Source: Actinomycetota bacterium
GTDB lineage: Bacteria; Actinomycetota; Actinomycetes; Mycobacteriales; HKI-0501
Assembly (NCBI GenBank): GCA_030840805.1
Contig: JAVEDU010000075.1
Span: forward strand, 1-64,000
DNA: 64,000 bases
Reading direction: 5' to 3'
A model generated the notes under the pieces. The model saw only the letters and a program-made list of their open reading frames with translations, had not been told where the DNA came from and did no database searches. A program made the position numbers and the translations under genes. This document shows, piece by piece, positions 1-64,000 of the stretch. The first letter of the stretch is position 1. Every line of letters starts with the position of its first letter.

Positions 1-30
1 CCCCCCCCGGCCCCGGTGGGGGGGAACCGG
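1..30. other. GC hairpin downstream of ald
   Basis: Runs of C and then G around positions 1-24 can fold into a G+C-only stem just past the stop of the alanine dehydrogenase gene, which is read leftward. There is no T-tract, so a terminator role is only possible. The left side is cut by the window edge. Confidence 0.25.
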
Positions 31-1143
31 TCAGCGGTGGACGTCGGCCGCGGCGACGTGGGCCAGCCCGTGCGCCGCGGCCACGGCCTCGTGGGTCACC
101 TGCCCGTCGTGCACGTTGAGCCCGAGCGCCAGGCCCGGGTCCGCCCGGCACGCCGCCCGCCAGTCGTCCGCCAGGGCGACCGTGTACGGCAGGGTCACGT
201 TCGTGAGTGCCTGGGTCGACGTGTGCGGGACCGCGCCCGGCATGTTGGCCACGCAGTAGAAGACCGAGTCGTGCACCCGGTAGGTCGGGTCCTCGTGGGT
301 GGTCGGACGGGAGTCCTCGAAGCAGCCGCCCTGGTCGATGGAGATGTCCACCAGCACCGACCCCGGCCGCATCCGGGACACCAGCTCGTTGCTGACCAGC
401 TGCGGCGCCTTGGCACCCGGGACCAGCACCGCGCCGATCACCAGATCGGCCCCGGAGACCACCTCGTCGAGGGTGTACGCGGTGGAGGCCAGCGTCTGGA
501 GCCGACCCTGGTAGAGCGCGTCCACCTGGCGGAGGCGCTCGACGTTGCGGTCCAGCAGCACGACGTCCGCGTGCATCCCGGCCGCCACCGCCGCCGCGTT
601 CACCCCGGAGACGCCGGCGCCGATCACCACCACCCGGGCCGCGGCCACTCCCGGGACCCCGCCCATCAGCACGCCGCGGCCGCCGGCGGCCCGCATCAGG
701 GTCGCCGCCCCGACCTGCGCGGCGAGCCGGCCGGCGACCTCGGACATCGGGGCGAGCAGCGGCAGCGATCCGTTCGGCGCCTCCACCGTCTCGTACGCGA
801 TGGCGGTCACGCCCCGGTCGGCGAGCGCGCGCGTGCACTCCGCCGACGCCGCGAGGTGCAGGTAGGTGAAGAGCACCTGCCCGCGGCGCATCCGGTGGTA
901 CTCGGCCTCGATCGGCTCCTTGACCTTGAGGACCAGGTCCGCCCCGGCCCACACCTCGTCCGCACTGTCGAGGATCCGGGCTCCGGCCGCCACGTACTCG
1001 GCGTCGGCGATCGCCGACCCCAGCCCGGCCCCGGTCTCGACGGCGACATCGTGCCCGTTCCGGGCGAGCTCGCGGACGCCGGCCGGGGTGATGGCGACCC
1101 GGTACTCGTGGTTCTTGATCTCCCGAGGGACACCGACCTGCAT
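31..1143 (-). CDS. ald: Alanine dehydrogenase
   Basis: NAD-dependent L-alanine dehydrogenase, which interconverts alanine and pyruvate plus ammonia in the cytoplasm. At 370 aa it has the usual family length. The N-terminal catalytic part shows [21 protein letters not shown] and YLHLAA (about residues 4-97). The Rossmann part shows VIGAGVSG near 172, and the C-terminal half carries [16 protein letters not shown]. The ATG is preceded by AGGAG at good distance. It is the last gene of the unit that begins with the XRE regulator, 22 bp after the amidohydrolase. This suggests the pathway releases alanine or needs pyruvate/ammonia interconversion, which is inference. Confidence 0.95.
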
Positions 1144-1165
1144 CTGTGACTCCTGAATCTCGAAA

Positions 1166-2755
1166 CTAGGGAAGGGTGCCGTAGACGACCTCGCCGCCGA
1201 CGACCGTCGCGAGCGTGCCGATCCGGTCCAGCTCGCGGGGGTCGGCGGTCAGCGGGTCGGTGTCGACCACGGCGAGGTCGGCGAGCTTGCCGGGTTCCAG
1301 CGAGCCGAGCTCGTGCTCGCGGAAGGTGGCGTACGCCGCGTCCCGGGTGAACGCCGCGAGGGCATCGTCGATCGTGACGCTCTCGTCCGGCGACACCACC
1401 ACCCCGTTGCGGTTCTCCTGCAGCACCATGCACCGCATCACGAACCACGGGTTGCAGCTGAACGGCTGGGCGCCGGCCGTGTCCGAGTTGCCCGGGACGA
1501 GCCCACTCAGCCGCTTCAGCGTGCGCAGCCCGTACTTGGTGGCCCCCGGCGGCAGCCGGCGGGCCGGGTCGTCGGGCTCGGCGAAGACGAAGCCCGGGTT
1601 CGGCACCGCGATCCCGCCGGCGTCCACCAGCCGCCGGAGCCGGTCCGGGTCGTACATCTCGTTGGCCATGTGCTCGATCCGCATCCGGTGGTCCAGCCCG
1701 GGGTGCACGGTGGCGACCTGCTCGACCGCGCTGACCGCGCACTCCTGGGCGAGGTCACCGATCGCGTGGACCCACACCTGCAGGCCGGCCCCGGCCGCGG
1801 CCACCAGCTCCTGGGCCAGCGCCTGTGGCGTCCGGGTGAGCAGTCCCCACTCCCCTGCCGGCGACGCCAGGTCGCCGGACCGGAACGCCCCGTCCCGGCC
1901 GCCGTCGAGGAAGATCTTGACCGCCTGCAGCCGGCACCGGTCGTCCCCGAAGCCGGTCCGCAGCCCCAGCGTGGCGAAGTCGCGGGCGTCCACGAGCGGC
2001 TGGTGGCCCGGTGCCGCGGTGAGCGCGAGGCCGAGCCGCGGGACCTGGCGGCCGGCCGCCAGGTCCTGGTACGCCCGGGCGCCCTCGGCGCTGGCGAGCA
2101 CCTCGTTGACGGTGGTCACCCCGTTCCGGAGGAACAGCTCCCGCAGCGTCTCGGCGAGGGCGTCCCGCAGTTCCCCGCCGACCGGCGGCCGCCACCCGAG
2201 CAGGTCCCAGCCCTCCTCGATCAGGCCGGTCGGCTCGCCGTCCGCGCCGCGGTGGATCCGTACCCCGGGAGGCGCGACGGTCCGGCGGGTGATCCCGCTC
2301 GCCGCCATCGCGGCGGCGTTGAGCTGCTGCTTGTGCATCGACCAGCGCATCGCCACCGGATGGGCCGGAGCGGCGGCGTCCAGGTCCGCCCGGGTCGGCA
2401 GGTCCTGGCCGAACGTGCCCTGAAGCACGATCCAGCTGCCGGCCGCGCGCTCGGCCGTGAGCTCGGCGATCCGGGCCAGGACCTCTGTCGCGGACCGGCC
2501 GCGGATGTCGGTCCAGAAGTGCCGGGCGTACGCGGTGAGCTCGACATGCGTGTGCGCGTCGATCATGCCCGGTACGACGGTGTTCCCGCCGAGGTCGACC
2601 ACCCGGGTGTCGACGTCCGCGGTGGCCGCGACCTCGGCGTCGGTCCCGGCGAGCAGCACCCGCCCGTTCCGCACGGCGAGCGCGTCGACCACCCGCCGCG
2701 AGTCGTCCATGGTCAGCACCCGGCCGCCGCGCAGGATCAGGTCGGCACCGCTCAC
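1166..2755 (-). CDS. YtcJ-type metal-dependent amidohydrolase (first of three)
   Basis: Amidohydrolase superfamily, YtcJ/AepA-like branch, 529 aa; members hydrolyse amide, imine or ester bonds but specificity cannot be read from sequence. The metal-site HxH is in PGMIDAHTHVE (about residue 60). VKIFLDGG, WVHAIGD, RIEHMANE and the late NSDTAG supply the remaining conserved positions, and the C-terminal SLEPGKLADLAV is typical. I chose the GTG start at 2755 because it overlaps the monooxygenase stop as GTGA; a longer open frame upstream is a shadow. It lies between an FAD monooxygenase and alanine dehydrogenase, so it may open or deacylate the oxygenated product. Confidence 0.85.
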   Translation of the reverse strand: MSGADLILRGGRVLTMDDSRRVVDALAVRNGRVLLAGTDAEVAATADVDTRVVDLGGNTVVPGMIDAHTHVELTAYARHFWTDIRGRSATEVLARIAELTAERAAGSWIVLQGTFGQDLPTRADLDAAAPAHPVAMRWSMHKQQLNAAAMAASGITRRTVAPPGVRIHRGADGEPTGLIEEGWDLLGWRPPVGGELRDALAETLRELFLRNGVTTVNEVLASAEGARAYQDLAAGRQVPRLGLALTAAPGHQPLVDARDFATLGLRTGFGDDRCRLQAVKIFLDGGRDGAFRSGDLASPAGEWGLLTRTPQALAQELVAAAGAGLQVWVHAIGDLAQECAVSAVEQVATVHPGLDHRMRIEHMANEMYDPDRLRRLVDAGGIAVPNPGFVFAEPDDPARRLPPGATKYGLRTLKRLSGLVPGNSDTAGAQPFSCNPWFVMRCMVLQENRNGVVVSPDESVTIDDALAAFTRDAAYATFREHELGSLEPGKLADLAVVDTDPLTADPRELDRIGTLATVVGGEVVYGTLP

Positions 2756-3900
2756 CGGGCGGTGCCCGTGGTCAGCTCCGGGGTGGGCCGGTCCATCCCG
2801 CCACGCCAGTAGTACTCCCACTTCTGCGCCGTCGCCGGGATCGCCGAGATGGTCTGGAAGAGCTGCGAGCGCACGCCCGCGAACGCGGGCGGCCACATGT
2901 ACCCGGCGATGTCGTACGCCGTGGTCAGCCGCTGCACCATGTTGACCCGGGGCCGCGCCTGCTTCTCCCATCGGACGAGCCCGCGGTCGATGTCGCGGGC
3001 GTTGTCCAGCACCTCGGCGAGCTCCCATGCCGCGGCGATGGCGAGGCCCGCGCCCTGGCCGAAGTTCGGCGGCTGGGCATGCGCGGCGTCGCCCACGATC
3101 GCCACCCGCCCGGAGACCCAGCTCTGGCAGTAGACGAACGGGTGGGCGTGGTGCACCCCCGCGTCGTCGGCGACCCGGGCGAAGACGCCCGCCAGGTGCG
3201 GGAACAGCTCGGTCCAGTACTCCCGGTCCAGCGGCAGGCGGCGGGCCCGCGCCTCCCGCTCGGGCCCGATGATGAACGCGTACGTGAGGTCCTCGCTGCA
3301 CGGCGCGATGCCGACCCGGTGCTGCCCCGACCAGTACTCGGTGCTGTACGGCTCCTCCTCACGCGGGATGAGCACCCGGGTGGCCCCGTCTCCGAGCAGG
3401 GCGTTCATCCGGGTCAGCCCGAGCGATTCGCGCACCCGGGAGTGCACACCGTCCGCCCCCACCACCAGGTCGGCGGTGACCTCGTCGCCGTTGTCGAAGC
3501 GCAGCGTGCCCTCCGGCGTGGCGTCCACGACCCGGCGGCGGGTCACCAGCTCGGCGCCCCCGTCCAGCGCCGCATCCCGCAGCGCCGTGTGCAGGTCCGC
3601 GCGCAGCGCGACGATGAGGCGTTCCTCGTGGGTGGCGCGGCTGACGATCGTCTTGCCGGTCTCGTCGACGATCCGCACGGCCCGCAGCCGGACCCCGCCC
3701 GTGATGAGGCGTTCGGCGACCCCGAGCTCGTCGAGGACCTGGAGGCTGTTCTCCTTCAGGTAGATGCCGGCACCGAACTCGCGCGGCTCCTCCGACTCCT
3801 CGTACACCGTGACGTCGAAGCCGTGTCGTACCAACGCGGCGGCCGCGGCGAATCCGGCGATGCCGCCGCCGGCGACGACGGCGGTCCTGTTCTTGGCCAT
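2752..3900 (-). CDS. FAD-dependent aromatic-type monooxygenase
   Basis: Class A flavoprotein hydroxylase of the salicylate / 6-hydroxynicotinate hydroxylase type, 382 aa. The N-terminal FAD fold has GGGIAGFAAAAAL (about 11-23) and an Arg-Glu-containing loop. The mid-protein DG motif is VVGADGVHSRVRES, and the FAD ribityl motif is VGDAAHAQPPNFGQGAGLA. All motifs are intact. The product probably hydroxylates an aromatic or heteroaromatic acid with NAD(P)H and O2. NicC-like activity is conceivable given the pyridine genes at the other end of the window, but overall similarity is not specific enough to claim it. The stop overlaps the next start; the gap to the ATPase gene is 39 bp. Confidence 0.85.
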   Translation of the reverse strand: MAKNRTAVVAGGGIAGFAAAAALVRHGFDVTVYEESEEPREFGAGIYLKENSLQVLDELGVAERLITGGVRLRAVRIVDETGKTIVSRATHEERLIVALRADLHTALRDAALDGGAELVTRRRVVDATPEGTLRFDNGDEVTADLVVGADGVHSRVRESLGLTRMNALLGDGATRVLIPREEEPYSTEYWSGQHRVGIAPCSEDLTYAFIIGPEREARARRLPLDREYWTELFPHLAGVFARVADDAGVHHAHPFVYCQSWVSGRVAIVGDAAHAQPPNFGQGAGLAIAAAWELAEVLDNARDIDRGLVRWEKQARPRVNMVQRLTTAYDIAGYMWPPAFAGVRSQLFQTISAIPATAQKWEYYWRGGMDRPTPELTTGTAR

Positions 3901-3939
3901 GAAGTCCCCTCAGAGAGCTGGATGTGCGGTGGACGGCTG

Positions 3940-5034
3940 CTACGGCGCGAGGACGGTGACGTCCCGTACGGCGACCGACAGGGTGAGCGGAGAGCCGGGC
4001 TCGAACTCCCCCGGCTGCGCGGCGTCGATCCGGGCCACGATCGCCCCGATCCCCGCGACGTCCACCCGGACCTGCCGGTCGTCACCGAGCAGGAGCGAGT
4101 CGACGACCGTGCCGCCGAGGACGAGCCCGCCGGGCTGCTCACCGGTACGGAGGCTGCGCGGGCGGACCGCGAGGACGACGTCCCCACGGAGCTCGCTGTC
4201 CACCGTGAACCGGGACTCCCCTGCCGTGATCTCGGCCCGGCCGGCGCCGGCCGTGGCCGTGGCCGTGGCCGGGACCAGATTGGCGTTCGCGAAGAACTTC
4301 GCCACGAACGCCGTGGTGGGGCGCTGGTACAGCGCGGTGGGGGTGTCCAGCCCGACGAGCCGCCCGTCGGCCATAACCGCGATCCGGTCGGACAGCGCGA
4401 GGGCCTCCTCCTGGTCGTGCGTCACGTAGACGACCGTCGTACCCAGCTCGCGGTGGACCCGGCGGAGCTCCTCCTCCATCTGGAGCCGGAGGTTCTTGTC
4501 GAGCGCGCCGAGCGGCTCGTCCATGAGCAGCAGCTCGGGCTCGTACGCCAGGGCGCGGGCCAGCGCGACCCGCTGCTGCTGGCCGCCGGACAGCTGCCGC
4601 GGCTTGCGACCGGCCAGGTGCGGCAGTCCGACGATCTCCAGCATGTGCTCGACCCGGGCGCGCAGCGGCCCGCTCTCCCATCGGCGCATCCTCAGCCCGT
4701 AGCCGACGTTCTCCGCAACCGTGAGGTGCGGGAAGAGGGCGTACTGCTGGAACACCATGCCGAGTCCGCGTTCGGCCGGGCTGAGCCGGGAGATGTCCCG
4801 GCCCTGCAGCTTCATCTCGCCGCTGTCCGGGCTCTCGAAGCCGGCGATGATGCGCAGCAGCGTCGTCTTCCCCGAACCGCTCGGGCCCAGCAGCGTGAGG
4901 AACTCGCCCCGCTGCACGTCCAGGTCGATCCCCCTGAGCACCTCCTGGTTCCCGAAGGACTTGCGGATCGACCGGACGTGGAGCGCCACGGCGGTGTCCT
5001 GGAGGGTGGCCGAGGCGGCCGCGACTGACGTCAT
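3940..5034 (-). CDS. ABC transporter ATP-binding protein (PotA-like)
   Basis: ATPase subunit of a polyamine/Fe3+-type importer, 364 aa. Walker A GPSGSGKTT, Q-loop FQQYALFPHLTV, signature LSGGQQQRVALARAL, Walker B LLMDEP and the switch VTHDQEE are all present in the first 230 residues. A C-terminal TOBE-like extension follows. The ATG at 5034 forms an ATGA overlap with the permease stop and is clearly better than the longer upstream frame. It works with the two permeases and the lipoprotein encoded immediately upstream. Substrate is not deducible beyond a PotABCD-like organic cation or amino-compound class. Confidence 0.92.
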   Translation of the reverse strand: MTSVAAASATLQDTAVALHVRSIRKSFGNQEVLRGIDLDVQRGEFLTLLGPSGSGKTTLLRIIAGFESPDSGEMKLQGRDISRLSPAERGLGMVFQQYALFPHLTVAENVGYGLRMRRWESGPLRARVEHMLEIVGLPHLAGRKPRQLSGGQQQRVALARALAYEPELLLMDEPLGALDKNLRLQMEEELRRVHRELGTTVVYVTHDQEEALALSDRIAVMADGRLVGLDTPTALYQRPTTAFVAKFFANANLVPATATATAGAGRAEITAGESRFTVDSELRGDVVLAVRPRSLRTGEQPGGLVLGGTVVDSLLLGDDRQVRVDVAGIGAIVARIDAAQPGEFEPGSPLTLSVAVRDVTVLAP

Positions 5035-5834
5035 CGAACGTCCTTTCTCATCCGGGTGGCACCGAGCATCAGGACGGCGGTGACGACCATGAGGATCGTG
5101 GCGACCGCGGTGATCGACGGATCGACGCCGTACTGCACCGAGTCGAAGATCGACTTCGGCAGGGTCACGAGCCCGGGACCGCCCAGGAACGTGATGAAGA
5201 CCGCCTCGTCGAAGCTGGTCACGAACGCCAGCGTCGCCGCGCCGAAGACCGCGGGGGTGAGCAACCGCAGGGTGATCCCGATCCACGCCCGGGCCCGGCT
5301 CGCCCCCATGGTCATGGCCGCCAGCTCGAGTTCGGGGCGGACCCGGTCCAGCGCGGTGCTCAGCACGATCACCACCATCGGCACCGCGTGGACCACGTGG
5401 GCGATCACGATGCCGTGGAACGTCCCCAGCAGATCCGCCTCGGCGAACACCGCGTACAGCCCGACCGCGTAGGCGGCGATCGGGAACAGCATCGGCGCGA
5501 CGGCCGCCGACTCGAGGACCGTCCCGCCGGGCAGGTTTCCGCGCTTCATCCCGAGCACCGCGGGGACGACCAGGATCAGCGCGAACAGCGCGGTCAGGGC
5601 GGCGATCTCGAGCGACAGCACGATCGGGTCGAGCCAGGTGCGGGACGTCAGGACCTCGACGTACCGGTCGAGTCCCCAGGTCTCCGGCGGGAAGCCGATG
5701 TGCCGGTCGTTGGAGAACGACAACACCATGATGAACAGTGCCGGGATCGCCATGAAGGCCACCGACAGGCCGACGACGAGGCGACCCGTCCAGGAGAAGA
5801 TCCCGTCCAGGGTCCTGCCCACTCGCGTGGTCAT
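5031..5834 (-). CDS. ABC transporter permease (PotC-like)
   Basis: Inner-membrane permease of the PotC family, 267 aa, with about six hydrophobic segments beginning at VGLSVAFMAIPALFIMVLS. The EAA-type cytoplasmic loop reads LELAAMTMGASRARAWIGITL, the ATPase contact site. Both ends are ATGA overlaps (with the ATPase downstream and PotB-like gene upstream), so translation of the three is coupled. The start is the ATG at 5834; a much longer reading frame to 6431 runs through the neighbouring gene and is not used. Confidence 0.92.
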   Translation of the reverse strand: MTTRVGRTLDGIFSWTGRLVVGLSVAFMAIPALFIMVLSFSNDRHIGFPPETWGLDRYVEVLTSRTWLDPIVLSLEIAALTALFALILVVPAVLGMKRGNLPGGTVLESAAVAPMLFPIAAYAVGLYAVFAEADLLGTFHGIVIAHVVHAVPMVVIVLSTALDRVRPELELAAMTMGASRARAWIGITLRLLTPAVFGAATLAFVTSFDEAVFITFLGGPGLVTLPKSIFDSVQYGVDPSITAVATILMVVTAVLMLGATRMRKDVR

Positions 5835-6733
5835 CCCAGCCCTCCCCGGATCGCCTTGAGACCGACCGCCTTCAGTGCCGCCCCGATGGCCAGCAGGGCG
5901 ATGGCGAGCAGCAGGACCGACGCCGCGGCGGCGCGCGGATAGTCGAAGAACGTGAAGATGTCGTCGCCGATCACAGTCGCGATGAACGGCGCCTGCGCGC
6001 CGCCGAGGAGCACCGGCGTCACGTAGAACCCGATCGAGATCGCGAACACGATGGCCGCCGCGGCGATGAACCCGGGCATCACCAGGGGCAGCAGGATCGA
6101 GGTGAACGTCCTCCGCCGCGACGCCCCGAGGCCGTCGGCGGCGTTCATCAGCTCGAGGTCGACGGCACTCATGCTCGGGTACAACGCCAGCACGGCGTAC
6201 GGGATCATCGTGTACGTCATGCCCACGATCACCGCGGTCGTCGTGTAGAGCAGCTGGACCGGTCGGTCCACGAGGCCCAGCCCGAGCAGCACCTCGTTGA
6301 CCAGTCCCTCGCGGGCGAACAGCAGGGCGAAGGCGTAGTTCTTGACCACCACGCCCATCCAGAACGGCAGCAGGACGGCGGCCCAGATGAGCGCCGTAGC
6401 CACCCGGTGGCGAGCCCGGCGCAGGGTCCACGCCAGGCTCGCCCCGATCCCCACGGACAGCGCCGTGACCGCCGCCGAGGTGAGGAGCGTGTGCACGAAC
6501 GCCCGCCGGATGGCGCCCGAGGAGACCGCGTCCACATAGTTCCCCGGCCCCGCGCCGACGGTCAGCGAGTCGTACAGCAGCTTCAGGATCGGGTACACGA
6601 CGAGGAGGAGGACCGCCAGGACCAGCGGGGTGACCAGGAGGATCCCGGCCCGCCGCGACAGCTGGGGAGTCCAGGTTCCCCGCTCCCGGGTCCGGCCGGC
6701 CCGCTTCGGCGCCTGGTGCGTCGGCACGCTCAC
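5831..6733 (-). CDS. ABC transporter permease (PotB-like)
   Basis: PotB-type permease, 300 aa. A basic N-terminus is followed by a first helix around LLVTPLVLAVLLLVVYPIL and five further segments. The EAA loop is LELMNAADGLGASRRRTF. The GTG start is preceded by AGGAGG. It lies 31 bp downstream of the solute-binding lipoprotein gene and overlaps the PotC-like gene by 4 bp. Confidence 0.92.
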   Translation of the reverse strand: MSVPTHQAPKRAGRTRERGTWTPQLSRRAGILLVTPLVLAVLLLVVYPILKLLYDSLTVGAGPGNYVDAVSSGAIRRAFVHTLLTSAAVTALSVGIGASLAWTLRRARHRVATALIWAAVLLPFWMGVVVKNYAFALLFAREGLVNEVLLGLGLVDRPVQLLYTTTAVIVGMTYTMIPYAVLALYPSMSAVDLELMNAADGLGASRRRTFTSILLPLVMPGFIAAAAIVFAISIGFYVTPVLLGGAQAPFIATVIGDDIFTFFDYPRAAAASVLLLAIALLAIGAALKAVGLKAIRGGLG

Positions 6734-6764
6734 AGCAATTCCCTCCTCGTCGTGTACCGGTGCA

Positions 6765-7880
6765 TCAGCCGCGGAGGAATTCCTGCCAGCGCGTGTTGAC
6801 CTCGTCGAAGTTCTTCACGTACCAGCCGTAGTTCATGTTCGCGAGCACCTCACGGTTGGCCGGCCAGTCCGCGAGCGACTCCCGGAGCGCGGGCGTCATG
6901 TGGTCGAACGCCTTCGGGTTCGGGACGGAGTTGCGGGTGCCCGAGGCCCAGCCGGCCTGCGCCTCCGGGTGCTCCGCGATCCACCGCAGGAACCGGAACG
7001 ACGCCTCCTTGTGCTTCGAGCCCTTCACGACGTTCATGAAGCCCGGGTTGTACAGGCCCTCGGTCCAGACCGGGGTGACCGGCGTGCCCTGCTCCTGGAG
7101 CAGGTAGGCCCGGCCGCTGTACATGACGCCGAGGTCGACCTCACCGGTGCGCATGGTCTGCTGCGACTGGTCCGAGGACTGCCACCACACCTTCACGGCG
7201 GGCTTGAGCTCCTCGAGCTTCGCGAAGGCACGGTCCAGGTCGATCTCGTGGGTGCCGAGCTCCTTCGCGGGGACGCCGTTGGCCAGCTCCGCGAGGCTCA
7301 GGTTGACCAGCGGCGACGTCGCGATCATCTGCCGCGGAGCCGGGTTCGCCTTGGCGTCGAAGTACTCCTTGGCCGTCCCCGGGCACTTCGGTGCACGCTT
7401 GTTGTGACAGGTCACCAGGTAGCCGAGGGCCGAGAAGCTGTAGCCGAAGTCCTTGACGGAGTCCTTCACCAGGATCTTCTCGAGATCGGCCTTGAGGTCG
7501 GCCGGGAGGTGCTCGAGGAGGCCCAGCTTGTCGAGCGCGTAGGCGTCCGGCGCCGAGGTGGCGTCGAGGATGTCCCACTGGATCTTGCCGGCGCGGGACT
7601 GCGCCTGCACGCTCGCCGCGTACTTGCCCGGCGCATCGACGATCTGGATCTCGATGCCGGTTTCCTTGGTGAACGGCTCGGCCAGGTACTTCCGCATGGA
7701 CTCGCTGGTCGAGGAGCCCCAGCTGGCGACGACCAACGGACCCTTGGCGGAGTCGTCCCCACCGGAGGCCCCGCCGGACGACCCGCCGGACGACCCGCAT
7801 CCGGCGGCGAGGAGCAGGACGACCGTCGCGACGGCGGCGAACCGGCCGCCGACCCGAACACGGTTTCTTCTCTGGTGCAT
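6765..7880 (-). CDS. Extracellular solute-binding lipoprotein (PotD-like)
   Basis: Binding protein of the importer, 371 aa. The signal peptide ends in the lipobox LLLAAGC (Cys about residue 28), followed by a Gly/Ser-rich linker. The mature part is a type 2 periplasmic-binding fold with PotD-like stretches such as VVASWGSS, DLGVMYSGRAYLLQEQGTPV and NYGWYVKNFDEVN near the C-terminus. The ATG has a clean GGAGG. Expression should follow the XRE regulator gene 35 bp upstream. Confidence 0.92.
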   Translation of the reverse strand: MHQRRNRVRVGGRFAAVATVVLLLAAGCGSSGGSSGGASGGDDSAKGPLVVASWGSSTSESMRKYLAEPFTKETGIEIQIVDAPGKYAASVQAQSRAGKIQWDILDATSAPDAYALDKLGLLEHLPADLKADLEKILVKDSVKDFGYSFSALGYLVTCHNKRAPKCPGTAKEYFDAKANPAPRQMIATSPLVNLSLAELANGVPAKELGTHEIDLDRAFAKLEELKPAVKVWWQSSDQSQQTMRTGEVDLGVMYSGRAYLLQEQGTPVTPVWTEGLYNPGFMNVVKGSKHKEASFRFLRWIAEHPEAQAGWASGTRNSVPNPKAFDHMTPALRESLADWPANREVLANMNYGWYVKNFDEVNTRWQEFLRG

Positions 7881-7915
7881 GGTGGACCTCCAGGTTGTCG
7901 AACTGGGACGAACCG

Positions 7916-8515
7916 TCAGTTGGCCGGTGGGCCGATCACCCAGAGCGCGTCTGAACGCTCTCGGCCGACGTTCACGACTCGGTGCGGCACGCTGCTCCGG
8001 AAGACGATCGAGTCGCCGACCTCGAGCAGGAACACGTCGGCGGACAGCTCCAACTTGACCGCGCCCGCCGTCACCAGGAGCAGCTCCTCGGAATCGCCAT
8101 GGGTGTACTGGGCGTCACCGGTCGAGCCGTCCGGCTCGAGGGTCACGCTGAAGACCTCCAGGTCCCGGACCGGACGCGGCGTCATCAGGAACTTCACGGC
8201 CCTGTTGCCGTACGGCAACGTCGGTCGCGCCGACTGCCGCAGGACGCGCGCGTTCGAGGACCCGGTCGGCTGGAAGAGATCGCCCAGGGTGATCCCCACC
8301 GCGGTCGTGATGCTCCGCAACGAGGCGATGCTCGCCTCGGTGAGTCCTCGTTCGAACTGGCTGAGAAAGCTCTGCGACAGCCCGGTGGCGGCCGCCATCT
8401 GGCGCAGCGTCATCCGGAGCCGGACTCTCGCCGCACGGACGACGGCGCCGGTGCCGGGATGCGACGAGCCGGTGACCGGCTCATCGATGTCGCTGAAGGT
8501 CTCTTCAGTCCGCAT
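7916..8515 (-). CDS. XRE-family regulator with C-terminal cupin
   Basis: DNA-binding regulator of the PuuR-like architecture, 199 aa. The N-terminal helix-turn-helix (about 25-80) contains LRQMAAATGLSQSFLSQFERGL. The C-terminal cupin (about 115-195) contains THGDSEELLLVTAGAV and DSIVFRSSVPHRVVN and probably senses a small ligand. I chose the ATG at 8515 rather than an upstream TTG because the promoter places the transcript start within a few bases of it. No Shine-Dalgarno is visible, so the mRNA looks leaderless. It heads the transporter and enzyme unit and probably controls it. Confidence 0.9.
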   Translation of the reverse strand: MRTEETFSDIDEPVTGSSHPGTGAVVRAARVRLRMTLRQMAAATGLSQSFLSQFERGLTEASIASLRSITTAVGITLGDLFQPTGSSNARVLRQSARPTLPYGNRAVKFLMTPRPVRDLEVFSVTLEPDGSTGDAQYTHGDSEELLLVTAGAVKLELSADVFLLEVGDSIVFRSSVPHRVVNVGRERSDALWVIGPPAN

Positions 8516-8524
8516 GATCAACAG

Positions 8525-8553
8525 ACAGTAGGAGCGGGCGCTCGGATCGTCAA
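8525..8553 (-). promoter_or_regulatory. Promoter of the XRE/transporter operon
   Basis: On the minus strand TTGACG (8553-8548) and TACTGT (8530-8525) are separated by 17 bp. A start about 6-7 bases after the -10 falls next to the ATG at 8515, which implies a leaderless transcript. Confidence 0.65.
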
Positions 8554-8570
8554 TGATCTTGTCGAAAATT

Positions 8571-8595
8571 GATCGCGATCCGATTGTCTACAATC
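8571..8595. promoter_or_regulatory. Two palindromes upstream of the XRE promoter
   Basis: GATCGCGATC (8571-8580) is a perfect palindrome. GATTGTctACAATC (8582-8595) has perfect 6-bp arms around a 2-bp centre. They lie just upstream of the -35 and are the best candidate binding sites for the XRE-cupin protein; which one is used is unknown. Confidence 0.5.
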
Positions 8596-8615
8596 CTCCG
8601 TGGGGTCGTTCCGGG

Positions 8616-8632
8616 CTGCCGGGCCCCGGCAG
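8616..8632. terminator. GC hairpin between the DMT permease and XRE genes
   Basis: CTGCCGGG and CCCGGCAG arms nearly abut in the 192 bp between the permease stop and the XRE promoter region. The hairpin could end the upstream transcript. There is no T-run. I see no gene in the rest of 8596-8787. Confidence 0.3.
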
Positions 8633-8787
8633 GGGGTGTCCGAGCAGGCGCGCCGCAGGGTCCCGGGCGGCGGCGACCGGCAGGGCTGGGTCCACGGCGT
8701 CGTGGTCGCGTGCGGGCGTTCGGATGCCTCCGGTACGGCCGCACGCCGCAGGCCGAAGGGCCGTCGATCCCGTCAACGCTCCCCCGC

Positions 8788-9621
8788 TCACAGCCCGATG
8801 AGGACCACCGCGACCAGCGTGAGCGCGAGGCCGCACGCCCGGAGCCGGCCGATGGGTTCGCGGAGCACGAGGGCCGCGAGGAGCACGGTCACGCCGGGGT
8901 ACAGCGACGTGACGATCGACGACACGGCGAGGGCGCCGCCACTGGCCGCCGACCGGAAGAACAGCGCCGAGGTCCCGGCGACGATCCCGGCGAGGAGCGG
9001 CAACCGCAGCGCGGCGGGCGTGAGACGCCCGGTGGCGACGACCGCCATGACCGCCATGGCCGTCGCGGACACCAGCAGCGACACGGCCACCGGCCAGGCG
9101 CTCGTCTCGTCCGCCAGCCCGTACCCGACGTACATGACCGAGAAGCCCAGGCCGCCGACGACACCGAACGCCAGGTCGCGGAGCGGGCCGCCGCCGGGCC
9201 GGGGCTCCCCGCCGCCGGACGGGGCCGTGGCGACGAGGAGGACGGCGGGGATGCCGACGGCGATGCCCACGATCGCCGTCGCGTACAGCCGCTCGCCGGT
9301 GAGCGGACCGATCAGGACGGGGAGCGCCGCGCCGGCGACCGCACTCACCGGCGCGACGACGCTCATCCGGCCCCTCGACAGGCCCAGATAGAGCGCGACG
9401 GAGCCGATCGCGACACCGCCACCCGCGAGGGCTCCCCAGCCGACCACGGACCACGACGGCGCGGTGCCACTTGCCACCGCGATCCCGACCGCGGGCACCA
9501 GCGCCGCCAACTGCACGGCGGCGGTCACCTGGGTCACCGGGGCGCGCCGGCACGAGAGCCCCGCGAGGAAGTCGGAGATGCCGTACCCGACGGCCGCCAC
9601 GAGGGCCAACGCCAGCGTCAT
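8788..9621 (-). CDS. EamA/DMT-family membrane permease
   Basis: Drug/metabolite transporter superfamily protein, 277 aa, with about ten hydrophobic segments in two EamA repeats (roughly 1-135 and 145-277). The N-terminal [21 protein letters not shown] is typical. The ATG at 9621 makes an ATGA overlap with the end of ribBA; the longer frame to 9699 lies inside ribBA and is rejected. Coupling to riboflavin genes raises the possibility of flavin or precursor transport, but the family is broad and this is inference. Confidence 0.85.
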
Positions 9622-10871
9622 CCGGGCAGGTCCAGCTCCTGTCCCATCCGGTCGCGTTTGGTCCGCAGGTACCGCGCGTTGTCCGGCGTCGGACCGCACC
9701 CCAGCGGGATGCGTTCGACGACCTGCAGCCCGTGGCCCTCCAGGGCGGCACGCTTCGCCGGATTGTTCGTCAGCAGCCGCAGTCGCCGCACGCCGAGGTC
9801 GGCGAGCATCTGCGCGCCGATTCCGTAGTCGCGCGCGTCGGCGGGCAGCCCCAGGTCGAGGTTCGCGTCGACCGTGTCCACGCCCAGGTCCTGCAGCCGG
9901 TACGCCCGCAGCTTGTCGAAGAGTCCGATCCCCCGCCCCTCGTGGTCGCGCAGGTACAGCACGACTCCCCTGCCCTCGGCGGCGACCGTGGCGAGCGCCG
10001 CGTCGAGTTGCTGCCCGCAGTCACAGCGCAGCGAGCCGAGGGCATCCCCGGTCACGCATTCCGAGTGCACCCGTACCAGGACGTCGGCGCCCTCCCCCAC
10101 GTCGCCCATGACCAGCGCGAGATGCTCGCCACCGTCCAGGAGCGACCGGTAGCCGACCGCGCGGAACCGCCCGTGCCGAGTGGGCATCGCGGTCTCCGCG
10201 CCGCGCTGCACGAGCGTCTCCCGCTGCCGGCGATACGCGATCAGGTCCGCGATCGTCACCAGCGCCAGATCGTGCTCGACGCAGAACCGGCGGAGGGCCG
10301 GGAGGCGTGCCATCGCCCCGTCGGAGTCCACGAGCTCGCAGATGACCCCGGCGGGCGGCAGCCCGGCCAGCCGCGCCAGGTCGACGGCGGCCTCGGTGTG
10401 CCCGGCCCGCCGGAGCACCCCGCCCTCGACCGCCCGGAGCGGGAAGACATGACCGGGCCGGACGAGGTCCTGCGGGCCGGAGCCGGCGTCCACCAGGACA
10501 CCGATCGTCCGGGCCCGGTCGGCGGCGGAGATGCCGGTGGAGATCCCCGTCGCCGCGTCCGTCGACACCGCGAAGGCGGTGCCCTTGCGGTCCTGGTTCA
10601 CCGCGGTCATCGGAGGGAGCTGGAGCCGGTCCAGGTCGGGTCCCTCCATCGGGACGCACACCACCCCGCTCGTGTGGCGCACCATGAAGGCGAGCAGCTC
10701 CGGCGTGGCCGCCGAGGCCGCGAAGACGAGGTCACCCTCGTTCTCGCGGTCCTCGTCGTCCACCACGACGACCGGCAGTCCCGCCGCGATGTCGCGGATC
10801 GCCCGCTCGATCGGGTCAGGGCACCAGCCCGACGCCGGATCGGCGTCCAGCGGCCGGCAGTCGACGGTCAC
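9618..10871 (-). CDS. ribBA: Bifunctional 3,4-dihydroxy-2-butanone 4-phosphate synthase / GTP cyclohydrolase II
   Basis: Supplies both precursors that start riboflavin synthesis. The N-terminal half (about 1-215) is the RibB domain with [14 protein letters not shown] and the late [12 protein letters not shown]. The C-terminal half (about 220-417) is RibA with the zinc-site motif [16 protein letters not shown] and [25 protein letters not shown] and [12 protein letters not shown]. Both sites look intact, so this is a functional fusion of normal length (417 aa). The GTG start is 9 bp after the NIPSNAP gene. The unit starting with the flavin reductase suggests local supply of FMN/FAD for the island's many flavoenzymes. 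Confidence 0.95.
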
Positions 10872-10880
10872 GAAGCCGCC

Positions 10881-11207
10881 CTAGGGGGCGGGCGAGTAGG
10901 AGGTCGACGCCCAGAGCTGGGTGTCCACGCTCGCGACGAGGACACCGTCCCGCTCGGACTCCACCGCGACACGCGCCCACTCGGGGTCACTGACGAAGGC
11001 ACCCCACGAGGACTGCATCTGCTCGGCGCTGTCCCACTTCAGGATGTAGTGGAGCTCGCTGATCGTGGCTCCGACCACGGGGGTCCAGAACCCGACCACC
11101 TGCATGCCGTGCCGGTCGAACAGGCCGAGCACCGACTTCTCGAAGCGCTCGTGGACCGCGGGGAGCTTCCCGGGGGCTGCGGTGTACTTGCGGTACTCGT
11201 AGAGCAT
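10881..11207 (-). CDS. NIPSNAP-family protein
   Basis: A 108-aa single ferredoxin-like (dimeric alpha-beta barrel) domain of the NIPSNAP family. It starts MLYEYRKYTAAPGK and has MQVVGFWTPVVGA followed by LHYILKWDSAEQMQSSWGAF. Function in bacteria is poorly defined; such proteins often sit in catabolic operons. The ATG at 11207 has a spaced purine-rich box and follows the flavin reductase by 16 bp, so it is co-transcribed with reductase and ribBA. Confidence 0.85.
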   Translation of the reverse strand: MLYEYRKYTAAPGKLPAVHERFEKSVLGLFDRHGMQVVGFWTPVVGATISELHYILKWDSAEQMQSSWGAFVSDPEWARVAVESERDGVLVASVDTQLWASTSYSPAP

Positions 11208-11223
11208 GGGGGTCTCCGATCTG

Positions 11224-11757
11224 TCAGACAGGGATGGGGCTGGGACGGAGCAGCGTGCCGAAGGCACGCGAGTGGTAGACGAGCGGCGCCGAGGCCTGGT
11301 CGAGGATGTGCACGTCCAGCACCCGGGCCGTGATCAGGTAGTGGTCGCCGGCCCGCTGCATCCGCTCGGCCCTGGCGGCCAGGAACACGGCGGATCCCGC
11401 GACAGCCTGCTCGCCCGAGAGCTCGCGCCAGTCGACGCTCGCACAGTCCTTGGAGCTGGACGCGAGACGCCCGGCGATGTCGTCCTGGCCCTCGCACAGG
11501 TAGCTGACCCCGAACCGCCGCGACCGCCGGAGGTGCTCCGCCAGCTGCGAGGTGCGGTGGAGTGCGGTCATCACCATCGGCGGGCGCAGCGAGAGCGCGG
11601 CGAACGCGGTGACGGTCGTGCCGTAGGGACCGTTGCGGGTCTGCGTCGAGATCACCGTGACGCCGGCCGCGAACAGGGCGAAGGCGTCGCGGAGGACCTG
11701 CTCCCGGGCTACGTCGACACGCTCGGCGTCCCCCGTACGGCGGTCCGGCTGCGGCAT
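11224..11757 (-). CDS. Flavin reductase (HpaC/RutF-like)
   Basis: FMN-binding split-barrel reductase, 177 aa, the small component of two-component flavin monooxygenases. Residues 20-60 carry FALFAAGVTVISTQ and the GPYGTTVTAFAALSLRPPMV flavin-site stretch. The C-terminal half carries the buried VLDVHILD strand and PLVYHSRAFGTL. The ATG at 11757 is used; a very long upstream frame is spurious. It should pass reduced flavin to a luciferase-like oxygenase, and the nearest candidate is at 17758-18867. It heads the reductase, NIPSNAP, ribBA, DMT unit. Confidence 0.92.
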   Translation of the reverse strand: MPQPDRRTGDAERVDVAREQVLRDAFALFAAGVTVISTQTRNGPYGTTVTAFAALSLRPPMVMTALHRTSQLAEHLRRSRRFGVSYLCEGQDDIAGRLASSSKDCASVDWRELSGEQAVAGSAVFLAARAERMQRAGDHYLITARVLDVHILDQASAPLVYHSRAFGTLLRPSPIPV

Positions 11758-11802
11758 GTCGACCCTCTCCTCCGTGGGCGCGCGGTTGCGGGCCTGGCGG
11801 CG

Positions 11803-11831
11803 ACCGTATATCGACGTCTCTGGGCCGTCAA
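11803..11831 (-). promoter_or_regulatory. Promoter of the flavin reductase/ribBA operon
   Basis: Minus-strand TTGACG (11831-11826) and TACGGT (11808-11803) are spaced by 17 bp, about 45 bp upstream of the flavin reductase ATG. Confidence 0.6.
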
Positions 11832-11897
11832 GGGTCGGGATTCGGCGACTGCTACGGCGGGAGGAGCACGGTTCGACATTTGTGGCGCGTAATCGGG

Positions 11898-11917
11898 TAC
11901 CGTGTCGTGACACGGTA
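11898..11917. promoter_or_regulatory. Perfect 9+2+9 palindrome, probable Lrp operator
   Basis: TACCGTGTC, GT, GACACGGTA form a perfect inverted repeat. A plus-strand -10-like TATGAT (11916-11921) overlaps its right end, which would let a bound protein block transcription of the lrp-type gene starting at 11959. It lies in the 201-bp divergent region and could also affect the reductase operon. Confidence 0.6.
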
Positions 11918-11958
11918 TGATGCGTCGACCAGCAGGGTGAGGAGCCGGTAAGACACCC

Positions 11959-12996
11959 ATGGAGGAACTCCACGACAGCGGTGCCGACTCCGGTTCGGCC
12001 GAGCACCGCGACGACGGAATGTTGCTGCAGGCGACGGGGCTGTCCGACCTGGACCGGCGGATCATCCAGGCTCTCCAGCTCGACGGCCGGGTCTCCTACA
12101 CCACACTCGGACCGCAGCTCGGCACGACCGAGAAGGTCGTCCGCGCGCGGGTCCAGAACCTGCTCTCCTCCGGCGTCATCGACATCACCGTCGTGACCCG
12201 GCCGGAGGCGCTCGGGTACCGGTTCGTGGCCATCGTCGGGATCCGGGTGGTCGGCGGCGGCCGTGACGCGATCGTCGAGAAGCTCTCCCGGCTCGGGAAC
12301 GTCGACTACCTGGTCACCACGCTCGGCCGGTACGGCATCCTCGTCGAGATCCTCACCCGCACGCTCGCCGAGCTCGGCGACCTCGTCGACCGCGAGATCG
12401 CCCCGCTGGAGGGCGTGGCCCGCGTGGACGTGTATCCGTACCTGGACCTCCGCCACCAGCAGGGCGTGTTCGGCCGGCCGTCGGTGGTCTCCGACGACCG
12501 GGCCTCGGCCGGCGGACGTGACCCCCTCGAGCTGGACGAGATCGACGCGGCGATCCTCCAGCGCCTGAACGCCAACGGGCGCGCTCCGTTCCTGGCGATC
12601 GGCCGCGAGCTGGGGCTCCCGGAGGCCAAGGTCCGCCGACGGGTCGGGCGGATGCGGGCGCGCGGCGCCGTGCAGATCATGGCGATCACGAACCCGATGA
12701 GTCTCGGGTTCGACGTGGTGGCGCTGATCGGGATCACCGTGCAGCCGGGCTCCCGGGCCATCGACGTCGCGGACCGGCTCTCCGCCGTGGCCGCGGTCAG
12801 TTACGTCGCGGTCTGCACGGGCGGCTTCGACCTCTTCGTCGAGGCCGTCTGCCGGGGCACGGACGACTTCCTCCGGGTGATGGACGACGAGCTGCGGGCG
12901 ACCCCGGGGGTCGCGTCGCTGGAGCCGTTCCTCTACCTCGGGCTGCGCTACCGACGCGTCAGCCCACTCGCGGCCGCGGAGGACTCCGGCGCCTGA
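11959..12996 (+). CDS. Tandem-domain Lrp/AsnC-family regulator
   Basis: A 345-aa protein made of two Lrp units. Unit one has a helix-turn-helix in LSDLDRRIIQALQLDGR (about 30-75) and an AsnC/RAM domain to about 165. Unit two repeats the pattern with LDEIDAAILQRLNANGR (about 193-240) and a second RAM domain ending near 335. Double-length Lrp proteins are common in actinobacteria and act as effector-sensing local regulators. It is divergent from the reductase/ribBA operon. The start ATG is about 14 nt from a GAGGAG, so the start is slightly uncertain. Its 3' end overlaps nhaA by 49 bp, tail to tail. Confidence 0.88.
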   Translation: MEELHDSGADSGSAEHRDDGMLLQATGLSDLDRRIIQALQLDGRVSYTTLGPQLGTTEKVVRARVQNLLSSGVIDITVVTRPEALGYRFVAIVGIRVVGGGRDAIVEKLSRLGNVDYLVTTLGRYGILVEILTRTLAELGDLVDREIAPLEGVARVDVYPYLDLRHQQGVFGRPSVVSDDRASAGGRDPLELDEIDAAILQRLNANGRAPFLAIGRELGLPEAKVRRRVGRMRARGAVQIMAITNPMSLGFDVVALIGITVQPGSRAIDVADRLSAVAAVSYVAVCTGGFDLFVEAVCRGTDDFLRVMDDELRATPGVASLEPFLYLGLRYRRVSPLAAAEDSGA

Positions 12997-14318
12997 CGCC
13001 GGGTGGCCACCAGCAGCACGGCCGTCCCCAGGACCGCTGCCACGCACGACGCCACCAGCACGCCGATCTTGGCCTCGACCGCCGGAACGGTCGATCCGCC
13101 GAACGCGAGCCCGGTGATGAAGATCGACACGGTGAACCCGATCCCGGCGAGCGCGGACACCCCGACGATGACCGGCCAGCCGGTACCGCGGGGCAGGGTG
13201 CCGATGCCGAGCCGCGTCGCGAGCCAGGTCGCCCCGGTGACCCCGACGACCTTGCCGAGCACCAGCGCCAGCACGACCGACAGCGTGACCCGGGACTCCA
13301 GCGCGGCACCGAAGGCACCACCCCCGAGGAAGATCCCGGCGTTGGCCAGCGCGAAGACCGGCAGGATGACGTAGCTGCTCCACGGGTGCAGCGACCGCAC
13401 CAGCCGCTCCGCGACCGAGACGGACTCCCCCAGCAGGAACTGGCACCGGCGGAGGTCCTCCACCGTGAAGTCGTCGGCGGCACTGTTCAGCTGCCGCCGC
13501 GCGAGGTGCGGGTCCAGCAGCGGCCGCGCCGGGGCGAGGAGTCCGAGCGCCACGCCGGCGACCGTCGGGTGGACGCCGGAGGAGTACACCGCGACCCACA
13601 GTGCGAGGCCGAGCGTGAGATAGACGGGGACCGCCCACACCCGCAGGCGCCGCAGGGCCGCGAGGACCACTACCAGCACCAGCGACGTCGCCAGCCAGGC
13701 ACCGGACAGCTCGCTCGCGTAGTGGAGGGCGATGACCACGATCGCGCCGATGTCGTCCGCGATCGCCAGCGTGAGCAGGAAGATCCGCGCACCCGCCGGG
13801 ACCCGGGACCCGAGCAACGTCAGCACGCCGACCGCGAAGGCGATGTCGGTGGCCATCGGGATGCCCCACCCGTCCGCCGTCGGGCCGCCCCGGTTCAGCA
13901 GGACGTAGATCAGTGCCGGCACGGCCATGCCACCGGCCGCCGCGAGCACCGGGACCGCGGCGGCCCGGGGGCTGCGCAGCTCCCCCATCGCGAGTTGCCA
14001 CTTGATCTCCAATGCCGCGGTGAAGAAGAAGACCGCCATCAGGGCGTCGTTCACCCAGTGCCGCAGGTCCCCGGCCAGGGCCAACGGGCCGAGGCGGACG
14101 GCGCCCTCGGTGCCCCACAGCGCGTCGTACGAGGCACGCCACGGGGAGTTCGCCCATGCCAGCGCGGCGACCGTGGCGACCAGCAGCACCAGGCCACCGG
14201 CCGCCTCGACCCGGAGGAAGGACGCGAGCGGACGGGCCACCCAGCGCGCGAGCGGACGATCGCTGGCGCTCCACGGTGGACCGGTGCGCCAGATGTCCGC
14301 GCCGGTGAGCCGGTCCAC
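12948..14318 (-). CDS. nhaA: Na+/H+ antiporter NhaA
   Basis: Integral membrane antiporter, 456 aa. Family landmarks are VEAAGGLVLLVATVAALAWANSPW at the first helix, FFFTAALEIKWQLAMGEL, PMATDIAFAVGVL and the transport-site pair in LLTLAIADDIGAIVVIALHY (DD). The GTG start abuts the stop of the amidohydrolase with no gap. It lies last in the unit that begins with the small membrane protein and NCS1 permease. It may handle sodium or pH during uptake of an ion-coupled substrate, which is inference. The 3' end overlaps the lrp-type gene on the other strand. Confidence 0.93.
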   Translation of the reverse strand: MDRLTGADIWRTGPPWSASDRPLARWVARPLASFLRVEAAGGLVLLVATVAALAWANSPWRASYDALWGTEGAVRLGPLALAGDLRHWVNDALMAVFFFTAALEIKWQLAMGELRSPRAAAVPVLAAAGGMAVPALIYVLLNRGGPTADGWGIPMATDIAFAVGVLTLLGSRVPAGARIFLLTLAIADDIGAIVVIALHYASELSGAWLATSLVLVVVLAALRRLRVWAVPVYLTLGLALWVAVYSSGVHPTVAGVALGLLAPARPLLDPHLARRQLNSAADDFTVEDLRRCQFLLGESVSVAERLVRSLHPWSSYVILPVFALANAGIFLGGGAFGAALESRVTLSVVLALVLGKVVGVTGATWLATRLGIGTLPRGTGWPVIVGVSALAGIGFTVSIFITGLAFGGSTVPAVEAKIGVLVASCVAAVLGTAVLLVATRRQAPESSAAASGLTRR

Positions 14319-16007
14319 TCAGGCCGAGCCGAACCGGACGGGCCGCGCCGCGCTGTTCTCCCGGACGAACACCGGCTCGCCGCCCAGGAAGACCTGGTCC
14401 ACCCGGACGTCGCGGAGCTCGTCCGCCGGCACGCCCAGCGGGTCGCGGTCGACCACGAGCAGGTCGGCCAGCTTGCCCGGCTCGAGGGAGCCCCTGCTCG
14501 CCTCCTCGCCGAGTGCCCCCGCCCCGCCGAGGGTGTGCATGCGCAGCGCCTCCAGCACCGAGATGCGCTGGTCGTCGCTGACCGACGCGCCGTGGAAGGA
14601 CCGGCGTTGCACGCAGCACCAGACGCTGAAGAAGGGGTTGGTCTGCGCCTCCTCGGACCCGACCCACACGTCGGAGCTGCCCGAGAGGTTCCACCCGTCG
14701 TCCAGCAGCCGGCGGAACGGGAACTGCGTGTCCCGCGCGTACTCCCCGACGTAGTCCGGCAGGAACTCCCCGAAGTTGTAGAGGAACACCGGTTGCGGCA
14801 CGGGGATGATGCCGGCGCGACGGTACGCGGCGGTGGCGGTGTCGTAGTCGGGCAGAAAGTTCCCGGCGTGCTCGATCCGGGTGGTGGGCGCCCCGGCGGG
14901 CAGCCGGTCGAGGGCACCCTCGATCGCCGCGCAGACCTCCGCCTGGGCCCGGTCCCCGTTCGCGTGGATCGCGAGCTGGAGCCCGGCGTCCGCGGTCTGC
15001 AGCAGAGCCCCGCGGATCTCCTCGGCGCTCATCGCCATCTCACCGCACCCGTGCCCGGCCAGGGCGTACGGCCGGCGGAGCGCGGCGCTGGCCGCCGAGT
15101 ACCCACCGTCGGCGAACACCTTGACGCCGTGGACCCGGATCCGGGACTCGTCGGCGGCGAACCGCAGCCAGGAGCGGTGCGCGCAGGCCTCGTCGAGCGA
15201 CGCCGTCCCCGGCGCCCAGAGGTACACGTGCAGGCGGGTGCCGAGCAGCCCCCGCACGTGCCCGGAGTCCATGATCCCCAGCCCGTCGACCGTCTCGGAG
15301 ATCTCACCCAGGGTGGTGACCCCATACCGGGTGAAGAGGTCACCGAGGCCGTCGAGGATCGCGTCCTCGAGCTCGCCCGCACCGAGCCGTGGGAACGGCA
15401 GGAGCTTGTCCATCTCCTTGACGACGCCGGTGGGCGTCCCGTCGGAGCCGCGCTCCACGGTCGGCCTGCCGGTGATGCTGTGCTGGACCGGCCGGTACGT
15501 ACCGTCGATGCCCGCCAGCTCGAGGGCCCGGCTGTTCAGCAGGGTGACGTGGCCGCCGGCGCGTACGGCGACGGCCACGTCCCTGCTGACCGAGTCGAGC
15601 TCCGCCCGCGTCGGGAACCGGCGCTCGGCGAGCTTCCGGTCGAAGAACAGGTTGCCCTGCCCGACCAGCCACCCGTCCCTGGCCTCGCCGAGCCCGTCGC
15701 GCAGCGTATCGAGCACATCGGACACCGACCCGCACCGCGGCGCCCGGCAGTCCACGGTGAGGTGCCGGGTCCGCGCCGCGACCTCGAAATGCGCGTGCGG
15801 GTCCACGAACCCCGGGAGCACGGTCCGGTTCCCGGCGTCGAGGACGGTCGTGCCCGGGCCGACGTACCGGTCCGCCTCGGCCCGTGGCACGACCGCGACG
15901 ATCCGGCCGTCGGCCACCGCGATCGCGACGGGTCCCTCCGGTACCTCGGCGGCCATGGTGATCGCTCGACCGGCGAGGAGCACCGTGTCCACTTCTCGGG
16001 GGGTCAC
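14319..16007 (-). CDS. YtcJ-type metal-dependent amidohydrolase (second of three)
   Basis: Amidohydrolase-3 family protein, 562 aa. The HxH metal motif is in PGFVDPHAHFEV (about 65). VKVFADGGYS, IHANGDRAQAEV, IEHAGNFLPD and the late SGSSDVWVGSEE supply the remaining conserved positions, and the end reads SLEPGKLADLLVVDRDPLGVP. I chose the GTG at 16007, which has GAGAGGAC upstream and lies 11 bp after the permease. The reading frame continuing to 17597 passes through the permease and is a shadow. Co-location with an NCS1 permease suggests the imported compound, a cyclic or N-acyl nitrogen compound, is its substrate. Confidence 0.85.
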   Translation of the reverse strand: MTPREVDTVLLAGRAITMAAEVPEGPVAIAVADGRIVAVVPRAEADRYVGPGTTVLDAGNRTVLPGFVDPHAHFEVAARTRHLTVDCRAPRCGSVSDVLDTLRDGLGEARDGWLVGQGNLFFDRKLAERRFPTRAELDSVSRDVAVAVRAGGHVTLLNSRALELAGIDGTYRPVQHSITGRPTVERGSDGTPTGVVKEMDKLLPFPRLGAGELEDAILDGLGDLFTRYGVTTLGEISETVDGLGIMDSGHVRGLLGTRLHVYLWAPGTASLDEACAHRSWLRFAADESRIRVHGVKVFADGGYSAASAALRRPYALAGHGCGEMAMSAEEIRGALLQTADAGLQLAIHANGDRAQAEVCAAIEGALDRLPAGAPTTRIEHAGNFLPDYDTATAAYRRAGIIPVPQPVFLYNFGEFLPDYVGEYARDTQFPFRRLLDDGWNLSGSSDVWVGSEEAQTNPFFSVWCCVQRRSFHGASVSDDQRISVLEALRMHTLGGAGALGEEASRGSLEPGKLADLLVVDRDPLGVPADELRDVRVDQVFLGGEPVFVRENSAARPVRFGSA

Positions 16008-16018
16008 TGGCGGTCCTC

Positions 16019-17485
16019 TCAGCTCGGCACGGACGTGGGCTCGGTCCTGCCGTTGTCCACAGTGGACTCCTCGACCTGGTCCGGCTGCCGTCGCGACGCG
16101 GTCAGCTTCATGATCAACGCGTAGGCGGCACCCGCGACGACCGCGGACGGCACCGTCGCCGACACGTACTGGTACGGCGCGTGCGAGACGTAGGTGAGCG
16201 GGTTGAGGAGGTAGATGTAGGTCGCCACCCCGACCGGAACCGCGACCAGCCCGGCCGGGTTGAAGCCCTTCCAGTAGTGGTACGGCGTCCCGGGACCGTG
16301 GACGAACATGCCGCGGAGACTGGGCCGGCGCCGCAGGATGTAGTAGTCCGCGATCTGGATACCGCAGATGGGCGCGAACGTGACGCCGAGGAACGCCAGG
16401 AACACCCCGATGTTGTCGAAGAACTGAGCGCTGAAGAACGTCGCCACGACGGCCACCGGGACCACGCCCATGCCGGTCGTGACGTTCCAGGACAGCCGCC
16501 CCTGGAGCGCGGGCACCTGGGCCAGGCCGAGGGCGGCGACATACGTGCCCACGAGTGCGGTGCCGAAGTTCGCGAGGATGATGAACGCCAGCGCCGGCAC
16601 CCCGCCCTGGACCCCGCCGAGGGCGATCAGGAACTTGGTCGGGTCCCCACCGGACTCCGGAACGGCGAGAGCGGCGAAGAGACCGATGATGGACAGCATC
16701 GACACCGGCAGCCCGAGCCCGATGACGACCGGCCACAGTGCCTTGCGGGCACCCGCCGTCGTCCGGACCAGACCGCCCACGTAGGGCCACCACGCGAGGT
16801 TGATGGCGCACAGCAGCTCGAACCCGGTGGCGTAGTTGTAGAGCTTCGACTCCGACGGGGCCAGCGGCTCGGCGGCGGCCAGGGTGTCCCAGCCGATGTC
16901 CCGGACCAGCTGCACGATGATGAACACCCCGAGGACCGAGACCAGCCCGGCCACCAGCGTCGAGGTGCTCTTCATGATCTCCGGACCACGGCGCAGGACA
17001 AGCCAGACGGCGACGGTGCTGACGAGGCTGAAGGCCGGTACCAGGAACCCGCGGGCCCCCTCGCCGACCAGCTCCAGCGCGATCAGGATCTCCGCCGAGG
17101 CCCGCCCCAGGAAGATCATCAGGACGGAGTTCCAGCCGACGACCGACATCGTCAGCAGGACGAGGCCGAAGTAGGCCCCCCGGTTCCCCATCTGCGGGCG
17201 GAGGGCGGCGATGGAGTCGATGCCGAAGCGGGAGGCCACCGGCAGCGTGGCCAGCACCACGAGCAGAATGCCGACGAGCGATCCGGCGATCATGACCGCG
17301 GTGCCCGGGATCGCGCCGAGATAGGTGGCGACGGTGCCGCCGATGATGAAGACCCAGGTCGCGACGGCCGCGCTGATGGACATCCCCATCAGGGCGATCA
17401 TCCCCCAGGTCCGCTGACCCGGGAGCATGGGCCACCAGCCCTCGCTGCTCGCCCGGGTGTCCAGGTCCAGCTGCGGGTCGCTCAT
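16019..17485 (-). CDS. NCS1-family permease (purine-cytosine/hydantoin type)
   Basis: Twelve-helix permease of the nucleobase-cation-symport-1 family, 488 aa. The start MSDPQLDLDTRASSEGWWPM is followed by MGMSISAAVATWVFIIGG (helix 1). A conserved mid-part includes GFELLCAINLAWWPYVGG, and the family-typical GIQIADYYILRRR comes near residue 395. Members import cytosine, allantoin, hydantoins, vitamin B6 or thiamine-like ring compounds. The ATG at 17485 forms an ATGA overlap with the stop of a 54-aa open frame. It is followed by an amidohydrolase, consistent with import then hydrolysis of a nitrogenous ring. Confidence 0.9.
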   Translation of the reverse strand: MSDPQLDLDTRASSEGWWPMLPGQRTWGMIALMGMSISAAVATWVFIIGGTVATYLGAIPGTAVMIAGSLVGILLVVLATLPVASRFGIDSIAALRPQMGNRGAYFGLVLLTMSVVGWNSVLMIFLGRASAEILIALELVGEGARGFLVPAFSLVSTVAVWLVLRRGPEIMKSTSTLVAGLVSVLGVFIIVQLVRDIGWDTLAAAEPLAPSESKLYNYATGFELLCAINLAWWPYVGGLVRTTAGARKALWPVVIGLGLPVSMLSIIGLFAALAVPESGGDPTKFLIALGGVQGGVPALAFIILANFGTALVGTYVAALGLAQVPALQGRLSWNVTTGMGVVPVAVVATFFSAQFFDNIGVFLAFLGVTFAPICGIQIADYYILRRRPSLRGMFVHGPGTPYHYWKGFNPAGLVAVPVGVATYIYLLNPLTYVSHAPYQYVSATVPSAVVAGAAYALIMKLTASRRQPDQVEESTVDNGRTEPTSVPS

Positions 17486-17646
17486 GCGAACCACCCCGCC
17501 ACCAGCAGGATGGCCGGCAACACCGCGCAGCTGCCCCAGAGCAGGGCGTAGTCCGTGAGATTGAGGGAGTCCGACTCGGTGATGCCGGCCTCGACAAGTC
17601 TCAGCCGTCTCTCGAGCAACTCCTCGTACAGCGCTTTCTGGTGCAT
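17482..17646 (-). CDS. Small single-span membrane protein coupled to the NCS1 permease
   Basis: A 54-aa open frame with an excellent ribosome site, GAGAGGAC about 5 nt before the ATG. Its stop overlaps the permease ATG as ATGA. The N-terminal half is charged and probably helical (MHQKALYEELLERRLRLVEA). The C-terminal half is one hydrophobic segment (ALLWGSCAVLPAILLVAGWF). The layout resembles small accessory subunits known for other symporter families, but I know of no named family for this sequence. It could be a permease partner or a translational coupler. Confidence 0.65.
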   Translation of the reverse strand: MHQKALYEELLERRLRLVEAGITESDSLNLTDYALLWGSCAVLPAILLVAGWFA

Positions 17647-17688
17647 GGCGTGGTCCTCTCACTGCCTGGTCCTGGGTGACGCGGAACG

Positions 17689-17709
17689 GCCGGGGACTCG
17701 GGTCCCGGC
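17689..17709. terminator. Short hairpin before the small membrane protein gene
   Basis: GCCGGG ... CCCGGC with a G-T pair forms a compact stem in the 111-bp gap between the luciferase-like gene and the small membrane protein gene. It may attenuate or end the upstream transcript. No T-run follows on either strand. Confidence 0.3.
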
Positions 17710-17757
17710 AGACGAGCTGGACGAGCGTGTGACAGTTCCCCCGTGGCCGGGCTCGGC

Positions 17758-18867
17758 TCAGGCCGTGAGGAGCCGGCGCTGCTCCGCGAGCACGCCGTCC
17801 CTGACCTTCTTGCCGTGGTCGCCGCCGACATGGGGGATGACGTGCTCGCCGATGAGCTGGAGCGTCCGCATGTGGTTCTCGTGGCCGAACCCGTCGATGC
17901 GCAGCAGCACCTCGTCCACTCCGCGCGCGTCGAGGTCCCGGAACTCGGCGATGAAGTCGTCGGGTGTGCCCACCAGGACGGCGGGGGTGTGGCGCATCAG
18001 GAACTCCATGTCGTCCTGGTGCTTCGTGAGGACCTCGATGTTCTTCATGTACTCATAGGACGGCTTGTTGGCCATGCCCGCGTAGAGGTCGAGAATGGCG
18101 CGGAAGTACTTGAGCGTCTGGTGCTGCGCCACCTCGATCGCCTCCTCGCGGGTCTCCGCACAGAAGGCACTGGGCACGTAGTACCCGAAGTAGTTGTTCC
18201 CCAGGTCGTCCTGTGGCCTCGACGCCAGGCCCTTCGCGTAGATCGCGACGGATTCGTCGACGTAGTCGTACCCGAGGTAGTTGTCGAACGAGATCACGCC
18301 GATGCCCTTGGTGCCGGCGAGGCCGTGGGTCTTCGCGCTGGTCGCGGTCACCGACAGTGCCGGGTACGGCTTCTGGAGGGGCTTCGGGATCACCTCGCAT
18401 CTGCCGATCTTCCAGAACTCGCCGTCGTACTCCAGGAACTCGTCGGCGAACGCCTTCTTCACGATCTCGAGGCCCTCGGCCCACTGCGCCTGGGTGCTCT
18501 CGATCGGCACGCCGAACGCGGTGAGCGTCGTGAGGTTGTTCGACCGCGCCGTGCAGAGCTCGGCCCGTCCGCCGGAGATGATGTCCAGCGTCGCCACCCG
18601 CTCCGCCACCATGACCGGGTGGTTGTACTGGACGAGCACGGCCGCCATGTTCCGCAGCGTGATCCGGCTCGTGTTCTCGGCCACCGCCGCGTACAGCACC
18701 TCGGGCGCCGAGACGCTGAACGACGGCGGGCTGAAGTGCTGCTCCGACGTGCCCCACGCCGAGAAACCCAGCTTGTCGGCCAGGGTCACCTCGACGATCA
18801 TCTCGCGGTAGCGATCCTGCATCGTCGTGCCGGTGAAGTCGCCCTCTTGGATCAGTCCGACTCGCAT
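17758..18867 (-). CDS. Luciferase-like FMN-dependent monooxygenase
   Basis: Bacterial-luciferase-like (LLM) flavin monooxygenase, 369 aa. It begins MRVGLIQEGDFTG and includes ADKLGFSAWGTSEQHF, MAAVLVQYNHPVMVAER, LDIISGGRAELCTARS and a C-terminal AVLVGTPDDFIAEFRDLDARGVDEVLL. Such enzymes need FMNH2 from a reductase; one is encoded at 11224-11757. With a dehydrogenase, cupin, amidohydrolase and NCS1 permease next to it, a ring-cleaving or C-N-oxidising role resembling two-component pyridine monooxygenases is plausible, but the substrate is unproven. The ATG has GAGGAC upstream. It is third in the ALDH, cupin, LLM unit. Confidence 0.88.
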   Translation of the reverse strand: MRVGLIQEGDFTGTTMQDRYREMIVEVTLADKLGFSAWGTSEQHFSPPSFSVSAPEVLYAAVAENTSRITLRNMAAVLVQYNHPVMVAERVATLDIISGGRAELCTARSNNLTTLTAFGVPIESTQAQWAEGLEIVKKAFADEFLEYDGEFWKIGRCEVIPKPLQKPYPALSVTATSAKTHGLAGTKGIGVISFDNYLGYDYVDESVAIYAKGLASRPQDDLGNNYFGYYVPSAFCAETREEAIEVAQHQTLKYFRAILDLYAGMANKPSYEYMKNIEVLTKHQDDMEFLMRHTPAVLVGTPDDFIAEFRDLDARGVDEVLLRIDGFGHENHMRTLQLIGEHVIPHVGGDHGKKVRDGVLAEQRRLLTA

Positions 18868-18882
18868 TCGTGTCCTCGCCTC

Positions 18883-19230
18883 TCAGGTGGGGATGGTGAT
18901 GAAGGACTTGCGGACCGTCTCGGTGACGGTCCAGGTGCCGGTCCAGCCGTCGGGGAGGACGACCAGCGATCCGGCCGAGACCTCGACCACCGTGCCGTCG
19001 GCGCCCTCCACCGTCGCCGCCCCGGCGAGGATCTGGCAGATCTCGTCGACACCGTCGCGGGTGGTGGGAAACGTCCCGGGACCGCACTCCCAGACGCCGG
19101 CCATGCGCCCGTCGGCTGCCTCCCACAGAACGTGGGTGGACTCGAGCTGGCCCGGCGGGCCGGTCTGCTTCTGGGTGGCCGGCGGCAGGGTGACCGCGGT
19201 CGCGACGACGTGCTGCGCCGGGGTGGTCAT
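18883..19230 (-). CDS. Small cupin_3 (DUF861-type) protein
   Basis: A 115-aa single cupin. MAGVWECGPGTFPT, then DEICQILAGAATVE, VSAGSLVVLPDGWTGTW and a terminal TETVRKSFITIP follow the DUF861 pattern. Function is unknown; relatives bind metal or small organic acids. ATG at 19230 lies 8 bp after the aldehyde dehydrogenase stop. A GTG at 19242 overlapping that stop as GTGA is an equally tempting start and would add four residues. Confidence 0.75.
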   Translation of the reverse strand: MTTPAQHVVATAVTLPPATQKQTGPPGQLESTHVLWEAADGRMAGVWECGPGTFPTTRDGVDEICQILAGAATVEGADGTVVEVSAGSLVVLPDGWTGTWTVTETVRKSFITIPT

Positions 19231-19238
19231 CGCCGCGC

Positions 19239-20720
19239 TCACAGCTGGGTGACGACGGACTTGGTCTCCAGGTAGTCCTCGAGCGCGCTGTGGCCCAGCT
19301 CGCGGCCCCAGCCGGACTCCTTGTACCCACCGAACGGCACCGCCGCGTTGAAGACGTGGTAGCAGTTGACCCACACGGTGCCCGCGCGGAGCTGGGAGGC
19401 GGTCCGGTACGCCCGCGCGATGTCCCGGGTGAACACGCCCGCCGCGAGGCCGTACCGGCTGTCGTTCGCGGTCGCGACGATCTCGTTCGGGTCGTCGAAC
19501 GGCATGGCCACCACGACGGGCCCGAAGATCTCCTCCTGCACGACCTTCATGTCCGGCCGGGTCCCGGTGAGCACGGTCGGCTCGACGAAGTAGCCGCGGT
19601 CGCCCCAGCTCTTTCCACCGATCGCCGCGACGGCACCGTCCGCGTACCCGGAGTCGAGGTAGCCCATCACCCGGTCCCGCTGTACGTCGCTGACCAGTGG
19701 GCCCATGTCGGTGGTGGGGTCGACGCCGGGGCCGAGCTTGATGTTGCGCGCGTACTCGCTCATGCCCGCGATGAACTCGTCGAAGACCGGGCGCTCGACG
19801 TACAGCCGGGACCCGGCGTTGCAGGCCTGGCCGTGGTTGAAGAAGATCGCGCTGGCGGCGGCCGGCACGGCGATCGACAGATCGGCGTCCGCGAAGACCA
19901 CGTTCGGCGACTTGCCGCCGAGCTCGAGCGTGAGCCTCTTCAGGTTGCCACCCGCGGCGTGCAGGATCTTCTTGCCGACCGCGGTCGACCCGGTGAACGT
20001 GACCTTGTCCACGTCGGGGTGCTCGGCCAGCCGGGCACCGGCGTCGCCGAAGCCCGGGACGACGTTGACCACACCGTCAGGGAGCCCGGCCTCCTGCAGG
20101 ATCTCGCCGAGGCGCAGCGCGGTCAGGGGGGTCTGCTGGGCGGGCTTGAGGACCACGGTGCAGCCGGCCGCGAGCGCCGGGCCGAGCTTCCACGCGCACA
20201 GCAGCAGCGGGAAGTTCCAGGCGATCACGGCGCCGACGACGCCGACCGGCTCGCGCAGGGTGAACGCGAGGTAGTCGCCCGCGGAGCTCGGGATCGTGTT
20301 GCCCTCGATCTTGGTGGCCCAGCCGGACATGTAGTGGAACACGTCGGCGGCGAACGCGACGTCGGCGGCGCGGGCGACCGTGACCGGCTTCCCGTTGTCC
20401 ATCGCCTCCAGCATCGCGAGCTCGTCGGCGTGCTCCAGGATGAGGTCGCCCACCCGGTGGAGCACCTTGCCGCGCTCGGACGGCGTCATCCGGCGCCACG
20501 GGGAGCCCTCGTCGAACGCGGCCCGGGCGGCGCGTACGGCACGGTCGATGTCCTCGGCGCCACCGCGGGGGATCTCGGCCAGGACCTGCTCGGTGGACGG
20601 GTCGATCGTCGTGAACGTCTCCCCCGACGCCGCCGGCCCCCACTTGCCGCCGATGAGCATGCCGTGCGTGCGGGCCGCGAACCGGCTCGCGCCGTGGTCG
20701 ATCGTTTCGGTGCTGGTCAT
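19239..20720 (-). CDS. NAD(P)-dependent aldehyde dehydrogenase
   Basis: ALDH superfamily, 493 aa. Active-site Glu lies in TLELGGKSPNVVF and the nucleophilic Cys in FNHGQACNAGSRLYV. FTGSTAVGKKI and the C-terminal FGGYKESGWGRELG are typical of betaine/phenylacetaldehyde-type enzymes. All catalytic residues are present. First gene of an ALDH, cupin, LLM unit behind a near-consensus promoter; it would oxidise an aldehyde made by the oxygenase. Confidence 0.92.
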   Translation of the reverse strand: MTSTETIDHGASRFAARTHGMLIGGKWGPAASGETFTTIDPSTEQVLAEIPRGGAEDIDRAVRAARAAFDEGSPWRRMTPSERGKVLHRVGDLILEHADELAMLEAMDNGKPVTVARAADVAFAADVFHYMSGWATKIEGNTIPSSAGDYLAFTLREPVGVVGAVIAWNFPLLLCAWKLGPALAAGCTVVLKPAQQTPLTALRLGEILQEAGLPDGVVNVVPGFGDAGARLAEHPDVDKVTFTGSTAVGKKILHAAGGNLKRLTLELGGKSPNVVFADADLSIAVPAAASAIFFNHGQACNAGSRLYVERPVFDEFIAGMSEYARNIKLGPGVDPTTDMGPLVSDVQRDRVMGYLDSGYADGAVAAIGGKSWGDRGYFVEPTVLTGTRPDMKVVQEEIFGPVVVAMPFDDPNEIVATANDSRYGLAAGVFTRDIARAYRTASQLRAGTVWVNCYHVFNAAVPFGGYKESGWGRELGHSALEDYLETKSVVTQL

Positions 20721-20894
20721 GCGCTCTCTCCTTGGACGTCGGTGCTCTGGGGCCGCGGACGGGCGGCCGGTGCCGGACGGCGGCTGTGCGGGTGGGACCG
20801 CGACCGAGGCGTCGGCGCCTGGGCGGTGGACGTGACTGTCCGGCGCTCCGTCCCCGGCACCGCGGTGCCGTGGGTGACGTTCGCCACACCGCGA

Positions 20895-20923
20895 AACGTA
20901 GTTCGGCGGTACCTGCCTGTCAA
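20895..20923 (-). promoter_or_regulatory. Strong promoter of the ALDH/cupin/LLM unit
   Basis: Minus-strand TTGACA (20923-20918) and TACGTT (20900-20895) are spaced 17 bp. The match is near consensus for a housekeeping sigma factor. The rest of the 353-bp gap 20721-21073 shows no gene. Confidence 0.7.
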
Positions 20924-20925
20924 TG

Positions 20926-20961
20926 GTCTTGACTCGTCGTTTTTACAAGTCTCAACGTCGT
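20926..20961. promoter_or_regulatory. Direct-repeat element upstream of the ALDH -35
   Basis: CGTCGT occurs at 20935-20940 and 20956-20961, exactly 21 bp (two helical turns) apart, each preceded by GTCT a few bases upstream. It sits immediately upstream of the -35, as activator sites often do. No regulator gene adjoins it. Confidence 0.35.
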
Positions 20962-21073
20962 AATTCGACAATCAGGACGGGCTGGCCGTAGTGGGGCGTC
21001 GTAGACCGAGGCACCCGCTCCGCGCACCGGTACACCGCGCGGCCCGGGGGCGCGCAGGCCCCCGGACCGAGGG

Positions 21074-22222
21074 TCACACGCCGCGGCGGACCAGCTCCGC
21101 GGCGATGACGTTCCGCTGGATCTCGTTGGTGCCCTCACCGACGATCATGAGTGGCGCGTCGCGGAAGTAGCGCTCGACGTCGAACTCGGTGGAGTAGCCG
21201 TATCCGCCGTGGATTCGCACGGCGTTGAGCGCGACCTCCATCGCGGTTTCGGAGGCGAAGAGCTTCGCCATCCCGGCCTCCAGGTCGCACCGCTCCCCGG
21301 CGTCGTAACGCCGCGCGGCGTAGTGGACGAGCTGGCGTGCGGCGGTCAGCTTGGTGCCCATGTCCGCGAGGTAGTTGCCGATCGACTGGTGCCGCCAGAT
21401 CGGCTTGCCGAAGCTCTCCCGCTCCTGGGCGTACCGCAGGGAGTCCTCGAAGGCCGCCCGGCCGACCCCGAGCGCGCGCGAGGCGACCTGGATCCGGCCG
21501 ATCTCGAGGCCCTTCATCATCTGCGCGAAGCCGCGGCCCTCCGCCTCCCCCAGCAGGGACCCGGCCGGCGTGCGGTAGCCCTCGAACACGAGCTCGCAGC
21601 TCTCGACACCCTTGTATCCCAGCTTGGGCAGGTCCTTCGAGACCGTGAGCCCGGGACCCTTCTCCACCAGCAGGACGCTCATCCCCCGGTGCGGCGGGTC
21701 GGCCCGGGGATCGGTCTTGCACAGCAGCGCGATGAGCCCGCTGCGCCGGGAGTTCGTGATCCAGGTCTTCGACCCGTCGACCACAAAGGTGTCGCCGTCG
21801 CGGCGGGCCACCGTCCGCATCGCCTGGAGGTCGGAGCCGCCCCCCGGCTCGGTCAGGGCCATCGTCGCGCGGACCTCGCCCGTGGCCATCCGCGGCAGGT
21901 ACCGCTCCTGCTGTTCCTCGGTTCCGAACGTCAGGATCAGCTTCGCGACCACCGTATGGCCGCCCATCGCGCCGGCCAGGCTCATCCAGCCGCGGGCGAG
22001 CTCCTCGGTGATCATCGAGTAGCAGACCGCGGAGACCGGCGTACCGCCGTGCGACTCGGGGATCGCGAGTCCGAAGATCCCCAGCGCCTTCATCTGTTCG
22101 ATGAGCTCCGCGGGGTAGGTGTCGGCGTGTTCGAGGTCGCGCACCACCGGCCGCACCTCGCGGTCGACGAAGTCCTTGACGGTACGGACGATGAAGGCTT
22201 CGTCGTCGTCGAGCTCGGGCAT
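21074..22222 (-). CDS. Acyl-CoA dehydrogenase
   Basis: FAD-dependent acyl-CoA dehydrogenase, 382 aa, full length. Features include MALTEPGGGSDLQAMRT (FAD/substrate loop, about 125-140), KTWITNSRRSGLIALL, a flavin-contact stretch IHGGYGYSTEFDVERYFRDA, and GEGTNEIQRNVIA near the C-terminus, where the catalytic Glu of short-chain types lies. It introduces an alpha,beta double bond into an acyl-CoA. Last gene of the aldehyde dehydrogenase, gntR, mmgE, CoA-transferase operon, 24 bp after the transferase. It probably acts on the thioester made by that transferase. Confidence 0.93.
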   Translation of the reverse strand: MPELDDDEAFIVRTVKDFVDREVRPVVRDLEHADTYPAELIEQMKALGIFGLAIPESHGGTPVSAVCYSMITEELARGWMSLAGAMGGHTVVAKLILTFGTEEQQERYLPRMATGEVRATMALTEPGGGSDLQAMRTVARRDGDTFVVDGSKTWITNSRRSGLIALLCKTDPRADPPHRGMSVLLVEKGPGLTVSKDLPKLGYKGVESCELVFEGYRTPAGSLLGEAEGRGFAQMMKGLEIGRIQVASRALGVGRAAFEDSLRYAQERESFGKPIWRHQSIGNYLADMGTKLTAARQLVHYAARRYDAGERCDLEAGMAKLFASETAMEVALNAVRIHGGYGYSTEFDVERYFRDAPLMIVGEGTNEIQRNVIAAELVRRGV

Positions 22223-22246
22223 GCGTCTCTCCTGTCGTGGGTCGGT

Positions 22247-23428
22247 TCAGATGACGTGGGCGGTCCGCAGGGCGGCGACCTCGGCGTCGGTGCGACCGAG
22301 CTCGGCGAGGATCTGCCCGGTGTGCGCGCCGACGGCGGGCACGGGGTCCATGCGCGGCGTGAGGCCACTGAGGATGGCGGGCGGGAGCAACGCCCGGATC
22401 GGGCCCGCCGGGGTCTCCACGGTCCGCCAGCGGTCCCGCTCGGCGAGCACGGGATGCGCCAGGTAGTCCGCCACCGAGTTCAGGCGTGCGTTGGCGATTC
22501 GCGCCTCCGCCAGCAGCGCGAGGACCTCCGATGTGGACAGTCCGGTGGTCCGCTCGCCGATGCGGAGGTTCAGCTCGGCCCGGTTCGCCACCCGCGCGGA
22601 GTTGCGGGCGAACCTCTCGTCGGTGGCCAGGTCCGGATCGCACAGCACGACGTCGCAGAAGGACGCCCACTCCCGGTCGTTCTGGATCCCGATCACGACG
22701 GTGCCGTCCGCCGTGGGAAACGGACCGTACGGTGCGATCGTGGCGTGCTGGGCGCCGACCCGCGCCGGCTGCGCCCCGGCGTACTGCGTGTAGTAGGCGG
22801 GAGAGCCCATCCACTCGGACAGGCTGTCGAACAGCGACACCTCCACCGCCGGGGCACTGCCCCGGACCGCCCGCTGGTACAGCGCCGTGAGGATGCCGGA
22901 GTAGGCGTACATGCCCGCGGCGATGTCCGCGACGGAGATGCCGGCCTTCGCGACCTCCTCGGGGGTGCCGGTGAGCGCCACCAGCCCGGTCTCGGCCTGG
23001 ACGAGCAGGTCGTACGCCTTGCGGTCGGCCCACGGCCCGTCCTGGCCGTACCCGGAGATGTTGCACACCACCAGCGCGGGGTGCCGCTCGGACAGCCGCT
23101 CGGTGCCGAACCCGAGGCGCTCTGCCGCGCCGGGGGCGAGGTTCTGCACGAACACGTCCGCCCGGGAGACCAGCTCCGCCAGCACCGCCGAGCCCTGGGG
23201 CGACTTGAGGTCCAGGGTCAGCGACTCCTTGGACCGGTTGAGCCAGACGAAGTAGCTCGACAGCCCCCGCACCGACTCGTCGTAGCCCCGTGCGAAGTCA
23301 CCGGTACCGGGCCGCTCCACCTTGATCACCCGGGCGCCCAGGTCCGCGAGCTGGCGGGTCGCGAACGGTGCCGCGACGGCCTGCTCCAGGCTCACGACGG
23401 TGATGCCGTCCAGCGGGAGCGCGGTCAC
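22247..23428 (-). CDS. Class III CoA-transferase (CaiB/BaiF family)
   Basis: Formyl-CoA-transferase-like family, 393 aa; moves CoA between carboxylic acids through an Asp-bound intermediate. The start is VSLEQAVAAPFATRQLADLGARVIKVE, then SSYFVWLNRSKESLTLDL. The conserved ISGYGQDGP precedes RKAYDLLVQAETGL with the probable catalytic Asp (about 165). The GTG overlaps the MmgE/PrpD stop. With a CitE-like lyase and MaoC hydratase across the divergent promoter, it is a candidate for CoA activation of an itaconate- or mesaconate-like diacid. That is inference. Confidence 0.9.
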   Translation of the reverse strand: MTALPLDGITVVSLEQAVAAPFATRQLADLGARVIKVERPGTGDFARGYDESVRGLSSYFVWLNRSKESLTLDLKSPQGSAVLAELVSRADVFVQNLAPGAAERLGFGTERLSERHPALVVCNISGYGQDGPWADRKAYDLLVQAETGLVALTGTPEEVAKAGISVADIAAGMYAYSGILTALYQRAVRGSAPAVEVSLFDSLSEWMGSPAYYTQYAGAQPARVGAQHATIAPYGPFPTADGTVVIGIQNDREWASFCDVVLCDPDLATDERFARNSARVANRAELNLRIGERTTGLSTSEVLALLAEARIANARLNSVADYLAHPVLAERDRWRTVETPAGPIRALLPPAILSGLTPRMDPVPAVGAHTGQILAELGRTDAEVAALRTAHVI

Positions 23429-24642
23429 GACACCCCCGCCGGCCCGGATGCGGGGTAGTGCTCGGCGAGCAGCTCGGCGGCGGCGGCCCAGGTCAGCTCG
23501 CGGAGGTCACAGCCGCAGGCGGCGGCCTTCTCGGCGAGCTGCCCGTCCGTCGGGGGCCGGAGCGGGGAGCCGGGCGGCAGGTCGACCGTGGCGGTGCGGT
23601 GGGCACCGTCGGTCCCGATCGCCGTCAGTGCGAGGGTGCCGGTGAGGAGCCCCTCCCCGTCCGGGGTGGTCTCGACCGTCACCCGCCGGAGGAGGTCCTG
23701 TGCCTCCGGGCGGCGGACCGCGTCGTCGGAGAAGCTCGTGAACCCGGGGTAGCCGTCCAGCAGCGTCGCGGCGACGGCGTACTCCAGGCTGAACTTGCCC
23801 TCCAACCCGGTCTGCGGACGGTGATGGATCAGCGGGTGCAACGTGGCCTCGGGGGTCCGCACGACCAGGCGTGCCACGCCGGCCGGCGTGAGGCCCCCGG
23901 CCAGGAGCTCCCGGGCCGCGGCGATCGGGCGCTGCATCGCGTAGCAGCAGGGGAACAGCTTGATGGCCAGCCCGCCGGGGACGGCCGCCCCGCCGAGGTC
24001 GAGGGCCGTCGGATCACCCCCGACCAGCGCCAGCCACTGCTCGACGGCGCGGAGATCGGCCGTGGCGCCGGCCGCGACCAGCCGCGCCGCGCGGACGCCC
24101 GCCTCGGCGGCGAAGCCGACCTGCAGGGACTTCGCGGGTGTCCCGAACGCGCGCTGGACCCCGCCGGACGCCGGCACCGCCAGCGCGATGGCGTGCGCCA
24201 GCTGCGTCCCGTCCAGCCCGAGCGCCACCCCGGCGGTCACCGCCGCCCCGGCCGCCCCCGAGGTACAGGTGGCGTGCCAGCCGCGGGCGTAGTGACCCCA
24301 GCCGAGCGCGGTACCGAGCCGCGCCATCACCCCGGCTCCCGCAAGGTAGGCGCGGGCCCCGCCCCGGCAGGCCAGGGCGGTCGGGACGCACACGACGCTG
24401 ATGTGCGCCGTCGACTCCAGGTGCAGGTCGTCGAAGTCCAGCACGTGCCCGAGCGCCGACCAGCGGGCCGAGTCCGGAAGCCCGGCCACGACCGGCCGGA
24501 GTGGATGGTCACGCGCGGCGAGGGTGGCCGCCACCGTGTCGAGCAGGGAACGCCGCGCGAGCGCGAGGTCCTCCGCCGAGGGGTCGAGCCGGGCAGCCCA
24601 CCGCCCGAGGTCTTCGGCGATCGAGGTCGTGGTCGTGGTCAA
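23425..24642 (-). CDS. MmgE/PrpD family protein
   Basis: Relatives are 2-methylcitrate dehydratase, cis-aconitate decarboxylase and related isomerases/lyases. The 405-aa protein is slightly shorter than the usual 450, mainly near residues 45-75, where a segment present in the homologue at 42231 seems missing. Conserved pieces are VLDFDDLHLESTAHIS, GYDARGWHAT-like GHYARGWHATCTSGA, FGTPAKSLQVGFAAEAG and IKLFPCCYAMQRPIAAA. The TTG at 24642 forms a TTGA overlap with the regulator stop; no better start exists. Acts probably on a branched tri- or dicarboxylate. Confidence 0.85.
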   Translation of the reverse strand: MTTTTTSIAEDLGRWAARLDPSAEDLALARRSLLDTVAATLAARDHPLRPVVAGLPDSARWSALGHVLDFDDLHLESTAHISVVCVPTALACRGGARAYLAGAGVMARLGTALGWGHYARGWHATCTSGAAGAAVTAGVALGLDGTQLAHAIALAVPASGGVQRAFGTPAKSLQVGFAAEAGVRAARLVAAGATADLRAVEQWLALVGGDPTALDLGGAAVPGGLAIKLFPCCYAMQRPIAAARELLAGGLTPAGVARLVVRTPEATLHPLIHHRPQTGLEGKFSLEYAVAATLLDGYPGFTSFSDDAVRRPEAQDLLRRVTVETTPDGEGLLTGTLALTAIGTDGAHRTATVDLPPGSPLRPPTDGQLAEKAAACGCDLRELTWAAAAELLAEHYPASGPAGVS

Positions 24643-25388
24643 CTGACGCTCCGCTTGAGTCGAACCCGGTAGGAGTAGTGCTCGGGATGGAAATGGCTCA
24701 CGGCGAGCTCCACCGGCTCCTGCCGCGAGTCCACGTAGAGGCGGTCCACCCGCAGCAGCGGGGTGCCCTCGTCGACCCCGAGCGCCTCCGCCTGGCGCGC
24801 GTCCGCCGCCGTCGCCGTGATGCTCTGCTCCGCCTCGGAGATCGGGTGCGTCAGCCGGGTCTCGAGCAGGCCGATCACCGTGGCCGTGCTCCGCTCCCCG
24901 ACGACGGTCAGCTCCGGCACGTCCGCGAGGAGGTCGGCGACCGGTACCGGCAGATGCGTGGTGGTCACCGAGATGGGGAGGCCGTGGTGGAGCCGACGGA
25001 ACACCGCGGTGGCCACCAGATCGGACGCCGTCCGGAGGCGTCCCGCGACGACGACGTCGACCCGGCGCTGCAGCGGTGACGTCAGTTCGAGCCGGGTGTC
25101 GATGGACAGGCCCATCAGGTCCTCGACCGAGCCGAACTGCCGCAGGTACTGCCCCTCCCGCGGCGTCACGAACGTCCCGCATCCTCGAACGCGGTACCCC
25201 GTGCCCTCCGCGACGAGATCCTGGAACGCGCGCCGCACCGTCTGCCGGCTCAGTCCGTGCCGGGCCGCGAGCTCCTCCTCGGTGGGAAGGCGCTCACCCT
25301 CCGCGTACCGGTTCTGGTGCACGCCGTCACGGAGCTGCCGGGACAGCGCCTTGTACGCCGGACCGTCGGCGGCGAGCCGCTGTCTCAT
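24639..25388 (-). CDS. GntR-family (HutC/UTRA) regulator
   Basis: Transcription factor of 249 aa. The N-terminal winged helix (about 8-75) has RLPTEEELAARHGLSRQTVRRAFQDLVAEG. The C-terminal UTRA ligand domain (about 95-245) has ATASDLVATAVFRR-like segments and GVDEGTPLLRVDRLYVD. Starts on an ATGA overlap with the aldehyde dehydrogenase. Two exact 15-bp copies of TTTGTACGGCCAAAT in opposite orientation lie at the two divergent promoters at 26875 and 27006. These are its likely operators, giving autoregulation plus control of both operons. Confidence 0.9.
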   Translation of the reverse strand: MRQRLAADGPAYKALSRQLRDGVHQNRYAEGERLPTEEELAARHGLSRQTVRRAFQDLVAEGTGYRVRGCGTFVTPREGQYLRQFGSVEDLMGLSIDTRLELTSPLQRRVDVVVAGRLRTASDLVATAVFRRLHHGLPISVTTTHLPVPVADLLADVPELTVVGERSTATVIGLLETRLTHPISEAEQSITATAADARQAEALGVDEGTPLLRVDRLYVDSRQEPVELAVSHFHPEHYSYRVRLKRSVS

Positions 25389-26827
25389 CCGAGCGCGACG
25401 CAGACGTTCTTCAGCTGGGTGTACTCGTACGCCCCGGCGACACCCTTGAGCCTGCCGAACCCACTCCGCTTGTACCCACCGAACGGCTGTTCGACGCCAC
25501 CGCCGACGCCATAGCTGTTGACGAACACCTGGCCGGCGCGGGCCCCGGCCGCCAGCCGGTGCGCCCTGCCGAGGTCCTGCGTCCACACGCCGACCACCAG
25601 GCCGTACTCGCTGTCGTTGACGATCCGGAGGGCCTCGTCCGCACCGTCGAACGGCACCACCGTCAGCACCGGGCCGAAGATCTCCTCGCGCGCGGCGAAG
25701 GCGGCCGGCCCGGCGGCATCGAGCAGCGTCGGGACGACGAAGTAGCCGCCGGTTCCGGGGACCGGCGCGTCCGCCCCGCCGGCGAGGACCGATGCCCCGT
25801 CGGACGTGCTCCGGCGGATCGCGTCGACGATCCGGTCCCGTTGCGGCCCGCTGATCACGGGTCCGACGTCGGGGTCGTCGGCGGCCGGCCCGACCCGCAG
25901 GGCGGCGCTCGCCGCCCGCAACCGCTCCAGCACGTCGCGGTGTATCCGCCGCTCGACCAGCACCCGGGTACCGGCGGAGCATGCCTGGCCCGCCGTGCGC
26001 AGGGCCGAACCGATGATCGTGGGGATCGCCTTGTCCAGGTCCGCGTCGGCGAAGACCACCTGGGGGGACTTGCCCCCCAGCTCCAGCAGCACCGGCTTCA
26101 TCCCCGCGGCGGCGCTCGCCATGATCCGTTTGCCGGTCTGCAGCGAGCCGGTGAACGTGATGTGGTCGACCAGCGGATGGGTGACCAGGGCCTCGCCGGT
26201 CACCGCACCCGTACCGGTCACCGCGTTGACGACACCCGCGGGCGCGCCGGCCTCCGCACAGATCCGCGCCAGCACGAGCGGGGCGAAGGGCGCCTGCTCG
26301 GCCGGCTTCAGCACGACCGTGTTCCCGGTGATCAGCACCGGGGCGATGCTCCGGGCCGCCATCTGCATCGGCACGTTGAACGGCAGGACCACGGCACAGA
26401 CGCCCCACGGTTCGCGCACCGTGTAGTCCAGGAAGCCCGGCCCCAACGGCACCGTCTCGCCGTGGAGCTTGTCCGCCAGGCCCGCGTAGAACTCGAAGTA
26501 CCGGGCCGCCGCCTCCACGTCGCGCCGGGCCATGGCGAGCGGTAGCCCGCCGTCGCGCACCACGAGGTCGGCCAGCCGCTCGGCGTCGGCGGTGATCGCG
26601 GCGGCGACCCGGGCACAGAGCCGCCCGCGGTCCACCGGCGTCCAGCCCGCCCAGTCGCCCGTGCCCGCGGCGGCCGCGGCGCGGACCACCCGCCCGACCT
26701 CGTCGGCGGACGCGCCGGCCAGGTCGGCGATGGTCGCGCCGGTCGACGGGTCGGTCACGACGAGCCGCTCGCCGTGACCGACCAGCGCGGTGTTGTCGAC
26801 GAATACCGCCGGTGGCAGCTGGGGCAC
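25385..26827 (-). CDS. NAD(P)-dependent aldehyde dehydrogenase
   Basis: ALDH superfamily, 480 aa from the chosen start. Catalytic Glu in VLLELGGKSPQVVF, nucleophilic Cys in TAGQACSAGTRVLVE, and FTGSLQTGKRIM and FGGYKRSGFGRLKG are present. I chose GTG at 26827 because GGAGG sits 5 bp before it. The longer frame starting TTG at 26887 would run into the operator and has no ribosome site. First gene of the leftward operon; it probably makes a carboxylate that the CoA-transferase activates. Confidence 0.92.
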   Translation of the reverse strand: MPQLPPAVFVDNTALVGHGERLVVTDPSTGATIADLAGASADEVGRVVRAAAAAGTGDWAGWTPVDRGRLCARVAAAITADAERLADLVVRDGGLPLAMARRDVEAAARYFEFYAGLADKLHGETVPLGPGFLDYTVREPWGVCAVVLPFNVPMQMAARSIAPVLITGNTVVLKPAEQAPFAPLVLARICAEAGAPAGVVNAVTGTGAVTGEALVTHPLVDHITFTGSLQTGKRIMASAAAGMKPVLLELGGKSPQVVFADADLDKAIPTIIGSALRTAGQACSAGTRVLVERRIHRDVLERLRAASAALRVGPAADDPDVGPVISGPQRDRIVDAIRRSTSDGASVLAGGADAPVPGTGGYFVVPTLLDAAGPAAFAAREEIFGPVLTVVPFDGADEALRIVNDSEYGLVVGVWTQDLGRAHRLAAGARAGQVFVNSYGVGGGVEQPFGGYKRSGFGRLKGVAGAYEYTQLKNVCVALG

Positions 26828-26874
26828 GGGACCCTCCTCCTGGCTCGAGGCGCCCGGCGCGGTGGTGGCCGGGA

Positions 26875-26889
26875 TTTGTACGGCCAAAT
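26875..26889. promoter_or_regulatory. GntR operator copy 1 (left)
   Basis: TTTGTACGGCCAAAT is itself a partial dyad (TTTG...CAAA). It lies directly at the -10/start of the leftward promoter. It is the exact reverse complement of the 15 bp at 27006-27020. Confidence 0.75.
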
Positions 26890-35527: not shown

Positions 35528-37081
35528 TCACACCCCGCCGGTGATCGTCGCGGCGACCGTGCAGCCCTCGACGCCGTCGGCCGGGTCGCCGCAGAGGGCG
35601 ACCAGGTCCGCACGGGCTCCGGGCCAGATCCCGCCCAGGTCGTCCGCCCCGACCAGCTCGGCCGGTGCGCGGGTGTGGAGGTACATCGCCGTCGCGACGT
35701 CGACCGCCTCGGCGGTTCCGAGTTGCTGCCCGTACATCGTGCGGCGCGTGACCGCGGCGGCGACGGACTCCAACGGGCTGAACGGCCGCGCGTCCGTACC
35801 GGGGGTGGCGTTCCAGTCGCTGCCCAGCGCGCACCGGACCCCGAGCCGCAGCGCCGTGGCGATCGGGCAGAGCGACTCCATCGCCGCCGGGCCGAGGGCG
35901 GCCGCGAGGAAGCTGCCCTCCACGGACGCGATCGCCGGCTGGGTGGACAGCCACACCTCCAGCGAGGCTGCCCGTGCGAGCTGGTCCGGGGTGATCCGGA
36001 AGGCGTGCTCCAGGGAGCGGGTCACGCCCGTGCCGCCCACCGCGGCGTACGCGTCGAGCACCATGTCGACCGCCACGGAGGACACGGCGTGGCAGGTCAC
36101 GGACCACCCGCGCTCCACCGCGCACCGCACGAGCCGGTCGAGCTCGGACGGGCCCAGGAACAGGTGGTCGACCCCGTCGGCGCTCGTCTCGACCCCGCCG
36201 TCCACGAAGATCTTCACCGCGTCCAGCCGGAGCCATTCGTTGCCGAAGCCGGTCCGGGCCTCCCACCCGCGGATGACGTCCAGCTGCGCGTCGGTGCCGA
36301 ACGTCGGGTCGACGCGGGGGCCGCCGAAGACCCGGTGGCCGAGTCGGCCGTCCTCGCGGAGCAGCGACTGGTAGATGCCGAGCTCGCCGGGCCGGAGGCC
36401 GGTGACCCGGACGCCGGTGATGCCCTGCGCGGCGTACCGGCGCTGCACCTCGCGCATCGCGGGCACGAGCTGCGCGGGCGAGCGGCGGGGAAGCAGGTCG
36501 AGGACGTAGCGGGTGGCGCCGTACTCGCGGATCGTGCCGGTGGGCCGGCCGTCCACACGGTCCACGACGCCGCCGGCCGGATCGGCGGGAATTCCCGACC
36601 GCTCGAGGCCGAGGCTGTTCAGGACCATCGTATGCGCCCCGAAGCGGACCGCCACGGGGTGCTCCGGCGTGACGCCGTCGAGCTCCTCGGCGGTCGGCAG
36701 CCGTCCCAGCCCGAGCTGGGACACGGTCAGGCAGTGCTCGGTGGAGATCCAGGTGCCCGCCGCGCGCGCCGCGGCGGCGGCGGCCAGGGCGGCACGGAGC
36801 TCCGCGAGGCTCCGGACGTGCGCGGTCTCGACCTCACCGACGTCGCGGGCGGCCGTGGGCTGGTGGTTGTGGGCGTCGATGAATCCCGGCACCACGACGC
36901 AGCCGCTCAGGTCGCGCGTCGGAAGGTCCCGCCGGGCCGAACGGTCGTCCGGGTCGACGTGGGCGAGGACCCGTCCCGCGCCGAGCACGATCCCGCGCGG
37001 GAGCCGGTCGAGCCGGCCCGAGTGGTAGGTGTGTACGGCGTCCGCGACGACGAGGACCTCCGGGCGGGGCCACCCCGTCAC
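35528..37081 (-). CDS. YtcJ-type metal-dependent amidohydrolase (third of three)
   Basis: Amidohydrolase-3 family, 517 aa. HxH in PGFIDAHNHQP (about 67), and VKIFVDGGVETSADG, VTCHAVSS, RSLEHAFRI, and the late LGSDWNATPGTDARPF supply conserved metal and general-base positions. GTG start at 37081 overlaps a preceding short frame as GTGA. It lies just downstream of the FCD-type GntR regulator and before an MFS permease, so probably belongs to that regulator's unit. Substrate unknown. Less similar to the other two than they are to each other. Confidence 0.85.
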   Translation of the reverse strand: MTGWPRPEVLVVADAVHTYHSGRLDRLPRGIVLGAGRVLAHVDPDDRSARRDLPTRDLSGCVVVPGFIDAHNHQPTAARDVGEVETAHVRSLAELRAALAAAAAARAAGTWISTEHCLTVSQLGLGRLPTAEELDGVTPEHPVAVRFGAHTMVLNSLGLERSGIPADPAGGVVDRVDGRPTGTIREYGATRYVLDLLPRRSPAQLVPAMREVQRRYAAQGITGVRVTGLRPGELGIYQSLLREDGRLGHRVFGGPRVDPTFGTDAQLDVIRGWEARTGFGNEWLRLDAVKIFVDGGVETSADGVDHLFLGPSELDRLVRCAVERGWSVTCHAVSSVAVDMVLDAYAAVGGTGVTRSLEHAFRITPDQLARAASLEVWLSTQPAIASVEGSFLAAALGPAAMESLCPIATALRLGVRCALGSDWNATPGTDARPFSPLESVAAAVTRRTMYGQQLGTAEAVDVATAMYLHTRAPAELVGADDLGGIWPGARADLVALCGDPADGVEGCTVAATITGGV

Positions 37082-37251
37082 CGGGCGAGGCCGGTGACCG
37101 CAAGCCCGGGTGCGACCGGGTGGCGCCGGTCCGCGTCGGTCGGCACGCCGAGATGCCCGGTCGGTTCCGGGGCCGCCGAGAGGGCGCGGGCCGATCGGCG
37201 GGCGCGCCGAACGCCGGTACCGCCCGGCACCCCGATCGGGTACGTCTCCAT
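37078..37251 (-). CDS. Possible 57-aa leader peptide
   Basis: ATG at 37251 has GGAGGG 3 nt upstream and the stop overlaps the amidohydrolase GTG as GTGA. The product (METYPIGVPGGTG then an Arg/Ala-rich tail) has no recognisable family and low complexity. It could be a translational leader coupling the regulator and amidohydrolase genes, or chance. Confidence 0.3.
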   Translation of the reverse strand: METYPIGVPGGTGVRRARRSARALSAAPEPTGHLGVPTDADRRHPVAPGLAVTGLAR

Positions 37252-37268
37252 CTGCCCTCCGGGAGTGA

Positions 37269-37949
37269 TCAGCCCTGCGAGTCCGCCCACAGCTCGAGAC
37301 GGAGGTCGCGGGCCTTGGCGAAGTGTCCGGAGGCGAGGTCGGCGGCGAGCCCCAGGTCCTGTGCCTCGATGGCGTCGAGGATCGCCCGGTGCTCGGCGTT
37401 CGCCTCGGCCCACCGGCCCGGCTGCGACAGGGTCGTCGCGGGATACCGGGCGAGGTGGAGGTCGAGCCGGGTCAGCAGGTCGATCAGCGACTCGTTGTGG
37501 GTGGCGCGCCACAGCGCCCGGTGGAAGTCCCGGTTGGCGCCGGCCATCGCGTTCTCGTTGACGGTGTCGAGCCGCTCCAGCCCGTCGGCGATGCGGCGGA
37601 GCGTGATGACGTCGATCGCCGACCGGCGCGTCGCGGCCACCCGCGCCGCCGTCGCCTCGAGCACGATCCTCGTCTCGTAGATGTCGAGGATCTCCTCGGG
37701 GCTCCGCTCACGGACCACGAGGCCCCGGTCGGTCCGCAGCACGAGCCCGTCCTGCTCGAGCCGCGTCAGCGCCTCCCGGACGGGCGTTCGGCTGACCTGG
37801 CACCACTGCGCCAGCACGGTCTCCACCAGCTGCTGCCCCGGCGCGAGCTCCCCCGTGACGATCGCCTGCTTCAGCCGCTCGTAGGGCGTCGGCTGACGGT
37901 CGTCGGCCGGGATGGCCGGGGCAGCGGATCCGGTGCGTCGCGCGGTCAT
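37269..37949 (-). CDS. GntR-family regulator with FCD domain
   Basis: A 226-aa FadR-type regulator. Winged helix about 20-85 has LAPGQQLVETVLAQWCQVSRTPVREALTRLEQDGLV. The FCD ligand/metal domain about 95-215 has IYETRIVLEATAA, NRDFHRALWRATHN and AEHRAILDAIEA, which hold the usual Asp/His metal ligands. ATG at 37949 follows GGGAGG. Its own upstream region carries a CTGT...ACAG dyad related to CTGTATnCAG sites at four other promoters in 34-56 kb. It is the only FCD regulator in the window, so it is their best candidate owner. Confidence 0.9.
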   Translation of the reverse strand: MTARRTGSAAPAIPADDRQPTPYERLKQAIVTGELAPGQQLVETVLAQWCQVSRTPVREALTRLEQDGLVLRTDRGLVVRERSPEEILDIYETRIVLEATAARVAATRRSAIDVITLRRIADGLERLDTVNENAMAGANRDFHRALWRATHNESLIDLLTRLDLHLARYPATTLSQPGRWAEANAEHRAILDAIEAQDLGLAADLASGHFAKARDLRLELWADSQG

Positions 37950-37982
37950 GGCGCCTCCCCGTGAGCGATGACACGCACAAAC

Positions 37983-38006
37983 CTGTGCGTACACCGGAGT
38001 ATACAG
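37983..38006. promoter_or_regulatory. Dyad upstream of the FCD regulator
   Basis: CTGTGCGTAC ... GTATACAG, outer CTGT/ACAG arms. On the minus strand it reads CTGTATACTC then GTACGCACAG. Likely autoregulatory site; GTGCGTACA also recurs at 55477-55485. Confidence 0.55.
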
Positions 38007-38013
38007 TTGCCTC

Positions 38014-38997
38014 TCACGCGCTGCGCACCCGCGGAAGCACCTGCTCGCCGAGCATCTGCATCTGCTCCTCCCAGAGCGGGAACGTGAGCCGGAAGTCGAA
38101 CACCAGGTGGTCGACCCCGTTGTCGCGCAACGTGAGGCACTGCTCCACGACGTCGTCCGCGGTGCCGTGGATGAGCACACCCTGCAGGTCCTCGACGGTC
38201 TGGAAGCTGCCCGAGGCGGGCTTCACCCAGAACCGCGACTGGTTTGCCCAGGTGAGCAGGCCCCCCACGTTGACGCGCGACAGCGCCTTCTCCCGGGTGG
38301 TCGCGATCGACGCGGTGGGGATCATCCCCACCTGGGGCCGGCGCGGCCGCCCGTGTGCGGCCGAGGTCTCCTCCAGCGTCGCCACCCGGGCCTTCAGCGT
38401 CTCCAGGGAGATGCGCCCGGGCAGCCACCCGTCGCAGTGCTCCGCGGCGATGCGGGCGGACTTCGGGGTGGTGCCGCAGTACCACAGCGGCACCGGGCCG
38501 CCGACCGGTTGCGGTTCGATCGTCGCCTCGTGGATGTCGAAGGGCGGCTCCTTCCAGGTCACGCCCTGCTCCGTCCACAGGCGACGCATGATCTCGAAGT
38601 TGTCCTGCACCAGCTGCGGTCGGGGGACGCCGCCGAGCCCCACGGCCTCGAACTCGTGGTCGAAGTTGCCGGCACCCATGCCGAGGATCAGCCGTGAGCC
38701 GAAGAACTGCGTCATCGTGGTCGTGATCAGCGCCGTGTGCAGCGGGTGCCGGAACGGGATCAGGGCACCGGTCCCGAGCTGCAGGCGCTCGGTCGACGCA
38801 CCGACGGCCGTGAGGACCGTGAGCGCGTCGTAGAACGCGGCGTTCGGGCTCTCGAACTCCCCGTGGGGCTCGAAGAGCAGGTGGTCCCGTACCCAGACGG
38901 AGTCGAAGCCGAGCGACTCCGCGAGCCGGGAGCCGTTGATGATCTTGTCCGCGTTCGCGTGCTCACCGAAGTGCGGGAGCAGGAGTCCGAAGCGCAC
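38014..38997 (-). CDS. Luciferase-like (LLM-class) oxidoreductase
   Basis: A 327-aa LLM-fold flavin or F420 enzyme. It starts MRFGLLLPHFGEHAN and has AESLGFDSVWVRDHLLF, LQLGTGALIPFRHPLHTA, LILGMGAGNFDHEFEAVG and VPLWYCGTTPKSARIAA. GTG start with GGAGG 6 nt away. End gene of the long array that includes aldehyde dehydrogenase, TPP enzyme and molybdenum hydroxylase. Whether it uses FMNH2 or F420 cannot be decided by eye. Confidence 0.85.
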   Translation of the reverse strand: MRFGLLLPHFGEHANADKIINGSRLAESLGFDSVWVRDHLLFEPHGEFESPNAAFYDALTVLTAVGASTERLQLGTGALIPFRHPLHTALITTTMTQFFGSRLILGMGAGNFDHEFEAVGLGGVPRPQLVQDNFEIMRRLWTEQGVTWKEPPFDIHEATIEPQPVGGPVPLWYCGTTPKSARIAAEHCDGWLPGRISLETLKARVATLEETSAAHGRPRRPQVGMIPTASIATTREKALSRVNVGGLLTWANQSRFWVKPASGSFQTVEDLQGVLIHGTADDVVEQCLTLRDNGVDHLVFDFRLTFPLWEEQMQMLGEQVLPRVRSA

Positions 38998-39019
38998 GAT
39001 TGCCTCCTGAGGACGTTGG

Positions 39020-39931
39020 TTACGAGTGGGTGCGGACGACGACTGCCCCGGGCGCGCGCACGTGCTCGCGGAACCACGCCACCATCTCGGGGATCACGAC
39101 GTCGGCGTACTGGGCGTAGGCGGTGTAGTGGCCGGTGTGCCGCTGCAGCACCAGCTTCTTGGGCCCGCCGGCCGCCTCGTAGATCGCGACCGCGTGGTCG
39201 GTCGGCGTCGTGGCGTCGTTCTCGACGGCCACGACCATCAGCGGGGTCAGCAGCCCACGCGCCGCGTCGACCGGCCGGTAGGTCAGCAGGGGGTCCACCA
39301 TGGACAGTGGCACCGAGGGCGGGATCCGGTCGTCGACGTCGGCCTTGAAACCCACCCGTCTGCGCTCGGGCGTCGGCACCATGATCTCCTCGCGCGGGTG
39401 CACCATCCGGCTCTTGCCGGTGACCACCCGCTCGCGGCGGTCCTCCTCGAGCGCGGCGAGGAAGTCGATCCACTCGGACTCGGTCCGCATCCGGTGCAAC
39501 CAGTCGCGGCCGTCCGCCACCGGGACCTGGCTGATCACCGCTCGCACCCGCTCGTCGACCGCGGCGAGCAGGACGACGTTGCCGCCCCCCGTACCACCGG
39601 TGGCGTAGGCGCCGATCGCCTCGGGCTCCACGTCGTCCCGCGTCGTCAGGTACGTCACCGCGTTCACCAGGTCCTCGAGCTGGCGCGTCGGCGACACGAT
39701 GCCGGGCTCCCCCTCGGACTCCCCGAAGCCGCGGTAGTCGATGCACAGCACCCCGAAGCCCCCGTCGGTGAAGCCGCGGTGGTAGCGCTCGTACCCCTTC
39801 GCATCCTTGAGTCCGAGCCAGCCGGGCCCCTGGACGATCGCCGGGACGCGGCCGTCGTGCGTGTCCGGCGTGTGCCACCGGGCGCGAACCCGGTGGGGTC
39901 CGCTGAAGTACTCGACGTTCTCCGTGCGCAT
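39020..39931 (-). CDS. Alpha/beta-hydrolase-fold protein lacking the usual nucleophile
   Basis: A 303-aa S15/acetyl-xylan-esterase-like alpha/beta fold. VPAIVQGPGWLGLKDAKGYERYHR carries the oxyanion side, and VLCIDYRGFGESEG is typical. At the nucleophile elbow the sequence is IGAYATGGTGGGNVV, where relatives have IGVWGTSYSGG. The serine position aligns with glycine. The probable acid and base are in AVENDATTPTDHA and LQRHTGHYTAY. Between the aldehyde dehydrogenase and LLM genes, it may catalyse a non-serine reaction or be inactive. The codons are unambiguous in the sequence. Confidence 0.8.
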   Translation of the reverse strand: MRTENVEYFSGPHRVRARWHTPDTHDGRVPAIVQGPGWLGLKDAKGYERYHRGFTDGGFGVLCIDYRGFGESEGEPGIVSPTRQLEDLVNAVTYLTTRDDVEPEAIGAYATGGTGGGNVVLLAAVDERVRAVISQVPVADGRDWLHRMRTESEWIDFLAALEEDRRERVVTGKSRMVHPREEIMVPTPERRRVGFKADVDDRIPPSVPLSMVDPLLTYRPVDAARGLLTPLMVVAVENDATTPTDHAVAIYEAAGGPKKLVLQRHTGHYTAYAQYADVVIPEMVAWFREHVRAPGAVVVRTHS

Positions 39932-39946
39932 GGTGTGCCTCTCGTC

Positions 39947-41368
39947 TCAGGGGCGGCCGAGGGTGATGAGCCGCTGCTCGGTCATCTCCTCGATCGCGTA
40001 CCTCGGGCCCTCGACGCCCATTCCGCTCTTCTTCACGCCGCCGTACGGCATGAGGTCGACGCGGCTGCTCGACGTCTCGTTGATGTGGACGGATCCCATC
40101 CGCAGGGTCTCGGCGGCCGTGAGGGCACGCCCCAGGTCCGCGGTGAAGATCCCGGCGGCGAGGCCGAACGGGGTGTCGTTGATCTCGGCGATCGCCTCGT
40201 CCAGATCGGTGAACGGCCGCACGGACACGACCGGCCCGAAGACCTCCCGGCACATCAGGTCCATGTCGGCCTTGACGTCGGTGAGCACGGTCGGGGGGAT
40301 CACCCCGACCTGCCGCGTCCCCCCGGTCACGACCGAGGCGCCCGAGTGCACGGCCCCGGCGATCCACGACGCGATCCGGTCGGCCTCCCGGACGCTGATC
40401 ACGGGCCCGACGAACGTGTCCCGCTGCCGCGGGTCCCCGACCGCACGGCCACTCACCTCCGCGGTCAGCGCGTCGACGAAGTCCGCCAGGACCCCCTCCT
40501 GCACGTAGAGGCGCTGTACCGAGGTACAGACCTGGCCGGCCTTCCGGAACGCGGCGTTGACGCACAGCGGGACGGCGCGCGCGAGGTCCGCGTCGTCGCA
40601 GACGATCGTGCTGGACAGGCTGCCGAGCTCCAGCTGGGTCCTGCGCAGCCCGACCGTGCGGTGGAGGTGCTCACCGACCTCGGTGCTGCCGGTGAAGGCG
40701 TAGAACGACGGCACGGGACTCTCCAACAGCCACTGCCCGACCGTCCCGCCGGAGCCGTGCACCAGCGCGATGAGGTCGTCCGGCAGGCCCGCCTCCAGCA
40801 GCACTTCGACCAGCAGTCCCGCGCTGAGCGGGGTGTACGACGCGGGCTTGAGCACCACGCCGTTACCGGCGGCCAGCGCAGGGCCGACCTTGTGCGCCAC
40901 CGTGTTCAGCGGCGAGTTGAACGGCGTGATCGCGCACACGACGCCGAGCGGCCGGCGGATCGTGAAGGCGTGCCGCCCGCTCACGCCGGGTGCGCCGTCG
41001 AGGGGGACGACCTCGCCGTGGATGCGCTTGGCCTCCTCGGCGGACAGCTCCAGCGTCTGCACCGCGCGGTCCGCCTCGCGTTCCGCGTCGGTGATCGTGA
41101 AGCCGGCGTCCGCGACCACGGCGTCGGCAAAGGCGTCCCGGCGGGCGGCGACGAGCCGGGCCGCCTCGGACAGCACGCGGTACCGCTCGTACGGCGGGAG
41201 GACACGACGCCGCTGCGCTCGCGCCACCCCCGCCAGCGCGGCGTCGACCTGCTCCCGGCCGGCCTCGTGCACGTCCGCGAGGTGGCGGTCGTCGTACTTG
41301 TCCCGGAGTTCCGCCGTGGACACGCCGTCCACCCACGCTCCGCCGAGGAAGAGCCGTGCCTGCCTCAC
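39947..41368 (-). CDS. NAD(P)-dependent aldehyde dehydrogenase
   Basis: ALDH superfamily, 473 aa. Conserved parts are ITPFNSPLNTVAHKVGPALAAGN, FTGSTEVGEHLHR, the Glu motif as QLELGSLSSTIV and the Cys in FRKAGQVCTSVQRLYV. The ELGG motif reads ELGS and the tail is MPYGGVKKSGMGVEG, both as in the glyceraldehyde-3-phosphate/lactaldehyde-like branch. The GTG overlaps the dehydrogenase stop as GTGA. Confidence 0.9.
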   Translation of the reverse strand: MRQARLFLGGAWVDGVSTAELRDKYDDRHLADVHEAGREQVDAALAGVARAQRRRVLPPYERYRVLSEAARLVAARRDAFADAVVADAGFTITDAEREADRAVQTLELSAEEAKRIHGEVVPLDGAPGVSGRHAFTIRRPLGVVCAITPFNSPLNTVAHKVGPALAAGNGVVLKPASYTPLSAGLLVEVLLEAGLPDDLIALVHGSGGTVGQWLLESPVPSFYAFTGSTEVGEHLHRTVGLRRTQLELGSLSSTIVCDDADLARAVPLCVNAAFRKAGQVCTSVQRLYVQEGVLADFVDALTAEVSGRAVGDPRQRDTFVGPVISVREADRIASWIAGAVHSGASVVTGGTRQVGVIPPTVLTDVKADMDLMCREVFGPVVSVRPFTDLDEAIAEINDTPFGLAAGIFTADLGRALTAAETLRMGSVHINETSSSRVDLMPYGGVKKSGMGVEGPRYAIEEMTEQRLITLGRP

Positions 41369-42234
41369 TGGTGCCTCATCTTCCCGACGGTGGCCAGCAC
41401 CGCGTCGTAGTCGAGCGCTGTCGCGTCGGTCCCGAGCCCGAGATCGGCGAACCACTGCAGCCGCCGGGCCCCGGCGTCCGCGAGCAGGGGCTCCACGCCG
41501 AGGTCGCCGAGCGTCCGGGCCACCTGCCTCAGCTCCTCCGCGCGGCGCGCGCCGTGCACGACCGTCCGGCCGAGGAGGTAGGAGGCCAGCTCGCGCCAGT
41601 CGTCGGTCGGCAGCGTGCCGTTCATCGACGACAGCACCCGCTCGGTGACCCCGTACTCGTGCGCCCCCACCGCGCACTCCAGCAGGAGCGCCTCGAGGCC
41701 CTTCACCAGCAGGCTGCGGAACATCTTCACCGCCGAGGCCTGCCCGGGCTCCGGGCCGAGCAGTTCGAGGTCCATGCCCAGCCCACCGAGCGCGGCGCAC
41801 AGCCGCTCCGCGCCGCCGCCGCTGAGAAGCACCGGGACCCGGTGGCGATGCGGCGGTACGGCGGCCATCACCGCACCGTCCACGAACGACGCCCCGGTGG
41901 CCGCGACGACGTGGGCGATCTCGCGCTTGAGCTGGGGGCTGGCGGAGTTCCAGTCCGCGTACACGTGGTCCGGCCCCAGGTGGGGCGCCACCGCCGCCGC
42001 GACCGAGAGCGCCACCTTCGCGCTCGTCAGGCAGAGCAGGACGTCCGTCGCGGCCGCGAGGTCGCCGAGCGACCCGACCAGCCGGATGCCCGCCGCGGCG
42101 GCGCGTGCGCGTACCACCGCGTCGTCTCCCCGCGCGTCGTACCCGACCACGATCAGGTCGTTCGCGTCCCGCAGGCCGGCGCCGATGGCCGCGCCCGCCT
42201 CGCCGATCCCGATGAGCCCGATCCGGGGCGTCAC
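41365..42234 (-). CDS. 6-phosphogluconate-dehydrogenase-like NAD(P) enzyme (DUF1932 type)
   Basis: A 289-aa beta-hydroxyacid-dehydrogenase-fold protein. The Rossmann motif GLIGIGEAGAAIGAGL is at the N-terminus, then LCLTSAKVALSVA, YADWNSASPQLKREI and a C-terminal all-helical region with the Lys-containing SAVKMFRSLLVKGLEALLLE. Enzymes of this type oxidise or reduce beta-hydroxy acids. Coupled by GTGA overlaps both to MmgE/PrpD and to the aldehyde dehydrogenase, it may interconvert an aldehyde and hydroxymethyl acid in the same pathway. Confidence 0.82.
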   Translation of the reverse strand: MTPRIGLIGIGEAGAAIGAGLRDANDLIVVGYDARGDDAVVRARAAAAGIRLVGSLGDLAAATDVLLCLTSAKVALSVAAAVAPHLGPDHVYADWNSASPQLKREIAHVVAATGASFVDGAVMAAVPPHRHRVPVLLSGGGAERLCAALGGLGMDLELLGPEPGQASAVKMFRSLLVKGLEALLLECAVGAHEYGVTERVLSSMNGTLPTDDWRELASYLLGRTVVHGARRAEELRQVARTLGDLGVEPLLADAGARRLQWFADLGLGTDATALDYDAVLATVGKMRHQ

Positions 42235-43586
42235 GCCGGCGCTCCCGCCGGCTCGGCGCCGAGCCGGCGGACGTCGGCGAGCTCCGCCAGGTTCCACAGG
42301 GCCGTACCGAGAGCGTCGCACCGGTCGGCACCGAGGACCGGGGCGACGAGGTCGGTGAACTTCGCCCGCAGCTCGGCGTCGGTCAGCGGGTCGTCGGGGT
42401 CCCCCTTGCGGGTCATCCGGACGTACGCGTGCTCGACGCCGGCGGAGTCGACCACCACGACCCGCGCCGCCCGCATGCCGGGGAACCCCTCGTCGAACTG
42501 CGGGTCGACGTCCAGCGTCGTCCGGGTCATCAGCGCACGGATCACGGGGTCGCCCAGGCGCTCGTCGGTGAAGGCCGCCAGCCGGACCGACCCGAGGTGC
42601 AGCGCGGCCGCGACGCAGTACGCGATGCTGAACTTCGCCTCGAAGTCGGTCTTCGGGTCGGAGTTGCCCGCGACCTTCGTCGCCGTCGAGTACGTCCCGA
42701 CGCGGATCTCGCGCACATCCGCTGCCCGCACCCCCTCCGCCCGGAGCGCGAGCGCCGCGTCCACCGCCGCAAACGTGTGCCCGCAGCAGGAGTGGTTCTT
42801 GACGGTCGCGCGCGTGATGCACCAGGGGCGGCCCAGCTCGGCCACCGCCGCGTCCCAGTCCGGCCGGCCGGACATCGCGGCCCCGAACCCGGCCGGACCG
42901 TCGAGCACGTCCGTCGCACCGGTCAGGCCGCGCGCGGCGGCCATCGCCGCAAGGAGGCCCTGCTCGGCGGCGTGACCGGCATGCAGGGGCTTGCTCATCG
43001 CATCCGACCGGAAGGCCTGCTGCAGCCCCGCCGCCATCGTGGTCGCCGTGGCGAGGGCATGGGTGAAGCGGTCCGCGTCCAGACCGAGGATCTCGGCCGC
43101 TGCCGCGGCGGCGCCGATCGTGCCGACCGTGCCCGTGGTGTGCCAGAAGGTGTAGTGGTCCGGCTGCACCGCCGCGGCGATCCGGTCCCCGATCTCGTAC
43201 CCGACGGCGACCGCCCGGAGCACCGCCGGTCCGCTCGCGCCCACCACCTCCGCGGCCGCGAGCGCGGCGGCCACGGTCGGTGAGCCCGGGTGGTAGAGCC
43301 CCTCGCGGTAGATGTCGTCCAGCTCCGCGGTGTGTGACGCGGTGCTGTTGATCAGCGCGGCGGTACGCGGACGCGCGCGGACGCCGTCCGGCACGAGCCG
43401 CGCCGGGCCGTCGCCGAGCTCGTCCGCGAGGGTCTCGCGCAGGATCCGGGCCGGCGCCATGTCGGCGCCGGGGATCGTGGCGGCGAACCAGTCGACGACC
43501 GCCCGGGTGGCCGCGTGCGTGACGTCCGGAGGCAGTGCGGTGTCGCGCTGGGTGACGGCGAAGTCCGCGAACCGGCGGAGAACCAT
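42231..43586 (-). CDS. MmgE/PrpD family protein
   Basis: Full-length member, 451 aa. Key pieces are LINSTASHTAELDDIYREGLYHPG, GYEIGDRIAAAV, FWHTTGTVGTIGAAAAAA, RSDAMSKPLHAGHAAEQGL and KNHSCCGHTFAAVDAAL. Relatives dehydrate, isomerise or decarboxylate branched tri- and dicarboxylic acids. The ATG is 14 bp after the TPP enzyme gene. Second of two MmgE/PrpD proteins in the window; this one has the N-terminal segment the other lacks. Confidence 0.9.
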   Translation of the reverse strand: MVLRRFADFAVTQRDTALPPDVTHAATRAVVDWFAATIPGADMAPARILRETLADELGDGPARLVPDGVRARPRTAALINSTASHTAELDDIYREGLYHPGSPTVAAALAAAEVVGASGPAVLRAVAVGYEIGDRIAAAVQPDHYTFWHTTGTVGTIGAAAAAAEILGLDADRFTHALATATTMAAGLQQAFRSDAMSKPLHAGHAAEQGLLAAMAAARGLTGATDVLDGPAGFGAAMSGRPDWDAAVAELGRPWCITRATVKNHSCCGHTFAAVDAALALRAEGVRAADVREIRVGTYSTATKVAGNSDPKTDFEAKFSIAYCVAAALHLGSVRLAAFTDERLGDPVIRALMTRTTLDVDPQFDEGFPGMRAARVVVVDSAGVEHAYVRMTRKGDPDDPLTDAELRAKFTDLVAPVLGADRCDALGTALWNLAELADVRRLGAEPAGAPA

Positions 43587-43600
43587 GTGAGTACCCCTTC

Positions 43601-45217
43601 TCAGAACTGCGACTCGTACTGCGACGGGTCGACACGCGCCTCGATGACCAGCGGGCGGGTGAGGCCGGGGAGGTCGGCGAGCGCCCTCTCGAGGTCCGCC
43701 TGCGACTCTGCGCGCACTCCGTCGCAGTGCATGGCGCCCGCGAGTGCGACGAGGTCCATGTCCTCGATCCGGGTGGCGGTGCTGGCGTATCCGGCGGTCA
43801 TCTGCTTGAGCTCGATCCGGTTCAGGCTGCCGTCGACGAACACGACGAAGACGACCGGCAGGCCCAGGGCGGACGCGAGGCGCACCTCCGTCGCGGTCAT
43901 CGCGAAGCCGCCGTCGCCGACCATCGCGACGACGGGACGGTCGGGGCGGGCGATCTTCGCCGCGATCGCGGCCGGGACGCCGAAGCCCATCGAGGACAGG
44001 CCGTTGGTCATGAGGAGGCCGCGGGGCTCGTAGGTCTGCCAGCCCTGGCCGACCAGCAGCTTGTGCGACCCGACGTCGGACGTCGCGATGGTGTCCCGGG
44101 GCACGGCGGCGCGGACGGAGTCGACCACGTCGGTGGGGTTGAGGCTCCCGGTGACGCGGCCGGAGTAGTACGCCGACCGGAGCCGTTCGCGGTGAGCCCG
44201 GACGTCGGCGTCGCTCCACCGCGGCTGCCCGGACCACTCGTCGGCGAGCCACCCGAGGATCGCTCCGATGTCGCCGACGCACTCGCACTCGCTCGCGTAG
44301 ATCTGGTCGGTGTTCGGCGTGGCGTCGATGTGCAGCACGGGAGCCTTCACCGACCACGGCTTGATCAGCTCGACCGCGTCGAACCCCGCGGCGACGACCA
44401 GGTCCGCGTCGCCGAGGAAGTCCCAGAGGATCTGGTTGCACGCCATGTCGAGCACGCCGGCGAACAGCGGGTGGTCCTCGGGGAAGACGCCCTTGCTCAT
44501 CGGCGACACGACGACGGGGATGGACGCGGTCTCGGCGAACCGGACCAGCTCCTCGGTCGCCTGAGCCCGCATGGCGGCGATGCCCACGAGGAGCACGGGC
44601 CGCTTCGCCCTGGCCAGCATCGCCTGCGGGTCCGCGCCGCCCGGGCTGCGCCGGACGCTCAGGGTGGTGACCGCCGCGCCCATCGGCGGGACGGAGAACG
44701 TGGTGTCGGTGGCGGGCCTCTTGCTCGTGTCACCGGCGATGGTCAGGTGAACGGCGCCGGGGCGCTCGGCGGTGGCGAGGCTCAGCGCCTTGCGCATCGT
44801 GGTGCCCACTGCGGATGCCTCGACGCGCCCGGCCCACTTGGTGATGGGGGTGTAGAGCAGCTTGTGATCGACGACCTGGTGGGTGAAGTACGGCTCCCGG
44901 GCAGTCTCGATCTGCCCGGAGATCGCCAGCATCGGGACCCGGTCCACGTTCGCCGCGGCGACGCCGTTGACCATCGCGGTGGAACCGGGACCGAGCGTGG
45001 ACAGGCACACCCCGACGTTGCCGGTGGCCATCGCGTATCCCTCGGCCATGAACGCCGCGGTGCCCTCCCGGCGGGCCAGCACCACGTCGAGACCCCGGGC
45101 GCGGGACCGCTCCATCAGCTCGATGATCGGGTCGCCGGGATACGCGAAGATCTGCGAGACCCCGGCGGCGGCCAGGGAGTCCGCCATCGCCTCGGCCGTG
45201 TTGAGTGAGTCGCTCAT
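43601..45217 (-). CDS. Thiamine-diphosphate-dependent enzyme (acetolactate-synthase-like)
   Basis: Three-domain ThDP enzyme, 538 aa. The N-terminal Pyr domain has the cofactor-activating Glu in LARREGTAAFMAEGYAM. The central domain is about 190-320. The C-terminal PP domain has NGLSSMGFGVPAAIAAK and the metal/ThDP motif GDGGFAMTATE ending in VDGSLNRIE. Carboligase or 2-oxoacid decarboxylase activity is expected; the family (AHAS, benzoylformate decarboxylase, oxalyl-CoA decarboxylase) is too broad to choose. The ATG is used; 86 bp separate it from the cyclic amidohydrolase gene. Confidence 0.88.
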   Translation of the reverse strand: MSDSLNTAEAMADSLAAAGVSQIFAYPGDPIIELMERSRARGLDVVLARREGTAAFMAEGYAMATGNVGVCLSTLGPGSTAMVNGVAAANVDRVPMLAISGQIETAREPYFTHQVVDHKLLYTPITKWAGRVEASAVGTTMRKALSLATAERPGAVHLTIAGDTSKRPATDTTFSVPPMGAAVTTLSVRRSPGGADPQAMLARAKRPVLLVGIAAMRAQATEELVRFAETASIPVVVSPMSKGVFPEDHPLFAGVLDMACNQILWDFLGDADLVVAAGFDAVELIKPWSVKAPVLHIDATPNTDQIYASECECVGDIGAILGWLADEWSGQPRWSDADVRAHRERLRSAYYSGRVTGSLNPTDVVDSVRAAVPRDTIATSDVGSHKLLVGQGWQTYEPRGLLMTNGLSSMGFGVPAAIAAKIARPDRPVVAMVGDGGFAMTATEVRLASALGLPVVFVVFVDGSLNRIELKQMTAGYASTATRIEDMDLVALAGAMHCDGVRAESQADLERALADLPGLTRPLVIEARVDPSQYESQF

Positions 45218-45245
45218 GCTGGTCTTGGGTCCCTTCGTGGGGGGT

Positions 45246-45282
45246 GGTGCCGGGACGCGCCGCGGGGCAACGTCCCGGCACC
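45246..45282. terminator. Perfect 12-bp stem inside the operon
   Basis: GGTGCCGGGACG and CGTCCCGGCACC flank a 13-nt loop in the 86-bp gap between the cyclic amidohydrolase and TPP genes. It may be an attenuator, a processing or mRNA-stabilising stem, or a terminator that splits the array. Confidence 0.5.
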
Positions 45283-45303
45283 AGGTCGTCGGGCGGTGGC
45301 GGC

Positions 45304-46695
45304 TCAGCCGCGGTGGGGCCTGAGCAGGCGGCCGGATCCGGCCTCGGCGGTGACGTTGCCGTCCTGCATGATCACGCGGCCCCGCAGGATCGTGGTGACG
45401 GGGCGGCCCTTGGTGTTGAAGTCCTCGCTGGGCATCCACCCACAGCGGTAGTGGCTGTGCGACGCGGTGAGGACCTCCTCGTGGTCCATGTCCAGGACGA
45501 CGAGGTCGGCGTCGGCGCCGACGAGGATCGCGCCCTTCTGCCCGTAGAAGCCGGTGAGCTGCGCGGGCTGGGTCGAGCACATCTCCACGACGCGCTCGAG
45601 CGGCATCGTGCCCTTGTTGACCTCGGTGAGAAGGAGGCGCAGGTACTGCTCGATCATCGGACTGCCGCCCGGTGCGGTGTACATGTCCGTCCAGCCGACC
45701 TCCTTCTCCTCCTTCGTGTGCGGACCGTGGTCGCTGCCGATGACGTCGATGGTGCCGTCGAGGACGGCCTCCCACATCGAGGGGTTGTCGTTCTCCGGAA
45801 CCCAGAAGCCCAGGGCGTACGGGCCCTTCTTCTCGATGTTCGCCCAGTCGTTCGTCACGAACAGGGCGAACGGGTTCGCCTCCGCGGTGACGGGCCGGCC
45901 CTGCGCCTTCGCGTCACGCACCATCCGGACCCCGTCGCGGGTGGACAGGTGCAGGACGTGGAGCTTCGTGCCGACCGAGCGCTGGAACTCGAGGATCGTC
46001 GCGATCGCCGTGTTGAGCACGACGCCGTCGCCGCCGCGCAGGGCGCGGGCGTACGAGCGGAAGTCCATCCCCCACTCGGCCTGGGCGCGCCTGACGAACA
46101 GGTCGTACAGCGCCTGGTCGTGCGGGTGGATGTAGAGCGGCAGGCCCGCCTCCTTGACCTCTTCGAAGACGCGGTACAGCACCGCGTGGTTGGTGAGCGA
46201 GGTGCCCGGTGGGTGCGGGTAGTCCCGGCCGATGTCCTGCATCATCCAGACCTTGAACGCCGTGGCACCGGCGTCGGCCAGCCCCTGGATGTTCTCCGGC
46301 TCCACGCCGGAGGCGTTGTGGCCGAAGTCCACGATCGACTTGGACTGGGCGTTCTCGAGGTGCGCCTTGAGCCGGTCCACGGTCGTCGTCGGCGGGTCGA
46401 CGTTGGGCATGTCGAAGACCGTCGTGACGCCGCCGGCCGCGGCGGCGATCGTGCCGTTGTAGAAGTCTTCCTTGTGGGTGTACCCCGGGTCGCGGAAGTG
46501 GCAGTGGGTGTCGATCAGACCGGGGATGACCGGCTTGTCGCCCACGTCGAGCGTCTTGCGCGCGGGGGCCTGCACGTCCGGGCCCAGGATCGCGGCGATC
46601 TTCTCGTCGAGGACGGCGATCTGGCCGTCGACGCGGCCACCCGGGGTCAGGATGTTCGACGAGCGCACGATGAGGTCGTACTCGGTCACGGTCAC
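45304..46695 (-). CDS. Cyclic amidohydrolase (dihydropyrimidinase/allantoinase-like)
   Basis: A 463-aa binuclear-metal amidohydrolase opening cyclic amides. HxH in IDTHCHFRDPG (about 60), the carbamylated Lys in TAFKVWMMQD (about 150), His ligands in YIHPHDQ and LHVLHLSTRDG and Asp in GSDHGPHTKEEK are all in place. Relatives act on dihydropyrimidines, hydantoin, allantoin and enamide rings. GTG at 46695 overlaps the Mo-subunit stop and has AAGGAG upstream. Right after a molybdenum hydroxylase it probably opens the hydroxylated (oxo) ring. Confidence 0.92.
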   Translation of the reverse strand: MTVTEYDLIVRSSNILTPGGRVDGQIAVLDEKIAAILGPDVQAPARKTLDVGDKPVIPGLIDTHCHFRDPGYTHKEDFYNGTIAAAAGGVTTVFDMPNVDPPTTTVDRLKAHLENAQSKSIVDFGHNASGVEPENIQGLADAGATAFKVWMMQDIGRDYPHPPGTSLTNHAVLYRVFEEVKEAGLPLYIHPHDQALYDLFVRRAQAEWGMDFRSYARALRGGDGVVLNTAIATILEFQRSVGTKLHVLHLSTRDGVRMVRDAKAQGRPVTAEANPFALFVTNDWANIEKKGPYALGFWVPENDNPSMWEAVLDGTIDVIGSDHGPHTKEEKEVGWTDMYTAPGGSPMIEQYLRLLLTEVNKGTMPLERVVEMCSTQPAQLTGFYGQKGAILVGADADLVVLDMDHEEVLTASHSHYRCGWMPSEDFNTKGRPVTTILRGRVIMQDGNVTAEAGSGRLLRPHRG

Positions 46696-48968
46696 GTTCC
46701 ACTCCTTTGTGAGATGCCCTTGCGGGCCAGTCGCCAGACGTGTTCGGGGTTCAGCGGTAGAGAGTCGGGCCACACGCCGAGGGCGCGGGCGACGGCGGCG
46801 GCCACCGCGCCGGGAAGGGGGTTGCGGGCGCCCTCGCCGACACCCTTGGCCCCGTGCGGGCCGATGCCGTCGCCACGCTCGGCGACGATCGAGGTGAAGG
46901 TCCTCGGGCGGTCGGTGATCCGGGGGATGCGGTACTCGACCATGTTGGCGTTGACGATCTGGCTGCCGTCGTAGACGAGCTGCTCGGTGAGCGCTCCGCC
47001 GAGACCCTGGGTCGCCGCGCCGAGGTCCTGACCCTCCACGAGCACCGGGTTGATGGCACGCCCCACATCGGCCACGGTGACCAGCTGGTGCACGTCGATC
47101 TGGCCGGTCTCCGGGTCGATGTCGAGCGCGACGCCCACCATGCCGATCTCCCAGAACGGCGGGAGCTCCGCGAGCACCCCGGCACGGCGGACCACGCCCT
47201 GGCCGACGACCTCGCCACCACCGGGACCGAACCAGGCCCGCACGGTCTCGCCGTAGGACATCGACCGTCCACCCGCGACGATCGAGTGGTCGCGCACCGC
47301 CACATCGTCGACGGGGCACTCCCAGACCTCCGCCGCCGCCGTCCGCAGCCGGGCCAGGACGTCGGCACACGCACGCTGGACGGCGAGGCCGGTGAGGGTC
47401 GTCGTCCGGCTGGCGCCGGTCGTGCGCTCGAACGGCGTCGTGGCCGTGTCCGACTGAAGCACCCGGACCGCGGCCATGTCGAGGCCGAGCTCCTCCGCGG
47501 CGATCTGCGCGAGGACGGTCCGGCTGCCCTGGCCCAGCTCGGTGGAACCGGTGAGGACGACGATGCTCCCGTCGCTCTGCATCTTCACCAGCGCGGTCGA
47601 GCTCGGGACGGCACCGGCGTCGGTCGCGGCGCAGCCGAACCCGACGCCGCGGAGCCGGCCGGCGGGCGCCGGCCCGGCGTCCAGCTCGTCGACGAGGAGG
47701 TCGAGGTCGGCCACGAGGTCGGCGTCCATGCCGCGGAGCCCGGGCATGAGCCGCTCCCCGCGCAGCAGGAGGTTGCGCCGCCGCAGCTCCGCCGCGTCGA
47801 TGCCGAGCCGCTCGGCGCCCTGGTCGATGTTGGTCTCGCCGGCGAGGTTGCCCTGGAACGCGCCGAACCCGCGGTACGAGGAGGCCGGCGACGTGTTGGT
47901 GTAGACGGCCTTGCCGCGAACCCGCAGGTTCGGGATGCGGTACGGGCCGAAGCAGCGGTTCACCGCCTTGTCCAGCACCAGCGGGCTGTTGTCGGCGTAC
48001 GCACCGGTGTCGAGCACGAGCTCGAAGTCCCGCACGAGGATCGTGCCGTCCGCGGCGAAGCCCGTCCGCACCACGACGTCCGCGCTGTCCGCCCGCGTCG
48101 TGTAGATGGACTCCTCGACGTCGAGGACGAGCTTCACGGCCCGGCCGGTGGCCCACGCGCCGACCGCGGTCAGCGGCTCCACCTTGGTGTACGACTTCGA
48201 GCCGTACCCCCCGCCCACGTACGGCGCTGTCACCCGTACCTGGCTGAGCGGCAGCGAGAACACCCGCGCGAGGTCACGGGCCACCATGAACGGGTGCTGG
48301 GCGGTGGAGACCACCTCCAGCGCGCCGTCGGTGAAGCGCGCCACCGCGTTGTACGGCTCCATCGCGTAGGCGTAGAGCATCGGGTGGTGCGTCCTGGTCT
48401 CCACGACGAGGTGCGCCTCGGCGAACGCGCCGTCCGGGTCGCCCCAGCCGCGCTCGACCTCGTGCGCCACGTTGCGGTGGGAGTACTCCGACACCACGAC
48501 CGGGGTCGCGGAGACGCCCGAGTACCCCGTCTCGTGCACGAGCGCGGAGTCGTCGGCGAGGGCCGCGTCGGTATCGAGCACGGCCGGCAGCTCGGTGTAC
48601 CGGACGTCCACCAGGGACAGTGCGTCGGCGGCGACCATGAGGTCGGTGGCCACGATCAGGGCGACCGGCTCGCCGTAGTACCGCACCTTGTCGATGGCGA
48701 GGATCGCGTGGTCCGGGACGATGTGGCCGAAGCGCGGGAACAGCGACGACAGGTCGCTGCCGACCACGACCGCCACGACACCCGGGAGGGCCAGCGCGGC
48801 GCTGGTGTCGATGTCGTCGATCCGGGCGTGCGCCCGGTCGGACCGCAGTACCCGGGCGTGCAGCATGTCCGGCATCGTGACGTCCACGGTGTACACGGCC
48901 GCGCCGGTCACCTTCGCGACGGCGTCCGTGCGCGGGACCGAGGTCCCGACGACGCGGAGCTCACTCAT
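46692..48968 (-). CDS. Molybdenum hydroxylase, large (molybdopterin) subunit
   Basis: Xanthine dehydrogenase family large subunit, 758 aa. The first domain starts VVGTSVPRTDAVAKVTGAAVYT. The Mo-cofactor motifs are PYVGGGYGSKSY, SYRGFGAFQGNLAGE and TGSTELGQGSRTVLAQ. The catalytic Glu is in GAKGVGEGARNPLPGAV near the C-terminus. It hydroxylates a carbon next to ring nitrogen using water. With the two following subunits it forms an LSM-type enzyme. Overlaps the iron-sulphur gene by 8 bp. Confidence 0.94.
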   Translation of the reverse strand: MSELRVVGTSVPRTDAVAKVTGAAVYTVDVTMPDMLHARVLRSDRAHARIDDIDTSAALALPGVVAVVVGSDLSSLFPRFGHIVPDHAILAIDKVRYYGEPVALIVATDLMVAADALSLVDVRYTELPAVLDTDAALADDSALVHETGYSGVSATPVVVSEYSHRNVAHEVERGWGDPDGAFAEAHLVVETRTHHPMLYAYAMEPYNAVARFTDGALEVVSTAQHPFMVARDLARVFSLPLSQVRVTAPYVGGGYGSKSYTKVEPLTAVGAWATGRAVKLVLDVEESIYTTRADSADVVVRTGFAADGTILVRDFELVLDTGAYADNSPLVLDKAVNRCFGPYRIPNLRVRGKAVYTNTSPASSYRGFGAFQGNLAGETNIDQGAERLGIDAAELRRRNLLLRGERLMPGLRGMDADLVADLDLLVDELDAGPAPAGRLRGVGFGCAATDAGAVPSSTALVKMQSDGSIVVLTGSTELGQGSRTVLAQIAAEELGLDMAAVRVLQSDTATTPFERTTGASRTTTLTGLAVQRACADVLARLRTAAAEVWECPVDDVAVRDHSIVAGGRSMSYGETVRAWFGPGGGEVVGQGVVRRAGVLAELPPFWEIGMVGVALDIDPETGQIDVHQLVTVADVGRAINPVLVEGQDLGAATQGLGGALTEQLVYDGSQIVNANMVEYRIPRITDRPRTFTSIVAERGDGIGPHGAKGVGEGARNPLPGAVAAAVARALGVWPDSLPLNPEHVWRLARKGISQRSGT

Positions 48969-49440
48969 CGATACCGCCCGCCCGCGAAGCCTTCAGCACG
49001 GCCTCGACGATCGGCAGGTAGCCGGTACAGCGGCAGAGGTTCCCGTCGAGGTGGTGCGCGATCTGCTCCTCGGTCGGGTGCGGCTCGTCCCGCAGGAGGG
49101 CGGTCGCCGCCATGACGAACCCCGGCGTGCAGAAGCCGCACTGGAGCGCCGAGCAGTCCACGAACGCGCGCTGGACGGGGGTCAGCTCGCCGCCGTCGGC
49201 AAGCCCCTCGACGGTGAGGACCTCGCGCCCGTCCACATCGCAGGCCAGGTAGCTACAGGCGCTGACCGGGTCGCCGTCCACGAGCACGGTGCAGGCGCCG
49301 CAGACCTGCATCCCGCAGCTGACCTTCGTCCCGGTGAGGCCGAGCCGGTCCCGCACGAAGTCCGCCAGCGTCAGGCGGGTCGGTAGGCGCATCTCGACGG
49401 GACGGCCGTTCACGGTCGTCGACACGTCCAGCTCAGGCAT
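48961..49440 (-). CDS. Molybdenum hydroxylase, [2Fe-2S] subunit
   Basis: A 159-aa CoxS/XdhC-like electron-transfer subunit. Plant-type ferredoxin cluster in KVSCGMQVCGACTVLVDG (about 38-55) and second cluster in CGFCTPG and LCRCTGYLPIV (about 100-145). All eight Cys are present. Overlaps both neighbours by 8 bp, consistent with 1:1:1 production. Confidence 0.95.
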   Translation of the reverse strand: MPELDVSTTVNGRPVEMRLPTRLTLADFVRDRLGLTGTKVSCGMQVCGACTVLVDGDPVSACSYLACDVDGREVLTVEGLADGGELTPVQRAFVDCSALQCGFCTPGFVMAATALLRDEPHPTEEQIAHHLDGNLCRCTGYLPIVEAVLKASRAGGIDE

Positions 49441-50224
49441 CCGCCACCCCCATCTGCTCCAGCGCCCGACCGACGAAGACCGCCGTGAGGTGCCGCTTGT
49501 AGTCCTCGTGTCCGTTCAGGTCCTCGGTGATGTCGACCCGCTCGGCGATGGCCGTGGGGTCCACGTCGCCGGTGCCCGGGAAGGTGAACAGCTCGGGCCG
49601 CTCCCCCACCGCGCCGACCACGACGCGACACCCGTCGCCCGTGGCCACGACCGCCACCGTGACGGTGGGGTGCTCGGCGGGCGCGAACCGCACGTACGCC
49701 GACGGCCCGGACCGCGCCGGTACGCGGATCGCCTCGAGCAGCTCCTCGTCGGCACGGACGGTGGTGAACGCGCCCTCGACGAAGTCCTCGATCGGCACGC
49801 TCCGCGCGCCGTCCGCGCTCCGGAGGTCCACCGACGCGTCGAGGGCCAGCAGCGCGGTGAGGATGTCGGACCGGGGCTCGGCGAAGCAGACGTTCCCCGC
49901 GAGCGTGCCGGTCGCCCGGACCCGGACGTTCCCGAGTAGGCCTGCCCCGGCGGCGAGGATCGCCGCGTGCGTCCGCACGGCGTCCGACGCGGCCGCCTCG
50001 CGGTGCGTCACGCGGGCGCCGAGGCGGATCTCGCCGTGCGCCGCCGTGATGCCCACGAGCTCCGGCACCCTCTTGAGGTCGACGAGGGTCTCCGGACTCG
50101 CGAGGCCCAGCCGCATCACCGCGAGCAGCTCGGTGCCCCCGCAGTAGGGTGTTCCTCCGGTGGCGACCAGGTCGACCGCCGCGGCGAGGGACACCGGCCG
50201 GCGCAGCTCGAAGGGGGGCAGCAC
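49433..50224 (-). CDS. Molybdenum hydroxylase, FAD subunit
   Basis: A 263-aa CoxM-like FAD-binding subunit. The first FAD motif is ATGGTPYCGGTELLAVMRLG, the second is GLLGNVRVRATGTLAGNVCFAEPRSDI. The C-terminal domain follows to 263. The GTG start has a GGGGG box. First gene of the hydroxylase unit, with a promoter and a CTGTATGCAG site about 130 bp upstream. Confidence 0.92.
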   Translation of the reverse strand: MLPPFELRRPVSLAAAVDLVATGGTPYCGGTELLAVMRLGLASPETLVDLKRVPELVGITAAHGEIRLGARVTHREAAASDAVRTHAAILAAGAGLLGNVRVRATGTLAGNVCFAEPRSDILTALLALDASVDLRSADGARSVPIEDFVEGAFTTVRADEELLEAIRVPARSGPSAYVRFAPAEHPTVTVAVVATGDGCRVVVGAVGERPELFTFPGTGDVDPTAIAERVDITEDLNGHEDYKRHLTAVFVGRALEQMGVADA

Positions 50225-50335
50225 CGCTACCCCCGCCCGTGCGGACGTACCGCGGGCAGCCGGGAGGCCGCGCGGGCGAGTTCACGTTCCTGGGTGACGT
50301 GCACAGCACTCCTCCGAGGATGTATACGTACGGAT

Positions 50336-50365
50336 ACGCTAGTGGGCTTCTGTATGCAGCGTCAA
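50336..50365 (-). promoter_or_regulatory. Promoter of the molybdenum hydroxylase array with embedded operator
   Basis: Minus-strand TTGACG (50365-50360) and TAGCGT (50341-50336), 18 bp apart. CTGTATGCAG (50350-50359) fills part of the spacer, so binding there would repress. A further GTATAC-type half site lies at 50322-50327, downstream of the start. Confidence 0.6.
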
Positions 50366-50378
50366 TGGCGCTGCGTGA

Positions 50379-51863
50379 CTAGCCCTTTACTGTCCGACCG
50401 GCGCTGGCACCGGCGATCCGGCCGAAGACGGCGCCGTTGGTCAGCCCGCTGCCGCCGGGGTAGTTGAAGTAGAAGATCCCGCCGACCAGCTCCCCGCAGG
50501 CGTAGAGCCCGGGGATCGCGACCCCGTCGGTGGAGACGACCTCGGCGTCGGGCGTGATCCGCAGCCCACCGAACGTGAACGTGATGCCGCAGGTGACGGC
50601 GTACGCCTCGTACGGTGGCGCGTCGAGGGTGTTGGCCCAGTTGTGCTTGTCGATCGCGAGACCCTCGGTGCGGCGGCCGTCCTTGACGTTCGGGTCGAAC
50701 GGCACGTCTGTCCGGATCGCCTTGTTGTACTCGTCGACCGTCCGGAGGAACGCCTCGGCGTCGACGCCCTCCATCTTCGCCGCGAGCTCCTCGAGCGTGT
50801 CCGCGGTGACCTTGGTGACCTCGCGGATCCGGTATTCGTCGCGCTGCAGGTGCGTGACCTTCTGGTCGAACACCTGCCACGCGAACTGGCCGGGCTGGGA
50901 CAGGATCACGTGGCCGTACTTCGCGTACGTGTAGTTCCGGAAGTCCGCACCCTCGTCGACGAACCGCTCGCCCCGCGCGTTCACCATGATCGAGAAGGGG
51001 TAGCTGTGCTTCTGGAAGCCGTCGCCGACGGCGAGGTCGCCGTACGTCGGCGCGTTGAGCTCCCAGCCCACCGCGTGTGCGCCGGACCAGTGGCCCCAGG
51101 ACATCGCGCCGATGTCGAGCGCCATCCGGATCCCGTCGCCCATGTTGAACCGGGAGCCGCGGACCTTCGCGAGATCCCAGCCGGGGCCGAGGTACCGCGT
51201 GCGCCACTCGGCGTTCGCCTCGAAGCCCCCGGACGCGAGGACGACGGCACCGGCCCGGACCTGGCGGGTGCCCCCCTCGTGGCGGACCTCGACGCCCACC
51301 ACGCGCTCCTCTTCGGTGAGGAGGGAGAGGGCGCGCGCACCGTAGGCGATGTCGATGCCGGCCCCGCCGGCCGCCTTCACCAGCGAGTCGACCAGGCCGG
51401 GACCGCCGCCGACCGTCTCCAGCGTCAGGCCGCCCCAGAACGTGAACCGCCCGTCCACCTTGAACGCCTGGCGCCCGTAGATGGGGATGAAGCGCACGCC
51501 CTTGCCGCGCATCCACCGGAGTGTCTCGAAGCTCTGCTTGACCAGGATCTCGGCGAGATCGGGGTCGGTGCGGTGCTCGGTCACCCGGGCCAGGTCGCCG
51601 AGGAACTCCTGCTCGGTGTACGACCCGAAGTCCGTCTGCGCGACCTGCTCCGGCGAGAGGTCCGGGGACAGCTCGAGGATGTCTTCGACCCCGCGGTAGG
51701 CAAACCGCATCGCACCGGCGGTGAAGGTGGTGTTCCCTCCCCGCTCTTCCTGGGGCGCGCACTCGAGGACGAGCACGGACGCGCCGGTCTCCCCCGCGGC
51801 GAGCGCCGCACACAGTGCGGCGTTGCCCGCACCCACGACGACGACGTCGTATGACGACTCCAT
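50379..51863 (-). CDS. FAD-dependent dehydrogenase/reductase (TcuA-like)
   Basis: Fumarate-reductase/3-ketosteroid-dehydrogenase superfamily flavoprotein, 494 aa, closest in style to tricarballylate dehydrogenase TcuA. FAD motif VVVVGAGNAALCAALAAGE, then CAPQEERGGNTTFTAG, a central substrate domain about 130-340, and the C-terminal PGLYACGELVGGIFYFNYPGGSGL. ATG at 51863 follows AAGGAGG. Such proteins add or remove hydrogen next to a carbonyl or carboxyl. Upstream of a molybdenum hydroxylase and cyclic amidohydrolase it might reduce a pyridone-like ring; that is inference. Confidence 0.87.
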   Translation of the reverse strand: MESSYDVVVVGAGNAALCAALAAGETGASVLVLECAPQEERGGNTTFTAGAMRFAYRGVEDILELSPDLSPEQVAQTDFGSYTEQEFLGDLARVTEHRTDPDLAEILVKQSFETLRWMRGKGVRFIPIYGRQAFKVDGRFTFWGGLTLETVGGGPGLVDSLVKAAGGAGIDIAYGARALSLLTEEERVVGVEVRHEGGTRQVRAGAVVLASGGFEANAEWRTRYLGPGWDLAKVRGSRFNMGDGIRMALDIGAMSWGHWSGAHAVGWELNAPTYGDLAVGDGFQKHSYPFSIMVNARGERFVDEGADFRNYTYAKYGHVILSQPGQFAWQVFDQKVTHLQRDEYRIREVTKVTADTLEELAAKMEGVDAEAFLRTVDEYNKAIRTDVPFDPNVKDGRRTEGLAIDKHNWANTLDAPPYEAYAVTCGITFTFGGLRITPDAEVVSTDGVAIPGLYACGELVGGIFYFNYPGGSGLTNGAVFGRIAGASAGRTVKG

Positions 51864-51886
51864 CGATCCTCCTTGGCCGGTCGATC

Positions 51887-51916
51887 TTGTATATGTCTGT
51901 ATACAGCGACATACAG
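51887..51916. promoter_or_regulatory. Operator cluster with perfect CTGTATACAG
   Basis: CTGTATACAG (51897-51906) is a perfect 10-bp palindrome. It is flanked by TTGTATATGT and GACATACAG, which extend the dyad to about 30 bp. It lies 24-53 bp upstream of the TcuA-like ATG, at the place of a repressor site. Confidence 0.65.
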
Positions 51917-51993
51917 CGCCGTGCACAGTCGGGTCACGGTGATGTGGTGCACACCCGCGTGGCGGCCCGGCCGCCGAGGCGGCCGGGCGGCCC

Positions 51994-52746
51994 TCAGGCC
52001 TCGTGCCGGGTCTTCGCGAACCGCTGGATCAGCAGCTGCAGCAGGGCTACGACGCACAGGAGCACCACGATGATGGCGAAGACGCGCGGCACCTGGAGGG
52101 TCTGCGACGCGTACGCGAGCTCGTACCCGAGCCCCCGTTCCGCCGCCAGCATCTCGGCCAGGATGACGGTGATGATGTTGAGAGCCGCGCCGATGCGGAC
52201 ACCGGCCAGCACCATCGGGAGCGCGGCGCGCACCTTCACCAGCCGGTCCGTCTGTCCCGGTGACGCCCCGAACGCCCGCGCGACGCGAAGGTAACGCTCG
52301 TCGACGGCCTGGAAGCCGCGCAGCGAGTTGAAGGCGATCGGGAAGAAGCCCGACACCACGCCGTACAGGATCTTCGACCAGATCCCGACGCCGAACCACA
52401 GGATGAACAGCGGGTAGAACAGCACCAGCGGCGCCATGTACCCCCACGCGAGCAGCGGCTCGCTCACCTTCGCCCGGAGCGGCGTACGACTGCAGGCGAA
52501 CCCGACCAGGATGCCCGCCACGATCGAGCCGAGGAAGGCGATCCCGATCTCGAACAGGGTGACGCCGACGTGCTCCCAGGTCTTGCTCTCCTGGACGAAC
52601 CCCACCAGTGCCCGCCACACGAGCTCGAGACGCGGCAGCAGGACCGGCGAGACCTCGCCGGGGCCGGTGGCGTAGACCCACGACCCGAAGAGGGCGACAC
52701 CGAGGGCGGCGCGCAGCGCCCACACCTTGGTCAGCTCGGCCCGCAC
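51994..52746 (-). CDS. ABC transporter permease (SsuC/TauC-like)
   Basis: A 250-aa BPD-family permease with about six membrane segments. The EAA-like loop is ERYLRVARAFGASPGQTDRLVKV. The N-terminus is LTKVWALRAALGVALFGSWVY. GTG start shares one base with the ATPase stop (TAGTG). Second of two permeases in this importer. Confidence 0.9.
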   Translation of the reverse strand: MRAELTKVWALRAALGVALFGSWVYATGPGEVSPVLLPRLELVWRALVGFVQESKTWEHVGVTLFEIGIAFLGSIVAGILVGFACSRTPLRAKVSEPLLAWGYMAPLVLFYPLFILWFGVGIWSKILYGVVSGFFPIAFNSLRGFQAVDERYLRVARAFGASPGQTDRLVKVRAALPMVLAGVRIGAALNIITVILAEMLAAERGLGYELAYASQTLQVPRVFAIIVVLLCVVALLQLLIQRFAKTRHEA

Positions 52747-53540
52747 TACCCTGCGCTCCGCACGGCGACCGGCTCCTCGGCGGGGCTGACCTCGAGCAGG
52801 CTGAACAACTTCGCCCGCAGCGCGTCGAACCGCCTGTCGGTCATGAACTCGGGGCGCCGCGGCCTCGGCTCAGGCACGACCAGCTCCTCGATGATCCGGC
52901 CGGGGCCTTTCCCCATGACCAGCACGCGGTCGGCCCAGAAGATGGCCTCGTCGAGGCTGTGCGTCACCATCACCACGGTCTTGCCGGTGTCGGTGAGGAC
53001 GCGGGACATCTCGATGCCGAGGCGCCGGCGGGACTGCTCGTCGAGCGCGCCGAACGGCTCGTCCATCAGCAGGATCTCCGGCTCCATGGCCAGCGCGCGC
53101 GAGATGGCCACGCGCTGCTGCATGCCGCCGGACAGCTCGGCCGGGTAGGAGTCCGCGACATGCCCGAGCCCCACGAGTTCGAGTTCCTTCAGGGCGCGGG
53201 CCCGCCGCTCCGCCTTCGGCATCCCGGCGAACCGTAGGCCGATCGCCGCGTTGTCCACGACGGACTTCCACGGGAACAGGCTGTAGTCCTGGAAGATGAA
53301 CGCGGCCCGTTCCGGGCGCGGGTCCCGGATCTCCTCACCGCCCACCGCGACGGAGCCGGCGGACGGCCGGAGCATCCCGCCCATGCAGTGCAGCACCGTC
53401 GACTTGCCGCAACCGCTGGGGCCGATCAGGGACACGAACTCCCCGACCTGGACGGTGATGTTGACGTCGGCCACGGCGAGGACCTTGCGGCCGCTCGCGG
53501 TCTCGTAGGTGACGGACAGGTCCTTGACAGTGAGGGTCAC
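52746..53540 (-). CDS. ABC transporter ATP-binding protein (SsuB/TauB-like)
   Basis: A 264-aa ATPase. Walker A GPSGCGKSTVL, Q-loop FQDYSLFPWKSV, signature LSGGMQQRVAISRAL, Walker B LLMDEPFGALDEQ and VTHSLDEA are all present. GTG at 53540 has GAGGAG upstream. Members of this clade import sulfonates, nitrate, pyrimidine precursors or aromatic acids. Confidence 0.93.
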   Translation of the reverse strand: MTLTVKDLSVTYETASGRKVLAVADVNITVQVGEFVSLIGPSGCGKSTVLHCMGGMLRPSAGSVAVGGEEIRDPRPERAAFIFQDYSLFPWKSVVDNAAIGLRFAGMPKAERRARALKELELVGLGHVADSYPAELSGGMQQRVAISRALAMEPEILLMDEPFGALDEQSRRRLGIEMSRVLTDTGKTVVMVTHSLDEAIFWADRVLVMGKGPGRIIEELVVPEPRPRRPEFMTDRRFDALRAKLFSLLEVSPAEEPVAVRSAG

Positions 53541-53572
53541 AGCGTCTCTCCTCCTCGGGACGTCGAGCCGGT

Positions 53573-54397
53573 CTAGCCGGCCAGGCCGGCGGTGACAGCG
53601 GTGCCACGGCTGCCACGCCACCGGTTGAGCCTGTCCTCGACCCGGGACCAGAGGGCCCCGGCGAGGATGGCGGCGAGCGTGACCACGAGCACGACGGCGA
53701 GCACGTAGTCGGTCTGCAGGGTGGTGGAGTACGTGCGGATCAGGTCGCCGATGCCCCCTCGGGACGCCCACAGCTGGGCGATCATCACGCCGAGGAACGC
53801 ATGCTTGACCCCGTACCAGAGCGCCGCGAACAGGCCCGGCAACGCGGCCGGCCCGATCACGTCGACGTACTTGTGGAAGCGGCTCGCGCGGAAGGCCCGG
53901 GCGACCCGGAGGTGGCGGTCCTCCACCAGCTCGATCCCACCCAGGACGTTCACGACGACGTAGAAGAACGCCTCGAACGCACCGAAGGCGGCTGCCGAGG
54001 TTCCGCTGATGCCGAAGACCAGGACGAAGATCGGTATGAAGATCGACTTCGGCGTGGACAGGATGAACAGCAGCGGGGCGAGGAATGCCTTCCGGAGGAC
54101 CTTCGAGCCGCCGAGCACGGCGGCCACCACGATGCCGGCGGACGTGCCGACGATGAAGGCCGTGACGATCGAGATGCCGGTCGAGCTGAACGCCTCGCGG
54201 GCGATCGGGTCCCCGGCGAGCGAGCCGACGGCCTTGACGACCCCGATCGGTCCGGTGAGGAACAGTGGGTCGACCAGGTCGAGCCGGACCACCAGGTCCC
54301 AGACGACGAGGAACCCGACGATGATGAGTGTGCGGATGAGGGTCGCGCGGGCGGCCAGCCGTTCTGCGGCCGACCGCCCGCCGCGGTCGAGGATCAT
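53573..54397 (-). CDS. ABC transporter permease (SsuC/TauC-like)
   Basis: A 274-aa permease with about six segments starting LIRTLIIVGFLVVWDLVV. EAA loop DRHLRVARAFRASRFHKYVDVI. The ATG at 54397 lies 5 bp after the binding-protein stop. Together with the permease at 51994 it probably forms a heterodimeric channel. Confidence 0.9.
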   Translation of the reverse strand: MILDRGGRSAAERLAARATLIRTLIIVGFLVVWDLVVRLDLVDPLFLTGPIGVVKAVGSLAGDPIAREAFSSTGISIVTAFIVGTSAGIVVAAVLGGSKVLRKAFLAPLLFILSTPKSIFIPIFVLVFGISGTSAAAFGAFEAFFYVVVNVLGGIELVEDRHLRVARAFRASRFHKYVDVIGPAALPGLFAALWYGVKHAFLGVMIAQLWASRGGIGDLIRTYSTTLQTDYVLAVVLVVTLAAILAGALWSRVEDRLNRWRGSRGTAVTAGLAG

Positions 54398-54402
54398 CGA
54401 GC

Positions 54403-55392
54403 TCAGCCGATGTCCTGCCAGTACCGGTACATCGACGATGTGTCGAAGTCGCCGGCATCCTTGACCGTGACCCTCACCGCGTCGGCGAGGCCCTTCAGAT
54501 TCTCCTCGGGGATCTTCCCGTCCGGCGAGAGCAGCGGCACGATGGCGTCCACGGAGCGCTTCGCGGTATCGGGATCGTTCTTCCAGTCCTCGACCATGAT
54601 GTCGACGGCCTTGGACGGGTCGTCCTGGAGGATCTTCACGGCCTTGAAGTAGCCCTCGAAGAACGCCTTCACCGCCTCGGGGCGCTCCTTCGCCACGTCG
54701 TCCCGCACGGAGATGGCCTCGAACACGTTGGGACCGACCATCTCGGCCACGCTGCCCATCACGACGCCGTAGCCGTCGTGCTCGGCGGTGAGCGCCGGCT
54801 CGAGGCTCCAGACGAACGCCTGGATGGTGCCGCGCTGGAGACCGGCCAGCAGCGCCTTGAGACTGCCCATCTGGACGATCTTGTAGTCGCTGTCCTTCCA
54901 GCCCAGGGACTCCGCCATCTTGAGCGTCGCGAAGTGGCCGGCCGAGCCGAAGCCGCTGATGCCGATCGACTTGCCCTTGAGGTCCGCGGGCTTCGTCGCC
55001 CCGGAGGTCTTGCCGGCGACGATGTACTGCTCCCACGGCTGGAGGATGCCCGCGGCGACCTTCGCCTTGACGCCGGAGATGATGTCGGCGGCGGCCTTGT
55101 TCCCGGCCTGGACGCTGATCTCGGCCTCGCCGCTCGCCATCGCGGGACCGACCGTCGAGGAGGTCGCGGCGAACGTCTCGACCTTCAGCCCGGTGCCCTC
55201 CCAGACCCCCAGCGAGTTGCCGGCCTCCGCGGCGATGAAGGGCAGCGACTGGCCCTCGCTCAGCACGACCCGCAGGGTGCCGAGGCCACTGTCCGCCTCG
55301 GCGTCGCCCCCGCCACCACACCCGGCGAGTGCCAGGACAGCGCACGTCAGTCCTGCGGAGAGTCGAGCTCTCGGTGTTCCGAAACGTGCCAT
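54403..55392 (-). CDS. ABC transporter substrate-binding lipoprotein (SsuA/THI5-like)
   Basis: Binding protein of 329 aa with lipobox LALAGC (Cys about residue 25). VVLSEGQSLPFIAAEAGNSLGVWEGTGLKVE at the start of the mature part, then DLKGKSIGISGFGSAGHF and LKALLAGLQRGTIQAFV are typical of the NMT1/SsuA fold for small organic ligands. ATG at 55392 has AAGGAG at 9 nt; a GTG six bases upstream is less well placed. First gene of the importer, divergent from nicF, so the importer probably brings in the pyridine-pathway substrate. Confidence 0.9.
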   Translation of the reverse strand: MARFGTPRARLSAGLTCAVLALAGCGGGGDAEADSGLGTLRVVLSEGQSLPFIAAEAGNSLGVWEGTGLKVETFAATSSTVGPAMASGEAEISVQAGNKAAADIISGVKAKVAAGILQPWEQYIVAGKTSGATKPADLKGKSIGISGFGSAGHFATLKMAESLGWKDSDYKIVQMGSLKALLAGLQRGTIQAFVWSLEPALTAEHDGYGVVMGSVAEMVGPNVFEAISVRDDVAKERPEAVKAFFEGYFKAVKILQDDPSKAVDIMVEDWKNDPDTAKRSVDAIVPLLSPDGKIPEENLKGLADAVRVTVKDAGDFDTSSMYRYWQDIG

Positions 55393-55456
55393 GTACACGG
55401 GCTCCTTCGTGAAGTACGTCGCTCCTCGGAGCTACGTGCCGACCGCCTAGGCGCTT

Positions 55457-55487
55457 CTGTATGCAGCGAAGTACATGTGCGTACAGT
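55457..55487. promoter_or_regulatory. Operator region between the ABC importer and nicF
   Basis: CTGTATGCAG (55457-55466) lies inside a 16-bp block (55453-55468) identical to 50346-50361. It is followed by GTACATGTGCGTACAG. A TTGACA on the minus strand (55494-55489) could serve the importer. The site is placed to control both directions. Confidence 0.6.
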
Positions 55488-55520
55488 TGTCAACGGTGGC
55501 GCGAAATCCAGGGAGGCACA

Positions 55521-56204
55521 ATGCACTGGGATACATACCTGTCTGAGCAGGACCGGCTCGTCATGGCGCAGGCCGGATACGGGTCACGAGGGCGACGGGG
55601 CGTGCGTCCCGCACTCCTGGTCATCGACGTGACGTACGCCTTTTGCGGGGACCGACCGGAGCCCGTGCTCGAGTCCATCAAGCGCTGGCGGAACTCCAGC
55701 GGCGAGGCCGCCTGGGCGGCCGTCGCGCACGTCCGGGAACTGCTCGACGGCGCGCGAGCCGCCGGCGCGCCGGTCATCTACACCCGCGGGCTGGGCGCCA
55801 CCGTCCCGTCGGGACGGTGGGCGGACAAGAACACGCGGGCGCGCGAGGACCACGACGACCATCACGAGATCCTGCGGGAGATCGCCCCGCGCGACGGCGA
55901 ACCGGTGCTGCGCAAGGCCAAACCGAGCGGCTTCTTCGGGACGCCGCTGGCGAGCCTGCTGGTGGACGCGGGTGCCGACTCGCTGATCGTCTGCGGCGGG
56001 ACGACGAGCGGCTGCGTCAGGGCGACCGTGGTGGACGGCTTCTCGTACAACTATCCGGTCGCCGTCGCCGCGGACGCGTGCTTCGACCGGGTGGAGGCGT
56101 CACACTGGATCGGCCTGTTCGACATGGAGATGAAGTACGCCGACGTCCTGCCGACCGCCGACGTCCTCACCCATCTCCGCGGCGAACCGGGCGCACCCGC
56201 CTGA
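55521..56204 (+). CDS. nicF: Maleamate amidohydrolase (isochorismatase-like cysteine hydrolase)
   Basis: Converts maleamate to maleate plus ammonia, the penultimate step of the maleamate pyridine pathway. The 227-aa protein has the catalytic triad of the family: Asp36 in LLVIDVTYAF, Lys132 in VLRKAKPSGFFGT and Cys165 in GGTTSGCVRATVVDG. The SGCVRAxVVDxxSxN and KYADV stretches match NicF rather than plain isochorismatases. N-carbamoylsarcosine amidase is the main alternative, but the neighbouring nicX, nicD and nicE make maleamate more likely. ATG at 55521 follows GGGAGG. Divergent from the importer under a shared operator. Confidence 0.85.
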   Translation: MHWDTYLSEQDRLVMAQAGYGSRGRRGVRPALLVIDVTYAFCGDRPEPVLESIKRWRNSSGEAAWAAVAHVRELLDGARAAGAPVIYTRGLGATVPSGRWADKNTRAREDHDDHHEILREIAPRDGEPVLRKAKPSGFFGTPLASLLVDAGADSLIVCGGTTSGCVRATVVDGFSYNYPVAVAADACFDRVEASHWIGLFDMEMKYADVLPTADVLTHLRGEPGAPA

Positions 56205-56228
56205 CGGCGCCCGGCCGGACCCGGTCCT

Positions 56229-56281
56229 CGACCACGGGCCGTCGGGACGCACCTCGGGTGCGACCCGACGGCCGTGGGTCG
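56229..56281. terminator. Long bidirectional hairpin between converging nicF and the Mo subunit gene
   Basis: Two arms of about 17 bp (CGACCACGGGCCGTCGGG and its near complement) enclose an inner CGCACC/GGTGCG stem, giving one long hairpin. It sits between the stops of two converging genes and probably ends both transcripts. Confidence 0.65.
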
Positions 56282-56331
56282 CCCCCGGCGCGGGGGCGTA
56301 TCGCCCGGGGCGCCACGCGATCCGCCGCGCC

Positions 56332-58704
56332 TCACCGCCCGCGCATCGCCTGCCAGACCACCTCGGGCGTCAGCGGAAGGGTGTCGAGCTCGACGCCGAA
56401 GTCCACCAGCGCGTCGCAGAGCGCGTTCGCGATCGCCGCCGCCGGTGGGATCGTCCCCACCTCCCCCACGCCGCGGATCCCGAACGGGGTGACGGGCGAC
56501 GGCACCTCGGTGTGCAGCAGCTCGATCGGCGGGACGTCCGGCGCCGCCGGCGCGAAGTAGTCCATCATCGTGCCGTTCACGAGCTGGCCGGTGTCCGCGT
56601 CGTACCGCAGCTCCTCGCCGAGCGCCGCGCCCAGCCCCTGCACGAGCGCGCCGCGCACCTGGCCCTCGACGACCATCGGGTTCACCGCGGTCCCGCAGTC
56701 GTGCACCAGCACGAACCGCTCGACATCGAACTCCCCGGTGTCCGGATCGACCGAGACGAGCGCCGCCGCGGTGCCGAAGGAGTACGCCGCGTCGGTCGGC
56801 TCGAAATGCGCCGTCGCCTCCAGCCCCGGCTCCTCCTCCGGCGGGATCCCCTGGCCGAGGATCGCCGCCGTGAACACGTCCGCCAGCGGAACCGACACCG
56901 CGGGATCGTCCCGCCGCCGGACCACCGTGCCGGCCACCTCGACGTCCTCCGCGCCACACTCCAGGATCCACGCGGCGAGCCGCAGGGTCTTGGCCTGCAG
57001 CGCCTCGCTCGCCGCCGTCAGCGCCCCGGCGGCGGCGATCATCGTCCGGGAGGCGAAGGCACCGGTGTTCAGCGGTGAGGCGCCGGTGTCGCCGGCGTGC
57101 ACCTTCACCGCGTCGTACGCGATGCCGAAGACCTCGCCGACGACCTGGGCGAAGGCCGTCTCGCTGCTCTGCCCCATCGTCGACACGCCGGTGTAGACGT
57201 CGATGCCCCCGGACCGGTTCGCCCGCAGGGTCACGCTCTCGTGGGCACCGAACTGGGACCCGCGGCGGGCCAGGAACCGCGAGCTCGCGTACCCCGTCCG
57301 CTCCACGAAGGACGACAGCCCGATCCCGACGAGGCGACCGTCGGCGCGGGGGACGCGCGGTGCGGCGCGGTGGGCGTCGTAGTCGATCGCCTCGGCGGCC
57401 ATCCGCAGACAGAGCTCGTAGTCGCCGCTGTCGTACACCGCGCCGGCCGGGTTCCGCCACGGCAGGTCCTCCGGTCGCAGCATGTTCTTCGCCCGCAGCT
57501 CCAGTGGGTCGATACCGAGCCGCCGGGCAAGCCGGTCGATGAGACGCTCACAGGCGAAGTTCACCTCGGGTTGACCGTACCCCCGGTACGCCCCGATGGG
57601 TGTCTTGTTGGTGAGGACGACCCGGCGCTCGACGTACCCGTCGTCCACCTTGTACGGACCGGTGAAGACCACACTGGACAGCTGGGCCGACCCGAAGGAC
57701 GAGTTCCACCCCCCGAGGTCCGTGGCGTACGTGTCGGTGATCGCGACGATCTGCCCGTCGGACCGGGCGGCGATGCGGTAGTCGTGGGTCGCCTCCCGGG
57801 CGTGCGTGGTGGCCCGGAAGTGCTCCATCCGGTCCTCGACCCACTTCACCGGGCGGCGCAGCGCCATGGCGTGGAGACACGCGAGGACGTCTTCGGGATA
57901 GATCCCGAGCTTCAGCCCGAAGCCACCGCCGACATCGGAGGCGACGGCCCGGATGTCGCTCTCCGGCAGGGACAGCACCTCGGCGAGCTGCTTGCGGACG
58001 AGGTGCGGCACCTGGGTGGAACTGTGGACGGTGAGCTCACGCGCGCCCGGCCGCCACTCCGCCACGATCCCCCGTGTCTCCATCGGGAGACCGGTCACCC
58101 GGTTGATCCGGAACCGGCCCTCGACGACGACGTCCGCCGCCGCGACCCGGGCCTCCGGGTCACCGGTGCCCTCCGGGTTGGACACCATGAGGTTGCGCTC
58201 CACCAGGCCCGGGTGGACCTGCGGAGCGCCGGGCTCGAGCGCCGCCATCGCGTCGCTGACGTGCGGGATCGGCTCGTAGTCGATCTCGATGAGCTCCAGC
58301 GCGTCCTCGGCGACGGCGCGGCTCGTCGCCACCACGCTGACCACCGGCTCGCCCTCGTAGCGCACGACGTCCCCGGCGAGGGCGTAGTACGGCAGCGCCG
58401 GCGCGCCGGGCACCGGACGCAACACGGTCAGCGGCCGGGTCGCGCTCCGCACGTCGGCCCCGACGAGGATGTGGCGCACGCCCTCCAGCTCGGCCGCGAG
58501 ACCGAGGTCGATGCCCAGGATCCGGGCGTGCGGGTACGGAGAGCGGCCGACGGCCATCTCCAGGGCGTGCGCGGGCTCGATGTCGTCGGTGAAGCGCCCG
58601 TCTCCCCGCAGGAGCCGGTCGTCCTCCTTGCGGGCGGCGCTCGTGCCGAGGAGCGAGGTCCGGCCCTCGGCGGGGGCGGACCGCTGTTCCAGGGTCCCGG
58701 TCAT
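56332..58704 (-). CDS. Molybdenum hydroxylase, large subunit (pyridine operon)
   Basis: CoxL/NdhL-like molybdopterin subunit, 790 aa. Begins LLGTSAARKEDDRLLRGDGRFTDD; motifs include ASDVGGGFGLKLGIYPEDV, AYRGYGQPEVNFACE (not the AYRCSFR of true CO dehydrogenases), TGVSTMGQSSETAFAQV and the catalytic Glu in FGIRGVGEVGTIPPAAAI. It pairs with the adjacent iron-sulphur subunit and the FAD subunit at the right edge. In this operon the expected reaction is hydroxylation of a pyridine ring carbon next to nitrogen. ATGA overlap with its upstream gene. Confidence 0.93.
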   Translation of the reverse strand: MTGTLEQRSAPAEGRTSLLGTSAARKEDDRLLRGDGRFTDDIEPAHALEMAVGRSPYPHARILGIDLGLAAELEGVRHILVGADVRSATRPLTVLRPVPGAPALPYYALAGDVVRYEGEPVVSVVATSRAVAEDALELIEIDYEPIPHVSDAMAALEPGAPQVHPGLVERNLMVSNPEGTGDPEARVAAADVVVEGRFRINRVTGLPMETRGIVAEWRPGARELTVHSSTQVPHLVRKQLAEVLSLPESDIRAVASDVGGGFGLKLGIYPEDVLACLHAMALRRPVKWVEDRMEHFRATTHAREATHDYRIAARSDGQIVAITDTYATDLGGWNSSFGSAQLSSVVFTGPYKVDDGYVERRVVLTNKTPIGAYRGYGQPEVNFACERLIDRLARRLGIDPLELRAKNMLRPEDLPWRNPAGAVYDSGDYELCLRMAAEAIDYDAHRAAPRVPRADGRLVGIGLSSFVERTGYASSRFLARRGSQFGAHESVTLRANRSGGIDVYTGVSTMGQSSETAFAQVVGEVFGIAYDAVKVHAGDTGASPLNTGAFASRTMIAAAGALTAASEALQAKTLRLAAWILECGAEDVEVAGTVVRRRDDPAVSVPLADVFTAAILGQGIPPEEEPGLEATAHFEPTDAAYSFGTAAALVSVDPDTGEFDVERFVLVHDCGTAVNPMVVEGQVRGALVQGLGAALGEELRYDADTGQLVNGTMMDYFAPAAPDVPPIELLHTEVPSPVTPFGIRGVGEVGTIPPAAAIANALCDALVDFGVELDTLPLTPEVVWQAMRGR

Positions 58705-59201
58705 CGGGCGGCCCGGGCCGCGTCGTCCGCCGCCGTCGCGTCGAGGTGGCGGGCGATGGCCTTGACGATGGGGTCGTAGCCGGTGCAGCGGCAGAGCACG
58801 CCGGCGATCTCCTCGCGGATCTCCGGCTCGGACAGCCGTTCCCCGCGGTCGGTCAGCGCCGTCACGGTCATCAGGAAGCCCGGCGTGCAGAACCCGCACT
58901 GCAGCGCGTGCGCGTCCTTGAACGCCTGCTGCAACGGGTGGAGCCGGTCGCCGGTCGCCAGCGACTCGACGGTCCGGACCGTGCACCCGTCCAGCTGGGC
59001 GGCGAACAACAGGCAGGACTTCACCGCATCGCCGTCGACGAGCACGGTGCACATGCCGCAGACGCCCTGCTCGCAACCGACATGGGTGCCCGTGAGCCCC
59101 ACTCGATGGCGCAGGAAGTCCGCGGCATGCAGCCGGGGTGGCACGCGTGCGGTGACGGTCTCACCGTTCACGGTCACCGTGACGTCGACGTCGTCGGTCA
59201 T
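58701..59201 (-). CDS. Molybdenum hydroxylase, [2Fe-2S] subunit (pyridine operon)
   Basis: A 166-aa CoxS-like subunit. First cluster in VGCEQGVCGMCTVLVDG (about 43-60), second in CGFCTPG and LCRCTGYDPIV (about 105-150); all eight Cys present. ATG at 59201 has GAGGAG upstream; 33 bp separate it from nicX. Confidence 0.95.
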   Translation of the reverse strand: MTDDVDVTVTVNGETVTARVPPRLHAADFLRHRVGLTGTHVGCEQGVCGMCTVLVDGDAVKSCLLFAAQLDGCTVRTVESLATGDRLHPLQQAFKDAHALQCGFCTPGFLMTVTALTDRGERLSEPEIREEIAGVLCRCTGYDPIVKAIARHLDATAADDAARAAR

Positions 59202-59234
59202 CTGTTCAAAGCTCCTCGGGTCCGGTGCGCTCGT

Positions 59235-60269
59235 TCAGCCGAGACGGCTGGACGGCCACATCTCCTTGACGACGACGTCGCCGTCCACCACGACCGGCTC
59301 GTCGTCGAGGAAGAGGCTGGCGCCGCGCATCGGGATGTCGAAGTGGCATGGGGTGTTGTTCGGTCCACCGAGCTCGTTGTTCGGGCCGATCGAGAACATC
59401 ACGTTGCCGAAGAACGACCGCAGCTCCATCCCCATCCCGCCCGGGAACTGGTGGAGGCCGTGCCACTTCGCCCGCTCGTCCAGCCCCCAGCCGACGTGCG
59501 ACATGCCGTACCCGCGGGGGTCCTCGAACGACTTGATGTACGAGGAGAGGAAGTCCGCGTCGAGCTCACCACGGATGTCGGTGACGAAGCCCTTCTCGAT
59601 CGTGAGGGTGACCGGGCTCTGCACGTACGTGTTGAAGGGCAGCAGGACATCGCCGGGCGCGAGCACGATCTGACCGTCCACACCGTCGTCGGCACCGCCG
59701 GTGAAGACGAACGCCGCCGGCCAGTGGTCCCACCGGCCGGGCTGGTCGGTGTAGCCGTACTCGCTCATCGTCGGGTAGACCCCGAGCTGGTACGTGACAT
59801 CGGTGCCGTGCGGGCTGGTGATCCGCATCGACTTCGCCTTCGCCAGCAGCTCGGCGCCGACCTCCACGCGCTCCCGGAGCTCCCTGGTCGGGAACAGCCG
59901 GGCGAGCAGCGGCGCGGGCTCGACCGCGGTGAGGATGCGGGTCCCCGCGCCCTGGACCGCGAACTGCTCGTCGCTGAAGAGCAGGAAGACGAGGTCCACC
60001 ACCATGTCGGCGCGCTTCAGCGCCTCGACCGCCTCGGCGTTACCCGCCAGCTCGGACGCGCCGACCACCCAGGCGCCGGACGAGGGCTGCGGCTCCTGGA
60101 GTCGCATGTGGTAGGTCTTCGCGCCCAGGCTGCGGGCGGCATACAGGAACGCATCCGCGTAGTCGAGACGCTCGTTGCCCTGGGAGAGCACGACGACTGT
60201 CTCGCCCTCGTGCACGGCGCTCAGTTCGAGCTGGCGCCGGCACATCTCGTTGAGCATGCTCTGGTCCAT
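59235..60269 (-). CDS. nicX: 2,5-dihydroxypyridine 5,6-dioxygenase
   Basis: Non-haem Fe(II) extradiol-type dioxygenase opening 2,5-dihydroxypyridine to N-formylmaleamate. The 344-aa length matches NicX (about 350). The iron ligands known for the family correspond to His258 in YGMSHVGWGL and His309/Asp311 in NTPCHFDIPM. Other family blocks are SEYGYTDQPGRWDHWP, LPFNTYVQSPVTLTIEKGF and FFGNVMFSIGPNNELGG. Aminopeptidase-like annotations given to this fold are less likely given nicD and nicE next door. ATG at 60269, 8 bp after nicD. Confidence 0.92.
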   Translation of the reverse strand: MDQSMLNEMCRRQLELSAVHEGETVVVLSQGNERLDYADAFLYAARSLGAKTYHMRLQEPQPSSGAWVVGASELAGNAEAVEALKRADMVVDLVFLLFSDEQFAVQGAGTRILTAVEPAPLLARLFPTRELRERVEVGAELLAKAKSMRITSPHGTDVTYQLGVYPTMSEYGYTDQPGRWDHWPAAFVFTGGADDGVDGQIVLAPGDVLLPFNTYVQSPVTLTIEKGFVTDIRGELDADFLSSYIKSFEDPRGYGMSHVGWGLDERAKWHGLHQFPGGMGMELRSFFGNVMFSIGPNNELGGPNNTPCHFDIPMRGASLFLDDEPVVVDGDVVVKEMWPSSRLG

Positions 60270-60277
60270 GGTGGCTC

Positions 60278-61114
60278 CTAACGGTCGGAGGGGTCGGCCG
60301 GATCGGGCAGGAGAACGGGGCGCACGGCGTCGAGGAAGCCGGGCAGGTTGTCCCACGGCACCATGTGGCCGGCGCCGGGAACGGTGACGATGTCGAGGGC
60401 CGGGTTGGCCCGCCGCAGGTCCTCGGCGGCCGACTCGGGCACGACGGGGCTGTCGCCGCCGCGGATCAGCACGGCGGGCTGCCGCAACTCGCGCCAGTAG
60501 CCGAGGACGTCCTCGGACTCGAAGCCCGCGTGGGTCTCCAGTACCGCGGTCTCGTCGCAGGTCGCCAGCACCTCGGCGCGCAACTGGAGCTCGCGGTCCG
60601 GCCACTTCGGATAGAAGCGCCGGACCTCCGCGGCCGTCGTGCCGCGCTGCGCCTCGTGCAGCTGCTCGAGGAACGCCTCGCGGCTCGTCGGGTAGGGACC
60701 TCGATCGGGACCGGAGACCGGCGGATCGACGAGCAGGAGCGGACCGTGGTCGTCGGGCGCGTGCAGCACGGCGTACGCGAGGGCGATCCGTGCCCCGAGC
60801 GAGTGGCCCAGGATCGTCGGCCGCCGCAGGCCGAGCGCGCCGACGAGGCCCGCGACGTCGGCGGCATAGTCGGTCAGCCGGTACCCGCCGGACGGAGCGC
60901 GGTCGGTCCCTCCCCGGCCGCGGAGGTCCGGCACGTGTACCCGGTAGCCGAGCTCGGCGAGCAGGACGGCGAGGAAGTCGGCGGTCGGCGCCGGGCTGGT
61001 GATGCCGGGCAGGATCAGCAGCTCCGGCCGGCCGATCTCGCCGTAACGGAGAACGTGGTGGCGCAGCCCGTTCGCCTCGACGTCGATGCCCCGGCCCGCG
61101 ATCTCGACGGTCAC
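60278..61114 (-). CDS. nicD: N-formylmaleamate deformylase
   Basis: Alpha/beta hydrolase removing formate from N-formylmaleamate to give maleamate. The 278-aa protein has the catalytic Ser105 in ILGHSLGAR, Asp130 in LLVDPPVSGP and His250 in PGAGHMVPWDNLPGF. The NicD-specific stretches ANGLRHHVLRYG, ILPGITSPA and VDPPVSGPDRGPYPS are clear. GTG at 61114 overlaps the nicE stop as GTGA. It follows in pathway order between nicX and nicE. Confidence 0.92.
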   Translation of the reverse strand: MTVEIAGRGIDVEANGLRHHVLRYGEIGRPELLILPGITSPAPTADFLAVLLAELGYRVHVPDLRGRGGTDRAPSGGYRLTDYAADVAGLVGALGLRRPTILGHSLGARIALAYAVLHAPDDHGPLLLVDPPVSGPDRGPYPTSREAFLEQLHEAQRGTTAAEVRRFYPKWPDRELQLRAEVLATCDETAVLETHAGFESEDVLGYWRELRQPAVLIRGGDSPVVPESAAEDLRRANPALDIVTVPGAGHMVPWDNLPGFLDAVRPVLLPDPADPSDR

Positions 61115-61881
61115 GAGACGACCCGGACGGCCGTGGACAGCGCGGCGCCGGCGTCGCGAACCTGCGGCTCCAGTCCGAGGGCCAGCAGGATCTCCCGCGT
61201 GGTCGCGGTGGCGGCGGTGACCACCGGCAGCCCGAGAGCGTCCTCAACCGCCTGCACCGCGGGCAGCGACGGCATCTGGACGCAGGCCGACAGGACGATG
61301 CCGTCCACCCCGGTGGTGTCGAGGCGGGCGACGTGGTCCCGAAGTTTCGCCGGGTCGAGCCGGCCCACCGCGCAGTTGTCCGTCACCGAGAGACTCACAC
61401 TGTCCGCGACGCTGATGCCGGCGTCCTCGAGGTAGCCGACCACCAGCCCGGTCAGGGCGGGCAGGTACGGGGCGACGACGGCGACCCGCCGCAGCCCGAG
61501 CTCGGTCAGGGTTCGCACCAGCGCACCGGCGCTGCTCGTCATCGGCGCGGTCGAGGACCGGCCGGCGGCGAGCACCGCGCGCAGGCGGTCCTCGACCTCG
61601 ACGTGCGCGCCGGGGCCCTGCGCCATCACGGCGACCAGGCACGCGTAGGCGACGACGTCCACGTCCGCGTCCCCGAGCTCCGCGGCGCACCGGTCGCTGT
61701 CGGCGACCATCCGGGCGAGCGACTCGGCGTCGACGGTGTGGAGCCGAGCGCGGCTGCTGTGGAACGTCACCGACGTCCCGTACTGCTCGCCGTGCCGCCG
61801 CAGCAGCTCGGGGATCTCGGTTTCCATCGTCGTGTTCGAGCTCGGGACGATCAGCCCGACCCGGCGGGTCCTGTTGCTCAT
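61111..61881 (-). CDS. nicE: Maleate cis-trans isomerase
   Basis: Asp/Glu racemase superfamily enzyme converting maleate to fumarate. The 256-aa protein has IVPSSNTTMETEIPELL at the N-terminus, Cys81 in VVAYACLVAVMA and Cys200 in LSACVQMPSLPAVQ, the two catalytic cysteines of the family. Last step of the pathway, feeding the TCA cycle. ATG at 61881 makes an ATGA overlap with the HD-domain gene. Confidence 0.93.
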   Translation of the reverse strand: MSNRTRRVGLIVPSSNTTMETEIPELLRRHGEQYGTSVTFHSSRARLHTVDAESLARMVADSDRCAAELGDADVDVVAYACLVAVMAQGPGAHVEVEDRLRAVLAAGRSSTAPMTSSAGALVRTLTELGLRRVAVVAPYLPALTGLVVGYLEDAGISVADSVSLSVTDNCAVGRLDPAKLRDHVARLDTTGVDGIVLSACVQMPSLPAVQAVEDALGLPVVTAATATTREILLALGLEPQVRDAGAALSTAVRVVS

Positions 61882-62486
61882 GCGCACTCTTCTTCCTCGT
61901 CTACCTTCGACAGAACCTCCAGGGCCGACGCCAGCAGGTGTGCGGCCGGCTCCCGAGCTGCCGGGATGCGGATGCGGTCGGCCATGTATCGCAGCTTCTC
62001 GACGGCCTTGTCGTGGCTGCACCGTCCGGCGCAGACCCACGACCGCGTGGCGTCGGCGAGGGTCTCCAGATAGGACAGCGAGTCGGCCGCCTGGACCTCG
62101 TCGGCGCCGCGGAGGCCGCCCAGCTCGTGCAGCGCGACGAGGCGCCGCACCTCGTACTCCTCGACGCCCGACTCGCCCCGGGTCTGCAGCCACACGCCGA
62201 CGGACTCCGCGGAACGCATCGAGTGCGGGAACAGGTAGTACGGGTCGTCCCAGGCGGTGTTCGCCATGTCGAGCGCCGGGCTGCCCGGGAACATGCGCTC
62301 GATGTCGTGCACCATGGCCGCGAGCCGCATCTCCACGGTCGCGTCCGGCTCGAGGTACACGAGCCAGTCCCGGGCACGCAGCAGGTGCCAGGCCTGGGAG
62401 TACGGGCGGATCCACTCTGCCGCGGCACGCTCGACGTGGGTGTCGAGCTCGATCCCGGGCGCGAGGAACGGCACCGTGGCGCTCAT
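61878..62486 (-). CDS. HD-domain protein in the pyridine operon
   Basis: A 202-aa protein with an HD-type metal phosphohydrolase core: RLAAMVHDIERMFPG (His-Asp pair about residue 59), FPHSMRSAESVGVWLQ, LVALHELGGLRGA and QAADSLSYLETLA (later Asp). No role is known for an HD protein in pyridine breakdown. Translationally coupled on both sides (ATGA with coxG-like gene, ATGA with nicE). It could be a non-phosphatase metal enzyme of the pathway, or act on a nucleotide or cofactor. Confidence 0.8.
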   Translation of the reverse strand: MSATVPFLAPGIELDTHVERAAAEWIRPYSQAWHLLRARDWLVYLEPDATVEMRLAAMVHDIERMFPGSPALDMANTAWDDPYYLFPHSMRSAESVGVWLQTRGESGVEEYEVRRLVALHELGGLRGADEVQAADSLSYLETLADATRSWVCAGRCSHDKAVEKLRYMADRIRIPAAREPAAHLLASALEVLSKVDEEEECA

Positions 62487-63130
62487 CGCCGGTCCCCGTG
62501 GCCGCGCCGGGAACGGCTCAGCGCGACCAGGCTGAGCACCACCGACACCGCCGAGAGGCCGGCGGCGATCCGCGGCCAGGGGTCCGCGACGACCTCGTCC
62601 CGGGGTTCCGGTGCGGAGGTGCCGACCGCCGCCGACCGGGCCGCGATGGGGCGGCCCGGCCCGGCCGGGGCGTCGCCGAGCTTCCCGCCGTTGAGCATCG
62701 TGTCGAGGTTGCGCGCGAACTCGGCGGTGACCTTGCCGGCCTGCCGCGACACGACCTTCTGGCCGACGCTGCCGAGCGCACCCGCCAGCGTGACGTCGCC
62801 CTCCACGCTGACGACCGTCTGCCCGTCCACCGGCACGAGCTGGACGGTCGTGCTGGCGCGGACGTTGCCGAGCGCTCCCCGGACCGTACGGCCGGTCGCG
62901 GTGAAGCGGATCAGCTCGCCGGCCACGCGCTCGGTGATCTTGACCTTCGCGTCGAAGGTGGCCGACATCGGGCCGAGCCGCTGCGTGGCCCGGACGTGGA
63001 CGTTGTCCGCGTCGACCACGGTGACGTGCTCGACGCCGGGCAGGCATTCGGCGACCCGCTCGGGCTGCTCGAAGAAGGTCCACACGTCGTCCACCGGGCG
63101 GGCGACCTGGAACTCTTCACGAAGCTTCAT
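62483..63130 (-). CDS. CoxG-like SRPBCC protein with C-terminal membrane anchor
   Basis: A 215-aa protein. SRPBCC domain about 1-145 (KLREEFQVARPVDDVWTFFE, ERVAECLPGVEHV, VEGDVTLAGALGSVGQKVV), Pro/Ala linker, and a single hydrophobic segment about 188-207 (IAAGLSAVSVVLSLVAL) before a basic tail. CoxG anchors CO dehydrogenase to the membrane; here it probably recruits the pyridine-operon hydroxylase. ATGA overlaps on both sides. Confidence 0.88.
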   Translation of the reverse strand: MKLREEFQVARPVDDVWTFFEQPERVAECLPGVEHVTVVDADNVHVRATQRLGPMSATFDAKVKITERVAGELIRFTATGRTVRGALGNVRASTTVQLVPVDGQTVVSVEGDVTLAGALGSVGQKVVSRQAGKVTAEFARNLDTMLNGGKLGDAPAGPGRPIAARSAAVGTSAPEPRDEVVADPWPRIAAGLSAVSVVLSLVALSRSRRGHGDRR

Positions 63131-64000
63131 GACTGTTCTCCTCGGAGCGGGGCATCGCGGAGCTCGGTGAGCACTCTCCGCGCGTAGACGGGAAGGAGAT
63201 GGCGCCGGTACTCGGCGGAGGCACGGATGTCCGACGGCGGGTCGGCCACGTCGACCGCCAGTTCGGCGGCCTCCCGGATCACCGCGTCGGACAGGTCCGA
63301 GCCGTTGAGCAGCTCGGCGGCGGCCTCCGCCAGCACCGGCGTGTCGGCGATCCCGCCGAGACCGACCCGCACGTCGCGCCACCGCCCGCCGGCGTCCCGG
63401 TCCCCCACCGCCAGCACGCTGAGCACGGCGAAGTCGTTGTGCCGCCGGGTCACCTCGGTGAACGCGAAATGCGCCGGTGCGGGCGGGAACACGACCTCGG
63501 TGAGCAGCTCCTCGAGCTCCAGCACGGTGGCGTACGAGCCCTCGTACAGCTCGGCCACCGGGATCGCGCGGGCGCCGGCCGGCCCGACGACACGCACGGT
63601 CGCACCGAGCACGAGACACGCCAGCGGGAACTCACCGGTCGGGTCGGCCTGTACCAGGCTCCCGCCGACCGTCCCGCGGTTGCGGACCTGCCGGTCGCCG
63701 ATGTGCCGCACCAGTTCCGCCAGCACCGGCAGGCGCTCCGCGACGAGCGGGAGCCGCTCGAGGGTGGTGTACCGGACGAGCGCACCGAGCACGGTGGACG
63801 TGCCCTCCGCGCGGACCTCGGACAGCTCCGGGATCCGATTGATGTCGACAAGGGCCAGCGGGCGCCAGAGCCGCATGTTCATCATCGGTACGAGGCTCTG
63901 CCCGCCCGCGAGGACCCGCGCGGCACCGCCGTAGTCGTCGAGGAAGGCGACCGCCTCGTCGACCGAGGTCGGCCGGTGGTACGTGAAGTGCGCGGCCTTC
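63127..64000 (-). CDS. Molybdenum hydroxylase, FAD subunit (5' end cut by the window)
   Basis: CoxM-like FAD subunit. The frame continues past the internal ATG at 63885 to the window edge: AAHFTYHRPTSVDEAV, then FAD motif VLAGGQSLVPMMNMRL, second motif RNRGTVGGSLVQADPTGEFPL and a C-terminal domain. By comparison the protein starts with M-K-A-A, so only about two bases of the gene are missing at the edge. Completes the LSM hydroxylase with 56332 and 58701; separated from them by coxG-like, HD, nicE, nicD and nicX genes. Confidence 0.93.
   Translation of the reverse strand, partial: KAAHFTYHRPTSVDEAVAFLDDYGGAARVLAGGQSLVPMMNMRLWRPLALVDINRIPELSEVRAEGTSTVLGALVRYTTLERLPLVAERLPVLAELVRHIGDRQVRNRGTVGGSLVQADPTGEFPLACLVLGATVRVVGPAGARAIPVAELYEGSYATVLELEELLTEVVFPPAPAHFAFTEVTRRHNDFAVLSVLAVGDRDAGGRWRDVRVGLGGIADTPVLAEAAAELLNGSDLSDAVIREAAELAVDVADPPSDIRASAEYRRHLLPVYARRVLTELRDAPLRGEQS

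Follow-up and report, generated by a model that had tools for sequence, protein, structure and literature searches.

An actinobacterial operon that probably phosphorylates, hydroxylates and dephosphorylates 3-hydroxypyridine

How does an operon equipped with maleamate-pathway genes obtain 2,5-dihydroxypyridine when it includes no gene for the monooxygenase NicC? The locus that raises this question lies at the end of the window, i.e., the whole stretch of DNA analyzed, 64,000 nucleotides corresponding to positions 1-64000 of a contig of 134,355 b. The original prediction of a pyridine operon concerned a genuine operon, but one cut by the window edge: beyond 64000, it continues up to position 67638, so that the complete unit comprises 11 minus-strand genes running from 67638 down to 56332, with 4-base overlaps at 8 of the 10 gene junctions. 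The nearest named relatives of the operon are actinobacterial (Planosporangium); cultured ones include Planosporangium mesophilum and P. flavigriseum (loci L010/L011). The genes of the operon and its surroundings are as follows.

55521..56204, plus strand: second isochorismatase-type hydrolase, outside the operon (Pfam Isochorismatase; 103 bits to 4l07)
56332..58704, minus strand: CoxL-type molybdopterin large subunit, HpdA-like (Pfam MoCoBD_1, MoCoBD_2 and Ald_Xan_dh_C)
58701..59201, minus strand: CoxS-type subunit with two [2Fe-2S] clusters (Pfam Fer2_2 and Fer2)
59235..60269, minus strand: NicX, 2,5-dihydroxypyridine 5,6-dioxygenase (314 bits to 7cn3)
60278..61114, minus strand: NicD, N-formylmaleamate deformylase, an alpha/beta hydrolase (181 bits to 4l0c)
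61111..61881, minus strand: NicE, maleate cis-trans isomerase (214 bits to 4fq7)
61878..62486, minus strand: HD-superfamily metal-dependent phosphohydrolase, putative pyridyl-phosphate phosphatase (family motif and model fold)
62483..63130, minus strand: CoxG/SRPBCC component (Pfam COXG, 68.9 bits)
63127..64002, minus strand, extending two bases beyond the window: CoxM-type FAD subunit (Pfam FAD_binding_5 and CO_deh_flav_C)
63999-65081, minus strand, only its last bases in the window: ATP-grasp kinase component, HpdI-like (Pfam PPDK_N)
65078-66925, minus strand, outside the window: swivel/His kinase component, HpdH-like (Pfam PEP-utilizers)
66922-67638, minus strand, outside the window: NicF (Pfam Isochorismatase; 244 bits to 4l07)
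67816-69222, plus strand: amt, beside the operon (Pfam Ammonium_transp)
69372-70058, plus strand: GntR regulator gene, beside the operon (Pfam GntR/FCD)

The assignment to the maleamate pathway holds, with NicX, NicD, NicF and NicE all matched to solved structures. NicX aligns with the P. putida enzyme (7cn3) over positions 4-337 and conserves the iron ligands and the equivalents of E177 and H189. The catalytic residues of NicX, NicD and NicE, which had been described as in place, are indeed present, with a sole exception among those checked, namely, the lid residue His105 of NicX, which is replaced by Phe; Ser105 and His250 of NicD are found in 28/28 aligned sequences, and Cys81 and Cys200 of NicE in 19/19. 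By contrast, nicF had been placed at the wrong end of the operon: the hydrolase at 55521-56204 is encoded on the opposite strand and matches 4l07 far more weakly than the product of 66922-67638, which is preferred as NicF. By strong homology, the four enzymes would convert 2,5-dihydroxypyridine, via N-formylmaleamate, maleamate and maleate, to fumarate. A passage in PMC6525221 describes the same series of intermediates, from 3-hydroxypyridine (3-HP) through 2,5-dihydroxypyridine and N-formylmaleamic, maleamic and maleic acids to fumaric acid, in Agrobacterium DW-1. Four related loci (L029, L038, L039 and L041) contain the kinase/hydroxylase core without nic genes in the stretch examined; their genomes encode NicX homologues elsewhere (41-70%), the function of those at 41-47% being unsure.

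These lower-pathway genes are shared with the nic cluster of Pseudomonas, and the operon could accordingly be read as one for nicotinate or 6-hydroxynicotinate that relies on a NicC gene at some other locus; indeed, FAD_binding_3 (PF01494), the profile of the NicC superfamily, has 27 matches genome-wide. Nevertheless, we consider this reading extremely unlikely. In a profile search of the whole genome, none of the PF01494 matches falls between contig positions 55461 and 70058, an interval that includes the completed operon, so that the absence of NicC originally noted in the visible genes extends to the entire unit. As to the alternatives then offered for the second hydroxylation, no PF01494 match lies beside the operon just past 64000, and the distant candidate named, 2752-3900, is rejected as NicC, being far closer to 2-methyl-3-hydroxypyridine-5-carboxylate oxygenase (MHPCO; 189 bits versus 75 bits for NicC), although the genome may encode a NicC elsewhere. 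Two of the 27 matches, 2752-3900 and 84582-86153, were compared individually; the product of 84582-86153 is nearer to polyketide and rifampicin oxygenases. A further weak match, of 40.6 bits, is located at C23:95410-95940. An adjacent nicC and nicAB pair beyond the window edge, which would have refuted the original prediction, was looked for and not found, as regards either PF01494 or a second MoCo subunit beside the operon. Moreover, the CxxCH motif is absent from all 6 MoCo proteins recovered, including the CoxL of the operon, in the stretches covered (all but L007 and the end of L005), and an aryl-hydroxyl kinase would be purposeless on nicotinate.

The candidate for the upper pathway is the hydroxylase of the operon itself. 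Its FAD, Fe-S and Mo subunits are interleaved with the nic genes in a single minus-strand series, as predicted, although the enzyme is not the three-subunit one envisaged: with the CoxG/SRPBCC protein at 62483-63130, it consists of four separately encoded components of the XDH/CODH type. The CoxG protein has a hydrophobic C-terminal tail, likely a membrane anchor. The nearest solved structure to the large subunit is quinoline 2-oxidoreductase (1t3q, 528 bits), closely followed by CODH (8uem, 518 bits), and no NCBIfam model exceeds its own cut-off with this protein, the best of the CODH models reaching 580.5 of 950 bits. The active-site Glu748 is conserved in 25/25 aligned CoxL sequences. The active-site loop of aerobic CO dehydrogenase is AYRCSFR, and a paralogue encoded elsewhere in the same genome (L003) carries VAYRCSFR; the operon protein has AYRGYGQP instead, with the Gly and Gln present in 25/25 hpd CoxL, on which ground an aerobic CO dehydrogenase is rejected. 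All 25 hpd CoxL sequences have the same five basic residues at positions that are non-basic in 4 paralogues; one of the five, H488, is also His in the alignment with quinoline 2-oxidoreductase.

Two elements went unremarked in the original prediction: the HD gene at 61878-62486, inside the window, and the kinase pair beyond its edge. The kinase is encoded as two separate proteins, a swivel/His protein of 615 aa, with the PEP-utilizers domain at its C-terminal end, and an ATP-grasp protein of 360 aa, the only one of the two to carry PPDK_N. The swivel motif is SDVGGIMAH, with catalytic His564 and Met at the regulatory site, consistent with the motif of two-component aryl dikinases, T/SxxGGxxxH with a regulatory-site Met, given in a passage of PMC12167813; the catalytic His is found in 85 of 86 HpdH sequences, the remaining one having a gap. 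HpdH is 49.1, 46.7, 47.2 and 45.3% identical to its counterparts in L089, L090, L091 and L092, respectively, and, when the pair is compared with those in the pps (phenol), cre-like and hpe-like clusters, identity is 45-47% for the H protein and 39-41% for the I protein. These are, respectively, L090, with phenylphosphate carboxylase; L091, labeled cre-like from its gene content, with a P450 and an HD protein; and L092, with biotin carboxylase and HAD. From these similarities, we infer that the kinase pair would phosphorylate an aromatic hydroxyl. In a quick tree of the 86 HpdH sequences, the output of which flags long branches among the comparators, all 37 sequences linked to the HD gene or to hpd-type CoxL fall within one clade of 42 (SH-aLRT 100), which excludes the four plasmid comparators; its 5 remaining members come from short contigs. 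The HpdH proteins of the proteobacterial loci show 67-73% identity. An hpd-like cluster was not found on plasmids, the 291 matching records being all less than 60% identical (best, 50.3%), with four examined closely.

The HD protein belongs to a family of 32 sequences in all of which H34, H60-D61, H88, H120 and D135, the metal ligands as we take them to be from HD signatures, are invariant. Its structural model (pLDDT 92.4) places HD hydrolases on top both in Foldseek (prob 1.00, with E-values no better than 6e-3) and in VIA (2pq7, Z 13.7, rmsd 4.2 over 160 aligned residues, moderate for a helical fold). At a loose cut-off of 0.1, the Pfam HD profile matches 9/32 members and DUF4202 16/32, the protein in the window reaching DUF4202 only, at 0.028. 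Of the 79 kinase loci, 31 contain the gene; they all belong to one kinase clade, and each also carries the ATP-grasp, FAD and CoxG genes. Conversely, it is present in 24 of the 27 loci with hpd-type CoxL; among the three others, the contig of L033 ends inside coxL, whereas L045 and L053, with the hydroxylase on uncut contigs, each have a HAD-hydrolase gene. An HD-first search recovered four weak relatives (65-78 bits), and the 4 to 19.5 kb examined around them encode no enzyme of the operon. BLAST detected no similarity between the HD protein and that of the cre-like cluster; orthology is thus rejected, and the two belong at most to the same superfamily. CreD is taken as an HD protein from the cre-like label of L091 and the word "phosphohydrolase" in PMC7764795. 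Given its fold, motif and gene association, we propose that the HD protein of the operon is a pyridyl-phosphate phosphatase.

We consider that the locus is probably an hpd-type operon for 3-HP that works by phosphorylation, hydroxylation and dephosphorylation, a scheme read from the genes in both its reactions and their order. The dikinase (63999-65081 plus 65078-66925) would, by homology, phosphorylate the ring hydroxyl of 3-HP; the four-component hydroxylase would act at C6, the carbon adjoining the ring nitrogen, judging by the position that enzymes of the quinoline 2-oxidoreductase type attack; and the HD phosphohydrolase would strip the phosphate, freeing 2,5-dihydroxypyridine for NicX. 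NicC would be unneeded because the C3 oxygen is already present in 3-HP. The phosphate would hide the electron-donating phenolate, prevent the substrate from leaving the cell and provide the hydroxylase with a handle. In this reading, the operon is a complete one for 3-HP catabolism and fits the HpdA cluster known from Ensifer; the conversion of 3-HP to 2,5-dihydroxypyridine originally proposed for the hydroxylase is therefore largely right. The conversion need not be direct, as had been envisaged, given that the aryl kinase and the HD phosphohydrolase hint at a phosphorylated substrate for the hydroxylase.

Alternatively, the hydroxylase of a 3-HP operon could act on free 3-HP, with the dikinase and the HD protein trapping and releasing the substrate before hydroxylation or regulating activity, a scenario that we regard as possible but rather unlikely. 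In Ensifer adhaerens HP1, a PEP-utilizing protein and a pyruvate-phosphate dikinase are reportedly involved in HpdA activity, without a phosphorylated intermediate. The paper on this strain (Wang et al. 2020, AEM 86:e01313-20) presents HpdA itself, in its title, as the enzyme that initiates 3-HP catabolism. The dikinase could also serve substrate trapping alone, the function suggested in PMC12167813, whose authors find it unclear why such pathways phosphorylate their substrates. However, in the related Hpe pathway, which combines kinase, conversion and phosphatase, the HpeCBA carboxylase is described as accepting the phospho-substrate only (PMC9618137). Furthermore, across kinase classes, the type of phosphatase-like gene changes in step with the converting enzyme, and the invariant basic residues of hpd CoxL, even with H488 shared with quinoline 2-oxidoreductase, also argue against a free substrate.

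It is very unlikely that the kinase, the hydroxylase and the HD protein together process some other hydroxylated N-heterocycle whose product drains into 2,5-dihydroxypyridine. In the proteobacterial relative L038, the neighbors of these genes encode a di-iron hydroxylase of the phenol type and a protein of the polysaccharide-deacetylase type, so that upstream substrates may differ between lineages. Yet, 3-HP is the simplest precursor from which hydroxylation next to the nitrogen gives 2,5-dihydroxypyridine, and the Ensifer HpdA has 3-HP activity according to the title of AEM 86:e01313-20.

Returning to the phosphorylated route, we lean towards a fourth aryl-phosphate branch, in which a dikinase tags a hydroxypyridine, an XDH-family molybdenum hydroxylase needs the phosphate ester and a dedicated HD phosphatase releases the product. 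If so, this would be an XDH-family N-heterocycle hydroxylase with a phosphorylated substrate, and the PPDK-like partner that the Ensifer 3-HP dehydrogenase reportedly has would be explained. Should the order of the steps hold, 3-HP dehydrogenase joins the growing aryl dikinase group, and the kinase clade together with the HD family becomes a gene-level marker by which 3-HP degraders among Actinomycetota and Pseudomonadota could be recognized. No mention of 3-pyridyl phosphate was found in the open-licence papers searched, although the idea may be present in subscription papers, including that on HP1; similarly, no open-licence paper was found to treat phenylphosphate synthase together with hydroxypyridine, a scope that most subscription papers fall outside.

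Among known systems, quinoline 2-oxidoreductase, an N-heterocycle alpha-hydroxylase, has the solved large subunit closest to that of the operon and shares its active-site Glu; that enzyme is not known to have a kinase, phosphatase or CoxG partner. The P. putida nic cluster, leading from nicotinate to fumarate, has the NicX, NicD, NicF and NicE steps in common with the operon, from which, however, NicC and a cytochrome-domain NicAB are absent, the upper pathway consisting instead of the kinase, the four-component hydroxylase and the HD gene. HpeHI, CreHI and PpsAB resemble the kinase pair in the two-protein layout, the swivel His motif and the regulatory-site Met; by contrast, the pair described here forms a separate clade, and its partners are a molybdenum hydroxylase and a distinct HD family rather than a carboxylase or a P450. 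Finally, the hpd cluster of HP1 reportedly contains a PEP-utilizing protein and a pyruvate-phosphate dikinase, genes of which kinds are present here, its product is said to be 2,5-dihydroxypyridine, and a CoxG homologue is reportedly one of the four components of HpdA. The HP1 paper, which is cited in PMC12016537 and PMC11962113, calls the 3-HP dehydrogenase HpdA "four-component" in its title, and a passage in PMC11962113 mentions the CoxG homologue; the resemblance between the two hydroxylases is thus one of anatomy. The operon described here incorporates the entire NicF-NicE-NicD-NicX lower pathway, with amt and the GntR gene beside it.

The gene series recognised in the original prediction is real, but it makes up only the downstream portion of a minus-strand operon of 11 genes, which runs past the window edge to position 67638 (the window takes up positions 1-64000 of a contig of 134,355 b, and the sequence was examined on to 100000). 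Adjoining genes overlap by 4 bases at 8 of the 10 junctions, with gaps of 8 bases between NicD and NicX and 33 bases between NicX and the Fe-S subunit; because of these overlaps and short gaps, the 11 genes probably form a single transcript.

Genes of the operon and the two genes beside it, with the basis of assignment
66922-67638, minus strand, NicF (4l07 match, 244 bits)
65078-66925, minus strand, swivel kinase component, HpdH (family match)
63999-65081, minus strand, ATP-grasp kinase component, HpdI (family match)
63127-64002, minus strand, FAD subunit of the hydroxylase (family match)
62483-63130, minus strand, CoxG (family match)
61878-62486, minus strand, HD protein (motif and predicted fold)
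61111-61881, minus strand, NicE (4fq7 match, 214 bits)
60278-61114, minus strand, NicD (4l0c match, 181 bits)
59235-60269, minus strand, NicX (match to P. putida NicX 7cn3, 314 bits)
58701-59201, minus strand, Fe-S subunit of the hydroxylase (family match)
56332-58704, minus strand, Mo subunit of the hydroxylase, CoxL (family match)
67816-69222, plus strand, ammonium transporter, amt (beside the operon)
69372-70058, plus strand, GntR/FCD regulator (beside the operon)

The lower pathway is readily identified. NicD, NicE and NicF are as clear as NicX, their matches being labelled deformylase (4l0c), maleate cis-trans isomerase (4fq7) and isochorismatase-family hydrolase (4l07), which we take to be maleamate-pathway enzymes of P. 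putida S16. The gene originally called nicF (55521-56204) lies on the opposite strand and scores 103 bits against 4l07, so that the name belongs to 66922-67638; in two Planosporangium loci sharing the operon order (L010 and L011, with about 1.1 kb past coxL covered), the sole match to 55521-56204 occupies the NicF place. Among the residues named for the P. putida NicX in PMC7910607 (E177, H189, H265, S302, H318, D320 and H105), the window protein retains all but the last: position 105, a lid His in P. putida, is occupied by Phe, as it is in 19 of the 20 NicX sequences aligned from these loci, one of which also has Gln in place of E177.

The Mo subunit finds its best solved-structure match in quinoline 2-oxidoreductase (528 bits), followed by the CO dehydrogenase large subunit 8uem (518) and CutL (443); the top NCBIfam models, CODH and glyceraldehyde dehydrogenase, both fall well short of their cut-offs. 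The active-site Glu748 is present in 25/25 aligned sequences, and the CODH loop is absent from this subunit but present in a paralogue elsewhere in the genome. All 25 hpd sequences share five basic CoxL residues (R96, H278, R297, H488, R497) whose positions are non-basic in four paralogues of this genome, making them candidates, from the alignment, for phosphate contacts; quinoline 2-oxidoreductase likewise has His at the H488 position, which speaks against H488. Molybdenum-cofactor synthesis is encoded in the genome (two MoaA-type matches).

The kinase pair has the same layout as HpeHI in PMC12167813. HpdH and HpdI are, respectively, 49.1% and 40.1% identical to their homologues in the plasmid-borne locus L089 (unannotated, but with biotin carboxylase and HAD matches to L092), 46.7% and 39.4% in L090 (a pps cluster with phenylphosphate carboxylase), 47.2% and 41.3% in L091 (cre-like, with P450, 2Fe-2S protein, reductase and HD protein), and 45.3% and 40.6% in L092 (hpe-like, with biotin carboxylase and HAD hydrolase). 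The catalytic His564 of HpdH, within SDVGGIMAH, is conserved in 85 of 86 rows, with a gap in the other. The closest named HpdH relatives are from Planosporangium (89 and 86% identical), and this genome has one match apiece for HpdH and NicX. Clusters L043, L044 and L101 each carry two HpdH genes, and both copies in L043 and L044 fall in different subclades.

The HD protein is the putative phosphatase. Across 32 aligned members, invariant residues include H34, H60-D61, E63, R64, H88, R91, S92, H120, E121, D129, Q132 and D135, and Pfam at 0.1 returns DUF4202 for 16 and HD for 9. The predicted model (mean pLDDT 92.4) has HD hydrolases as best Foldseek matches (probability 1.00, E 6e-3); against 2pq7 (VIA: Z 13.7, rmsd 4.2, 160 aligned), the Z is only moderate for a helical fold. 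For the putative HD assignment, the motif is stronger evidence than the fold match, and we infer phosphohydrolase activity.

Association of these genes was assessed in the best 79 loci from a search of the species-genome collection that yielded 225 HpdH relatives. Among these 79, hpd-type CoxL (at least 50% identity) occurs in 27, 24 of which have the HD gene; the others are L033, where the contig ends inside coxL, and the Acidimicrobiia L045 and L053, where no HD gene was found within the 21.8 kb covered. Conversely, all 31 HD loci carry the ATP-grasp, FAD and CoxG genes, and in the 7 lacking CoxL the contig ends on that side. In a quick-method HpdH tree of 86 rows, a single 42-row clade (support 100) takes in each of the 37 rows that are linked to HD or CoxL, its five remaining rows (L014, L015, L034, L037, L040) lying on contigs of 3.7 to 11.6 kb. 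Of 34 loci labelled hpd, NicX is found in 25, NicD and NicF in 27 each, and NicE and amt in 18 each (at least 37% identity).

Counting L054, whose sequence was too short to enter the tree, the hpd side comprises 40 of the 79 loci and the outside 39. On the hpd side, the L045-type HAD occurs only in L045 and L053, the pair without HD, and the cre-like HD in none of the 40; outside, HAD occurs in 22, cre-like HD in 6, either in 26, and a phenylphosphate-carboxylase-type gene in 23. The phosphatase-type gene thus follows the kinase class, a contrast rather than proof because HAD genes are common. A search starting from HD, in which only a few candidates were scored for each genome, covered 396 genomes of the phylum and detected the family in 7; strong cases are this genome, G322 and G113, with kinase, hydroxylase and nic genes on the same stretch (about 10 kb from HD in G322), and near the four weak relatives (65-78 bits) the operon's enzymes were not found. 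G322 and L044 appear to be one contig, leaving G113 as the sole new case.

NicX was also sought in ten genomes (those of L029, L033, L034, L037, L038, L039, L041, L042, L045 and L053). Core loci without NicX have a homologue elsewhere in the genome (L029 70%, L038 47%, L039 41%, L041 47%, L042 42%), as do the genomes of L033 (60%), L034 (77%) and L037 (47%), although homologues at 41-47% need not be 2,5-dihydroxypyridine dioxygenases; none was found in those of L045 and L053, the loci also without HD. In the latter two, a kinase of the same clade is accompanied by hydroxylase genes of the CoxL type (two adjacent in L045), a HAD hydrolase gene and one of deacetylase type; both loci may act on another substrate. 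In the alphaproteobacterial MAGs L037, L038 (433-9813) and L041, a polysaccharide-deacetylase-type gene adjoins the kinase/hydroxylase core, as does a di-iron phenol/alkene hydroxylase in L038; pyridine, for example, may be an upstream substrate.

Other possible catabolic genes lie in the window. The minus-strand stretch 46692-55398 codes for another Mo hydroxylase in three genes (CoxL2/S2/M2), for a fumarate-reductase-like flavoprotein and for an ABC transporter of the NMT1 type, and with the divergent isochorismatase-type gene 55521-56204 may form a separate heterocycle catabolic cluster. About 52 kb away from the operon, a minus-strand flavin monooxygenase (2752-3900), nearest to 2-methyl-3-hydroxypyridine-5-carboxylate oxygenase and followed by an Amidohydro_3 protein (1166-2740, minus strand), is possibly a second ring-cleavage enzyme of the 3-hydroxypyridine type.

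NicX acts on 2,5-dihydroxypyridine. XDH-family hydroxylases attack the carbon adjoining the ring nitrogen, so that the precursor should already carry the C3 oxygen, i.e., should be 3-hydroxypyridine (3-HP). An aryl-hydroxyl kinase fits 3-HP and would have no role on nicotinate. We propose that 3-HP would be phosphorylated, C6 of the phosphate ester hydroxylated, and the product dephosphorylated to 2,5-dihydroxypyridine. We infer all these upper-pathway reactions and their order; directly established for the upper pathway are gene content, motifs and gene association. Agrobacterium DW-1 is reported to degrade 3-HP via 2,5-dihydroxypyridine and the maleamate pathway (PMC6525221).

The operon is, then, a real catabolic operon of a kind already reported, and more complete than first described. 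Given the separate CoxG gene, its hydroxylase has four components, not the three subunits originally counted. Wang et al. 2020, on Ensifer adhaerens HP1, reportedly mentions PEP-utilising and PPDK-like proteins. The 3-HP dehydrogenase of that strain is four-component by the title of that paper, as cited in PMC12016537, and according to PMC11962113 it includes a CoxG homologue, for which an anchoring role is proposed; both features are common to the two systems. The phosphorylate-hydroxylate-dephosphorylate scheme was not found in the open-licence literature searched. Its closest working precedent is the Hpe pathway, whose carboxylase accepts the substrate only in phosphorylated form and is followed by a phosphatase (PMC9618137).
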